From Owenia fusiformis (taxonomy: Eukaryota > Annelida > Polychaeta > Sabellida > Oweniidae), in assembly GCA_903813345.2 (NCBI GenBank), contig CAIIXF020000003.1, positions 17,622,931 through 17,686,930 of the forward strand: DNA of 64,000 bases, read 5' to 3'. Shown here piece after piece: positions 1-64,000 of the stretch. The position numbers and the translations under genes were made by a program. Each line of letters opens with the position of its first letter. Position 1 is the stretch's first letter. The notes beneath the pieces were generated by a model. The model saw only the letters and a list, made by a program, of their open reading frames with translations, had not been told where the DNA came from and searched no databases.

Positions 1-900
1 GCGCCAACTGAACAGGACTTACAATTAATGTTTGATACAAGTTATCTAGGGACAAAGAGATGGTGTCTATCTGTAAATAGAGAGGAAACCCAAGTAACAC
101 ATTTCAGATGGGCTGCACGGCCAAAAATTGATTTTAACTTCAAGGTTGGAGATTCTAATTTAGTGATACAAAATTGTTCTGTTATCTCAGCATTATCTTA
201 AACGAGACACTGGATTACACCGCAAACGGCAACTACATTAGCTGGATCCAACGGTCGTGTACTTGATGGACTTATCAGCAAACATTTTTTCCATAAATGG
301 ATTAAACTTCAGCACATATACTAAGATATGACTGTGCAATCGCCCCAATCATGGACTATGGATCAGGAGTTTGGGGATATAAGGAATTTATCAAACCACA
401 GCTAGTACAAAACCGGGTAAATATGCTCCCATTCCAGCAATTTACGATGATATGGGATGGATACCGCCTGACATAAGACATCGATTAGAGATGGTGAGAC
501 TCTATTAGACTGAGAGCCTAGAGATAGGCTGACTAGAAGAATTTTCGACTTTGATTATGAAAATGCTATCTTAGGGACACAAATGTTGGTGCAAGAATGT
601 AAGAGAAATATTTGTATTGACTAATTTGCTACATGAATATGAAACAAGACCCTTTGGAGATAGTTCACTCATCCTCGATTCTGTCAAAACACTGGAACTG
701 CAATGATACATCGAAGAATGGAAACTTCAGATCGCCAATATTCCAAAGCTAAGGACTTATAGGACATTTAAAACATCATTTGGAACAGAAGACTATGTCA
801 AGAACTGTTTACCAAGGACATTCAGATCATTGCTTGCAAAAGCAAGATCTGGCATGTTACCATTAACTGGAGACTGGAAGATATAAGTTCATAAGCCTAA
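1..900 (+). mobile_element. LINE (non-LTR retrotransposon) relic, 3' part of reverse transcriptase
   Basis: Conceptual translation in shifting frames gives pieces typical of the palm/thumb and downstream part of a LINE reverse transcriptase. One piece with VNREETQVTHFR lies near positions 80-115. Another with IMDYGSGVWGYKEF lies near 345-395, MGWIPPDIRHRLEMVRLY near 450-510, and a Leu/Arg-rich C-terminal piece near 690-890. In-frame stops and frame changes separate them, so the copy is dead. It lies in the second intron of the minus-strand P450 gene and runs off the left edge. The clade cannot be fixed; the wording resembles Jockey/CR1-like elements of invertebrates. Confidence 0.75.
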
Positions 901-1132
901 GATAGGCTGGGTATACTGTACAAGGCACTTTAATAAATAAAAATGCACATACATTCATACATACAAAACATGCATTTGAAAAAGTAGCTATTAACTGTAT
1001 TGAAGATAAGGCAAGCAGGGATCTGTTCAGTGCAGCCTATAATGTTCTCAGTATGAGGTCTGGTTTGTGCCCATTTATATGGTCAAATTACCTACCAAAA
1101 TAAAAAGATGGAATTTAAAACAAAAAGCTTAC

Positions 1133-4100
1133 CGTATGAGTTAGGATTGAATGACATGATATGTGGTTCATTGGTAGGTTTACCAGCAAATACCAGGTTC
1201 TTGTTCTCTAGTGCCTCCCTCACTGCATCTATTCCATTCAGTATGATGGACAATCTGGAAAATTTCATGTTTAACCCATTAAAGATCTTGCTTATGCAAA
1301 TATCTTTCTTATGGGAATCAACACATGATGCCCCAAAAGTGACCCCTTTTTTCAACTCTATCTATCTTCTACACAAACTTAACATTGTTCATCTTTTAAC
1401 ATGAGTATTCTTTCAATGCTTTCAAGTCTTCCTAACTTTCACATAATTTGGTACTAACTGGTCATCTAAAGTCATCTCCCTTGCCTATTGACACCCTTTC
1501 AGTTCTAACTGGTTATATAACCCCATGTATCTTACCTGTTGAAAACATTTCAATTCTAACTGGTTAACTAACTTCATCCTCATCTCTTGTTGACAGCATT
1601 TCAATTCTAAGTGGTTAACTTACTTCATCCCCCTCTCTTGTTGACAGCATTTCATTTCTAACTGGTTAATTAACTTCAACTCCCTCTCTTGTTGACAGCA
1701 TTTCAATTATAACTGGTTAACTAACTTCATTCCCCTCTCTTGTTGACAGCATTTCAATTCTAACTTGTTAACTAACTTCACCCCCCTCTCTTGTTGACAG
1801 CATTTCAATTCTAACTGGTTAACTAACTTCATCCCCCTCTCTTGTTGACAGCATTTCAATTCATTCCCCTCTCTTGTTGACAGCATTTCAATTCTAACTG
1901 GTTAATTAACTTCATCCCCTCTCCCGTTGACAACATTTCAATTTTAGCTGGTTATCTAATCTCCCTTTCCTGTTGACACCATTTCAGATCTAACTGGTCG
2001 ATTAATTTCATCTCACTTTCCTGTTGACATCATTTCAGTTCTAACTGATCAACTAATCTCCCTTTCTTGTTAACACCCTTTCGATTCTAACTGGTTAACT
2101 AACCTCATCTCCCTTTCCTGTTAACACCCTTTCAATTTAAACTGGTTAATTAACCCCATCTCCCTTTCCTGTTAACACCCTTTCAATTCTAAATGGTGAA
2201 CTAACCCCATCTCCCTTTCCTGTTGTCTTAACACCCTTTCAATTCTAACTGGTTAACTAACCCCATCTCCCTTTCCTGTTAACGCTCTTTCAATTCTAAC
2301 TGGTTAACTAATCTCATCTCCCTTTCCTGTTAACACCCTTTCAATTCTAACTGCTTAACTAACCCCATCTCCCTTTCCTGTTAACGCTCTTTCAATTCTA
2401 ACTGGTTAACTAATCTCATCTCCCTTTCCTGTTAACACCCTTTCAATTCTAACTGGTTAACTAACCCCATCTCCCTTTCCTGTTAACACCCTTTCAATTC
2501 TAACTGGTTAACTAATCTCATCTCCCTTTCCTGTAAACACCCTTTCAATTCCAACTGGTCAACCAATCTCATCTCCCTTTCCTGTTAACACCCTTTCAAT
2601 TCTAACTGCTTAAGTAACCTCATCTACCTTTCCTGTTGACACCTTTTCAGTTCTAGCTGGTCGACTAATTTCATCTCCCTTTCCTGTTGACATCATTTCA
2701 GTTCTAACTGATCAACTAATCTCATCTCCCTTTCCTGTTGGCACCCTTTAAACTGGTTAACTTACTGGTCACCTAATCTACCTTTCCTGTTGACCTCATT
2801 TCAGGTCTAACTGGTTAACTAATCTCATCTCCTTTTCCTCTTGGGAAATTCCTCAAAGATAAAATTCTAGGAATTAAGGAATGGGTACCATTTACTCAAT
2901 TTGAGAGATTATTGGCATAATTATATGAAACCTATTTAAAACATCATTTATATTATTCAAAAGTGAATAGGATCAATGATTCCCAGTCCTCTGAAGTTTG
3001 TAAAATGAAAATACCTGGATGTTGATCCACATATAATCCTTGAAAATGATAAATATTTTTGGGGATTATATGGTACAATCTTACCGTCAATACAATGTTT
3101 TTTTTAAAGTGTATTGATGGTTTTTGGATGAAAAGTATAACGAAATGCATGAAAAAACTCCCCTGATTCATTCTACAAACAACTTTCTCTCCTTTGAAAT
3201 CTCTGGTGTTTTGGGATGTTTGGAAGCACCGAAATTTATTATAAATTTTTAGACAAAGTAACCGTCAAAAAAAATCAGTGAAAAATTCAGGAGCTTCCAA
3301 ACATTCCAAGATGTCATTGATTTCAAATGTGACATACAAAAAAATATATAGTGATTATTAATGAAACATAAAAATATTTGAGATTACAAATTTTCAATTT
3401 ATTTCTAAATCTTCTTCAGGTAAACTCAAACAAATTTAATCTCTTAGATATTATTGCTAGTTATGAAACATAAAAATATTTGAGTTCAAAAATTTTCAAT
3501 TTAGTTCTAAATCTTCTTCAGGTAAACTCAAACAAATTTAATCTCTTAGATATTATTGATAGTTATGAAACATAATAAAAATATTTGAGATTATGAATTT
3601 TCAATTTATTTCTAAATCTTCTTCAGGTAAACTCAAAAAAATGTATCTCTTAGATATTATTGCTAGTTATGAAACATAAAAATATTTGAGATTACGAATT
3701 TTCAATTTATTTCTAAATCTTCTTCAGGTAAACTCAAAAACAAAATTAATCTCTTAGATATTAAGCTAGTTATGAAACATAAAAATATTTGAGTTTACAT
3801 ATTTTCGAATTATTTCTATATCTTCTTCAGGTCAACTCAAAAAAAATTTAATATCTTAAATATTAAGCTAGTTATGAAACATAAAAATATTAATATTTGA
3901 GTTTACAAATTTTTATTGACACTGTATTTCTAAATCTTCTAAAACTCAAAAAATTGTAATCTCAAATATTTTAACTAATTTTATATTTTTTATTTAATCT
4001 CAAATATTTTTAGGTCACTCTGTTGAACCTGTTTGATTTATTATCACTCGCTTGCTTCTATTAAATTACCTTGTGCCAAACTTTACTGAAAACACACTGC

Positions 4101-4287
4101 CATATTCCTGTCCAAGTTTAACCATATCGAGATGTAGGTTTTCTGAGAGACTGGGAAGACACCCTAGTATAGGCCAGCCAGTGGGGCCTGGTGGGAGCCT
4201 ATATCTCCAGTATTTCAACCTTCCATCAATGAGAACGCCAAGAAGAAGCACACATATGATCGCAAGTGCTATATATAATGTCTCCAT
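1133..4287 (-). CDS. Cytochrome P450, CYP2-type, first two coding exons (partial)
   Basis: Membrane-bound haem monooxygenase of the endoplasmic reticulum, by family. Exon 1 is 4070-4287 and starts at the ATG of METLYIALAIICVLLLGVLI, a hydrophobic N-terminal anchor. It is followed by the Pro-rich hinge LPPGPTGWPILGCLP and the start of the fold (GSVFSVKFGT). Exon 2 is 1133-1254 and encodes LSIILNG, then ALENKNLVFAGKP and MSFNPNSYG, which match the CYP2 segment around the B helix. The splice sites agree: donor AAG|GTAATT after exon 1, acceptor TTTTCCAG before exon 2, donor ACG|GTAAGC after it. The junction codon AGA (Arg) restores the frame. The 2.8-kb intron holds two tandem arrays. The remaining exons, with the haem-binding cysteine, lie left of the window, so whether the gene is intact is unknown. 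The CYP2 assignment is by pattern; the subfamily is open. Confidence 0.85.
1440..2850. repeat. Minisatellite, about 51-bp unit
   Basis: About 27 imperfect copies of a roughly 51-bp unit built around TTTCAATTCTAACTGGTTAA, followed by a pyrimidine-rich part such as CTCCCTTTCCTGTT. Two subtypes occur in blocks: GTTGACAGCATTTCAATT in the left third and GTTAACACCCTTTCAATT in the middle and right. The array fills half of the first P450 intron. No open reading frame runs through it. Confidence 0.9.
3358..3990. repeat. Tandem repeat, about 103-bp unit, six copies
   Basis: Six copies, starting near 3358, 3461, 3563, 3668, 3771 and 3874, of an AT-rich unit. Each contains ATGAAACATAAAAATATTTG, then TTTCTAAATCTTCTTCAGGT, then AATCTCTTAGATATT. 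The last copies are more degraded. The array lies in the P450 intron close to the donor of exon 1. Each unit carries a TCTTCTTCAGGT stretch that looks like a plus-strand acceptor; the host gene is on the other strand. Confidence 0.85.
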
Positions 4288-4403
4288 TGCAGATGTTCAG
4301 TTACCTAGATGTGTTTTATTATTCTCTGTCGAAGAATCATAAGGCCAAACTGGTCTCAGTTTGCTTTTAAATGAATGGTTTAACTGATGCTTATTGTTTC
4401 TAA

Positions 4404-4411
4404 TGACGTCA
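4404..4411. promoter_or_regulatory. Perfect CRE/ATF palindrome upstream of the P450 start
   Basis: TGACGTCA occurs about 117 bases upstream of the P450 ATG on its 5' side. This is the full cAMP-response element consensus for CREB/ATF bZIP factors. Position and perfect palindromy make it a reasonable promoter element, but an 8-base match can arise by chance and no transcription start is known. Confidence 0.3.
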
Positions 4412-4496
4412 TGAAAAACTGGATATTAACATTTTAGATCATTTCAGTGACAGGTTAACACATGGTTTATTCCATTGTGCTCATTATCCCACCGAA

Positions 4497-4595
4497 TGAA
4501 GTTCCAGGGGGATATAGAGAAGCTGTCCGTTTGTCCGTCCATTCATTTGTTCATCCGTGTGTCAGGGCAATAACTCAAACCAAAAAATGACAAAA
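4497..4595 (+). repeat. Fragment of a dispersed repeat with GTCCGT motif
   Basis: The stretch with GGGGGATATAGAGAAG, GTCCGTTTGTCCGTCC and CAATAACTCAAAC resembles, in reverse orientation, the end of the repeat at 57385-58150 (GACGGACGG run followed by CACTATATCCC). It is a short, degraded copy with no coding content. Confidence 0.5.
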
Positions 4596-4736
4596 TCAGC
4601 AAAGTGGAAGGAGCCCATTTCTGTTGGAAAATTTATTTTTTCATGAGAAAGTTTATGGATTAATTGCTTGTCAATGGGTGCACAGTATGGTGAAATCTGT
4701 TATGTCTGCTTAATTTTTAAACTGATTTGCTTCATA

Positions 4737-6698
4737 CAGGGTGATCCAGAAGTAACGTCAAAGACATTGTAATTTCAAAAGTATTCATCAGATCTTCATG
4801 AAATTTGGTATACATGTACCCACAACATTTCTGAGTTACCATCTCAAATATTGGAATTCAATCATTTCATTGGTTGAAATTATGGTTGCTATAGTAACCC
4901 GATATCGCGTAACCCGGGGCAAATTGAAGAGAAACCATAACGTTTTTGTGAATTTCTCTAATTTAAAAAGTCAGTAACATTTGAAAATGTTCATTGTTTG
5001 TTTTCTATGATTTTTATATTTGTTGCCATGGTAACAAATATGTAATAGTTGTGATGTCACAATAGGCATTCATAAAAAGCTTTCAATTTCTTTGAATTGC
5101 TTCCATCATCCATGACAAATACTAACATGACCAAGGACACTAACCCACCCAATTCAAGATGGCGCCAAGTCAGAGTAAAATAGAGCAAAGAACAAACATT
5201 AAGTTCTGTGTAAAGTTGGGGAAAGGTGTAAAAGAGACTATAAGACAGATAAAGAAGGCATATGGTAAAGCTGCCATTGCTGAGAGAAACATTTACAGGT
5301 GGTTTAACAAGTATTCCAGTGGATATGATGAAGTGGTAGACAAGCAGCGAGGAGGCAGGCCAGTGTCGTCATTCGATGATCAAACCATCAAAGCAATTGA
5401 AGCTGATGTTATGGACAATAGGCAAATTTCTATCAGAGAATTGGCTGAAAAACACGATCTGAGCTATGGGACTGTGCAACGGATACTGACAAAGAACTGT
5501 CTGTTAAAGAAGGTGTCTGCTAAATGGGTGCCGCATGACTTGACACAGGAGCAGAAAGACCGGCGTGTTAAGGCTTCAAGGGACTTTCTTGCAAAATATC
5601 GGAGAGATGGAGATGACTTTCTTAACAAGATCATTACGAGTGACGAATCATTGCTATCATTCTACATCCCAGAGACCACGCAACAAAGTTCATCGTGGAA
5701 ACATGACAACTCCCCAACACCAACCAAGCCTAAAATAGTACCAGGAATTCCACAAAAGAAAGAAATGGTTGTGACATTCTTTGACATTAGAGGAATGGTG
5801 TTAACCCATTTTGTTCCCATTGGCCAGAGAATTAATGCCGTTTACATTGCAAAGGTAAGATATCATTTGTTCTAATAATACATCATACTGTGAATTTTAT
5901 TTTTAAATTAAAGTATTTAAATGTTGTTCACTGTCAATATAATTATAACTCCATGGCCATGATTCAAATCCAAATCCAATCAATGAAACAACTGGTTTAA
6001 CAACCATTAAACATTTGTTTTTCAGGTTCTGAAGCGTGATCTTCAACGTTCCCTGAGGAAAAAGCGTCCCGGACATCTGCAGCAGTTTATCTTGCATTGG
6101 GACAATGCCCCTACGCACACTGCAATCCTGACCAGCAACACAGTCCAAACACTTGGATTTCAACAACTTGAACATGCCCCTTATTCACCTGATCTTGCCC
6201 CCAGTGACTTTTATTTGTATGGGGAACTAAAAAGAAACCTTAGTGGAAATAATTTTCAATCCTGTGAGGAATTGAAAAATGCCGTAGTACTAGCCCTACA
6301 AGGAATGAGTTCTAATGGATTTAATTCTGTGTTCAAGGAATGGGTATCCAGACATGAGAAATGTGTTGCAAATGGTGGCAATTATGTAGAATGAACTATT
6401 ATTAGTAACTGTGCAATAGTATGATTTATATTGTTGTGAAATAAAATGTTGAGGATATAACAATTTCAGATCTTGTTGATATTTTGAGATTACGCATTAC
6501 ACGTTAAGTAATTTGCCCCGGGTTACGCGATATCGGGTTACTATAGCAACCATAATTTCAACCAATGAAATGATTGAATTCCAATCTTTGAGATGGTAAC
6601 TCAGAAATGTTGTGGGTACATGTATACCAAATTTCATGAAGATCTGATGAATACTTTTGAAATTACAACATCTTTGACGTTACTTCTGGATCACCCTG
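4737..6698 (+). mobile_element. Complete mariner (DD34D) transposon with 188-bp inverted repeats
   Basis: The ends are CAGGGTGATCCAGAAGTAAC and its complement, flanked on both sides by the TA target duplication (4735-4736 and 6699-6700). The inverted repeats run about 188 bp each (4737-4924 and 6511-6698) and are nearly identical, including an inner ACCCGATATCGCGTAACCC motif. Such long TIRs exceed the roughly 30 bp of classical mariners. The interior carries one transposase gene with a single short intron. Intact ends, an intact reading frame and low TIR divergence point to recent insertion. Confidence 0.93.
5159..6394 (+). CDS. Mariner-family transposase, DD34D, with a phase-0 intron
   Basis: Two exons, 5159-5854 and 6026-6394, give 354 aa, close to the usual 345-350. 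The donor is AAAG|GTAAGA and the acceptor TTTTTCAG; the 171-bp intron contains stops, so it must be removed. The N-terminal 110 residues hold two helix-turn-helix units (…NIYRWFNKY… and …SYGTVQRIL…) that bind the TIRs. The catalytic triad is visible: ITSDES, then LHWDNAPTH, then YSPDLAPSD, with 34 residues between the second and third Asp. PETTQQSSSWKH after the first Asp is typical of mariners. The ATG of MAPSQSKIEQ is the first in frame. By family the enzyme cuts and pastes the element at TA sites. No disabling change is visible, so it may be active. Confidence 0.9.
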
Positions 6699-6700
6699 TA

Positions 6701-7271
6701 GGTGTAGGATCTATTAAAAAGGTATAATAGGGTCACCACCATGAAAAAATCAATATTTTGTCGTAATTCAAGCAGTGAATACAAATTGATGAGGTCACTT
6801 CACAAAATATATCTCATTGCTGTTTTTTTTAATTAGTTATAAAAGAAATACAGTAATCATAATAACACAGTGAGTAAAAGTATTGAGAGTAATTTTAGAG
6901 ATATAAATTTTAGGACATAATCCCCTCACCATACTCACTGTGATTTTTCATTATTTAATCATTACGTTTGTACCTCATTTCAAGGTTGTGTGGACCTCCT
7001 TTAGTCTGGTTAATTTATTGACTTTTGCATTCTAGTGACGCTGGTGACGTTAAACCTTTCTCACACCTTACTGATTTTACCATACCGTACGTATATTCAT
7101 TCAGGGCTTTATTCGTAATAGACTATAAACCTTTTCATGAAAATATAAATCACACAGATTTGTTGCGTATTCTAGCAGACAGCACCTATTACTCATTTAG
7201 TCCCATTACAGTCCAAACACTATAGATACAATTTTATAATTTATCATACCAAGCGGTTGTAGTTCAAGGAT
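6701..7271. other. Intergenic, no feature recognised
   Basis: AT-rich spacer between the mariner and the Tc1-like relic. Short open frames here (for example 7025-7225) show no family pattern and no splice context. Confidence 0.5.
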
Positions 7272-7273
7272 TA

Positions 7274-8921
7274 CACTGTTGCTCATAAATATGGAATATT
7301 TTATAGATATGAATCGTTTGATGGAATTTCTCCAAAATGATAACATTTTGTTGAAAATTTGCAGCGTGTCCTCATTCCCTCATCAGTTTTGCATATAAAA
7401 CTGATTGGTATGAAAAGTTCAAACATTCATGGTTGATTAACCTTGTATTCACAGAGGTGACCCCATGACCTCATGATATTGGTAATTTGAAAGAGGCGTC
7501 CAAATCTTAGTTGTAATCATTGTGCACATTTTATAAAAATCTAATTTAGAATTGGGAGAGTTTTTAGAAGGCACGCCCCATAGAATAAGTGAAAACGAGC
7601 ATGGCAGGAAATAGGGATGGCGCTCTCTGGCATGAAACAAACTGCCATTGCCAGGACCCTAAGGGGTGTGTCAGGAACAGTCTCTAAAATTCTGCAGTGG
7701 TACCAAAGGCACAGGAATGTGACTCCTGGGCAGAGCAATAGTAGCCCTAGAGAGAAAAATTCAAGAAAAGACCACCACCTGCTGCATTTATGTCATCGAA
7801 ATCGCTTTAAGTCAACTAGTAGTCTAAGAGATGAATGGCTGCCTCACCTCAAAATCCGTGTTTCAGAGCTATATACAACCAGTGATTTCTTTATAACAAA
7901 TGCAAGGCCATGAGACCTTTAAAGAGACCACAGCTGACTGATCATAACAAAGAAAGGTGCCTTCAATGGGCAGGAAAGCGCTACAATGTTGGACCTAATC
8001 TTTGGTGTCATATGACAGCATGTGATGAAAAAAGTTGTGTCCTCCACAAAGTTGATAATTGTGTTCGTTTCTGTCATAGACCAGGGGAAAGAGACAATAA
8101 GGACACTTACTGATGTGGCAGTCCATGAAGGTAACCCTATTTATGTTTGGAGCAGTATTAAAGAGGTTGTTTGGAGCAGTACTACAGAAGTTGCACCCCC
8201 TTGGTGATTCCCAAACATAATTTCAGAGTAAGTTGACCTTTTGGACCTCCATCAAGTACCACATGCAAACAAATTGTTTTTGGGCAACATTCACCTGCAG
8301 AATGATCAAACTGTTGCACATGCTAGTGGTATTGTGTTGGATTACCTCAAGGCAGGCAATGTGGACCAGCTACCATGGGCAAAAAAGTCAACCAATCAGG
8401 TTCCTGCAGAGCAAATATAGGATGACCTTGGTAAGGAGATTCATGACTTGGACCCCCACCTCGAAATTTAGACATGTTACACACTGCCTATTATGGGGAA
8501 TGGGGCATTATTTCACTTAGAAAGGTCAGATGTTCCATTCAGAGCTGGTCCCGTAGGGTTGATGCTCTGATTGCAGCACAAGGAGGACATAACACATATT
8601 AGTGCTATCATTGGATAGAGGACACTTCAATCTTCATGACCAGATGCTTATCTTGTTTAGTCTGTTTTACATGACGATTTGGATCGGGGTGTTTTGAAAA
8701 TGCAAAAATTTTTAGCGAACCCCTGTTTAAATAACAGTAATTTTCTAAACTTAAATGTAAATATTTTTATCTAAAAAAATGCTGATTTGTAGATTAAATA
8801 TGTGGTTATGATTTGCCTAGAAATTAAATGTCTGAGCCAACTCCAAATAAATGTTCTCTTACTCCAAACTTTTGAATTCTGAGCTGCCAAATCTAATATT
8901 CCATATTTATGAGCAACAGTG
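7274..8921 (+). mobile_element. Degenerate Tc1-like transposon
   Basis: The ends are inverted repeats starting CACTGTTGCTCATAAATATG (left) and its complement (right, 8897-8921), each flanked by TA (7272-7273 and 8922-8923). The interior is a broken Tc1-like transposase. An HTH part lies near 7617-7740 (MKQTAIARTLRGVSGTVSKIL). It is followed by PLKRPQLTDHNKERCLQWA near 7915-7975, FCHRPGERD near 8070 and a C-terminal part with LDYLKAGNVDQLPW near 8335-8385. Frame changes and stops between the blocks show it is dead. The DDE residues are largely unrecognisable. Confidence 0.85.
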
Positions 8922-8923
8922 TA

Positions 8924-9553
8924 TATTGCATTTTATATAGTGTTAAAGAGAGAATCAGATATAGCGAGCAGGCTAAACAAAAAATTGTTTCAATTTTAGA
9001 AAATTTTTGGCTCATGTCATTCCTTGTCATGTATATTTTCTGAAAATGACAAAAGTGCATACTTTATTTCGGGAAAAGTAAAGAGTTTTATAATAATGTA
9101 TTATTTTTCTATAAGAATGGTCACCATTCTTATTATTTGAGAGAATTTAGACATTTTTCACTCATTTTTGCACTCTGAATAATTAATAACTTCACCAATT
9201 TAAACCATATTGTGAATCTTTTTGGAGATATTGTATTTGATATTGTAAGGAATAGATTGGTAGGTCGATTATACATGTTGCTTGTAATTTTGTCACCCCA
9301 TGTAGATCAGATTCTGCCTTTAATTTAGCATAGAAATAAATACCGAGGAATTGAACTAACGTAAGAGTTCCTACATCCACCCACATATAGAATTAAAATG
9401 TAAAACATATTTTTGGTTTTAAAGGGCTTAAGGTTTCTAAAACATTAAATATACAAATATCATGAAAAACAAAGTCTCAAATGGATGAATATAATAACAT
9501 CAGATATTGAGATCACATAAAAATATTCTATCTTGTCCTTTGACTTGAACATA
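8924..9553. other. Intergenic, no gene recognised
   Basis: AT-rich. The part near 8940-9060 (with AGAATCAGA and TCATTCCTT) resembles 58345-58460 loosely, so some of it is probably old dispersed repeat. No coding signal. Confidence 0.4.
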
Positions 9554-9619
9554 CAGGGTGTCCCAGAACTCATGAGAATTTTTTGAGGGAGATATAAGAC
9601 ATGAATGATTTTCCTTCAA

Positions 9620-10503
9620 ATTAAGTGCACTTAATAAACAAATATTGAGGAATAACTGACATGAATTTCAGGCACGTATCTTTTATATTTCCGAATTTAT
9701 TGACATTTGAATTCTACATCGCCACAAACCCTGGAGTAGTCAGAGAAATACAACAGTTTACGTCACATTTTGATAATATTTACACAACTTCTCTACTCTA
9801 ATAGCATTGTTTTCATTGAATTGTTTCAGAGTTTCAGTACATTAGTTAATAGGATCATACATATTCAGCTAACATATCTCTACAGAGTTATTATAGCATA
9901 TTATCTGCAGTTGATGTCGTCTTTTCAGCTACTCTATACACATTCTCAAATTGTCCAATAGCCATTTCTGTAGGGTCCTCTGAAACAACATGACTCAATT
10001 CTTCCTCCGTTTCAGTGACATGGCTCATCTTTGTTTAATGTCCCCAAAGAAATCAAAAGTCTAGTAGAGCAAAATCTGGCAAGTATATGGAGCTACTATA
10101 TACTGTGAAATCTCAATAGAAAGTAAATTGGATGCACTACTGGCATGCATGTAGTGACTTATTCACTGGTGCATTTTCAATATGCAAGATCATATTGGCT
10201 AGCAAATAGGGACATTTCTTTCAGTCCCTCAGGAACATGTCATTATGATATTTCAGCAAACCAAATGTACAATCTGTTGATGTATTGGGTCTCTATCAAA
10301 GTTTATATATCGTTTTATCAAAGTACATCATCAATATGAGAAAAATGCTGAACTAAGCTTCTACAAAAAAACATTGGTTTTATAGTTGAGAATTTGTATA
10401 AAATTTACAAAATGTGACATAATAAATTCGGAAATATAAAAGATATGTGCCTGAAATTCATGTCAGTTATTCCCAAAGGTGTGATTAATAAGTGTACCAA
10501 AGA
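9620..10503. mobile_element. Non-autonomous element nested in the left arm
   Basis: Imperfect inverted repeats of about 90 bp bound this stretch. GAATAACTGACATGAATTTC and CTTTTATATTTCCGAATTTA at 9650-9705 recur inverted at 10422-10480. It splits the outer left arm between TTCAAA (about 9619) and GCGAGGGAAAGTATCGC (about 10505), which are contiguous in the right arm apart from a few bases. No coding content is seen. Confidence 0.65.
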
Positions 10504-10727
10504 GCGAGGGAAAGTATCGCAACAGATTTTTGACAGTAAATAATTTTTTTCTAGTAGTTTCTGGCTGTACAAAAATGAATGCATATGAAAGGCCAATGTA
10601 TAATCTTTAAGAAAAATTCAAAGAATGGTTTCAAGATCAATTGGATTATCTCATAAGCCATGTTTAATTCACCCATCAACAAGCTTTTTTTCAAAATGCA
10701 ATCGTCATTTTCACCATCGTCCCTCAT

Positions 10728-12334
10728 TTTTTATGTCACCACCAAAAGTGGTGACATATTGTTATGGTCTCCATTTTTTTGCGACGGCGTCCGGCGGTTG
10801 GTGGTTGGCGTCCGGCGGTTGGCGTCCGGCGTCTGTAACAATTTCTTACAACTTCCTATAACTTAACAAATACTGTTTAGACTGACTTCAATTTTTTTCT
10901 AAATCATCTACATGTTCTCAGAAGTTCAAATCTGACTTTAGATTTGACATTTGACCTTCAATGACCTTCTCAAGGTCAAAAAGGTCTTTTTTCAACTTGC
11001 TTCACATTGACTAAAATTTTTTTCAAAATCATCTACATGTTCTCAGAAATTCAAATCTGACTTAAGATTTGACATTTGACCTTCAAATCTGACTTTAAAT
11101 TTGACATTTGACCTTCAATGACCTTCTCAAGGTCAAAAAAGGTCTGTTTTCAACTTGCTTCAAATTGACTAAATTTTTTTTTCAAAATCATCTAAGTGTT
11201 CTCAGAAATTCAAACTGAGTTAAGATTTGACTTAAGATTTGACATTTGACCTTCAATGACCTTCTCAAGGTCAAAAAAGGTCAAAAATGTCTGTTTTCAA
11301 CTTGCTTCAAATTGACTAAATTTTTTTTTCAAAATCATCTACGTGTTCTCAGAAATTCAAATCTGACTTAAGATTTGACATTTGACCTTCAATGACCTTC
11401 TCAAGGTCAAAAAAGGTCAAAAAGGTCTGTTTTCAACTTGCTTCAAATTGACTAAAAAAAAATTTCAAAATCATCTACATGTTCTCAGAAATTCAAATCT
11501 GTCTTTAGATTTGACTTAAGATTTGACATTTGACCTTCAATGACCTTCTCAAAGTCAAAAAAGGTCAAAAAGGTCTTTTTTCAACTTGCTTCAAATTGAC
11601 TAAATTTTTTTTTCAAAATCATCTACATGTTCTCAGAAATTCAAATCTGACTTTAGATTTGACATTTGACCTTCAATGACCTTCTCAAGGTCAAAAAAGG
11701 TCAAAAAGGTCTGTTTTCAACTTGCTTCAAATTGACTAAATTTTTTTTTCAAAATCATCTACGTGTTCTCAGAAATTCAAATCTGACTTAAGATTTGACA
11801 TTTGACCTTCAATGACCTTCTCAAGGTCAAAAAAGGTCAAAAAGGTCTGTTTTCAACTTGCTTCAAATTGACTAAAAAAAAATTTCAAAATCATCTACGT
11901 GTTCTCAGAAATTCAAATCTGACTTTAGATTTGACTTAAGATTTGACATTTGACCTTCAATGACCTTCTCAAAGTCAAAAAAGGTCAAAAAGGTCTTTTT
12001 TCAACTTGCTTCAAATTGACTAAATTTTTTTTTCAAAATCATCTACATGTTCTCAGAAATTCAAATCTGACTTTAGATTTGACATTTGACCTTCAATGAC
12101 CTTCTCAATGTTAAAAAAGTTCAAAAAGGTATTTTTTCATCTTGCTTCAAATTGACTAAATTTTTTTTCAAAATCATCTACATGTTCTCAGAAATTCAAA
12201 TATGACTTTAGATTTGACATTTTTTTTCAAAATCATCTTCATCTTTTCAGAAGTTCAAATTTGACTTGACTTAAGTTTGAACTCATAATATTGTGAGCAA
12301 CTAGGTGGTGACATTTTGTCATGTTAATGCCTTG
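10728..12334. mobile_element. Non-autonomous element with ATGTCACCACC / GGTGGTGACAT ends, nested in the left arm
   Basis: It starts ATGTCACCACC and ends GGTGGTGACATTTTGTCATG…GCCTTG, and interrupts a sequence that is continuous in the other arm (TCGTCCCTCATTTTT / CAATTTTCATGCAAAG). Near the left end is a GC-rich GGCGTCCGGCGGTTGG block; most of the interior is a tandem array. Related copies lie at 20028-20170, 23836-23980 and 38798-39070 (reverse), with an end fragment at 22148-22190. It is a dispersed family with no visible open reading frame. Confidence 0.75.
10870..12260. repeat. Tandem array, about 135-150 bp unit
   Basis: Roughly ten copies of a unit containing CAACTTGCTTCAAATTGAC, TCAAAATCATCTACATGTTC, GATTTGACATTTGACCTTC and GACCTTCTCAAGGTCAAA. 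Several units carry an extra GACTTAAGATTTGAC or a duplicated GGTCAAAAA, which explains the length variation. GACCTTCTCAAGGTC is itself a short inverted repeat. A diverged single copy is visible at 44690-44780 inside another dispersed repeat. Confidence 0.9.
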
Positions 12335-13466
12335 TTTAAACAATTTTCATGCAAAGTTACATTGTACTTGAACACATGTTTCATCAATTAAAATATATAA
12401 GGAACTCCTCGTGGATTAGGATTATGATAATCCAATATAAGGGGATCCAATGGGGCTATGCTTTTAGTACAGCACACTCATATAAGATGTCATTAGTGTG
12501 CCATAAAGTTAGTTCAAAATGTTTTCATAAATGAATGGTTGGACTTGTTTGATCCCCTGCTGTTTGATCCCCTGTTTAATCAATGGAGCATAACCGCAGC
12601 ATTTCCCCAAAAATTCTGAATACCTGTCAAGTTGACTGTTTGAGTGCAGTTAAACCTGTGTGTGTGTGTAAGTTGCTAAGAAATTCTAAATACCTCCCTT
12701 TATGATAATTTCTATGATGCCTTATTATAGCATTTACTTTGAACAGGTTTTCTGTATCTTGTTTATCAGTCATGATTCACGAGGTACAGTGCTATTAAAA
12801 TCATAAATACAGTACAAGAATTAAGTACATCATACTTTTGCCAATAATTTTAGTAAGACAAATATTTTGATCCAGCTTCTGAAAAAACATTGAACATGTT
12901 TCTATATGATGATGTGTTATAACACACTTCCTTATTTTAGTTTATCTCCAGATTGATTATTCAAATAATGAAATGAAGGATGATATGCTAAGAATATTTT
13001 TTTGCATATTCATCAATTCAAGAAATGTTATCCTAAGAAAATGTTATGAGTAACATACACTCTTACCTTAATGTTAACATTAGGGAGATTAAGCTTGCAT
13101 ATAAAATCGAAACGCCAACGCCAACCTATGACCAATCGCTCATACAAATGCATCGCTAAATATTTTCCATTCACATTTAGGTTGTGAAAAACATTGCAAG
13201 CTTAAAGTCCCTATTGAGAGTCTCTGAAAACCACAATCAATACCATTGAGTGTGTGGTGTATACTACCTTTATCATTATTTCTAAGATTTACAATAACAT
13301 CTTTTTAGCAAAATGTCAGATTTTCTTCCATATTAATGTGAACAAATATAAACAAACATAGAATGATTCTATTGGTTGAGTCAACAATTTCAGTTATTAA
13401 GGAGGTTAAGATCGCACTATTTTGATGAACGTACACATGGAATGTGTAAACTTATGGTCCCCTATT

Positions 13467-14385
13467 CACGGTGTTATAGCATGACGGTTACGTCAAGGCG
13501 ATTTGCAAAATTTTGCGGTAACGATAACAAAAAATGGCGGATGGGAAAGGCAGCATGTCCTCTTTCTCGCTTGTAGGCATATTCACAGATAAGATTTCCT
13601 TTTAAACTAGTTCCATTCGGTGACGTATATATGGATGGTTATAAAGACTGGGTCAAATCTGCCAGGTGTTCTACAAGAAACAGAATATAATCTGTAAACC
13701 TACCGACTGAGATATCAAAGTTTATAAGTTTTGATCCATTCTCGTGTTGTCTCAATACATGAGCCACTCAAAATATTAATGTATAAGTAAACTGTGTATA
13801 ACTACTGCAAATTATTATGGCTTGAGTAGAACATATTAGGTGGTTTCCAATGCTCAATTGGCTTTGTATGATCGTATGTAGGTTACATCTATACCACAAG
13901 GTTTTTAGGTAATGTAGACCATGCCCTAACAACAAAAACAAAAATAAACAAATTACTAAATTTTTGTGCAGTTTTGAATTTCAAACTCGACAGTTTTTCT
14001 CTTATTTCATGTTATCCCTGGGCATCAATTTGCAAAGGCTACGTTTGGCGCTCTTGCCGAATATCCCGCTTTACTCCCGAGCTTTTCTACGACCTATTAC
14101 GACCCCGACGCTTTAATTAAGCTTTGTTACGCTTTGGTGCCGCTTTACAAGCCGCTTTAAAGCGCCATCAAAGCGCCGTTGGTGTGAACGTACCTTTACT
14201 GAAAGTATCACCGAATGCGATTCTTACATAAATCGTTCATCCTTTCATTGATACACAGAAGTAGAAAATAATGCGCCAACCTTAGTTTTCTCTTCCATCG
14301 CGGCCATTTTATTGGATAAATCAGTGAACGTAGCTGTCCAACCTCGTTTTCAGAGGTGGCGTAACCGTCATGCTATAACACCGTG
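13467..14385. mobile_element. MITE with 26-bp inverted repeats and 5-bp target duplication
   Basis: It begins CACGGTGTTATAGCATGACG and ends with the complement; the match covers 26 bp. Both sides carry the direct repeat CTATT (13462-13466 and 14386-14390). The 919-bp interior has no long open reading frame. GC-rich stretches such as GCGCCATCAAAGCGCC occur near 14161. The superfamily is not assigned; a 5-bp duplication argues against Tc1/mariner. Confidence 0.85.
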
Positions 14386-14559
14386 CTATTGACTATTTTC
14401 ACATCACTGGCCTCTTTTTGCCTGATTGATATAATGCCAATTGATGTAATGGTCCCCAGTTAAACCAGTTGAGAGATGGACAACATTACTGGGGGTCATA
14501 ACAGTACTCGCTCATGTTCAAGTTCTCACACAAGTGTTTTACACAGTCTGTAGCCAGCT

Positions 14560-14760
14560 TTTACCAAGGGGTAGGAGCAGTTTTACCAAGGGCAAAGCTT
14601 TTGCCTAGGGATGAACTTTTTGACAGTTTTGGCTAAAAAATTATGCGAAGTGCTCAGATTGGTGAGAAACTGCATCATTTTGAAAGAATCTCTTGGGGGG
14701 AGCAGCAGCTCCCTTTATCTCTCCCCCTCTACCCGCCTACGAGCCTGTGTACTTAACCTC
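14560..14760 (+). repeat. Dispersed repeat fragment
   Basis: The stretch with GTTTTGGCTAAAAAATTATG, AACTGCATCATTTTGAAAG and a closing CCTACGAGCCTG matches 35090-35275 in content and order. It is a short non-coding repeat inside the core of the 9554-16076 element. The open frame 14693-15049 that overlaps it shows no family pattern. Confidence 0.55.
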
Positions 14761-16465
14761 TCTAATGTTCATGATCAATACTAAATGTAAAATTTTCACA
14801 TTTTTCATATTTCTACTATTCATATTGACCAATCCCCATTCATGTCATTTTAACAGGTCCTTAATCCCTTGTTTTCTAGTCGTATGTGCTTTTATTATTC
14901 AGTTTCACAATCTATTGTTTTGCCATGCCAGTTTTACATGTTTGCATGCTGAGTTTGTTTTATGTAATGTTTTTTTTGTTCCTTATATGGTTTACACATT
15001 CACTCAGTTGAGTTGGGGTGTTGCCCCATTACTAGTTAATGTTGCCTAGAGTTTGTGACTGTACATACACAAAGTATTTCAAATATATATTTTAGAAAAC
15101 ATTTTATATTTGATTCCCACCCAAGGGTCTTCCACTCGCCCATTAACATAAACAAAACATGAACTCTAATAAAAATGCCAACAAGACTGCAAGGGAAACT
15201 TAATCTATGAATTGGACTTTGCCATATCACATGTATTAGTCCCATGACCAGGGAGGGGGAGGAGGGGGGTTTGAGAGACGACCCTCTCCCCTAGGCACAT
15301 TTTCTGTCAACATCCTGCAATTTTTAACCACTTTAGTACTTTTCAAGTGATGTTCGGATGATGCTTTCATTTAATTGCTTGCACTGATGGTTTCTCTTGA
15401 AAATTCATGCACATAAGGTGATCTAGTATTTCAACACAGGACCCTGAAAGCGCTATTTGAGGTTGAAATAGAAGTATTCATAGTATTACTGTTTGTATTA
15501 TTAATCTCTATGATTTTTCAATTGGCTAACTCAGTCAGTGAATGCAGGATTAAAACACAACACACATGAGTAATTCACCCACCTATGCATGTTATTATTG
15601 AAAAACATTCCCATCTTTTACATCACTCCTAAATTATTTTTGTAAACATGCATTTTAAAAGGTTCATTTTTTCAAAAAAAACTCAAAAACAAACTTCATG
15701 GAGTTCCTTACATATTTTACTTGATGAAACATGTGTTCAAGTACAATGTAACTTTGCATGGAAAATTGTAAAAAAAATGAGGGACGATGGTGAAAATGAC
15801 GAATGTATTTTGAAAAAGCTTGTTGATGGGTGGATTAAACATGGATTATAAGATAATCCAATTGATCTGGAAACTATTCTTTGAACTTTTCTTGAAGATT
15901 ATAGATTCGCCTTTCCCAAGCATTTACTTTTTACAGCCAGAAACTACTCACAAAAAAATTATCAACTGTCAAAATTATCAAAAGTCTGTTGCGATACTTT
16001 CCCTGCTCCTTTGAAGAAAAATCACCCATGCCTTATATCTCCCTCAAAAAATTCTCATGAGTTCTGGGACACCCTGTACATATTTTAATTCATAAATGCT
16101 GTATGAATGAAGTGCCCCTTGGTGTTACTGTATGGCCCTAAATTGTGATAATGGAACTTCAATGGTGGGGGGGGGGTATTAGACATGGTTTCTTTTCACA
16201 TTGGATTATGTTTTGGGATAATTGGAGTAGTAGTTGGAGTTCCTTTTGACTGATGTACATTTAGATGTTTTATTTTTCTTGCTTGGTTCAGTAACATTTT
16301 TTGACCATTCCCTTTGTCAATGGTGCGTACATATTAAGAATAAATTAAAAAATATAATCTGATTTGAACCAAATAACAGGTGTTAGCAAAGGTGCATTGT
16401 GTAGTGTGGTGGATCCCATGTATTTTATCAATGGTTTTCTAATATACCCTATATAATACAATTTA

Positions 16466-16873
16466 GGGGAGGCATCAAAAGTTCGATGTCGGATAGAAAA
16501 CTAAATAAATCTAGTTAGGGGGAGGGCGTTCAAACCCATTTCAGTTTGCTATCCGACAAATTTCAACATTTCAAATTTTTGGCAATTTCGACTGAGAATG
16601 TCTTTGAATGGTTTAAAAATAAAGATTTTACCTGATGCTTTCTTCGTCAAGTTCATTCCAATGGATTCTATTCTATCAATAGTTGTTAAAAGCTGCAAAT
16701 TACGATAGGAATTAACAAAAACTGATCGTGTTTAGCAATAATTTTTCAAATTCTCAAACCGGAAGTCAGCGATCAACTTTCATGGTATTTAGTTTTTTTG
16801 GGGGGAGGGGGGTCAGAGTCAAAACTAGATTTATTTAGTTTCCGATTCGACATCGAACTTTTGATGCCTCCCC
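16466..16873. mobile_element. MITE, 408 bp, TTA target duplication (PIF/Harbinger-like)
   Basis: The arms of about 50 bp start GGGGAGGCATCAAAAGTTCG and run to ACTAAATAAATCTAGTT; the right arm is the inverted copy. The direct repeat TTA flanks both ends (16463-16465 and 16874-16876), the target site of PIF/Harbinger elements. The interior is non-coding with G-rich runs. A second copy begins at the right edge of the window. Confidence 0.85.
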
Positions 16874-16876
16874 TTA

Positions 16877-17288
16877 GTATCTCCTTGTTTGATAAATCTT
16901 ACAAGCCATTTAAAATGTCATATGAAGTTTTAGGTAGAAGGGTATAGTTATCCCAAAATAATTCATCTTGGGACTGAGAAGATAAATAAGTGATACTAGA
17001 GGATGAATCATTTTCACAAATGTTTTTTTCTCAGGCCAGTTACAGCCAGGGGGGTTCAGGGGGCTGAATGCGGGAATCAAATTGGTTGATTATAGTACCA
17101 AATGTGATTTGTACACAGGGAGGTGATTTGTAAGATATGTTCCCTTCAGGTTTTTGAGGGATGTACAATGTACATGAATCTATGTAATGAGTTAAATCAC
17201 ATAACATATAAGAAACTTGAAGGCTTGTATTGACTTATATCAGGGACTCTGTTTTTCCACAATGTGGGATATGAAATCTTCTTGGAAC
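16877..17288. other. Intergenic, no feature recognised
   Basis: Spacer between the MITE and the 48-bp minisatellite. Nothing coding or repetitive was recognised. Confidence 0.4.
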
Positions 17289-18556
17289 ATGCAAGCAATG
17301 CTGTTAGATCTCTATGAAGTGCTGTGTTGTAGGGGTGTGCAACCAATGCAGTTAGATCTCTATGAAGTGCTATGTTGTATGGGTATGCAAGCAATGCAGT
17401 TCGATCTCTATGAGGTGCTATGTTGTAGGAGTATGCAAGCAATGCAGCTAGATCTCTATGGAGTGCTATGTTGTAGGGGTGTGCAAGCAATGCAGTTAGA
17501 TCTCTATGGAGTGCTATGTTGTAGGGGTATGCAAGCAATGCAGTTAGATCTCCATGGAGTGCTATGTTGTAGGGGTATGCAAACAATGCAGTTAGATCTC
17601 TATGGAGTGCTATGTTGTAGGGGTATGCAAGCAATGCAGTAAGATCTCTATGGAGTGCTATGTTGTAGGGGTATGCAAGCAATGCAGTTAGATCTCTATG
17701 GAGTGCTATGTTGTAGGGGTATGCAAACAATGCAGTTAGATCTCTATGAAGAGCACAGTTGTAGGGATATGCAAGCAATGCAGTTAGATCTCTATGGAGT
17801 GCAATGTTGTAGGGGTGTGCAAGCAATGCAGTTAGATCTCTATGGAGTGCTATGTTGTAGGGGTATGCAAGCAATGCAGCTAGATCTCTATGAAGTGCTC
17901 AGTTGTAGGGATATGCAAGCAATGCAGTTAGATCTCTATGGAGTGCTATGTTGTAGGGGTATGCAAGCAATGCAGTTAGATCTCTATGGAGTGCTATGTT
18001 GTAGGGGTATGCAAGCAATGCAGCTAGATCTCTATGAAGTGTTTTGTTGTAGGGGTATGCAAGCAATGCAGTTAGATTTCTGTGAAGTGCTCAGTTGTAG
18101 GGATATGCAAGCAATGCAGTTAGATCTCTATGGAGTGCTATCTTGTAGGGGTATGCAAGCAATGCAGCTAGATCTCTATGAAGTGTTTTGTTGTAGGGGT
18201 ATGCAAGCAATGCAGTTAGATTTCTGTGAAGTGCTCAGTTGTAGGGATATGCAAGCAATGCAGTTAGATCTCTATGGAGTGCTATGTTGTAGGGGTATGC
18301 AAGCAATGCAGTTAGATCTCTATGGAGTGCTATGTTGTAGGGGTATGCAAGCAATGCAGCTAGATCTCTATGAAGTGTTTTGTTGTAGGGGTATGCAAGC
18401 AATGCAGTTAGATCTCTATGAAGTGCTATGTTGTATGGGTATGCAAGCAATGCAGTTCAATCTCTATGGAGTGCTATGTTGTAGGGGTATGCAAGCAATG
18501 CAGCTAGATCTCTATGAAGTGCTCAATTGTAGGGCTATGCAAGCAATGCAGCTAGA
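17289..18556. repeat. Minisatellite, 48-bp unit, about 26 copies
   Basis: Highly regular 48-bp units contain GCAATGCAGTTAGATCTCTA and GTGCTATGTTGTAGGGGTAT. Because 48 is a multiple of three and the unit has no stop in some frames, long open frames arise on both strands: 16-residue repeats MQLDLYGVLCCRGMQA on plus and LLAYPYNIALHRDLTA on minus. Variant units (GAAGTGTTTTGTTG, GAAGTGCTCAGTTG) recur in the same order in the right half, so blocks of several units were duplicated. Most units keep AGATCT, a BglII site. I regard it as non-coding. Confidence 0.92.
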
Positions 18557-18589
18557 ATGGGAATTTGTGTTAATTTTGAGATCTTTCTA

Positions 18590-18935
18590 AAGTATAGCTG
18601 AATTATACTCAAATGAAAGGCAATTTAGGGTAGATTGCAAATATTGTATCGGTTTTGTCATTTAAAATTCAAAATGGCCACTTATGTGAGATTTCGCAAT
18701 AACTTTCTGATCCCTTTTAGAGAAGATTGCAAATATTGATTTGTGCCTCAGAAAATTCATATTGTCTTTATTATTTGTGCCTTTAAATGGTCATCCAAAT
18801 GTTTTTAAAATTGGTAGAAATCCTGATATATCTCTAATGTTTCCAATGTTTATATTTTTGTGACAAATACAGATTCATATTTGTTATAGTGTTCGTTGGG
18901 ATTTGCTACTCTGTGGAGTTGCTGTTTTCTAGTTC
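18590..18935 (-). repeat. Dispersed repeat, reverse copy of the family at 57385-58150
   Basis: It ends GTTCGTTGGGATTTGCTACT, then GTGGAGTTGC; the complement opens the repeat at 57385. Inner parts (AATTATACTCAAATGAAAGG, TTCAAAATGGCCACTT, GAGAAGATTGCAAATATTG) also match in reverse order. Non-coding. Confidence 0.65.
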
Positions 18936-20303
18936 TGAAAGTAACGTCATCCAGAAAAGTACCATGATCAATGTCACAAAGCCCTAGGTGATGTTAACAT
19001 GGAGATCAATGTTATTTAGATGCGTCTTAACATGATGATCAGTGTAGCATAGGTTTTGCTGACATGAAGGTCAATGTGACATAAGTGATAATAAGGATGA
19101 TAAATGAAATAGCAAGTGATTTTAACATGGACATCCATGCTACATCAAATGCCACCAGAAAAAAGTGTTCGGATAAGAAAGGTGTTTTTAATTAGCCAGG
19201 TGTCTGGATATACAGGTTTCACTATATTTGTTATTCACTTTCGGGTACAATTCACACTTATTTTAGGCAGAGCTTTGTTTATGGGATTTTTTAATATTTT
19301 TAATATTTTGTTGGATAAGATCTCTTGTCTGACATGTGTGTGAATTTTTCTATTTATTTTAAGCTCAATTTAGAATAGAAAACTGCATCTAATACAATTC
19401 CTAATTTCATGTTTTTGTTGTACCTTTACTTACATCACATTACAAGACTGATTCATCACTTGTCATGGAATGAATACATGGGAACCACTGGGTTACATTC
19501 CACTTCACTCTCTAATCAAGTATATACCTGGTAATTAAGTAGTTCATGCAACATGCCCAGTGCCATTTTAAGCTCAGTTTGCCATTTTAAGCTCAGTGTG
19601 AGCTACCTGGAATATAGTTACATGCAAATTGTGGAATGTGAGTCCCTGCATAGCTTTATTGCACACTAATGCTTCGGTCACATTTTCTCTTACTCATCAG
19701 CCAGCACCCGGCCAATTAAGTATTTTGTTCAAAATTGAAGGTCAAATCTCAAATTTGAGGTCAGATGTGAACTTCCTAGAATGTGTACATGATTTCTAAA
19801 AAGGGTTTGGTCAGTATGAAGCAAGCTGAAATCAGTTTTGAACAAAATACTGCAATCGGAGCAAATGTGACATAGGCATTAAAGAAACTACTGCACCCCA
19901 CATATTGAACATACAGTGCTTGTCATGTTCCATTGTGTCTTTGGATCATTTGGATTCAACCGAAACCATTTTGATTGAAATGAATTTAGAATTATGAGCA
20001 TCTAATACTCTCTGTCACAGACCACCATCCATTTCTGCACCACCAGAATTGGTGAAATATCGGTATAAAGTTTTGTGGATGGTGTTTGGCAGTTGATGCT
20101 TGGTGGTTGGTGTTTGGATGTCAGTGGCTGACATCTGTAACAAATGGCAGGTGGTAATATTTGGCATGTACCTTGTCTGTATAAATATTAAAGCAAAAGA
20201 AAGATTCATCTGATAAGTGGTATGATGAATGCTAATCATTGAAAAGGATTTTCACAACAGAAACTTGCAGAATTTGAGTATATATTCAATTGTTTTATTT
20301 CAG
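18936..20303. other. No exon recognised; contains a repeat copy at 20028-20170
   Basis: Upstream of the first exon I can read in the 20.3-22.3 kb gene. The part 20028-20170 (CACCACCAGAATTGGTGAAA… GGTGGTAATATTTGGCATG) is a diverged copy of the ATGTCACCACC repeat family. Around 18980-19130 a loose series of short GACATGAAGGTCAATG-like phrases recurs. I saw no exon with family pattern, so earlier exons of the next gene are either here and unrecognised or outside the window. Confidence 0.4.
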
Positions 20304-22283
20304 CAACAAGGCCCGGCATCTAGAGTAGAGAAAGGCCAGGGAGGGGTCAGTATACAAGGAACACAAGTAGAGAAGTTTATAGAGGCTTACAAGATTATCA
20401 ACAGATTCTTCTCTGCATTTGTAGACCACGTAAGTTCATACATTCACATGCTAAATATAGATAGTTGTTATAAATAAAAATTGAGAATACAGGACTCAAT
20501 TCAATTCAGCTTTAATTTCTTATATATAGTATTATTTACAAGATTTTACATGACACCCTTGTGGGTGTATACAGTATAAAGAATATGTTGTTTGAATAGT
20601 AGGTGTATGTATAGTAGGAACACTTACTTGTTGATTTACAAATCATCATTAGCCCCCCCCCTCACCATCCCATTCTGAAATGTAATTGACTACAGTGCGC
20701 AATTTTACATCTGTCAGTTTTGACACGTTTTATTATGTCTAATATGATAATCCTTTCAGATAATCTTGTTCTGTTTTCAGTCTTTACGAGATCTGGATTA
20801 TGTTGTGCGTGACAAGCTGTTACTAGAGAGTATACTAAATGTTGAATTCCAAGACTCATCGGAGAAAGGCATTTTCTTCAATGGTATGTTTTACAAACTA
20901 TACTCTTCAGATTGCATACTGCACTCCTGGCGCTCTTTTCGCATGCTACTGTATTTCACCCTTTTTGCGTTTTGGGTGATTTGCAAAATGTAATAGCCGT
21001 AAAATTCGAAAAGTTCTAATTAATGAAATATAATGGTCGCGAAATTCCCGGGAATTTATTTCACTCAATGTTGATAATATTGGGTGATAAAAGATTGGGA
21101 GGTTACTGTATTCCTTCATTCAGATTTTGGAAAATGATAATTAGATGAACACAAGATTGCTCAAGATGAATGGTAATCACTAATCATGGCTGATATTGAA
21201 GTTGAAAGCCTGGCATTGCATGACAAACCCAATAAAACTCTAAAAATGTACATAAAGTAGTCAGCAACCTAAATAAAAGAAGGAGGACAATTTTGAGAAG
21301 TCCCTTACCACGAAAATTAATAGCTGCGAAATTTCAAAAAACTAAAAATTAGCGAAATTGCATCAAATATTAGCAGGAGCAGGGTAATCTATTATAGAAT
21401 TCATTTATTTGAAAGATGGGGAATGTTCATGTAAGTAGAGCTCTAGTGTTAACAATTATCATTAGTGAATATAAAAAAGTAAGCATGACTTTATCACATT
21501 TTTTATTTCAGATGGAGGCCATTCCTTTGACTCTGTACTATTCTATGGCAGAGAGATGACATTGGTTCTCTTTGAGGTTATGGTATTTTGTATAACAGAT
21601 CTTGCGTCACAAAACTTTGTTCTTGCGGGGATCATCACCTATGCTGTTATGGAGGTTAGTTTAGCTCTCTTTCAAAGAGAACAGTAATTTATGAAATAAT
21701 TCTTCAGTATATTGCAAGAGAAGGATTGATGCCATACAATTTCTGGCATTATTTTTAAGATCCAACAATATTTTTAAAAAAATATTCCCATTCTTGATTG
21801 AGTTGAGGTAAAAAATGATATAATGTACACAATTATAGAATAAAACTTCAAAACCATGGGGAAAAAATGGAATCAGAATAATTGAAAATATTTTTAGCAA
21901 TGCTGACCTACTTGTGTGGCGTAAGAGATTTGGGCCATAATTTTTATGTCAACATATATTGTTACAGTCTTCATTTTATGAACAGCATTTGGCTTTCATT
22001 TTTGGTGTCTGTATAATATTTATAGCAATGCTGACCTGCTTGTTTGATATAAGAGATTTGGGGCATGATTTGTATGTCAACACATTTTGTTACAGTCTTC
22101 GTTTTATGAGCAGTATGCAGCATTCATATTTAGTTTCTGTATTAACAACCAGGTGGTGACATTTTGTTATAATTGTTAATGCCATCTTATTGAATATTCC
22201 AGGTGTTGAAAATGATAAGAGACAGTGCAGGAAGAAAGAATCTTGCCAAGAAAACCCTGGTAGATGAACGATTCCTCATATAG
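20304..22283 (+). CDS. Conserved protein of unknown identity, last four exons (partial)
   Basis: Four exons join with matching phases: 20304-20429 (phase 0 both ends), 20781-20883, 21512-21654 and 22203-22283 ending in TAG. Acceptors are TTTATTTCAG, CTGTTTTCAG, TTTTATTTCAG and AATATTCCAG; donors are GTAAGT, GTATGT and GTTAGT. The joined 150 residues include KFIEAYKIINRFFSAFVDH, VVRDKLLLESILNVEF, SFDSVLFYGREMTLVLFEV and KTLVDERFLI at the end. The stretch FEVMVFCITDLASQNF is hydrophobic but reads more like buried helices than a clear membrane span. I could not match it to a named family. The absence of stops, and codon-like behaviour against AT-rich introns, make a real gene likely. Upstream exons are not recognised. 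AATAAA at 22619-22624 could serve polyadenylation. Confidence 0.7.
21897..22150 (+). repeat. Two-copy tandem duplication in the last intron, 128-bp unit
   Basis: GCAATGCTGACCT starts near 21897 and again near 22025, followed in both copies by GTAAGAGATTTGGG / ATAAGAGATTTGGG, TATGTCAACA and GTTACAGTCTTC. The right copy runs into the end of an ATGTCACCACC-family repeat (GGTGGTGACATTTTGTTAT, 22151-22170), which stands just before the acceptor of the last exon. Confidence 0.75.
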
Positions 22284-24275
22284 TACCCTCCCTATTCCTT
22301 GTAAATGATGTGTTTTGGTATAAAGCCGAGGATGAATGATACCTTATAAACACATACTTAAGATGACATGAAGAATGCCAATGAGACAGATGAGCGACCT
22401 TGACCTCTTTGACAGTTGAATAAGCACTATCATTGATGAGGCTTAAAAATAAATGAATGAGGCATTGAGGCAAAATATGACAAGATGAATGAGGATTTAG
22501 ATGACACATGAACTCTGTGCCTCTTGTAAAAGTCCCAGGGTTCTTTTACGTCATTCGTAAAAAATAACAAGAGTTCGGGATTCAGGTGATTTAATCGTCC
22601 ATTTACTTTTTCCATCCAATAAAGAGTGAACAGTTTATGATATTTTTATGGACATAATGCTCAGGAGGGGAAAAAAGTACATATCTCACAAATTCGTGTA
22701 ACATATATGTATATTTGTATGTTTTATATGATGGCATGAAGGGGTGGTTCAAGGCACAAAAAACTCAGAGATATATTCATTTAGACATTTTTTCAAAAAA
22801 TATTCTAAATTGCTGCTCCTGTTTTTTCAATCTACTAGTTTTGCATCGCCTAGATCTCTATCCTAGCTAGTACTCCATATAACAATGGCTTAAATAACTG
22901 TATCGCAAATAAAGTATCTTAGTCACATTTAGACTCAGATTGATCAATCAGTCAATGAGTTTTACCTGCATTTTAGTACTGAATCATTTATTTATTTTTA
23001 TTTATCAATATTTAATGCAATACATTTATTCAAGGCACACTCTTCATTTTCAGTCAAATAATTTTTCATTTTATCATATGTACAAAGTCATTATTTCATC
23101 AAAAATATTGTATTTCATTGTATTTACATGTACTATACAAGTATTGTATATAGATTGTACATATTGTACATAAGCAATGTAAAAATATACTTTAGAATTA
23201 CAACGTTTTGGTTTTGTTTCACATTGAATGTCTTTTCATGGTTAAATTCCTTGGTAGGTGAAAACATTTTTATATCATCACATGAAGTTTTGACATATTG
23301 TTATTGGACATATCCCTTTTATTTCACTTAAAGTTTTTCACTTAAAGTTTTCACTCCATAATAATACTGTGCACAATCCTGATGGTTTTCCATGCCATCC
23401 AAATTGCAGGTAAAGATGTGAGATTCTTCTTTAAAAGGACAGGCCTTTAGATCTTGGACTTGATATCCCTTCTTTTTAGAGAACAATAAATTCCTGACTT
23501 AGGCCTATATTATATTACGCCTTTGTTCCCTAAAAATTGCAAAATCAATATCTGGAAAATATATTTGGCAAAACAGCGTTCAAAGTATCCTTAAGAATTA
23601 GTATTCACAAATTTTACATCACATACCCCTGTATGTATATATATATATACAATGCAATCAAAAATGCAGAATCAAAAGTCAACTCAAATCTCATCACAAA
23701 AAAAAACACAAAATATATAAATACTTTATATATACTTTAAATGTCAAAATTAACTTGGATTAGATGGTGATATTTTTCATGTAGGTCACACTGTAAAATT
23801 TGAATTTCTGACACAATGTCCATTTAAGACAATTTTTATGTCACCACCAGAATTGGTGACATATTGTTATAGCCTCATTTTGTGTATGGTGTTCGGCGGT
23901 TGGTGTTTGGCAGTCAGCATTCTGCATCTGTAAACAATGGCATGTGGTGACATTTTGCATGCTAATGTCTTGTTACATCTATGTTTTCCTGACATGTTTG
24001 AGCATTTGGGTGTTTCAAAATACATCACATTGATAATTTCTTTTTTAAATATCTATGTACAGAAGTGTTCATGAAAACAATAGCCCATTTGAATAAGTTT
24101 TTTTCTGAGTATGGAAAGCCTTTCAAGAAGGTACACAACTTCAAAGAACCCAGACAACTAAAATCTGTTGAGAATTCTTCTGCTTATCGGACAATGTATA
24201 TCTTTGAACAAACCCTTACACAAGTAGATCAGTATGACCCTGTTGAAGAACTTTTTTGTACAAGTATCATAGATA
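22284..24275. other. 3' flanks of two convergent genes; one repeat copy
   Basis: The plus-strand gene ends at 22283 and the minus-strand gene at 24276, so this is shared 3' sequence. It contains a copy of the ATGTCACCACC family at 23836-23980 (ATGTCACCACCAGAATTGG… GTGGTGACATTTTGCATG) and an AT-rich ATATATATATA stretch near 23638. The open frame 24065-24322 has no family pattern. Confidence 0.5.
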
Positions 24276-27200
24276 TTATTCAACATTTGGCATTCCACCA
24301 CCAGCTTCAGCCTGATGCTTAATGGTCTCTAATGTTTTATTGGAACTGTCAGCTGTTTCTACATCTGCCCCTGTGCTGGCATCTTCATTCGTAGGCTCCA
24401 TTTGCTTTGTGTTATCTTGGTCTTTTGTAATCTCATCCATAGGATTAAGCTTTTCTTGTTCCTTTGTAATATTGTCCTCTGAGGTTGTTTGTTCATCTGG
24501 TTTTGTGTCCTCATTTTGTTTTATTTCTTCTTCTGATCTTATGTCCTCATTTTGTTTTACTTCTTCATCTTTGTTTTGGTCTTCATCTGGTTTTGTGTCC
24601 TCATTCGGTTTTATTTCCTCATCTGATTTTATATCCTCATTTTGCTTTACTTCTTCATCTTGGATTGCGTCTCCATCTGCTTTTGTCTCTTCATTCGGTT
24701 GTGTCTCATCATCATCATTTTCTGTTTGAAGTGCATGTTCTACATCTGAATTGATCTTATCTTCCTCCATGGCAACTGCAGCATTTGAATCAATAGGTGT
24801 TGTCTCATTATCTTCTTTCTGTGTTTCCTCCCCAACTTCTGCAATATCATGAACATTGTCACCATCATCATCACTTTTTGCCTTGTCTCCATCAGCTTTT
24901 GTGGTTTCATCTACATCGTTCATGTCATCTCCAGTAGTTTGTGTGCTATTAATTGGAGTTTGGTTATCGTCAGCTTTTATGTTATTATCTTTAGCCTCTC
25001 CATGTTCTGTTTCATTCACTGTTGCAACAACAGGCTCATTAGCTTTATTAGGATCACCTGCAATGACGTTGACTACTATAGGGGTTGTTTGGTCAGGAGA
25101 CACATTTGTTCTTTTCTTCTTTCCACAACAACAACAGCACAAGATACATCCTATCACCCCAAAGAAGATTATAGATCCCACTACTATGACGCCTATAGCA
25201 ATCATGTCCACCAAGCCAAGACGGAGGATTGAACCTAGAAAATTGTCCCATCCTGGAAAACAAGATTGCAATGTTAATTTATAAAATAAATAATGATACC
25301 ATTTAGAAGGTTCAACAAGAAACTCAGGATTGAATGGATAAAGACATAAAATCAGCGGGAATGGATAAACTTATAAAATCGGATAGAATAGATGAAGCCA
25401 TATAATCAGAGACGCCAACCCAAAAAGGGAATTGTCGCCATCGTGCGAGAGAGAAACACACATTCGGTGAATATTCATAGATTTAACTGTGGGTCTTACC
25501 TGTACAGCCTAGCTCGTCCGTCCCATTAGAGCACTGAGGTGTACCATCACACTTCAACCCAGCGTTGATACAAACGGAATCTTGCTCACACTCAAACTCC
25601 GATGACTCACATGGTACTGCAAATAAAAGTTTTGTCAAGTGCTAATACGTATTTATACTGAGGAGGACTTATCCCGTGCCAGGACTATAGTCTATAGTCC
25701 TGGCACGGGACAAAGGAGGACCATTCTTGAAATGCATGATTTCCAAGGAATGAGAGCATACAACTAGTTTCTAAAATTTCATCCTTCGAACGCATGGACA
25801 TGAAGAATCCTGTGATAATGCCAACAAAATTTTAATTCATTTTCTATCAATCTGTATTTGGTACAATTTTATACACTTCATACATGCTTTTATGCATGGT
25901 CTTTATGATAAAAGGCTTTTCTTTATCAATTTCCAAGTCTTCTTTTTTGTCTAATTAACATAATCATAACACGACCATTGTGTCATATTTTTCATTGTGG
26001 GACATTACCTGGGGTGGTTCTTATTGCGATGAGCTTGAACCCAGAGAAAACTTGTGAACCATCCGTATGGAATTTGAACGAAACGGCCCGTCCAGTGGGG
26101 ATGCCCGTCAAGTTGGGACTAATGCCACAGTACCTTCCGACGAGGTGCTGAGCATTCTGAGTAGGGACGCTAGAGTTGTAGTACCAGTCGTAGATCTCTA
26201 AGTAATCGGACGAACAGTTAGTTGACGATTGTACAACCCACTTCTCCACCCTAAGCATGTACCTGGAATTATTTATATAATATATATTGTGCTTTTAAAT
26301 ATGTAAGTACAATTTTTTGAAGACAAGGCAAGATTACACAACAAACGAGTTCATATTATACAGTATTACATAGTAACTGACTGAAAGGTGCGTTGCAATA
26401 TTCGGTTAAAGAATATTCATATTTTGAACTCTATCAAAGTCACACTTATGTAGACTAGAAATGAAAATATTACTATATATTATCATAAAGAGCCAATTCA
26501 ACGCTTTAAGAAACCATAAGCTTACTCTTGAAAATGGATTCTCGCAATACTCTCCCATATGAATCCACTTGTTGAGAATGTCAACTTGAGTTCTTCTGAG
26601 ATAATGAGGATTTCAGCAAGGATGTATTGAATTAACATTGGCCGAGGGATAGGCTATGCACAATTGACTCAAAAACTATAAATGATGATGTCATCATGCA
26701 TCATCATGAAAAACCATGACATCTCATTTCTTCTCAGTAATGTTTCAGGTGAAACAGAAAGATGCTATGAGTATCAGAAGGTCATGCATGGGGATAAATA
26801 CAAAATCCTCATTTTCTCAGATTGAACTCAAGTTGATGAGTCTCAAGAAGTAGATCCATGTGGAAAAGTATTGCTAGAATCCATTTCAATAGTTAGAAAA
26901 GAAGTTCTTAAACAGGACATTTTCAGCTTAACTAAGGCCTTTTTGAAAATTTTGACTAGCTCTAATACCTGTTGCCAGCGTTGATACTTGCATCAAGGGT
27001 GATGATACAGTCGACGTTGTTACCATAGTTGGACAAGCCGAAGACGTTCAACCCCGACGTTATCCAAAGGCAATCATCCCTAATAGTCTCCCCGCAGTAG
27101 CCCCCAAATGTACGGCTAACACTCGCGTCCATGGCGTCTGCGAAGTGAAAATGTACGATAATATAGTGGCAACATTAGAAATGCATTTTTACATTTTTAC

Positions 27201-27862
27201 GTTTGTTGGTATGATTTTAAAAATCTAATTTCTTGTGTTAATTAAAGTGGCGGCAAATAATTGGGATTTGTTATGACCCGAAACATTCTGATACTCATCA
27301 CATTTTCCGATCCTAAACTCGTAGAGCTCGATAGAATTACGGTTGTAGTCTTACAATAGAGTTGTATTACTTTTTGTGAAATTGAAACAATTGAACAATT
27401 TGACTTTCAGTGACTCTCAGTATTCTTTGTGTATGATAAATACAGTAAGAAGGCAGACCACAGAAAAAGTTTATAAGGTAAATTGATCTTGATGACAATT
27501 ATAAATGTCGCCCTTTTTTAAAGTAAACAGTTCGACATCATAAATCCAAATCTTCAATTTCTAACATATTTGATAAGGAACCCCGTTTGTGATATGCAGT
27601 GAAAAAAATGAATTCGAATCTAGAACATTTTACACCATATCATTTAAACATGAGTATGATTTAGATTATGGAAATCATTTTTATATCTACTTTCTTTAAG
27701 GCACCAACTTGAATTGAAATGTTAAAACCATCACCCTAAACGGCTAAAACGACACCATCAGTACCAATACTTACAAGTTGATGTAAGATATACTCCTTCG
27801 CATAATGTCGGGCAATAAATGAAAAATATCCCGACGTGGAATAAAACTTGCCATCTCGCCAT
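24276..27862 (-). CDS. CUB-LDLa single-pass membrane protein with long acidic tail (gene A)
   Basis: Five exons: 27775-27862, 26969-27137, 26009-26262, 25500-25616 and 24276-25252 (534 aa). The ATG opens a signal peptide (MARWQVLFHVGIFFIYC, residues 1-23). Residues about 52-168 form a CUB domain with four cysteines and SSDYLEIYDW, GRYCG and VFSGFKLIAI. Residues 171-209 form an LDL-receptor class A domain (FECEQDSVC…CDGTPQCSNGTDE) in an exon of its own. The membrane helix is about 225-248, followed by CCCCC and KKKR, a likely palmitoylation and stop-transfer site. The tail of about 280 residues is rich in Glu, Asp, Lys, Asn and Thr, with an imperfect repeat around DEEVKQNEDIKSDEEIKPNE. By domain content it is a surface receptor or binding protein; the ligand is unknown. 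All junction phases agree (1-2-1-1). Stop at 24276-24278. Confidence 0.85.
25672..25710. repeat. Perfect 39-bp palindrome with 1-base centre
   Basis: The left arm TCCCGTGCCAGGACTATAG is followed by one T and then its exact complement. The arms are 19 bp. GGAGGAC occurs just left (25663-25669) and just right (25715-25721). It lies in the gene A intron between the LDLa and CUB exons. Such a structure can extrude as a cruciform; no function is implied. Confidence 0.9.
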
Positions 27863-28549
27863 CTTGCTTTACATAGAATTATCAAAGTATAATACTCAAG
27901 GTCAATTCGAATGTATGCTTTGGAGGCAACATCCCAAATGAAAGGGTTTCCAAGGGCTTTGAAATTATAATCCATCGCTTAAAAGACTTAATCTTTGTAC
28001 TATTGCAAAGAAGCGTGCCTCCCCCGGAAGAAGATTCAATATGATTTTGTGACAAATAACATAGATAAATAAAGACGATCAGTAATTTTAATTTTATTGA
28101 ATTGCAACCCATGATCGAGAAAAAGTGAAAATGGCAACTCTCGATGCACCAAAAGGGGTTTAAAACATTATGATATATATTTTACGCAATATGAAATGTT
28201 GACTAATTCTTACGAAACTTCAACATGGGAGTAATTCCGAAAGTAAATAAGAAAAACGATTTCGATAGTTCAATTGATTACAACAATGCGCTTTTAGTTG
28301 CCAAAATAGAAATCATGTAGAACCAATACAAGAAGCAAATCTCTCAGGAAAACACAATTCCAATCCAGGTATTGATCGTTGATATTTATCTTAGAGACTC
28401 GTGTTTTTCATTGAATAGGTATCATTTCCAAAAGTTGGTCATGATACTTTGCATACATTCTTCGATACTGGAACTGGTATAGAATTTAAAGTTTACGAGT
28501 TGGTTATAAGGATACATTTGAAAAAGTTTGCTTTAAACAGAGAGTTACT

Positions 28550-28622
28550 ATTTATTTATTTATTTATTTCACTCATTTATTTATTGATCATTTATTTATT
28601 TATTATTTTGTTTACCTTAAGC
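28550..28622. repeat. (TTTA)n microsatellite
   Basis: Imperfect runs of TTTA/ATTT interrupted by CACTC and GATC. Confidence 0.85.
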
Positions 28623-30943
28623 ATTGAAATAGTAGTACGCGCTTTTATTTCTAAGTATATGGACAAATTAAACTATCATTGCCCATATATGTGGGGACTT
28701 AATAAAACTCAGTAGGTTTTCTTAACTATAAGACTTACAATATGCTTCATTATTAGTTGTATGAAAGAATATTAAAAAAATATTGTTCTAAAATAAAACT
28801 GATTTTTTATAGACAATTTTATGAGTCTCGAGAGTATGCTCTTCCCGGATGCTCTTTTACCGAATATTCTTAATGTGAGATATTATGGGTAGTAAAGATG
28901 TTACGAAAATTATAGGTTCGTTTGGTTCATTTTTCCTGACGTGACTGTGAAAATTGAAAGGACAACCGCTCCGTCACCTTCTTAAAAATTAAATTCATAA
29001 TATATACTTTTCCATGGACCCCAAGCATTACTTTTGCCCACAACGTCTTCGCTGAGAGCACAGCCTGTCCAATCTATATATTATTTCGTTTGATTCTGTC
29101 TGTACGGTATAAAATACTTCCATTTTACATACATTTGTCCACCGGTGTAATAGGAGGTCCTATCAAATTATGGTCCTACTTTTGATTGATTTATATGGTG
29201 ACCTAATTACAGTTATTTTCCTTATTATCGTATCCACAATCAGGGCCAGTAAGGGCCTTTAAGAAAGGGGACCATAATCCCCAGGGGACCATAATTTTTT
29301 TCACACCGGTACTCAGATCTTTGGAGTATTTTGATGGGGCCGGGTACTCTTTGCGTTTAAACGAGGTTACGTAATTTCATCAAATTGAATGTATTATTCT
29401 TGAGTCACTGAAATTGTTTGAATCGGTGCAATACATAGGTCCGAAGCTTGATGAAGCAAGATGGTGCAATATTCAATGCAAGATATTCAACATATTTACG
29501 AGTAAGCACTGCATTTATGAATACAATTTTCCATGGTTTACTGCGATTGGGGAGCCATCTTTTACACAATTTTTGAAATAAATTTACCAATATAAAAAAT
29601 GAGAAAGCTTTTTTACAATGAATTAGTGCCAATATTTGAACAAATCGGTTAGGTCCAATAGTTACAATGCGCATGCGTTTTTTGTTGGCTTATTGTACAA
29701 ATACAAGGACCTGACACAACTATTAATATGTCACTTTTGTAATTTATTACTTCAAAAGTAAAGAATTCGTCAATAATGGAATTTTAGGACGTCTCCAAAT
29801 TTTAACTAGAGTTTTGGACAATCATGTATGTTCATCACTACTGGGTAAATGTTGTACTAGTATTGGCGACTCTAATAAAATCCAATGAAGCGATCAGTCT
29901 ATGTAAGTAAAAATCATTACTATCGAGGATTTTCAATATTTTGTTCTGCGATATGTATAAAAACAGCTTCAATTTGTGTATCAGCTTAGAATATGGCTGA
30001 TGGGGGGGGGGTCGAAACAGTTTATCTACTGCCAGAAAGTACTCTTAAAGTGGCAACAAAGGGATATAGAGTTTAATTTGTGGTTAGATGCATTTTTTGA
30101 ATTAATGAACATACCAATGTATATAACAATTTATATGAAATTTATATAAAAAATTGAGATAGCTGAATGCCTCTCGAAGAAGTCTTTCTTAATGAATTGC
30201 GCTCCCACCCATTTTCAACACGTGCATTATTTTGTTTCACATTTGATATGGATATATAGAAGATATGAAACAAAGGTATAACTTTCTATATGAAATAGAG
30301 ATAACCTTATGATTTACTCGGGTAGTAATCAAACCCCTTCATATGAACAGCTAGCTGAGTTATCATGGATTTTAAAATATGAGAGGACATTGCTATGGAA
30401 TAAACATGCCGTATCCTGAAGAAACATCGAATAAAACTATTGTATAATATAATGAATACGAATCATAAAGATAAACAATTGGAAAAAATCTCATCAGTTC
30501 GATCGAACAATAAAGCATCCATAAAACTAAGAATAACGCATATATGTGAATTATAATGATAGGAAATTGTAAAATCCCTCCTCCAGATCAAATTCGAATC
30601 CATAGTCATATATGCGATTTTTGGTGCACTCCGTCTTGTTTACCAATGTTTTTGAAGTTACATATTGAATGCATTTGACACCTTGGTAAACATATTCTGT
30701 TTTTGGCAACGCGTAAACTTTAACTCTGACTCAATATTTCAAAAGAATTCATTGAATGGATAATCTAAAAGAACACTAATATGAATCTTGAAAAGTGGTA
30801 CTTTTTTAAATGGATTTGTTTGCGTTGTATTTCTTTTTACTTTTCTATTGTGATGAGGATATCGAACCAAATCGATAATAGCACTGCGAATCATTGGAAA
30901 TGCATAGTATATTTAACAATAATATATTGCTGAGTAAATCCAA

Positions 30944-31070
30944 ATACTGTAAAAGCCCAAATCTTCGCTAAAATATTTCCCTAGTCAATCTGAAATGTTT
31001 CATGGGCATTAAACTCTTCAGCGAAAATGTAAAAATTAGGGTAGTTTGAAAATTTGGGCTTTTACAGTAT
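30944..31070. mobile_element. Short palindromic MITE
   Basis: It starts ATACTGTAAAAGCCCAAAT and ends with the complement (ATTTGGGCTTTTACAGTAT). Total 127 bp. The inner TTCGCTAAAATATTT is matched loosely by CAGCGAAAATGT. It lies about 180 bp upstream of the gene C start codon. Confidence 0.75.
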
Positions 31071-31248
31071 GGAGAAGAGCAAGAATGCCAACGATAAAGT
31101 ATTATTGAAGTTTTCCAAAACGTCATATTTTACAACCCCGAAGTAAAACCGTAGTATCCCGGACATTTAGTGCGATTCATAAATATCTATTTTTTCAAGC
31201 GTTAGATCAAAATATATTATCATCAATCTATATCATATAATAGCAGTT

Positions 31249-34200
31249 ATGTCTCCTCTACACAGACGGGGCATATTTATATTCCTTATCATTCTAAAAC
31301 ATAAAGGTTGGTTAGAGGAAAAAGTTTAAAGCTTTTATAGGCTTATAGCCAGATGCCATTCAATAATAAATATTCATGGTCGTATACAAGGTCACAAAGT
31401 CATAGCAAAAATTGTTGTCCATTGCTGCAAAATATAAACTCAATATATACTCAATATAAAATCACAATTACTATTGTTATTTTTTATTTCAGCAACTATG
31501 CACGGTTCGTGCGGATCCAGGCCGTTTGGACCTGCATCAGTGGGAACGGAATTTGTTGGTCCAACACACGGTCATGTAGTAACGTTCCATTCTGATCAAG
31601 GCGGATATGATTTTGTACCTGCGCATACAGGGATATATGACACCGACATTGATTGCTGGTTAATACTTAAAGGGCAACCCAATACTGCGGACCAGCCGGC
31701 GAAGAAAATATCATTATCGTGGAGGGGAAATTTCCACATGATTGGATATGGTGGTGATAACTATGTGGATACAGCATGTGATAGAGCCTTGGTTGAAGTG
31801 TATGATGCTGAGGATGATGGGATGACACTAACGAATAGACTTGCACATGGTTGTGGATCTACACCACCGGCAGTTTCTATCAGCAATGCTGAAACTTTTG
31901 TGGTGCATCTTTACGTTGCGGCTAAACCACCTGATATTAACTACACTGAGATCATCCCCTTTCCTCAAAATAATGCCACGTGTAATAACGCTACAGAAGT
32001 GTCGGTATGTGCTCTGAACGCCACATCTTGTGAGGTTGACTGTACCTGCCAATTCATCAACAACACACAGACAAATTTGAACATGACAACCCTTTCACCA
32101 AATGCGACAAATGCAAATACAACAAATACAACAGTTGCTACCACAACCGTTGCCGTAACAACTGCTGCCACAACTGTAGTTACCACAGCAAACATGACGT
32201 ACAATGCGACAACTATAGCAACGACTATGGCGTCAAATATAACCAACATGACAACGTTGGCACCTTGTGTGGAGCAATTAAACATCACTAATGTTACAGT
32301 GCTACAACCACGGATAAGATTCACTTTAGATTTTACATCTTATTTTGAAGGTACGTCAGGACCCCAAAAATTGTCCTACACTCCCTTCAAAAGGTTTGAC
32401 AACATGAAATGCTCTTTTGATCAACATATTGATTAAGACTCCATCGATCCCATCTTATTTATCAGTAATGACCAATCTGTTGTAATTGATGGGCATAGGT
32501 CTAATTTATCTTCAAACATAGACAGACTTTATGTCAAACACCAGGTCTGGTTGTCAAACTCGCGGTTGGGGGTTTAAGTATATGTCCTCTTGGGGGCCCA
32601 AAAAAAAATTGGGCCCAAAAAGATTTTTGAGCCAAACAAGGCCTTCAGGCCCCAAAAAGTGGGCATTGAAAATGTAAGGCCCATTTTTTAACCCAAAAAG
32701 GCCAAGTAATGCCCAAAGAGGCCCTCTCATTGAGGCTTTACAATTTTTTTGGCCCAAGAAAAAATTTCTGGGCCCACCTAAGGGGGTAGGACATACAAAA
32801 TCAAAACTGATAATAAATCTTAACATGCACCTTTATCAGTTATAACCTGAACAAAATATCAAACGCTGCATCTTTCAAGCGTATCATACATCATTATCAC
32901 CAACACTTGTTATTTCAGGTGATTGCTCTATTGATAATATCGACGATGGGCTTCAGATGCAATGTGACTCTGGACGTTGTATTGACGACACCTTAAGATG
33001 TGATGTTTACTATTCACCAAATTGTGGGACATCAGATAACAGTGACATCAGAGCGTCAGAACCAGGCAATTGTAGACGTGAGTATTTTGTTGAGGCATTC
33101 TCAACATTCAAAGAACGAAACAGTATAAAACATGGTACAAAGGACCAACAAAGGACAATTACAAGTATAATATGATTATAAAAACAAGACAATCCAATCA
33201 GTATCAGTGTTACTGAAATGTTCCATGGCTTTGTGATTTTCGATCGTCCTGTTGGCTATCACGCGGTGGGGGAAATTATATGAGACTGTTTGTTCGTGCG
33301 TTTGATTATTGGTTGGGATGTTTGGGTTTGATTCGCTATGATTGGGTGTCCTTTCTCGTATTTTCTTTTTATTACCTTGTTTTTTATTTTTTGTTCAATC
33401 ATTGTATTTTGAAAGACAATCAAAAAATCACTCCAAACAATAAATGACAACATAATATGCTTTACTATCTTTAGCCACACGACCGCCTGACTTATTCCCA
33501 TTGTACCTCGTACTTGGGTTGCTAGCCGCTCTAGCCATGTTGTACTGGTGTTGCTGGAGACCTGGCTATTGCCCATGGAGGCTTGCTCGATTACGCAACG
33601 TAAAATGCTGCAAGAGACCGTGTTGCCATCCGTGTCGTAACAGCCCAGCATGTCGCAAAACAGGTTGCTGTGGTAGTCCTGCAACTGGAGCATGCGCTGC
33701 ATGTTCTCCAACATGTTGCACTGGCGCCCCGGGACCTGGTGGAGGAGGGGGTTGTCTTGGCCCGTGTAGTAGGCTGCCATGTTGTTCTGGAGGCCCAGGG
33801 CCAGGAAGTGGAGGTCCAGGTAGCGGTCCTAAGAAAGGACCATGTGGTTGCTGTGTACCCCTCAATGGGAGTCTAGGTAAGCATCTGCTATAGTGATAAT
33901 TAAAAATATTTGGATGTTTTGAAAAAGAAAAACGTGATAAGTCAAGTTATCATTGACAATATTATTCCGAAGAGCGTGCACATTTTTCATGTAAAGGAGA
34001 CTCGAATGCTACTATTAAAAATATATCAGTGTAAACCAAGTTTGGATGAGAACAAAACTTTCAAAATATTTTGGACGATCCTTGTATTACTGATAATATG
34101 CATGAAATTAAAGCAATCAGATATGTTTCAAATGATAGCAAATTCAGATAACCCACGCTTCATTTATGACCTTAGATTTCCGATCTATTTGGCCCATGAG

Positions 34201-35032
34201 CATGTATATAAACGTGATGTTTTTTAATTCCGAAGGTATTGATGCGAATTCTATCCAAACAGGATGATTCCAATATTAAACAGGCAATGCGCCTATTTTT
34301 GAAGGAAAAAGGACAAAATATTGTTTGAGACATGTCACTCACACAGTCAATCAAATATGATAAAAACTTTAATTTGGGATAATACTGAAGTGAAAAAAAA
34401 ATTACTCGCATAGAAAACAGCATTTGAAGTTCAGAGATTGAAAAAAGTGAATTACCACTTTTCACAAATAGTGTATGTTTTAAATAACTCTTGGATTAAA
34501 AGATGGCGTATGCTTGAAAATCCTGTCAAAAATGAATTGATAATTAATGCAAACAACAATGCCATCTTTCTATGGCATTGCTAAAAACTTGACATATATA
34601 AATTGATAGATCAAAAATATTTTGTCATGATCTAGTGTCAACTCTGATGTGGTCTGTTTGAGCTTTTTTTGGTGTCAAATGAAAGATTGGGTACTTATTA
34701 ATCCATTGGAAATACTATTGAAGATCAAAAGTGAGACTTCATTTACGCACATTGTCCCTTTAAAGCGAATTAGAAGGCTACATTTTTGGGTCACCCTATT
34801 CATTATATAGTCTCTATCAACCAATACATATCATCCTTCTCGAAATACTATGTCACAAAACCTTTATATTTTAAGATTATTTTATAATAACTAATATGTT
34901 ATTACAGCAAGTGGTAATGGTGCAGGATGGGGTCCCAACAAAGCCAAAGCTGGTGGTAAAGGCGGACTAGGACCTAACGGTTGGACTAACTTTAGTAATG
35001 ATGATGGAGCTCATGTTAGAGAAACACGATAA
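31249..35032 (+). CDS. CUB-LDLa single-pass membrane protein with mucin-like insert and Cys/Gly/Pro-rich tail (gene C)
   Basis: Exons: 31249-31306 (tentative), 31493-32350, 32919-33077, 33475-33876 and 34908-35032 (533 aa). The proposed first exon gives MSPLHRRGIFIFLIIL, a short signal peptide; its GTTGGT donor is weak but the phase fits genes A and B. Exon 2 is CUB-like (TDIDCWLILKG, CDRALVEVYDAEDD, LAHGCG). A stretch of about 100 residues rich in Thr, Asn and Ala with many Asn-X-Thr sites (TTNTTVATTTVAVTTAATT) follows, then a last strand RIRFTLDFTSYFEG. Exon 3 is an LDLa-like module (QMQCDSGRCIDDTLRC…NSD). Exon 4 begins with the membrane helix (LYLVLGLLAALAMLYW) and then a tail packed with CC pairs, Gly and Pro. 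Exon 5 ends VRETR, stop TAA. All phases close. AATAAA at 35757-35762 fits the 3' end. Confidence 0.82.
32560..32795 (+). repeat. GGGCCC-rich dispersed repeat copy in gene C intron
   Basis: Dense GGCCC/GGGCC phrases such as AATTGGGCCCAAAAAG and CAAGGCCTTCAGGCCCC match 37195-37462 and 60985-61322 in the same orientation on the plus strand. It lies in the intron between the CUB and LDLa exons. Confidence 0.75.
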
Positions 35033-35089
35033 GCGTTGTACCACATGTATCAAAGTATTGCTTCTGGGACAGAACTACATGCCATGGAT

Positions 35090-35275
35090 ATCAGGCCCGT
35101 TGCCCAAAAATTTCCAAGGGGGTTCACATTTGACAATTTTGGCCCAAATATGGCTAAAATCACTTGAAATATGCTTAAAATGGTGAAAAACTGCATGATT
35201 TTGAAAGAATTTTTGGTTCGCAGGGTTCGGGCCCCGGGGTTCGGGCGACCCCCTTGCTACGGGCCTGGATATGGA
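35090..35275 (+). repeat. Dispersed repeat fragment in gene C 3' region
   Basis: TATCAGGCCCGTTGCCCAAA, GGTGAAAAACTGCATGATTT and CTACGGGCCTGGATATGG match 14560-14760. It starts some 60 bp after the gene C stop codon, so it is probably part of the 3' UTR. Confidence 0.6.
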
Positions 35276-35756
35276 TCCATATATTCAATGCTGTAGAAAT
35301 TACAATTAATGTGATTGATCGCACATTCGAGGACTTAGTTATGATCTGTGATATCTGATTTTGGAAAGCCTAATCTAACTCCAATGACATTATTAATGTC
35401 AACGCCTGATAGTGATATGTGATACGTGACTGTGATTATGGTAGTTTGATGTTAAATTTTGATCTGTGATATCTGCTTTTTGGTAGGCCTAATTTAACTT
35501 CAAGTCAACGCCTGTTCTATATGATACTTGATTGTGGGAAATGAGAAATCATGGCCGTCTATATACAGATATATCAGAATTACAGTGATGTGGTTTAGTG
35601 ACAGTGTCTTGTCTTGCTCGAATGTAATTTTTATGCCAGGTTTAATTTCGTGAAACACAGGAAATCGCAAAAGTTGTAAATATTGTACAATAGCAATTCA
35701 TATTTTGTAGTACTTGAAATATATTTGGAGCGGTCTCTTTATTATTTGTCACTTTT

Positions 35757-35762
35757 AATAAA
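35757..35762 (+). terminator. Polyadenylation signal AATAAA for gene C
   Basis: AATAAA about 725 bp after the gene C stop. On the opposite strand, AATAAA hexamers for gene B begin about 27 bases to the right (TTTATT near 35789), so the two genes end tail to tail with nearly overlapping 3' ends. Confidence 0.5.
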
Positions 35763-36163
35763 TTCAAATATCAGTGATTGTAAAACGTTTTATTGTACCA
35801 TATTTTATTTACATTTATTTATAATTTAATAAATAAACAAACAATTAAAAATGTCTTCAAATCAATCATTATGTCGTAAAGCAGACCAGCTGCCTTACTT
35901 TCTGACTTCTCAACCATTTGGCAAATTCTATTACACCAAGGGAAGGGTTGTATGCATTTTGATGATGGGCTGATGATATTTGTACATTCATTTTTCCCGT
36001 GTAATTTTTTCTCATGTTTTTTCATTAACTTTTCGTTTTTTCCCGTTGCTGCAGAGACATATAAACGTAAAATATTCCTTCTGGGCTCTCGTGGCTTTGG
36101 AGTCACGATAGAAGTGGGTGATAATACTGTTGATGCAAAACTTTATATTTTTAAAATGTTTGT

Positions 36164-39100
36164 TCAAGTTGATGCTACTACATTGGCTTTGGTAAGTCTA
36201 GGCTGTCTATTTGTACCATCCGTTGGACTACCATTTATACCATAATCTGTCATACCATGACTCAATGCACTTAATGGTCTCTCTTGCGCATGCTCAGTAG
36301 TGGTCTCTGTAACAGTCGTCACCTCTTGCTCTGTTGATACAGTTTCAATCTTAGATTTTTTCACACGTGTGTGATATTTTGAATATTTAACAGTAATTGG
36401 ATATATCCAATCAAAGTGGCCTCTACGGAGTGACTTTGGTTGGGATCTGAGAAGTTTCTGAAGTGCATAGTATTGGTAAAGCCTGTAGGCCACATAGATG
36501 AGGATAAGGATGAGGAGTAGGACTGCTATGATAACGCCGACCATGATGCCATAGTCTATTATTCTATTTTCCTTCTCGATAATATCCTCCTCTGGAATCA
36601 TAGTTAAACTTAGTTTTAGTCATGCATCAAATCTCGAGACTTCCCCCTATAAACCACCACATTGTGGATATGAAGAGTTTGGGGGAGGAGGAGTCACACA
36701 AGCTTGATGGAAGATTGAACTCTAATATAAGTATCATGGCACGTGGCCTCAAGGCTTATGCAATATAAAATCTACTTATTCCCATTGTACTTCATCCAGA
36801 CAATGCGTTTTAAAGAGTGTAGAAACAGAACAAGAGATACCTTTGCCGTTATATCTAAGACATTGCAATGAAAAACATTTAGAAAAACTAACAGATTGAT
36901 TAACCAATTGATAGATTGTCGAAAATGATTTCTCTGTTCAAAAATATTCTCAAATTGAAACGATCGTGCAAAATAGTTATTTGATACAAGGTCCGTACCT
37001 GTACAGAGGGCCTCGTCTGAGCCATCACCACATTGGTCATAATCATCACACTCTAGATCGGCAGGTACACAGAACTCACCATGCCCACAGGCAAAGTAAT
37101 CGGCTCCACAAGGGGCTGAAATGTATGCAATATAATGTAAATTGTCTCATTTTTGATAGCGGTTTGAACCGTTGTGGTAGGCCACACTGGCGGATCTGGG
37201 GGGGGGGGGCTGGGGGCCAAGAGAAATAATTGGTCCCAAAATTTGGGCAAAAAAGGCTTTAAGGCCCCCCAAAATGGGCCTTTTTGGTCATTAATGGGCC
37301 TTGTAAAGCCTTATTTTTTAATTTCAGGCCAAGTTTTAAAGAAAATGGGCTTCAAAATTTCAAAATTTGGGCCCACTTTTTGGTTTTAGGGGCCCAAGAT
37401 TTTTTCTCTGACCTGAAAATTTGGCCCCCCCCCTTGTTGGTTCCCAGATCCGCTCCTGGGCCATGTCACTTTTCTATTCCCTCTCTTTATTAATTAAGCA
37501 TACATAATTGAATAAATGATAATCTAAATAATCAATATAGTTTTATATCTAAAATTATCTTAATTTCAGTCCACTAATTTTAAACTACTTGTGCGGGCTA
37601 CTATCGCGTTACGTATTTTATGAAATAAAAAAATATGGATACATCCTTGTGCGCAAGGGGTATCTCTAAATAATTGAAACTTACGGTTTGAAAAGGCTAT
37701 ATAGACTATTTCAAATCCTTTGAAAACTGCGTTAGAATCGGAGAAAAACTTTATCGTTGCATTGGGTCCTGATGTGGTGAAATTAAATGGTTCTTTCACG
37801 GTGTCACATAAGGTCTCAGGGGTGAGTCTGTTGGCGGGAGATAGAGGACCGTCATACACATCTAAGCCATCAACACATTTGCCCAATAGTTTCTCCTCCA
37901 GTTCAAACCTGATAAGACAGCACAAAGGGAAACATTGCAAAACATTACATCTAGTTTTGCATCGAATCTCTGGACCTCCAAACCCCTAGTCTCCCCCTAA
38001 AGTCTCTGCCTCCTCTCAATTTAGGTCACCTCTGACGTGTGGACTGTGGAGATAAGGTTTGGACTAGGGTGACGAAAAGGGGTTGGCATTGTCCCCGGAT
38101 TGTCAAAGGGGCTTGAAGCAAGACTATTCGTTTTTATCATTATTATCATAATCTTATTTCAAATGTTGTTGATTACAATTGTTGCATAATATGCATATGT
38201 GAGGATCTATAAAATTGGAATGTATATTGCCCTTTCGTGTTGCATTTGGCACTTGAGAATATAAATGAAGCATAACTGGATGATGTAATGGCTGGTCAAG
38301 AAAAATATGATGATTGATCTCTCAATGTACCTTTTAAACTGCAGATACATTTTTGTTGTGGCTGCTATGTTTATTCTAGTGGCGCAGTCCATCTCGTTGT
38401 CATAGGTGATTGAGGTGCTCGTCTCTAGGCGACCGCTGTTGATTCCACCTATCGCCGAGTTGCAGACTAGAGTCATGTAATCTAAAAATATACATCAAAA
38501 ATACACTATAATACTTCTCTTCTACCAAATTAGCTTAAATCAGGAAGATAGACCCACTAAATAAAACATATGATATGATTAAAATATGAGGGAGGGTTGC
38601 GATTTTACATTTTTCAAATGTTGCCCTTTTTGCTTCTTCTTTGTGAAGATCCATCAAAATGCCGGGCTACTACTCAGTATTGCAAAACAATTTAGTTTCT
38701 ACATCGTGACCTCTGTTGAAAAAGAAGCGTCGATGGTGTCCATTTTTCAAATGCTACCCTTTCTGCGTTTTCATAGACCGGGCTACTAAACTCAATACAA
38801 GGCATAACATGACAAAATGTCACCACCTAGTTGCTCACAATATCATTAGTTCAAACTTATAGTCAGTAACTCTGTAGATAATTTTGAAAAATGGTCAATT
38901 TGAAACAAGCTTTTTGACCCTGAGAAGGTCATTGAAGGTGAAATCTCAAATCTTTGTCAAGTTATTGAAAGTTGTAAGAAATTGTTACAGACGCCGATCG
39001 CCAACCGCCATCCGTAGTCACAAAAATGGAGACCATAACAATATGTCACTACTTTTTGATGGTGACATAATAATGCTAAAAACTGTTCACACGTAGAGCG

Positions 39101-40462
39101 GGTTCTGCTGATAGTGACCTCTATTTAAGTCCAAACAGACGTGTCGATCATAATAAAACAGAACTTGAAAAAATAGTCTGGGGAACATTGATCAAATAAA
39201 ATCAGGACATAAAGAATATTGGTTTAGTTTTTGAAAAGTCCGATTGATTCAAAACAATTTATGGCTAATGTTTACAAGTTGATGACGTTGGAGTATTGAG
39301 TTTCGTATTTCCTTTTAATTCGATAAGTTGGTTTAAGTTAAGAACAAACATGGTTGTTACAACACTTCTATGATTCCAAACATTTTGTAAATAAAGATGT
39401 GAATTCTTCAATGAGTTTAAGCTTTGTACTATTGTGAAGCTGATTTCTTTCACTGGTTTATAAATATCGTTCCATTTGAAAGCTGTGATCGACTTTCTTC
39501 TATCAAGAACACGTTGTTCTGATAAAAAGGCATTTTAGTCGCATATTGTATTGTAATGACACCTTTTGGCCAAGTTACCTTTGCATACATATTCTTCGAA
39601 CACATCTAGGGTGAAGAATTATCACGGGCTTTCTGCTCTTGAAAACCCATGGAATTATGAACTAATTTTCAATAAATTTATTACCACTTTATTACCATAT
39701 TCACCCCAAAATAATTCAACTTATGCATCTAGATATTCTTTCTTGAATATCTTGTAATGTAGGGCATGTATACCGATGCGGAGAGCGATCCATCAACATT
39801 CTTTCAATTCTTCTGTACTCAATTCAATTAACTGCATGTTTATGATACAGTAACATCCAATGTTGTTATGTTGCCATAGATACCGTGCTATTCAATTACT
39901 GAGCGTTAATGTGAGAGAATGAAATTACATCGTTTTCAGCACTTATACCTTCAGTTCTCGTCACCAACTAGGTTAAAACTCGAACACCGTTTTGATGTAT
40001 TATCTTCATCTTAATGATACGCCCTATGTAGACATATCAATTGAAACAGAGACGTATAAAACATATGTCTCTGCTTGAAATTACTTGTGAGTGATATCAT
40101 ACCATAAGTTGATAAAGATTGAGAATAGACTATTTTTAAAAATATTAAAGATAACACATTTTGTATATATATTTAGATAGTACAAAAGAAATCGGCATGA
40201 CAATTACAACCTAAACAACAAGCATTAACCAGTATTTAAGAATTCATTTAGCCCCTTTTGGAGACACATACATTTACTAGTAGTAGATTTGACCCAATGG
40301 AGCTTCAGTGACATGAGCTTATAATAAATAAATAAACAAATAAACAAACAACAGACAAAACGTACCTGTGTGTAAGTCCTCGCAGCATATCTCCCGAATG
40401 AGACGAAGGAGAACGTAAACGTATATTATAAGACATTGCTGAACTGTCTCCCTTTTAGCCAT
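36164..40462 (-). CDS. CUB-LDLa single-pass membrane protein with short tail (gene B)
   Basis: Five exons: 40366-40462, 38331-38481, 37685-37908, 36999-37115 and 36164-36591 (338 aa). The start gives MAKRETVQQCLIIYVYVLL, a signal peptide with a charged start. Residues about 37-157 form a CUB domain (NEMDCATRINI, GKCVDGLDVYDG, ETLCD, AVFKGFEIVYIAF). Residues 158-196 are an LDLa domain (FACGHGEFC…ECDDYDQCGDGSDE) in a 117-bp exon, the same size and phase as in gene A. The membrane helix is about 209-232 (IMVGVIIAVLLLILILIYVA). The tail of about 105 residues has a Tyr/Arg/Lys-rich start and a Thr/Glu-rich end (EQEVTTVTETTTEHAQ), unlike A or C. Junction phases agree with gene A throughout, and every splice site is GT-AG. 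Probably a surface receptor or co-receptor; the ligand is unknown. Confidence 0.88.
37190..37462 (+). repeat. GGGCCC-rich dispersed repeat copy in gene B intron
   Basis: It starts CACTGGCGGATCTGGGGG and ends CCCAGATCCGCTCCTGGG, a short inverted terminal repeat. The interior (AAATGGGCCTTTTTGGTCAT, AATTTGGGCCCACTTTTTGG) matches 60985-61322 closely. It is antisense to gene B, in the CUB-LDLa intron. Confidence 0.8.
38798..39070 (-). mobile_element. Copy of the ATGTCACCACC-family element in gene B intron 1
   Basis: In reverse orientation: CAAGGCATAACATGACAAAA, TGTCACCACCTAGTTGCTCA at the left; ACAGACGCCGATCGCCAACC and GGAGACCATAACAATATGTC near the right. It is a short version of 10728-12334 with only one diverged tandem unit. 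Confidence 0.75.
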
Positions 40463-42851
40463 AATGTCACATGATTTTTACCAGGAAATAATCTGATAGA
40501 TTCACTGATGTCAATCAAAGTGTTCCACTTGAGCCCAAGTTGTTCCGAATTCCGGTTCTTTTTATTTTTATGCCTTCTCCCAAACTGTTCATTCGTCACT
40601 TATATTTTTTCTCTGTAGTGATATAGGTTTTTAGATCGACGTTAATACAAAGTACTTTATTCATTAAACTCATCACAATACGTCTATGAATGGCAACGAG
40701 TTCGTTCAAAATTCAGCACAATGTTGATTTGTTTCTGTTCTGCTACAGTGCTAGAAAAGTAATATAAAGATTTATTAGATTTTATGAAGCTGTTATAAAG
40801 AGTGACATCTATTCTTGTCTTCGGATAAATATCTCTGATCAACTCAATAATAAAAAATGAATTACATGATGCAAAATTGTATCATTTGAGAATGACGGGA
40901 CGTAAACTAGACTTAAAGTGTGGACTTTGGAGACGCCTCTCCTTTACGCTTTGCATTCGTTCGACTTCACTTCTCAAAAGAGAGCTTCGTCTAGTTTATA
41001 ACTAGACTCTGTACACAGGGTACCTCTCCTTAAGATAATGGGGGTTTTGTATAAAAGGTTAAAGATTCATTATTTGGTTTTATGTCTGAATTAAAAACAC
41101 TCTGAAGCGATCAAACAATGTTCCTAAATTCATCCCTTTTGCCATTTGGACAGTCTAGCTCATAAGATATTAGAATCAAATGAAACTGAACTTGCGAAGA
41201 TTGTGAAATTGTTCTTTCCTTGAAAGTTTAACAAAACAGTCCTTTAGAATCTGTCAAAAACCTCCTTTCAAATAAAATTGATGATGATTCAAAACATTAG
41301 ACAGTCAAAACTGATTTTGTAAGCGAATATTCTCTCTATGTTTTAATCGAGAAAACTAAATTAAAGATAGAAGCAATCAATTCCAGTCGAAATTCCGTTT
41401 TAAATTAATTTTCTTAAACAGTGACCAGATCAACATGACCTTGAAAAGCATCCTCCTAAGCAGGTGTCCAGAATCCGTACCTCCTTCTTTCGGTAAAAAG
41501 AAAGTATTCTGGATTTTGACACCCTGTGGTCGGAGGATGTTGGAAGGAGTACGGAAAATATCGCATCAGACTTTCGGACAGTCATTTATTGTATTTTGGC
41601 TATTTTCTGAGGTTTAAACAAGTGCATGCATCAATGCATTACCTCCAGTAAAAGCACCCATAGTTCCATTTGCATTCGTCCGTCTTCACTTCTCAAAAGA
41701 GAGCTTCGTCTTTAGGTATAACTAGACTCTGCGCCCAGGGTACACTCATAGAGATGATAAAATAATTTCGACGTGGAGACAGGGAAGATGCTAACATGTT
41801 TTGTCTGAAATGTTGTCCTGATTTTCCCCTTCCACCCCTGTTTCAATTTTTGTTGCATCAATATGTTGAGTTTTGAGACACAGTTAAACCATTTAAAGGA
41901 ATAAGTAATTCCTTTTAGATAAAGTGGAAAACAACATTTCCCATGTTATTTCCCCATAGGGAAAACTCATGCGATCCATTGTTTTCAGCTTAATTTTGGT
42001 CACCCATTGTGGATATCTTTAAAACCTTTGAAGGATTTATTGTCATTGTATGTTAAATATACCGGTTTTTAAAGTATTGCTGAGTATCAAAGAACGGTAA
42101 TGTGTATTTTCCCCTTTTGGTCCATTTTCCCAGTTCTTGGTACAAAAGTAAGCCTAAGCTGAGTAAATATGGACTCAATACACATTAAAAAATTTGAGTT
42201 GTCCTATCTTTTGGAAACCTATTAGCGATCAGTCAATCCGGTTCATTGATGGGGAGGGCCGCTAGGTGGTGCAATCAAAGTTCAAGACAGTTCAGAAATC
42301 CCAGGGAGAACAATTATAATGGGAGTTATGTATTTTTATATTCTGATATGCAAGGTCAGATAGTGTATATTCATATTCTATTCAAACAAGACAAGTGTGT
42401 TTCAGCCAGTCAGCTTCTAGAGAATTTCGGTGCGTTATATATCGGCTGAGACAATGGTAAGCTTAGGGAGTGCAGAAAATGACCAATGATTCTTCAAGCT
42501 TTGGTACATATCATGAAATATATTATATTTGGCTTTTGACATCTCTAACCTGAAAGGCTCTGAAACAAGTTATTCTTTGGGAACTATCCTTTGCCAAGTT
42601 GAACTTCACTGAAAGGATATCCCCGGGAAATGCTCATTATCAGAACGAAGACTCCGTGATGCATGCAGATATTTACACAATTGTTAGAATAGATATTTAC
42701 AGCAACGACGGTTTATGTTTATTTCATATTGATTTGAAGCAGACTAAGTTTAAAGATTTTGTCATATGGGCCACCGTATCACTGTTAGTATTTTCGTTCA
42801 GTGGAGAAAGATGGCGGCGCCCATGAAATTATTTCCGGTGTACAATATTTT
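40463..42851. other. Intergenic region, divergent promoters of gene B and the SLC38A7-like gene
   Basis: No gene pattern. It contains two direct copies of a roughly 72-bp sequence (40952-41023 and 41671-41743; CTTCTCAAAAGAGAGCTTCG and ACTAGACTCTG…CAGGGTAC) and a 91-nt imperfect hairpin at 41449-41539. The short open frames here lack family features. Confidence 0.5.
41449..41539. other. Imperfect hairpin, 91 nt
   Basis: Successive complementary blocks pair outside to inside: CATCCTCC with GGAGGATG, CAGGTGTC with GACACCCTG, CCAGAAT with ATTCTGG, CTTTC with GAAAG, around a small loop. The size and interrupted pairing resemble a microRNA precursor, but a degraded MITE would look similar. Confidence 0.45.
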
Positions 42852-42855
42852 TTAA

Positions 42856-43259
42856 GGTACAGCTGGAAAGTAACATTTTGGTAATAAATTGCTATACCTG
42901 CACATGTTATTTTCTGGTACAAAATAAAGTATGAAGGCATGTGTCAATTTCCTTGCTTTTTTCAGGAAAGTATCATTACATTGTCTTCTTTTAGAATATC
43001 TGGTAGGCGTTCAATGGGACCTCCAGGAAATTCTGATATTTCACACTTTCTATTTTTCCAAATTTTCTTTCAAAGTTTCCAGACAACACAGGAGCTACCA
43101 TTGACCTGTTTCTAGATATTCTAAAAGAAGACAGTGTGATGATACTTTCCTGAAAAAATCAAGGAAATATACACATGCCTTCATACTTAATTTTGTACCA
43201 GAAAATAACATGTGCAGGTATAGCAATTTTTTACCAAAATGTTACTTTCCAGCTGAACC
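42856..43259. mobile_element. Palindromic MITE, 404 bp, flanked by TTAA
   Basis: It starts GGTACAGCTGGAAAGTAACA and ends with the near-complement; the arms run about 150 bp (inner TCTTCTTTTAGAATATCT / AGATATTCTAAAAGAAGA). TTAA stands at both sides (42852-42855 and 43260-43263), the target site used by piggyBac-type elements. It ends 90 bp before the start codon of the SLC38A7-like gene. Confidence 0.85.
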
Positions 43260-43348
43260 TTAATTTAATTTTTCTTTTTCATCAGTTGGAGCAGTTTTTA
43301 CTGATCAAAACATTTATGACGTAATAGCGCATACATTAAACTGTAGCT

Positions 43349-46300
43349 ATGTCTCTTCAAGCGGGAGATGAGGATTCGATGAGCTTGGATAGTGAGAATG
43401 AAAAACTTGGTCTGCTTAGTGGAACTTCGACAACAATAATCAGTCCTTCAAATACTACAAATAGAGGTGAGTTTAGCGTTGAATGTGCTTGATATGATCT
43501 GGTTTAATTAGCTACGAGTGCATCGGTATTATAAACTGCAATATCTCTTCCTCTGAGTTATCGAATCAATCGGAGGATAGCGTGGGAGGGAGGGGAGCTG
43601 TAAAGACTTTGTTAGATGCATACATGTAGATGCACCTGTAGGGTCTTTATTTATGACTTTATGTAAGTCAAAACTCCAATAGTCCAACTCATCAGAGCCG
43701 GGGCATCCCCGTCTAAGACATTGTCTACATGCTCTAAGGAATAGGCCCCGGGAACATGTATAAAATAGCGAGTCGACATCTGTATTACTACGTCTGGTAT
43801 CTTTTATGTAAATTCATCCGTTTTGCTTTTTCGTCATGCTCATAATATACTCGGCTGCAGAAGAGACCGAATGTTATCTAACTTAGGTAATGCACTGTAC
43901 TCTGAAATAATTTCCGAAGTTGATGGCTGACATTTTGAAATGCTGGTCTATTTGAAAATTGAAGTGTATACCTCTGAAATTTGAGACAGCCACAATGTTT
44001 AGCTCACACAGTGAGCCTATGGGATTGACCAGGCATCCGTCTGTCCGTTGGTCCATCCGTCTGTCCGTTGGTCCATCCGTTGGTCTGTCCATGGGCTTTC
44101 AATTAGAAATTAGTTGAAAGCCCATGTTCTTTTCATCCGTCAACATTGGCCGCACAAATTATAACTACTATTCGGATTGAGTCATATCCACATTAATTTT
44201 ATATCCATATCCATAATGCCTATTTGACCTATCATCGCCATTTCCCAAGTTTGCCCAGTTTCCGAGAAATTGCTGATTTTGACGTCAAAAAGTCAAATTT
44301 TCTGTAAATACTAGACACTTTGTTGAAGTAGAACTTTCAAATAACTTGTAGTAGTTGCTGTTATTGCTGTATATGCAACTTATGTCCTCTGAAGATTTCA
44401 AAGCTCTTGGAATTACAGTTTTTGATGTTTACTCTATAAAATTTGACAAAAAGTAGGACTTATTCTTTTTCAGGAAACTTTCTCATGTATAAAGTCAATG
44501 GCAGGTTTTCTGATTGACAAGTTTCTCAAAGTTTGCATTATACTTGACCATTTCTTGCAATGAATTACATCATTACTAGATTTAAGCATTCCCTACATAT
44601 TGCTCGATATATGTCAGCATCAAATTTTTACTGTTTTTGAGATATTTGACGTAAAAAACCCAGTAAAAATAAGTTATTTTTGAAAATCATCTACAAGTTA
44701 CCAGGAGTTCAAATCTGACATTAGTTTTAGGATTTGACCTTTACTTGACATTCAGTGACCTTCGAAAGGTAAAAAAAAGTTGATTTTCCAAATTGATTTT
44801 TGGATGTAAATTTTGGTCAGCTTAATCACAAAAGACCTCTCTGAGCTCTGAATAAGTAAAATTTTCAAGGTCAAAGGTCAACAAACTAGTTCACACAACT
44901 GTGCTATCTAAGTTTCTCAAAGTTCGAGACTACAAATCCAAATCAATATTTTTGTTTGAAAGTCAGGATAGACATTCCTCTGAAGGTTCCAAACTGTGTG
45001 CGCACAGGACCGTGGGTCCTTTATTTTAGCTTTGAGAGAACGTTTTGGCTGATGTTTAGAATTGACTGCTGTAAGAAATACGTGTGTAGCTAGTGCCAAT
45101 TTTTTTCAATTAAATATAATGTGTGGTTCTGTTGTATTTGTACATGTCTTGTTGCAGAGACATATAAAACAGGTACCTGTCTGACTGTATATACTGAGAG
45201 TAACTATTTTACCTCTACCAAGGGTGCATTTAAAAAGATCGATGATCGATTTCCAACATTGTTCCCAGAATTTTATTTGAGCAAATTACGTTAGATATAC
45301 AATAAACGATCAGGATTCTACAGTGAGATACAATACAAGAGATAATCAAATGCCGATAATGTATAAAAATTAACAGATTTATTGTTCAAATACAGTTAAT
45401 TTTCCCTCATCGATCTTTTGAAATGTTCCCAAAGATTTTTATCAGATTGAGATGATATTAATGCCAAGTGAAAGCGATTGAAACATTGATTATGATTTGC
45501 TAATATTCATGTACAGTAGAACCTGTATATCTGAACACCTGGCTAATTCGAACACCTCCCAATCTGAACACTTTTTTTGGTCCCATTTTTTCCTCCCATT
45601 GACTCCCATGTTAAAAAAACCTTGAAATGTGAACACCTCCCAATTTGAACAGTGAACAGTCATATTTGAAAAATTCACCTGTCTAATCTGAACACTTTTC
45701 ATAAAATTTCTGATGTTTTATACAAAATTGCTCAAATTTTGTCATGATATCAAAACTTTGGGAAATAATCTTGAATGGTCGCATTCATAATGGGGCTTTC
45801 CAGCATGATTAGATTCATTTGAATCAAATTTTCAAATTTCTGGAATGCCATAAAGCTATGTGGTCAAAAGAACTATAAATATTTACCGAGATTGTATTTC
45901 TTCAGAATCCGGATTATTGCGGATGCAAAAACCTCGAAATGTGAACACCTCCTAATCTGAACGCTTTTATCAGGTCCCAATGGGATTCGGATTAGACAGG
46001 TTTTATTTTTACTGTATACAGTTCATTGTGACAATATTATCAACTACCTTTGTCAGCTCTTGCTAGATTTTTAAAATTAGTACCCTCCCGATTTGGACAA
46101 AAATACACAGTTTTAATATTGCTATGATCCCTAAAGCACTAAAGCAGACAAGTAGCTGTATTAAATTACATTGAAATTTGAATATGAAATAAATGACAGC
46201 TACCTATGAAGGCAAATAATTCAATGGCTGTAATTCTGATCAGTGTAGCATAACTCCATTAAGATTGACATATTCTGATTGGGTGATGCTAGATTTAAAG

Positions 46301-49300
46301 ATTATTTTGAATTTAAAGAGTCTAGATGTAGCAATTTCTTTTAAAAGTGAAATCAAATTATTGAAAAGCACATTTTGATAACTGGGTAGGACTTAGGACT
46401 ATAATATAAGCCAAAGTGGATTAAACTTCATATGGGGCCTTTAAAGAAGTGAGATAAAATTATTGAAAAGGGTACCTCAAATGGAACCTTAGAGGCTAGC
46501 AGTAAAACTTCTTACAAAGGGTAACTATCAATAAATCATGTTACCAAATTATCAATCAGTTTTTCAATTTGAATTGGTGTATTCATTATCATGTTTTGTC
46601 TTAGAGTATGTCAAAGGTCATAACTTATCAAATGCCTCTATTGTTGTATTATTTACAAGTGCATTGGGACTTATTAGATCCTTTACAATGTTAAACAATA
46701 TCAACAAAGGAGCATCAAGTAGTTTTTAGCCAATTTTTAGAATTTTTGCCCAGGGGGGGTTGCTCGAACTCCTCGAACCCCCCTGGATATGGGTCAGGTT
46801 CTCTTCCTGAGATAGAAGAGGCATTGCAACTCTCAATGTTAATCTAATCATGCGAGATTTATTGATTGCTCTTCAGGCTTAATTGGGAGTGACGGGGGGG
46901 GGGGGGGGGGGGGAGGGGAACGGGGGAATTATGGGTAATCAAGATTTTCATGGCAGACCAGGAACTTAATATATCAATATTTCTAAACTCTATGTTGATA
47001 GTGCAAGTGACAGGTCATATTTAAGTTAAACTTTTACTGGATGTAAATCCAAATTCTGTTGAGCTGCTTGTTGATTTTTCTGTTTTCATTTGTAATTTAG
47101 AGGCCATTAACAATTGTATTGATGTAGTCAATGTCAAGCTTTATGAGCCTCATTGGAAAAACTGAACTGAATCAGTTCAATTCAGGCTGCATTCATTTTG
47201 CCAGTCACAACCTCATGAAACATGATTTCTCTATTGTTTTTTACCCAATGTTACATAATCTTCAGTGTCCAACTTGGTAACTTACCTTGCTCATCTCATT
47301 TTGGAATTCCCCAAAAAGTATATACCATGTTTCATGTTTTTCACATAGAGTGGATGATAGAAGACTGGTCCAGTATTTAGGATTGAAAATGATTTGAACT
47401 GATACGAAACATTCTAAGTTATACTGACATGTAAAATAACATGATAATTGAGTGACTGAGATAACTGAGTAGCACTCTGAATCTAGCTAAAAACTAACTA
47501 CTCTAGACTTGGTGTAGACGAAGCTGCTTCGAGAACTGAAATCTAAAAAATGTGAAGGGTGATTGAGTAGCGTCTTAATGAGAATTAAGTACTATTATAC
47601 ACAACTATTTTTTAGAAGTACTTTTACCTTATGAAACACTTCACTTATTCCTGCGCCATCCTTCATTTAAAGTGCCTGGCGTCTTTCAAGTCAGAACAAA
47701 GTGGAGTATGCTTGAATAAGACATGCTCTAGAATTGAAATTAGGAAAAAACATCTATAAAGCTGTTTCTACAGATGGACTGCATGCATTAAGGATAGATT
47801 ATTCTACAAAATAAAAATACCAGTATTTAGTTATTTGGATATGTGAAACACTCACTGTAATTTTAAAATGATTAATATGAAATATGTGAAGCATTATCTG
47901 ACATTTGATAAGGATTAATTTGAAAAATGTGAAACACTGGGTTCTGTTAATATTATGGGACTATCCAGAATGCTGTGCAAGGGTTTAAAATGGAGTATAA
48001 GAACATCTACCTGTAGTCATTCAACAAAAGATTATGACAAAGGTATGGAGGTACAAATTAATTACTCAGATGCGAGTAGGTAGTTACCAGTTTCGCCACC
48101 AGGTGGCTGATTCGGGGGAAATAACATGGCAGGGTATTACAAAATTCCCTTGAACTTGAATATTCATCAGTTTTAGTGGTTCATTTTTCATATTACCCTT
48201 TTGTATCTGATGGTTATACAAATTAAAATATGTCCAGTAAAAGAATCAAGAAAAGATATTTCACTTTTTGGGATTTTACAACATGGGCTCTATGGGGAAT
48301 CTCCCCGACCTAGAAGTCACATTTTCAAAGAAAATTAAATTTTCAAAGTTGATAAACTCTTTTCAAAACCACATTTCTAGATGTAATTCTACATGTAGAT
48401 TCCAAATATGACATCAGTTTGACTGAATTTTAAATCAAGATTATATCTACTCGCATCTAGTCTATTGAATAAACCCCTTCTTGAGAATTATCCTTAGTTA
48501 TGACTCTCTTGGACAGCAATTTGAGAGCAAAGCGAGAACAGCGTGTGGTGCAACAAGATGGTGGTGGCACCTTTACCCAGCACCTCATTTTCCACTGGTT
48601 AGCCACTCTCATAGGCTTTCCCAGTATCATATTCATAAGTCAACTCTTTCCAATCTATATTTAGCACTCATTCATTCACTTGTTCACTCATGCTGATATC
48701 AATATCAACTATTTGACAGTGGCTTCGATAGGATCAATAATTTTGTGAGGCAAATGTAAATAGGTGAGGCAAATTTAGGCTAAAGGAGGTACAGTATATT
48801 GTCACCTTTGGACTATATTTCTTTGAATTTGCCTCATATGCCTTGCAACATTCATACATTATTCACACACTTACATTTGATTTAATTTGATATTTTCAGT
48901 TGGTACAAGCTGGTATGCTTCAGTGTTTATAGTGGTGAATGCAGCCTTAGGAGCTGGTCTACTCAACTTCCCCAAGGCTTATAATGACGCAGGAGGAGTC
49001 CTTATTGCCATTATAGTGCAAATTGTAAGTTTCATTATTGCCATCATAGTGCAGATTGTAAGTTTCATTATTGCCATTACAGTGCAGATTGTTAAGATTC
49101 ATTATTGCCATCATATAGTGCAAATTGTTAGTTTCCTTATTGGCATCATAGTGCGAGTTTCCACCATAGTGCATATTGTATGTCCCTTTATTTCCATCAT
49201 AGTGCAGATTGTATGTTCAGTGTAGATTAAAAGTTTCATTTTTGCTAATATTTCCCATCTTCTTTTGTGCAGTAAAAGGTGGCCACCCTGGGGTTGATTA

Positions 49301-52300
49301 GAAACATCCACTGTGTCAAATTTGACACCTTAATAGCCCGACATATCTGGCAACTTTATTCATTCCACCCTTGCAATTTTAAACATGGCCACCATGAAAT
49401 TATCATGTAACTTTCTTTTTTCACACTTTGCAGGTCTTAATGGTGTTCATCATCGGTGCACTGATAATCCTTGCTTATTGTTCCGATTCAAACCAGAGCG
49501 CCACCTATCAAGATGTCATCTACTCGATGTGTGGAAGACAAGCCCAAATATGCTGCTCATTAGCCATCCTGATATACTGCTTTGGGACGTGTATTACATT
49601 TTTTATCATCATAGGTGACCAATGGGATCGCTGTGAGTATTCACTTCTATTTTATTCAAAGGGTTCCTTAATGATGATTTATATATATATGTAGCTGTGA
49701 ACTTAGTACTTTTAAAATAATAGTCTTTGTTTAGTACTATTCTTGCATTGCATAATTAAATACAATAAATAGAGAAATTGATTTGTATGATTTTAACATT
49801 TGCCTATGGCTGAGATTAGGCTGCTGCATGATTTGAACAATTTTCTACTTTTGTTTTCAGTCTTGACATTTGCCTTTTGGCCAGATAACTGCATGATTTG
49901 AACAATTTTTCATTTTTTCTTTTCAGTCTTGACATTTGCCTATGGGGCAGATTACTGCCATTACTGGTACATGTCTCGTACTTTTACAATGATAGTCTCA
50001 TCAGTTATACTCATACTCCCTCTATGTTTTCCAAAGAGAATAGATTTCCTCAAATATGCAAGGTAAATATGTTAAAAAATATTGAAATCTTAATTAATCA
50101 AATCTGCCATGTTACATGTGTTAAAATATGATTGCTTTGAGTATGGCTTCACAGTTTCAAAGGTTCTTAAGAAATGGTAGTACAACAAAATGTGGCTCTA
50201 TTAATACATAACAATATGTAAGGACTCTAACTGCATGACACATGTACATTATTCAAGTATGTACCTATTTCATAATCTTTCAAACTTTATGAAAAAAGAT
50301 ACATTGATCACACATAAATGAAACTATTTGTTTGTTCTAAGCATTTTACCTTGTTTTATATTTCAGTATAGCAGGTGTCTTTGCTGTTGTCTATGTAGTC
50401 ATATTAATCACAGTTAAATATTTTGTGGGAGAAAATCATCCAGGACCAATCGCAAGCGAGTAAGTCTAATTTATTAATATAGGTTCTACACTTATGTAGG
50501 TAGTAGTGATCTCCCCAGCATAAAAGCAAGTGGGCCCTGCACCAACTTGATATTTAAATAATAGACTTTAACCCAACCGAGAATCAATTTGCACCCACTT
50601 GAAAATGAGAAAAATCACGTAAAATATGCATATTTTGACCTCATTTGGTCTGAATTGTGAATGTAAGAATTTTGCACCCACTTGAAAAATATCCTGGAGA
50701 GAATACTGGGTAGTGAATATAACGTATATATGGAGCCCATGGAATCACCCACTCAGCCATCTTTTCATTTACTATTTTAGCTAATTAGCTAAAAATGACA
50801 GGAATGATACCTTATTGATACAATAATAGAAATATAAATGTGTGATGTGTTAATAGTATATATGAATAATTATGAAGGATATAGGACTGGGGACCAAGTT
50901 GTGTCTTTGATGCAACATATTTGAAGTGTGTCTCCAACACAATCTTGTCACTTTTACCAAATTATGATCCCATCCCACTTATCTTAACAATACTTCTTAA
51001 TTAAGTATTAATTAAGACATTGTTGGATTTGCAAACCCCTCATTGATAATTCTTCTCAATTTCAGACCAAAACATTGGACCAGTGTATTCCTAGTGGTTC
51101 CAGTTATATGCTTCGGATACCAGGTGAGACAAAATAAATGAGCCAGGACACAGGAGGGGTCTTTTCACAGATTTTTTCAATATTTTGATTTTTGTCTATC
51201 TTAAAAAGTACAAAGAGACCTTTCAAATGAGCCATGGCTTGTGTCTTAACAATTTTTCCTTAATCTTGGGCACTTTTTTGGCTCTGTAGCACAATTTTGA
51301 TTTTTGTGATAAGACCGGTTTTCCTATGGCCAGGCTCAAATATTATCTATTCAAAAATATTCAATAACTGTGTTTTTCAATACTACATTCAATAGTGGGA
51401 AATCTGATTGCACCCAGTTAAAACACAGTAAGTTGTATCAAGTCCTTTTTGATCCTTAATATGGTTCTTTGGGCGTCACTGGTAGAATAATGTTCCAAGT
51501 GGGAGGACCCCCCAAAAACCATAGAGGACCAAAAAGGAAAAAGTTTCCTGTGAGTTAAAATGATTTTGACCAAAAACAGCCATAATACATGGATTTATCA
51601 CCATCTGAAATAAGGAGCTCATGCAGTATAAGTGCAGTGTTATTCTGAAGCTTACTCCTGCCTTCTATAGCCATTGAAATAGATTAAAATGTACATGATT
51701 TTATCGCTCATGAATAGTCAATCGTGGCTTGAAAGTTGTCACACTTAGAAAAATGGATTGCTTCAGTGAATGTGTTATTTTATTGCTTTGTAACCATGGT
51801 GACAGATGCTCCCTTTAGAGTGTTAAATTACTCCACTGTAAAGTTATACAATTTTGATTTTCCTGATTTGATTTTTTCTTCCAGTGCCATGTCAGTGTAG
51901 TCCCAATATATTCATGCCTGAAACATCGAAGCGTCGGAGAATTCTTAAAAACAGTCATAGTTGCTATGGGGATATGTTTTGCAACATACACAGGGTCAGC
52001 CGTATTTGGATATTGGACATTTGGCTCGTATGTGAATGCTGATATTTTAGTTTCGTATAAGCCGACGCCTGATGTTTTAGTGGGTATAATATTGATAGCT
52101 GGGAAGATCTACACGACCTATCCCATATTACTGTTCTGCGAAAGGTAAAGTATGCTCACATACCACATTTTCGTAACCTTAAAATTATCAACCTGCTGAA
52201 TGATCATGCATTTATATAATAGACATGCTACCAAAGGTTGTTAATGTAAAATTCTTACACATATCCAACTACATGTATCTCTTAGAGTGGATGAACCTTT

Positions 52301-53113
52301 ATCTCTGATCTTAAAAATGTCTTAAGATTCAATATAATCAGAACGATGTGCAATCAAAAACCTTCTTTGTTGTAAATATAAAAGCTTGGAAAATTGCTAA
52401 CCTTGTGAACAAAATCACCGTTAAAACATTCCATGAGGTGAAGTTACCTCATAAATTGTTTAATAAAATGTTCATGAATAATTTGTAATAATCTTCAGGG
52501 CAGCATTCGAGAGTGTCTGGATTGAGGTACGATCATTGACGCCTGATATGGTCCTCAGTGGTGAGAAGAAACGACGATACATACAGACAATCAGCCTCTT
52601 TTCCACCTCCCTAGCTCTAGCTGTCTTCATTCCAGATATAGGTGTGGTTATTTCAATGCTTGGTGCATTAGCAGGAGTGTTTATATTCATATTTCCAGGT
52701 AAGTTTTTAGCACTGCGTTAATTATATTTTATCACCAGTCTTGTATATTTTAGTTTTTCTGTTAAAAATTTGAATGAACTGCTTGATTTTCTAGTATTTC
52801 TGTACAATTTAAAGTGTCTACTACATGTCCATGTACTTTATTTTTGGTTTATTCAACTCATTTCCACTAGATTTTGAATTTGAAATCATAACCACAATGG
52901 AATTTTTCATGTCTTTCAGGAATGTGCCTTCTCCAGGCATTGCTGACACAACCTATAGGTGTCGCCTGGAAACGTAACATCTTGTATGCTCTTGCATTCG
53001 GCTTTATCGTCATCGGAACATTTATTTTTGGTCTGGTACTCACGCAAGCAATCATTGAGGATGTACTACATCCAGAGAGCAGTAGCAAGAAATCACATTC
53101 TTTGTGCCAGTGA
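43349..53113 (+). CDS. SLC38A7: Sodium-coupled neutral amino-acid transporter, SLC38A7/8-like, complete
   Basis: Nine exons: 43349-43466, 48900-49024, 49434-49632, 49927-50062, 50367-50459, 51066-51123, 51885-52144, 52499-52698 and 52920-53113. They give 460 aa, close to the 462 of human SLC38A7. All phases close. The short acidic N-terminus ([19 protein letters not shown]) is cytosolic by family. Family marks follow: [15 protein letters not shown] in the first helix, [57 protein letters not shown] and [20 protein letters not shown]. By family it has 11 membrane helices and moves glutamine and related amino acids; SLC38A7 acts on lysosomes. SLC38A7 rather than SLC38A8 is my best guess. The first intron is 5.4 kb and full of repeats. 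Two introns carry tandem copies of their own splice junctions. Confidence 0.9.
44005..45080 (+). repeat. Dispersed repeat with GTCCGTTGGTCCATCC motif
   Basis: It begins near GAGCCTATGGGATTGACC with a short tandem CATCCGTCTGTCCGTTGGTC array, then a hairpin (GGGCTTTCAATTAG … AGTTGAAAGCCC, 44093-44123). The later part (AAATCTGACATTAG, GATTTGACC, GTGACCTTCGAAAGG near 44710-44770) resembles one unit of the array at 10870-12260. Non-coding, inside intron 1 of the SLC38A7-like gene. The right end is uncertain. Confidence 0.55.
45514..46014. mobile_element. Tc1/pogo-type MITE with TA target site
   Basis: It starts CAGTAGAACCTGTATATCTG and ends GATTCGGATTAGACAGGTTT … ACTG, flanked by TA (45512-45513 and 46015-46016). 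The terminal CAGTAGAACCT… and repeated TCTGAACACCTCC phrases are reminiscent of Tigger/pogo-like ends. Length 501 bp, no transposase. It lies in intron 1 of the SLC38A7-like gene. Confidence 0.75.
46893..46926 (+). repeat. Poly-G tract
   Basis: About 23 consecutive G, then GAGGGGAACGGGGG. It can form G-quadruplexes and is a likely site of length error in the assembly. Confidence 0.85.
49000..49225 (+). repeat. Tandem copies of the exon 2 donor region, 33-bp unit
   Basis: The end of exon 2 (TTATTGCCATTATAGTGCAA, ATT|GTAAGT) is followed by further units of about 33 bp, each with ATTATTGCCAT and ATAGTGCAGATT. The second copy repeats the donor exactly (ATT|GTAAGT at 49058). The third has GTTAAG, and later units decay. 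The first 33-bp step is in frame. Confidence 0.85.
49794..49940 (+). repeat. Tandem copies of the exon 4 acceptor region, about 67-bp unit
   Basis: TTTTCAGTCTTGACATTTGCC occurs at 49855-49874 and again at the true acceptor (49921-49940); an older partial copy (AACATTTGCCTATGG) lies at 49796. Between them TGCATGATTTGAACAATTTT is repeated. The copies reproduce the acceptor and the first bases of exon 4 within intron 3. Confidence 0.85.
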
Positions 53114-54191
53114 GAATTTTATATGGCACTAGCATATTAAGCATAAAGAATATCTACCCCTGACCCTGATAATCCATTTGCTAGCCACAGTACATTCTGA
53201 CTACTACAGATGACCTTGAACTTTGATATGGATAAGACCATATCAATCTCATGTGTTGCTTTTATGGGAGTTTGATTGTGAAATGATTGGAGGTAGAAAC
53301 AGTGATTTTCTTCATCTTTTCTGTTGGACAAAACCAAAGAATTAACTCTAAATTAAAGAGTATGTATGATGTTGAGCTCAGAACAATGGTAATTAAATCC
53401 CCCATGACCAAAGAATTGACACACAGGTTGTGCTGTGTTGGCAATATACTGGGAGTGTGCAATTTGTGTTACGAATGTCAGGCTTTTTAGCCCATACGAT
53501 TGAGTGAGGCAGTTGTAATAACCTACCTGTCTGCTTTTGTTTTATGATATTATAGTCATTTGTAAAGGATGAAATGAAATCATGAGAATTTAAAAGCTAT
53601 TCTGTGCTATCATTAGTGCACAATCCAAGTGACATGTTGGATGTATTCTGTTGCATGCAGACAAATAAATATTTAAATGGGGTCGTAAATTGAAACAACT
53701 GTTCAATAAACTAAATAAATTATTATTTTTATCTAACATCTTGCAATGTATTATAAGCCTGATCGTTAATAAGTGCATTCTTCAATTTTGTCACTTTACA
53801 AAGCACACACAAAGCTTATTCTTTATTACATAAGAGGGATTGAATATGGTTTTTATTCAGATATGACGTCGCCTAATGGATCATAACAAACAATTGTTTT
53901 TAAGTACAATTGCAGAATTTGGTGAATACAATTAAAAAAGAAGGTATTATCAAGAATAAAGATCACCACCTGGTTGAAGTTATGAAAGTGTATTTTGAAA
54001 GTATAGCATTTGTTACATACAATGATGCGATATGGTCACCAAAAATGGTTGCTATGACAATGTCATGTTGTATGTATGTATAATTTATTTACCTCTTAAA
54101 TAAAAGAGAGTTACATTCATATGATTTACATATAAGGACTTTAAGTAAGATAATTAAAACATATTAAAAAAATAAAAGGTTAGGAGAATAA
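53114..54191. other. 3' UTR and 3' flank of the SLC38A7-like gene
   Basis: No coding pattern. AATAAA-type hexamers occur near 53664, 53706 and 54101. The part 53967-54078 (GATCACCACCTGG … GGTCACCAAAAATGG) may be a very diverged copy of the ATGTCACCACC family. Confidence 0.45.
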
Positions 54192-55046
54192 TTAATCTTT
54201 ACACAAGAGTAATTGTCTATGCCTGTGCAACTCGTACACGTGCATCGCTATAAGTAGCAAGGTCTCCTTATCCTCATTGTATACAATTCCTAAAATCACT
54301 TTAAGAGTAAAATCATCGTTCATTACATTTAGATTTCCCCTTGCTATATTGAGTAAGGGTTTTCTGACATTCGTAAAAGCTGGGCAGGTAATCAGGAAAT
54401 GCTTAACACTATCTCTTTCGTTGTCACAAAAATTACAAATTTCTGATATAGGTGTGTCACCCTCACGGCGTCTACTATTTACATCGTATGTCGATGTAAA
54501 CAGCTTAACCATCATTTTACAGAGGTACATGAGATTGGGGTTTTCTTTAGCAATCACCCACCATACATTGGGTTTTAAAGTGGACAGCGATCCTGTCACC
54601 ACATTTAGATTTTTATACATTGAAGACGATAATACAGTACAAAAATTGTGAAATCTCTTGACACGTCCGTACACTACAATTTTAAATTCTCGTTTGGATG
54701 AAATTTGAGCATTAAAAATCATGTCCTTAACATAGTCTGTGAGATTATAAAACAGAACCGTATCCCACATTTGAGCTAATGGAGACTTCCTACCCTGATA
54801 TGTTGATTTTAAATACATCATTCGTATAAGCCTTTCTAAACAAATAACCTTATATATACAACTTACAGGCAACCTTAACAACATATACAGAAACATTAAT
54901 CTATCACAGTCAATTTTTGCTCTAACAGAGATATAAAATTTAGCGATGAAAAAATCAGAACTGATTGAAGAATAGAAATGGATGGATGTAACATAAGACA
55001 ATCGACTTAATAGAAAATACCTCAACATACATGTACGGTATCTCAT
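54192..55046 (-). pseudogene. LINE reverse-transcriptase C-terminal region, fragment
   Basis: An open frame of 284 aa with the end typical of Jockey/CR1/I-type LINE proteins: a basic, Leu-rich part (LYMLLRLPVSCIYKVICLERL, cut short here) and a C-terminal zinc-knuckle-like motif CNFCDNERDSVKHFLITCPAF. It lacks the catalytic FADD region, which should lie at higher coordinates. It is therefore 5'-truncated, as usual for LINEs. The frame is open over this length, so the insertion is younger than the relic at 1-900. Confidence 0.75.
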
Positions 55047-56124
55047 AATAAGACAGTTTTCATGTTACTACCATGACATTTTGTTATATGTAGTCATCAT
55101 TTTTGCAACTGGCTTTTGGTGTCAGTGTTCTCTGTAACAGTTGTTATACCATCCAGATGGTGTGACACCAGATGGTATGACATAAAATAACAAATCCCTC
55201 CAATCACCCATGGGCTTAAAGAAGGGGGCAGACAGCAATACAATACAAATACAGACTGTTATATTGTCATGTTCAAGAAGGTCAAGTGGCTCATCAGGAT
55301 AGCCAATGGTTAGGAGCATGATGTTTGTAGTTATTATTCTATGTTTATTAATGAACTGAAGATAAAAAATTCATTGTTTTTCAGTGTATTTGTATTTTAA
55401 AAATATAGAATTGTGCAATTAATATTAAACAACAAAAATGATTTTACTGTACATCATATTTTTAATCTATATTTTGATTATAATAAAGCGACTAGATTGC
55501 AACATTTATATGACATGTTATTGTTTTTAATCTATAAAAATATATCTACAATAGATTGTTTATTTACAATGATACATAATGTTCCTTTTGTGTTAACTAA
55601 AAAATATGGCATTCTAACAGAACAACCATATTAGTTTCAATGTGGATAAATCTGTTGTATCATCAGTTAGCAGGGAGATACAATTTACATCCTGTAGAAA
55701 ACCATCAACAATACATACACATGATACACAGTGTTTCATTTTTGAGGTTAAGTGATATTCGCTATTCTACAAAGCCAGAGTCTAGTGGAGTGATCACATT
55801 GTGGAAATGTGGTATTCAAAATAAATTCAAACATCACACGTAGGAGCAGGATTTAACTTGGAGATCCTGGAAATTTTCGACACTACAATTAATGCAACAA
55901 ATCTCTGATATTCCTATATATGAATGTATTACATACCTAGCGAAGCATTTGTATGGAAGTCAATGGGAAAGTTAGCGAGCTATATCCACCAATATTGCCC
56001 GATTACCCCGATATAGCCCGCTTACCTCGTTTTGATATTAGATTTCTTTAATAACCATGATAATATCATGACGTCACGTCATTGATACAAAGTAACCATG
56101 GGAACAAAGGCATGTAATACATCA
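55047..56124. other. Intergenic, no gene recognised
   Basis: AT-rich. A short inverted repeat ATACCATCCAGATGGTGTGA / CACCAGATGGTAT lies near 55145-55180. Nothing else was recognised. Confidence 0.4.
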
Positions 56125-56236
56125 GTTATGTCACTATGACGTGAAATATGCCTTCGTTCTTGCCCAAATATAGAGCCTCCCAAGGTCGGCCTATATTGGG
56201 AGAACTCAGGCATATTTCACGTCATAGTGACATAAC
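56125..56236. mobile_element. Short hairpin MITE
   Basis: The arms start GTTATGTCACTATGACGTGA (56125) and mirror at 56209-56236; a second pair TGCCCAAATATA / TATATTGGGAGA follows inside. Total 112 bp with about 28 bp of perfect outer pairing. TGACGTGA in the arms is a CRE-like motif. Confidence 0.75.
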
Positions 56237-56404
56237 CTCTAAATATTCACCAGTTTTCTAATCTGTCTTATTTGATTGGCATGATCAGTGTGAGTACATG
56301 CTTACAATAGACACACATGAAATGTGTATGCTATGCTTGTCAAATGTCCAAGTAAATTAAAAGGCCAGATTTATACAGATTTTATAGTTTTCCATATAAA
56401 GGAA

Positions 56405-57160
56405 TATTTAAGCTATATTACAGCAAATACACCAATTCAGCATTCATAGAAAATACATCAATTTAGCATTTACAGAAAATACACCAATTTAGCATTCATA
56501 GAAAATTCATCAATTTAGCATTTACAGCAAATACATAAATTTTGCATTTACAGCAAGAACATCAATTCAGCATTCACAGCAAATTCATCAATTTAGCATT
56601 TACAGCAAATACATCAATTTAGCATTCATAGAAAATACATCAATTTAGCATTTACAGCAAATACATCAATTTAGCATTTACAGCAAATACACCAATTCAG
56701 CATTCAAAAAAATACATCAATTTAGCATTTACAGTAAATACATCAATTTAGCATTTACAGAAAATACATTAATTTAGCACTTACAGCAAATACATCAATT
56801 TAGCATTCATAGAAAATACATCAATTTAGCATTTACAGCAAATACATCAATTTAGCATTTACAGCAAGTACATCAATTCAGCATTCACAGCAAATTCATC
56901 AATTTAGCATTTACAGCAAATACATCAATTTAGCATTCATAGAAAATACATCAATTTAGCATTTACAGCAAATACATCAATTTAGCATTTACAGAAAATA
57001 CATTAATTTAATATTTACTGCAAATACATCAATTAAGCATTGACAGCAAATACATCAATTTAGCATTCACAGCAAATACATCAATTTAGCATTTACAGCA
57101 AATAAATCCATTCAGCATTTATACAGCAAATACATCAATTCAGCATTTATACAGCGCATT
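56405..57160. repeat. Minisatellite, 26-bp unit, about 28 copies
   Basis: The units read AGCATTTACAGCAAATACAT followed by CAATTT, with variants AGCATTCATAGAAAATAC and CAATTCAGCATTCACAGC. Several variants alternate in the same order, suggesting block duplication. Non-coding. Confidence 0.92.
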
Positions 57161-57384
57161 CACAAATAAATTTTTATTTCAATCCTTTCAGATCCCGCTG
57201 ATTATGGCACTGATGGCAAATGTTTTTGGTTTACACCATTTTATATTTTTGCATTTTTGGGTCTTACACCAATATTTTATATACAAACTAAATTGCACTC
57301 GGCACTAACTCACAGCTAAACTATTTTTATAATTTCTTGGGTAACATGTTTTAAATATAGACCATCACTAAATAAAACTAGATA

Positions 57385-58150
57385 ACGGCAACTCCGCGGA
57401 GTAGCAAATCCCAACGAACAAAATATCAATTACCGTATTCCAATCAATTATACTCATTACTTTGATTAAAATTGAAAAAATTAGATTTTAGAATTGTGAA
57501 TTCCTGCAAAGCAGCCATTTTGAATTGTCTGAGGTACAAATCTGAAAAATAATACCATAATTGTGATCTACTCCAAAATTCCTTCAATTTGAGTATAATA
57601 TAGCCATACTTTGAAGGGATTGAAAAATTATTGCGAAATCGTAGATTAGACGGCCATTTTGAATTTTAAGAGGCTCGAATCGGAAAAAAGATACAATATT
57701 TGCAATCTACTCTTAATTGCCTTTCATTTGAGTATAATAAAGCTATACTTCAGAAAGATCTAAAAATTAGCGAAAATTTCTGTTTTCCTGTCCCCCCATA
57801 CACGGCCCCTGGGGGTCAGGATGAAAAACACGGAATGTATGTGAAACAGATGAATGTTGTGAATATACTACCAAAATTTCAAACAATAATATTAATTACT
57901 TTGGTTTAGAATGAAAAATTTATGATTTTTGCGAAAAAGTCCCGTCATTTTTAAAGCGGCGGCCATCTTGAAAAATTTTTTTGCGTAAAACTATTCATCA
58001 ATATACATCTTTCCACTAAATATGAAGAAAATCCGTCAACTAGTATTTGAGTTATCTTCTGGACAGACGGACGGACTGACTGACTGACTGGCGGACGGAC
58101 GGAGGGCTTCACTATATCCCTACCGAACTTCGTTCGTTGGGATAAAAAGT
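57385..58150 (+). repeat. Dispersed repeat, GGCAACTCCGCGGAGTAGCA … TTCGTTGGGAT
   Basis: It opens with GGCAACTCCGCGGAGTAGCA and AATCCCAACGAAC and closes with CCGAACTTCGTTCGTTGGGA, so the ends are partly inverted. The interior contains phrases such as GGCCATTTTGAATTTTAAG, a GGCGGACGGACGGAGGG run and CACTATATCCC. A reverse copy lies at 18590-18935 and a fragment at 4497-4595. Confidence 0.7.
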
Positions 58151-58515
58151 TTACTCATTCATTTTTATGAAAAATACATTAATTTTACCACAGGTAATCT
58201 TTTTGTTATTTTAGTGTTACAAGTATAGGGTGTTTCATAATATAGACTTGCTTAAGAAAAGTTCCATTCTTTTCTAATTATCTGGGTCACTCAGTATGCA
58301 GTATATACATGTTATCAGTATCACACCTCTATTAAACTGTTAAAGGCAGAATCAGACATGTCAGATCTAGCAACATTTACAAAATATTTTGGGGTTATAT
58401 CATTCCTTCTCATGTCTATTTCCTTAAATTCCTCAAAGTCAATACTTCTATTATTGACAAAGGACATCTCTCATTCTCTAGCTCTTATAATAAATTTTTT
58501 ATCCAGAAAGTTGAT

Positions 58516-61500
58516 TTAATTTTTAGGTGGCTCTCCACAATCTGTGCTAACTTGGTTGTTTAGAAATTGTGAAAAATCTATGCCCAGGTTCATTCCCTTA
58601 AACAGTTTGATCGTGTCTGCATAATGGTCCATGTCATCTGAATTTGAAATAAACGCCTCCATGGATCCTGGCCCAGTTTGCAACTGCAGCATCTGGAAAA
58701 TACAAATTAACAGATGTTACGACTAATAACTGATAATTGACGATAACATAATTAATTATATATGATTATTAGTAAATAGGTTTTTCAAAATAGAGAGACA
58801 ATGAAAAAGTTTATTTGCAACTAACTCTTGCAGGGCAATGAGGTACTAAACATGTATATTACATGAGTTCAATCAATGCTCTTTGAAAGTTTAATTATTT
58901 CAATAGTTAAACTTTGTTTTAGAATACTCTCTTTTTGTCATCTCGATCTTAAAATGACTGAAGTTAAAGGTTTCCTGTTCTTGCAAGATGCAATTTCTGT
59001 TATCCCGTTTTAGTAAATTAGAGTTGGAACGAATAGTTTATTCATTAAAATAAGAAATAATGTTTCAACTATTTTAAGAATATGAGTATTTACAAGAACT
59101 TGGCCATTTGCAAGAATTCTTACCATGACTTAAACCATTAGGGATTCTTTAATCAGCTCAACAAAATTATCAACGTGGTCATTTTCTGAGACGTAAAATG
59201 AACGACAATCGAGAGTGTTTGAAGGGTCTTGTCCACGATTAAAGTAGAGCTAAAATGAAAAATTACATTTTTTGCTATTCAATATCTGCAAGTTCAGGCT
59301 TTGGATGTGAAATTTAAAAAGGTTAATTCTATGCAAATATGTTTAGTACCTCATTGGGCCAAATCAGTAGTTGAAAAACAAAACAAAATAACAATCCTAT
59401 GTAACATAAAATTTTTGTAAAATCACTCCTAATTGAAGATTTCTGGGAAGTAAAAGTGTAGGAGGCAAAAACAATGTGGTCACATAAAATTCCAAATATG
59501 GATGTTATGTCAGTTGTTGAGTCAGTGGCGGATACAGGGGGGTGCGCGCGGGACGCACACATCAGTATCCATATGCTTATATTTAATGCAGTTTGGGGAC
59601 CTTTTTTGTGTTTTTTTCTGATTAAAGCCATTTATAACAGAGGTTCTTGGGGGTTGGTACTGATTTAAGGAAAGACTCTTTCTAGGGCTTAACTATAAAT
59701 TGAGAACTAATGCTCTGATTGGGAAATAGAAAAGTATCATTCACTTCATTTTCATTACATCTTTCTAATTCTAATTTCTGTTACTTTCTTCCCTTTATCC
59801 TTTTCAGTTTTCTGTTGTTAATCACAATGAATCATTTTATGGTTCGACTAAAATATGTACTCTGTGAAAGACTGAATATGTAGAGCCTGAATTGAATGAG
59901 GTATCTTTTCCTTGAAAATAACATTCAAATTGGGAAGCAATTAACATTTCTGAACATTGGAATTATTTTAGCAACCCCTTGATACTTTTATCACTTATTG
60001 CTGTTTTTTCTTTTCCTTCTTTATCAAGGAGGAATTTCTTAGGGTGTATGTGATGATTGAGGTTATCAATGATCCCAGGTTTCTTTTCAGGTGTTATAAG
60101 TATTATACTTTCAATCCTTTCATGCTCTATATTTCTTTTCCAAAGGTGTAATTGTTTATATACAAGTACTTTTAGTAGATGATTGGTCATCATCAACATC
60201 AGACATCAAAATCGAAGTCCAATAAATCTGGAGGTTCGCCTTTAGCAATGCGTTTGTGTCATTACTGATTGAATCATCATGTCTATCCAAAATTAGGGGT
60301 TGATCATCAGTTCTGACAATGCTATCAATAATATCAGATAATTATCAATCATGATAACACTTTCCTCATCACTCAATGTACCTCTGCTTTGAGATTTCAA
60401 TTTTTGTTTTATCTGGTTGACATATCTTTCATACCATGCTGCCCAAGGTGCTGCTTGGTTATACAAGTCTGCTGGATTACAGTTTCTAGTTACACTTCAC
60501 TATTTCAATTTATTTAGGGGCCAATTAGATTAATGGTACTAATCACCTCACTTCTCAATCATATTTCACCAATGTTATCATTATTAAGATATCCTTTATT
60601 TATTAGGATTATGGTTGTGACTTAAGACACCTTGTTATATTCAAATATACCATTTCTTTGGCAAGCTAAGTTGCTTTAAAGGTTATAATATAATGTTGAT
60701 ACATCATATATATATAGATTAAAAATGCAAACTATGTTAAGATTTATGACATTTACCTGTGTTTTTACCTAATATCTTTCATTTTTCCCAAAAAATCTCA
60801 ACTTCTCACAACAAGCAAAACTCATATTTTCAGTTTGATCTTTTGATTTATTAATGTGAAAACTGTTCAATAAATCTTTTCATAGGCTGATATTTTTGAC
60901 CATAATGATCATCATTGCTAATGCCAAAATTGCGAAACAAAAAAATGTGATATTTAGAAAATACTCAATATCTGGTTTCATCCCACTGGCGGATTAGGGG
61001 GGGGGGGGGGGGGGGGCCTGGGGGCCCGGGGCCCCCCCCCTTGGGTGGGCCCAGAAAAAAAAAATTGGGCCCATAAAATTTTTTGGGCCAAATAAGGCCT
61101 TCAGGCCCCAAAAAGTGGGCCTTTTTGGTCATTACTGGGCCTTGTAAGGCCTTATTTTTTAATTTTAGGCCAAATTTTGAAGAAAATGGGCCTCAAAATT
61201 TCAAAATTTGGGCCCACTTTTGGGTTTTAGGGGCCCAAAAAATTTTTCCGCGCAAGTGCGAACTTTTTTTTCCAAGACTTGAAATTTGGGCCCCCCCTTG
61301 TTGATTCCCAGATCCGCCCCTGCATCCTGACTTGAATCATATTGGATTGCAATCATAATACTCGGAACTAAATTATCTTTCAGCTTTCAATAATAAATAT
61401 TTTTTTGACACTTGAGAAAAATAGAAATTTGCCTTGCAACATCAGTTTCGTGAAAATATGGCTTTTTTCATGCTTTAACAAGTGATAACTATTGAACCGA

Positions 61501-63468
61501 AAGTTCAATTTGCTTCAAATTTTCAGCATTTCTTCATTACTTTATCTTTATGAGAAGGTAGAAATATGTAATCAATAGATCATTTACCTTTAAAGATTAG
61601 CTTTCTAAATGATACCTGACAAAAATGTGCAGAATACTGTGATATGGCTGAAAATATACCTGTTTCAAATACAGTGAATATGAATGCTGCACTGTTGCGA
61701 TGATCATGGTCATATCCATTTTCTCTCCAACAGCTAATTTCTGGCCAAATGCAAGACGTATTTCTGTATCTGGTACTGTTCCGCCACTTTGATCAGTCAG
61801 GAATTTCCCCAGTTGTTGGTTGAACAAAGTCTTCTCAAAGATCATGGTACGTTCATTGCGGACCAGCTTAGTTGCTTCCCCATTGTTGTGAAACATTGTG
61901 GAGAAGAACACAACACATCTGCGAAAATAACAATAAAGTGTTTACAATACTGGTGATTAAAGTGTTTACAATACTGGTGATTAAAGTGTTTACAATACTG
62001 GTGATTAAAGTGTTTACAATACTGGTGATTAAAGTGTTTACAATATTGGTGATGGATAAAGATGATTATTAATACATCATTGCTAGAATCCCAGAATTCT
62101 GATTGGTGTATTGTAGTATCATGTGATCAAAAATACAGATTTTCACACTACACCTCCCTCAGTCTATAAATTGATAAAAGATTGCTTGCTCATAGAAAAT
62201 GACCATAGAGAATGCCTTGCAATAATATCATAAAACAAATATTTCATTTTATATTCCAACAATGCCCATGGCTAGGGTATACAGAAACAAAAAAGTGAGA
62301 CGCCGACCACCCGCCAGCCACCCGTCAAGCTGACGATAATATCGTACCTTTTTTAGGTACAATAAAAATCATTGATGTATGAACAATATAAGCATATTTC
62401 CCTCAATATAAATCTTATTCAATGAGAAAGCAATGAAATTAAAACAAAATACCTATCAAAAAAATTTCCATTTCTAAAATCAAATAGAGAAACTTAATCA
62501 GTCAATTTTACCAACCTGCAAAGGCGTGTGGCATAGATATCCCCTGAATTGTCACATTCTAAGATGAGACCCCTGTCCATACAGGCTAACAGTTTATTCG
62601 TGTAATCTAGTTGTTTCCGATCTCTGATAATGCCTTCCCCTGGAGGAAATGACAATTGCTCTGCCCCTGGTGGTCCAAATAACTAAAATAATTCAGAAAC
62701 TATTAGTACCTGACTAAAATAATATATCAGGGTTATTTACTTGTACAATAGGAACCTTCACACTATTACACTATTGACCATCACTGTGAAAATTGAATCC
62801 AAAATATGCAACAATTTGTCACCTGACCATCAAATTTCAATATGTCTTACAGACAGACCGACTAATTTATCTTTCAGACCAACCTGCTGAGGGAGACAAT
62901 TTCCATCCTCCGTCACTGCTGGTTGTAAAGAACTATCCCCGTGGAAAAGTCTGCAACCTTTCTCATTCGTGATACGGTACTCAGCTAGCGTGTTAGTACG
63001 GAAATTCAATCTCACTTGGAACTCGTTGTCTAAAAGAATCCAGAATAAAAGTTTACCTAACATTATTTTACTAATCTTGTTTTGAAATATAGTTTATATG
63101 TTTGCACCACTAGCCAGACAAAATATCCTCTGACACTTTTAAGTATTAAAGTACATGGAAAAATGCTGTAATAACGGTGGGTCCATTTATAAACCAATTG
63201 ACAAAAGGACAATAATCCACTTTCAAGTTCTCAAAGACGTGTGTCACCTTAGGTGTAACTTAACCTCTCTAATATTTAAATAATTTACCTTTAGGCTGCT
63301 CCATATTCTGAGGCTGTACCTGTGGGGATACTATAGGCTGGGGGTTTGTGTACTCATGGGCTGTAGTGGAGGTTGAGGCGGGGACGGGAAATGCCTCTGC
63401 TTGGCCTGGATAAGGCTGATCCACATCCATGAAGTTTGAGTCATCAGCCATTACACTTGCTGGGGACC
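58516..63468 (-). CDS. Interferon regulatory factor, 3' part (IRF-association domain)
   Basis: Exons on the minus strand: 63289-63468, 62884-63029, 62516-62682, 61660-61918 and terminal exon 58516-58692. A second terminal exon at 59130-59249 is described separately. The first is a Pro/Gln/Ser-rich linker (MADDSNFMDVDQPYPGQAE). The next three make the IRF-association (IAD, MH2-like) domain: FQVRLNFRTNTLAEYRI, GCRLFHGD, then LFGPPGAEQLSFP, LLACMDRGLILECDNSGD and IYATRLCR, then FEKTLFNQQLGKFL and EIRLAFGQKL. These match the order found in IRF3-9-type proteins. By family this is a nuclear transcription factor that binds promoters through a Trp-rich N-terminal domain and dimerises through the IAD. 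That N-terminal part lies beyond the right edge. Junction phases agree throughout. Two donors are GTTGGT, an uncommon but usable form. The IRF subtype is not assigned. Confidence 0.85.
59130..59249 (-). CDS. Alternative terminal exon of the IRF gene
   Basis: After acceptor CATTTTAG this 120-base exon reads in phase 0 from the same donor as the distal last exon. It encodes 39 residues (LYFNRGQDPSNTLDC, then SFYVSENDHVDNFVELIKES) and a TAA. The distal exon reads QTGPGSMEAFISNSDDMDHY ADTIKLFK; the two align residue by residue, so one is a duplicate of the other. A donor-like ATG|GTAAGA stands two codons after the stop (59118-59124), so the exon may also be spliced as an internal exon carrying a stop. 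Using it or skipping it would give two different C-termini. Confidence 0.7.
   Translation of the reverse strand, partial: LYFNRGQDPSNTLDCRSFYVSENDHVDNFVELIKESLMV
60180..60490 (-). pseudogene. Broken coding relic of unknown origin
   Basis: In the minus direction, frames that shift twice give a protein-like text: NCNPADLYNQAAPWAAWYER, YVNQIKQKLKSQSRGTL, SDEESVIMIDN, then SIVRTDDQPLILDRHDD, then AKGEPPDLLDFDFDV and a stop. The acidic end looks like a genuine C-terminus. I do not recognise the family. It lies in the large IRF intron (58693-61659); a retrocopy or transposon relic fits better than an exon because of the frame breaks. Confidence 0.35.
60985..61322 (+). repeat. GGGCCC-rich dispersed repeat copy in IRF intron
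   Basis: It starts CACTGGCGGATTAGGGGG and ends CCCAGATCCGCCCCTG. The interior CAGGCCCCAAAAAGTGGGCC and TTTTGGTCATTACTGGGCC match 37190-37462 almost word for word. A G run of about 20 and a C run lie near the left end. Confidence 0.8.
61935..62054. repeat. 24-bp tandem repeat, five copies
   Basis: Units of AAAGTGTTTACAATACTGGT plus GATT, nearly identical. On the gene strand the array lies directly upstream of the acceptor of IRF exon 61660-61918, only about 15 bases away. Confidence 0.9.
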
Positions 63469-63949
63469 CTGGAATATTACATAAAACAAGGGTTGGTTTT
63501 ACCCAGCCGCAACTGTGATCTGACATATTAACCATGTCTAAGCTCTGCCCAGCCTAGACACAAGCTCTAACTAGACCCTATTGTATTGGTGACTGTTTAC
63601 TACAACTACTACTGGTACTACTGGTGCTACAACAGACATGTCAAAGGAGAGGGGAGCATTACCCCTTTGTCTGAACTTCTTCCCACCAATAGGGGATAGG
63701 AAGGGGGTGTTGATGTCACTAACCAATGATTTTGAAAATGAAACTCAAGATTGAAAATATCAAGGAGAGGCTACCACTAGTTATTAGTCAATTTATACTA
63801 TGCAAATATTTAATTATATTTTCAATGATTAGTAAGATTTAACTAATTTCAATTGCCTTAACTGTAGTATTCTGAAGAAAACTGGCTACTGCCCTACTCC
63901 ATGAATAAAAGACAGCAACAAACATATAGTAATGGACAAGAGTGATAAG

Positions 63950-64000
63950 AAAGACATCAAGAGTTCAATGTCTGATAGGAAACTAAATAAATCTAGTTTT
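63950..64000. mobile_element. Left end of a second copy of the TTA MITE
   Basis: GACATCAAGAGTTCAATGTC and GAAACTAAATAAATCTAGTT match the left arm of the MITE at 16466 (GGCATCAAAAGTTCGATGTC, GAAAACTAAATAAATCTAGTT region). The copy runs off the right edge. Confidence 0.7.

Follow-up and report, generated by a model that had tools for sequence, protein, structure and literature searches.

Do three neighbouring genes of Owenia fusiformis belong to a new family of receptors, and how did their cytoplasmic tails come to be so unlike? An earlier note had read them as a tandem cluster of CUB-LDLa membrane proteins with a fixed ectodomain plan and exchanged tails. In the window, by which we mean the whole 64,000-nucleotide stretch of DNA that was analysed, the genes lie in the order A (minus strand), C (plus) and B (minus), with C inverted between the other two. 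Exon models made from the sequence place gene A at 24276-27862 (five GT-AG exons, phases 1-2-1-1, 534 aa), gene B at 36164-40462 (five GT-AG exons, phases 1-2-1-1, 338 aa) and gene C at 29824-35032 (540 aa, with a candidate signal exon); the features are collected in Table 1. Reading frames are continuous across the GT-AG splice sites in all three models. On sequence evidence the genes are real, and they are presumably expressed. In A and B the order of parts is signal peptide, CUB, LDLa, one helix and tail, the signal peptides and the membrane helix after the LDLa being, in all three proteins, by-eye readings of the translations. A, B and C are probably three distinct type I membrane proteins with a single pass that belong to the known CUB/LDLa class, A and B as clear members and C as a strongly diverged one.

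Table 1. Features of genes A, C and B in the window, with the basis of each assignment.
Feature	Position	Strand	Basis
A exon 1: start codon plus signal peptide (MARWQVLFHVGIFFIYCPTLCEG...), phase-1 end	27775..27862	-	GT splice, translation; signal by eye
A exon 2: CUB first part; phase-2 end near CUB intron position common in genome	26969..27137	-	splice, Pfam, alignments
A exon 3: CUB remainder	26009..26262	-	splice sites, Pfam
A exon 4: 117-bp LDLa module, phase 1-1	25500..25616	-	splice sites, Pfam
A exon 5: membrane helix, CCCCC, 283-aa acidic tail, stop	24276..25252	-	splice site, composition
A tail internal tandem repeat: 90-bp unit x 2.3, from 18-bp (6-codon) units	24492..24700	-	
C candidate signal exon (MYVHHYWVNVVLVLATLIKSNEAIS), phase 1	29824..29902	+	third by score among three, picked by eye
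C exon 2: diverged CUB without internal intron, insert rich in sequons, probable final strand of CUB	31493..32350	+	splice, CUB profile
C insert within exon 2, residues 171-284	31924..32265	+	composition, translation
C exon 3: LDLa-like module, degenerate, with six Cys and without SDE motif	32919..33077	+	
C exon 4: membrane helix, then tail rich in Cys/Gly/Pro	33475..33876	+	
C exon 5: tail end and stop	34908..35032	+	
B exon 1: start codon plus signal peptide, phase 1	40366..40462	-	splice/translation; signal by eye
B exon 2: CUB first part; phase-2 intron 7 codons after that of A	38331..38481	-	splice, Pfam, alignment
B exon 3: CUB remainder	37685..37908	-	splice sites, Pfam
B exon 4: 117-bp LDLa module, phase 1-1	36999..37115	-	splice sites, Pfam
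B exon 5: membrane helix, 107-aa tail, one YxxPhi-type motif (YYAL), stop	36164..36591	-	

The CUB of A scores 34.7 bits against Pfam (E 2.4e-8) and that of B 37.1 bits (E 4.3e-9), both above the curated cut-off of 21.4, and the LDLa modules that follow reach 33.6 bits (E 4.4e-8) and 35.2 bits (E 1.4e-8), respectively, against a cut-off of 24.1. NETO2 is the best relative of both among sequences of solved structures, at E 2e-15 for A over CUB2 and LDLa and at E 1.5e-15 for B, where the alignment spans CUB2 and LDLa and runs into the helix. NETO1 and NETO2, with which we take Drosophila Neto and C. elegans SOL-2 to be grouped, have the same CUB-LDLa-helix order. They differ in having two CUBs (two NETO2 CUB stretches align in the search with B), whereas A, B and a further gene, D, have one; Pfam shows one CUB stretch each in A and B, not the two before LDLa of NETO proper. 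The plan with a single CUB has its own precedents. In PMC5560785, C. elegans MIG-13 is described with one CUB, one LDL repeat and one membrane helix, and mouse Lrp12 as partly rescuing a mig-13 mutant. MIG-13 shares this plan with A and B, as do Drosophila CULD (CG17352) and Loaf (CG6024), each with a single CUB, LDLa and helix, all three being likened here by description; the cytoplasmic antigen of Loaf (aa 292-378) is far shorter than the tail of A. The CUB-plus-LDLa single-pass architecture is already known from NETO, MIG-13, CULD and Loaf, and the statement that no named family exists fails for the architecture.

How closely are the genes related to one another? A and B score well together (SW 143, z 19, with none of 300 shuffles reaching the score), and an exon of B is the best non-self match of A in the genome (E 1e-5). 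A aligns about equally with NETO2 (SW 147, z 23), and B versus D (SW 177, z 26) exceeds B versus A. D (L001), on the same chromosome at about C3:12.973-12.978 Mb and 4.7 Mb from B, is the best non-self genome match of B (E 1.2e-8, 42%); this link is one-way in genome searches, since B is absent from the matches at E<=0.1 that D itself retrieves. D resembles A and B in plan (signal, CUB, LDLa, helix), its CUB scoring 32.8 bits (Pfam curated cut-off 21.4), and it shares with B a YMxxxC right behind the first phase-1 intron. Unlike B, it has its introns elsewhere, with the end of the CUB and the LDLa in one exon, and its tail carries NPAY; in its solved-structure search LRP2 and LDLR rank above NETO2. 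C is weakly similar to both neighbours: of 300 shuffles, 19 reach its score with A and 23 its score with B. Genome searches with each gene returned no further copies next to A, B and C and no full-length close paralogue of any of them. Eight other loci, viewed as open frames, hold no clear copy of the A/B plan: L003 combines a CUB and a helix with several LDLa and is LRP-like by eye, and L004-L010 have LDLa with or without other parts. At one more locus, L002, a helix with CCCC is present and no LDLa was seen within the stretch fetched.

The identical exon phases of A and B and their 117-bp LDLa exons, to which the earlier note had drawn attention, are present in our models, with GT-AG splice sites. 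The phases agree, but the sites of the phase-2 CUB intron do not: that of A falls 7 residues ahead of that of B when both are mapped on NETO2, with each of three gap penalties, and direct A-B alignment returns the same offset at two of three penalties, the third alignment ending without coverage of the position. Because of this offset, and because 45 of the 150 CUB matches listed start at profile positions 36-40, near the intron of A, the phase pattern is weakened as a sign of kinship. Length of the LDLa exon was rejected as such a sign, since 117 bp is ordinary here, being the commonest (4/20) of the lengths estimated in the genome; these lengths are rough and come from a survey for phase-1 exon ends only, in which 26 of 28 loci scanned gave 34 LDLa modules, 14 of them without an estimate.

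The tails fit their earlier description. After its Cys run that of A has 283 aa, 84 of them D or E, without F, W or Y; that of B has 107 aa with 8 Tyr; and that of C has 150 aa with 22 Cys, 34 Gly and 19 Pro. Were tail exons exchanged within a tandem cluster, the ectodomain being held fixed and the tails exposed to diversifying pressure of the kind seen in immune receptor families, one would expect features that A and B do possess, namely a common plan, phase pattern and LDLa exon length, and a helix and tail in an exon of their own that begins in phase 1 and would permit exchange. We nevertheless consider this history very improbable. Tandem duplication with tail exchange is unsupported because C is inverted, the CUB introns of A and B stand 7 codons apart, B is nearer to D than to A and A equally near to NETO2 and B, the tail of A contains repeats, the 117-bp length is ordinary and no tail match was found; the weak similarity of C to both neighbours and the lack of any additional copy alongside them argue in the same direction. 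Searched against the 498-Mb genome of the species, the whole tails of A and C returned themselves only at E<=0.01, and the tail of B, inside a longer query at E<=1, gave no other match confined to it. Lack of a match in such searches does not prove absence; with no donor found, exchange was rejected. The unlike tails look, from their sequences, like ordinary divergence and not swapping: they probably differ because they are disordered, fast-diverging sequence, and that of A appears to have grown at least partly through tandem repeats of a 6-codon unit. An old local duplication is a different matter, as it concerns origin only and is compatible with the class assignment that we favour. A single CUB-LDLa ancestor would have given rise to A, B and perhaps C, followed by inversion, movement of introns and divergence of the tails beyond recognition. 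The proximity and kinship of A and B, the rank of the B exon among the genome matches of A and the presence of D on the same chromosome speak for it, but the A-B score is no better than that of A with NETO2 and the intron offset has to be accommodated, so that we hold this origin to be a serious possibility, somewhat short of even.

What might these proteins do? By analogy with other members of the CUB/LDLa class, A, B and C are most likely trafficking or auxiliary receptors whose ectodomain would bind a partner membrane protein or a ligand. The CUB and LDLa, related to NETO CUB2-LDLa, most likely contact a membrane receptor, a channel or a secreted ligand, while the helix and tail may steer the surface location and dwell time of that partner. 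S-palmitoylation is probable at the Cys clusters that A and C carry next to the membrane, and the YYAL of B could serve as a sorting signal. In fly and worm, membrane proteins with one CUB and one LDLa take part in the trafficking of receptors, the targeting of axons and the migration of neurons, and clear new members with unlike tails from another invertebrate would help to separate conservation of the ectodomain from function of the tail. Known CUB/LDLa members differ widely in what they do.

Does C belong with the others? The claim that all three proteins carry a CUB and an LDLa stands for A and B, but C as a whole has no Pfam match at E<=1. Its CUB piece alone retrieves nothing from Pfam at E<=0.1, remaining below the curated CUB cut-off, and nothing useful from NCBIfam, and its LDLa piece reaches 13.7 bits (E 0.073), below the cut-off of 24.1. 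One could suppose that C, though a glycosylated surface protein, is unrelated to the class and has its pattern of Cys by chance, and several further results would agree with this: a single irrelevant match (E 0.28) among solved-structure sequences, no relative in its own genome at E below 0.6 and weak hhalign values against A, B and D (11% for CUB, 50% for LDLa). A first fold model, which took in all of exon 2 starting at MHG, was of no use (pLDDT 36.5); a shorter one was middling (pLDDT 65), and Foldseek returned generic beta-rich matches for it, of which none reached E<=0.001; the 50 listed of 1023 matches include no CUB. Against chance stands the direct comparison with a profile of 11 other CUB stretches, in which C scores 14.0 bits and none of 2000 shuffles reaches it, the best attaining 7.5 among 1000 plain and 5.0 among 1000 Cys-preserving shuffles (1352 of the 2001 sequences got a score, the remainder being counted as lower). 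C also scores 15.2 bits with the LDLa profile, reached by 0/1000 and 1/1000 shuffles in two sets, four of its Cys align with Cys of A, B and D, and the CUB-like part, LDLa-like part and helix occur in the order of the class. By profile, C has a CUB likeness beyond chance. We therefore judge an unrelated protein unlikely; C presumably folds as CUB and LDLa, and a common plan combined with unrelated tails is evident in A and B and probable in C.

The start of C was sought by scanning for a signal exon. A strict scan gave none; a relaxed one gave three candidates, and a control stretch of equal length two weaker ones. The hydrophobic stretch before MHG was rejected as a signal, being a translated acceptor tract. 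The sole unusual part of the trio is C, whose insert is rich in sequons and whose tail is rich in Cys, and it could test how far a CUB diverges while still folding. It is tempting to go further and see in C a new kind of CUB-LDLa receptor, defined by a 114-residue N-glycan-rich spacer before the last CUB strand, an LDLa without calcium motif and a Cys/Gly/Pro tail suited to heavy palmitoylation, sharing with A a head-to-head promoter of ~2 kb and making A, C and B one co-regulated set with partner-specific tails; this we think improbable, and offer as speculation. The match to the CUB profile stops at residue 139 of the tested piece, directly before the insert. The insert had been called mucin-like, and its 114 aa do hold 13 N-glycosylation sequons and 31 Thr, but with only 6 Pro it is Thr/Asn-rich and not a classical mucin.

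The three neighbouring genes A, B and C of the window (C3:17622931-17686930, where C3 is contig CAIIXF020000003.1, within a 498-Mb assembly) are ordinary genes that the earlier note rightly spotted, and in our models their introns are GT-AG and their reading frames closed. A and C lie head to head, with a gap of 1961 bp given the candidate first exon of C, while C and B lie tail to tail with 1131 bp between their coding ends. In both A and B, CUB and LDLa exceed the curated Pfam cut-offs, and a membrane helix follows LDLa within the last exon; signal peptides and helices were assigned by eye. Sequence searches against solved structures place NETO2 on top for both, the match covering CUB2 and LDLa in A (2e-15) and CUB2 and LDLa into the helix in B (1.5e-15). 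The architecture is already known. MIG-13 is described as a single-pass protein that carries a single CUB and a single LDL-receptor repeat (PMC5560785), and Loaf as a CUB, LDLa and helix protein on intracellular vesicles that may control trafficking (PMC8205486), so that the CUB-LDLa-helix plan itself is not new. Literature searches on CUB with LDLa or on MIG-13 listed no paper recognisable as a description of genes A, B and C.

Features of the window and of other loci on C3 (positions are those of the window unless marked C3)
Feature	Position	Strand	Basis or content
Gene A	27862 to 24276	minus	exon model from sequence
Gene B	40462 to 36164	minus	exon model from sequence
Gene C	29824 (candidate first exon) to 35032	plus, between A and B	exon model from sequence
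Gene D (L001)	C3, ~12.973-12.978 Mb	reverse	signal, CUB, LDLa, helix, NPAY in tail
Open frame L002	C3:26500500-26504000		membrane helix, then Cys run
Open frame L010	C3:26126500-26130500		membrane helix, then Cys run
Mariner-type transposase open frames	5144-6394	plus	first frame, HTH_48 1.4e-8, Transposase_1 2.3e-7; second frame (6011-6394) by eye only
Amino acid transporter exons	48881-53113	plus	Aa_trans 1.6e-15, first two open stretches joined; later exons by eye only
Cytochrome P450 first exon	4066-4296	minus	1.2e-6
290-aa frame	54192-55064	minus	weak reverse-transcriptase zinc-binding match, 9.4e-4, under cut-off
48-bp tandem array	17289-18556		26 copies, 91% match
137-aa frame	24316-24729	plus	complement of the repetitive A tail

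Does gene C belong to the same class? Domain search bore out the presence of CUB and LDLa in A and B but not in C, whose whole protein has no Pfam match at E≤1 and whose LDLa piece alone reaches 13.7 bits, under the 24.1 cut-off. The hhalign values (11% for CUB, 50% for LDLa) also count against membership. For the usable fold model (pLDDT 65), Foldseek gave nothing at E≤0.001, and the 50 matches listed out of 1023 included no CUB. On a CUB profile of 11 stretches (A, B, D, two further loci, two NETO2 and four cubilin), C scores 14.0 bits against a best shuffle of 7.5 (n=1000), or 5.0 with Cys positions kept (n=1000); 1352 of the 2001 sequences received a score, the remainder being taken as lower. 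Its 15.2 bits on an LDLa profile of 14 modules were reached by 0/1000 and 1/1000 shuffles. With the Thr/Asn-rich insert excluded, pairwise alignment of C with D gives z 6.7 and with NETO2, where it is confined to LDLa and the end of the CUB, z 5.0 (0/300 shuffles in each case); likeness to A and B is not clear, their scores being attained by 19/300 and 23/300 shuffles. We regard C as a probable, though not certain, diverged member of the CUB/LDLa class. The CUB profile match stops directly ahead of the insert (114 residues, 13 sequons), and the segment past it, RIRFTLDFTSYFE, looks by eye like the last CUB strand. The candidate signal exon (29824-29902) was picked by eye and ranks third of three by a simple score.

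How did the cluster arise? The earlier proposal of tandem duplication followed by tail exchange is unsupported, being opposed by orientation, intron positions, kinship scores and the tails themselves. C sits on the opposite strand between A and B, which runs counter to straightforward tandem copying. A and B each interrupt the CUB with a phase 2 intron, but placed on NETO2 the two introns are offset by 7 codons at three gap penalties; direct A-B alignment gives the offset at two of three, the third alignment missing that place. The position in A is frequent (among 150 listed CUB matches, 45 begin at profile 36-40 and only 2 at 42-48), and the 117-bp LDLa exon length is the commonest of those estimated (4/20; 14 of 34 modules yielded none). 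The highest pairwise score for B is with D, which lies on the same chromosome at a distance of 4.7 Mb (SW 177, z 26), above A-B (SW 143, z 19); A-NETO2 gives SW 147. In genome searches B's best non-self match is D, and A's is B. With D as query, B is absent from the matches listed at E≤0.1 in a search that scores best candidates only, and the best non-self matches are LDLa repeats at other sites. D also exceeds the Pfam cut-offs for CUB and LDLa; among solved structures LRP2 and LDLR rank over NETO2, and its intron pattern (all exon ends set by eye) differs from that of A and B, one exon holding the CUB end and LDLa. Together, pairwise scores and genome searches show A and B to be related, without proving each the other's closest kin. 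An old local duplication is a possible origin of this pair. As for the tails, those of A, B and C found no further match in the whole genome, although such a miss does not prove absence. In the A tail, 18-bp units build up a 90-bp repeat (2.3 copies, 87% match), so in-place growth explains part of its length without exchange, and tail divergence is the simpler account.

By analogy with the MIG-13 and Loaf class, the most likely mode of action is that the ectodomain binds a ligand or a partner receptor or channel and that trafficking is governed by the tail; this functional reading of A, B and C is inferred. A and C carry Cys clusters next to the membrane, which suggest palmitoylation. A single YxxPhi-type motif occurs in B, and the A tail is without F, W or Y. 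In two other open frames on C3 (L002, L010) a membrane helix is followed by CCCC or CCC; juxtamembrane Cys runs are thus not peculiar to A.

Elsewhere in the window, the plus-strand 137-aa frame is probably an effect of the A tail repeats and no evidence for a gene, and the 290-aa frame is probably a retroelement remnant. The 48-bp array has long open frames on both strands (315 aa plus, 233 aa minus) because its period is divisible by three, and probably represents a satellite, not a gene.
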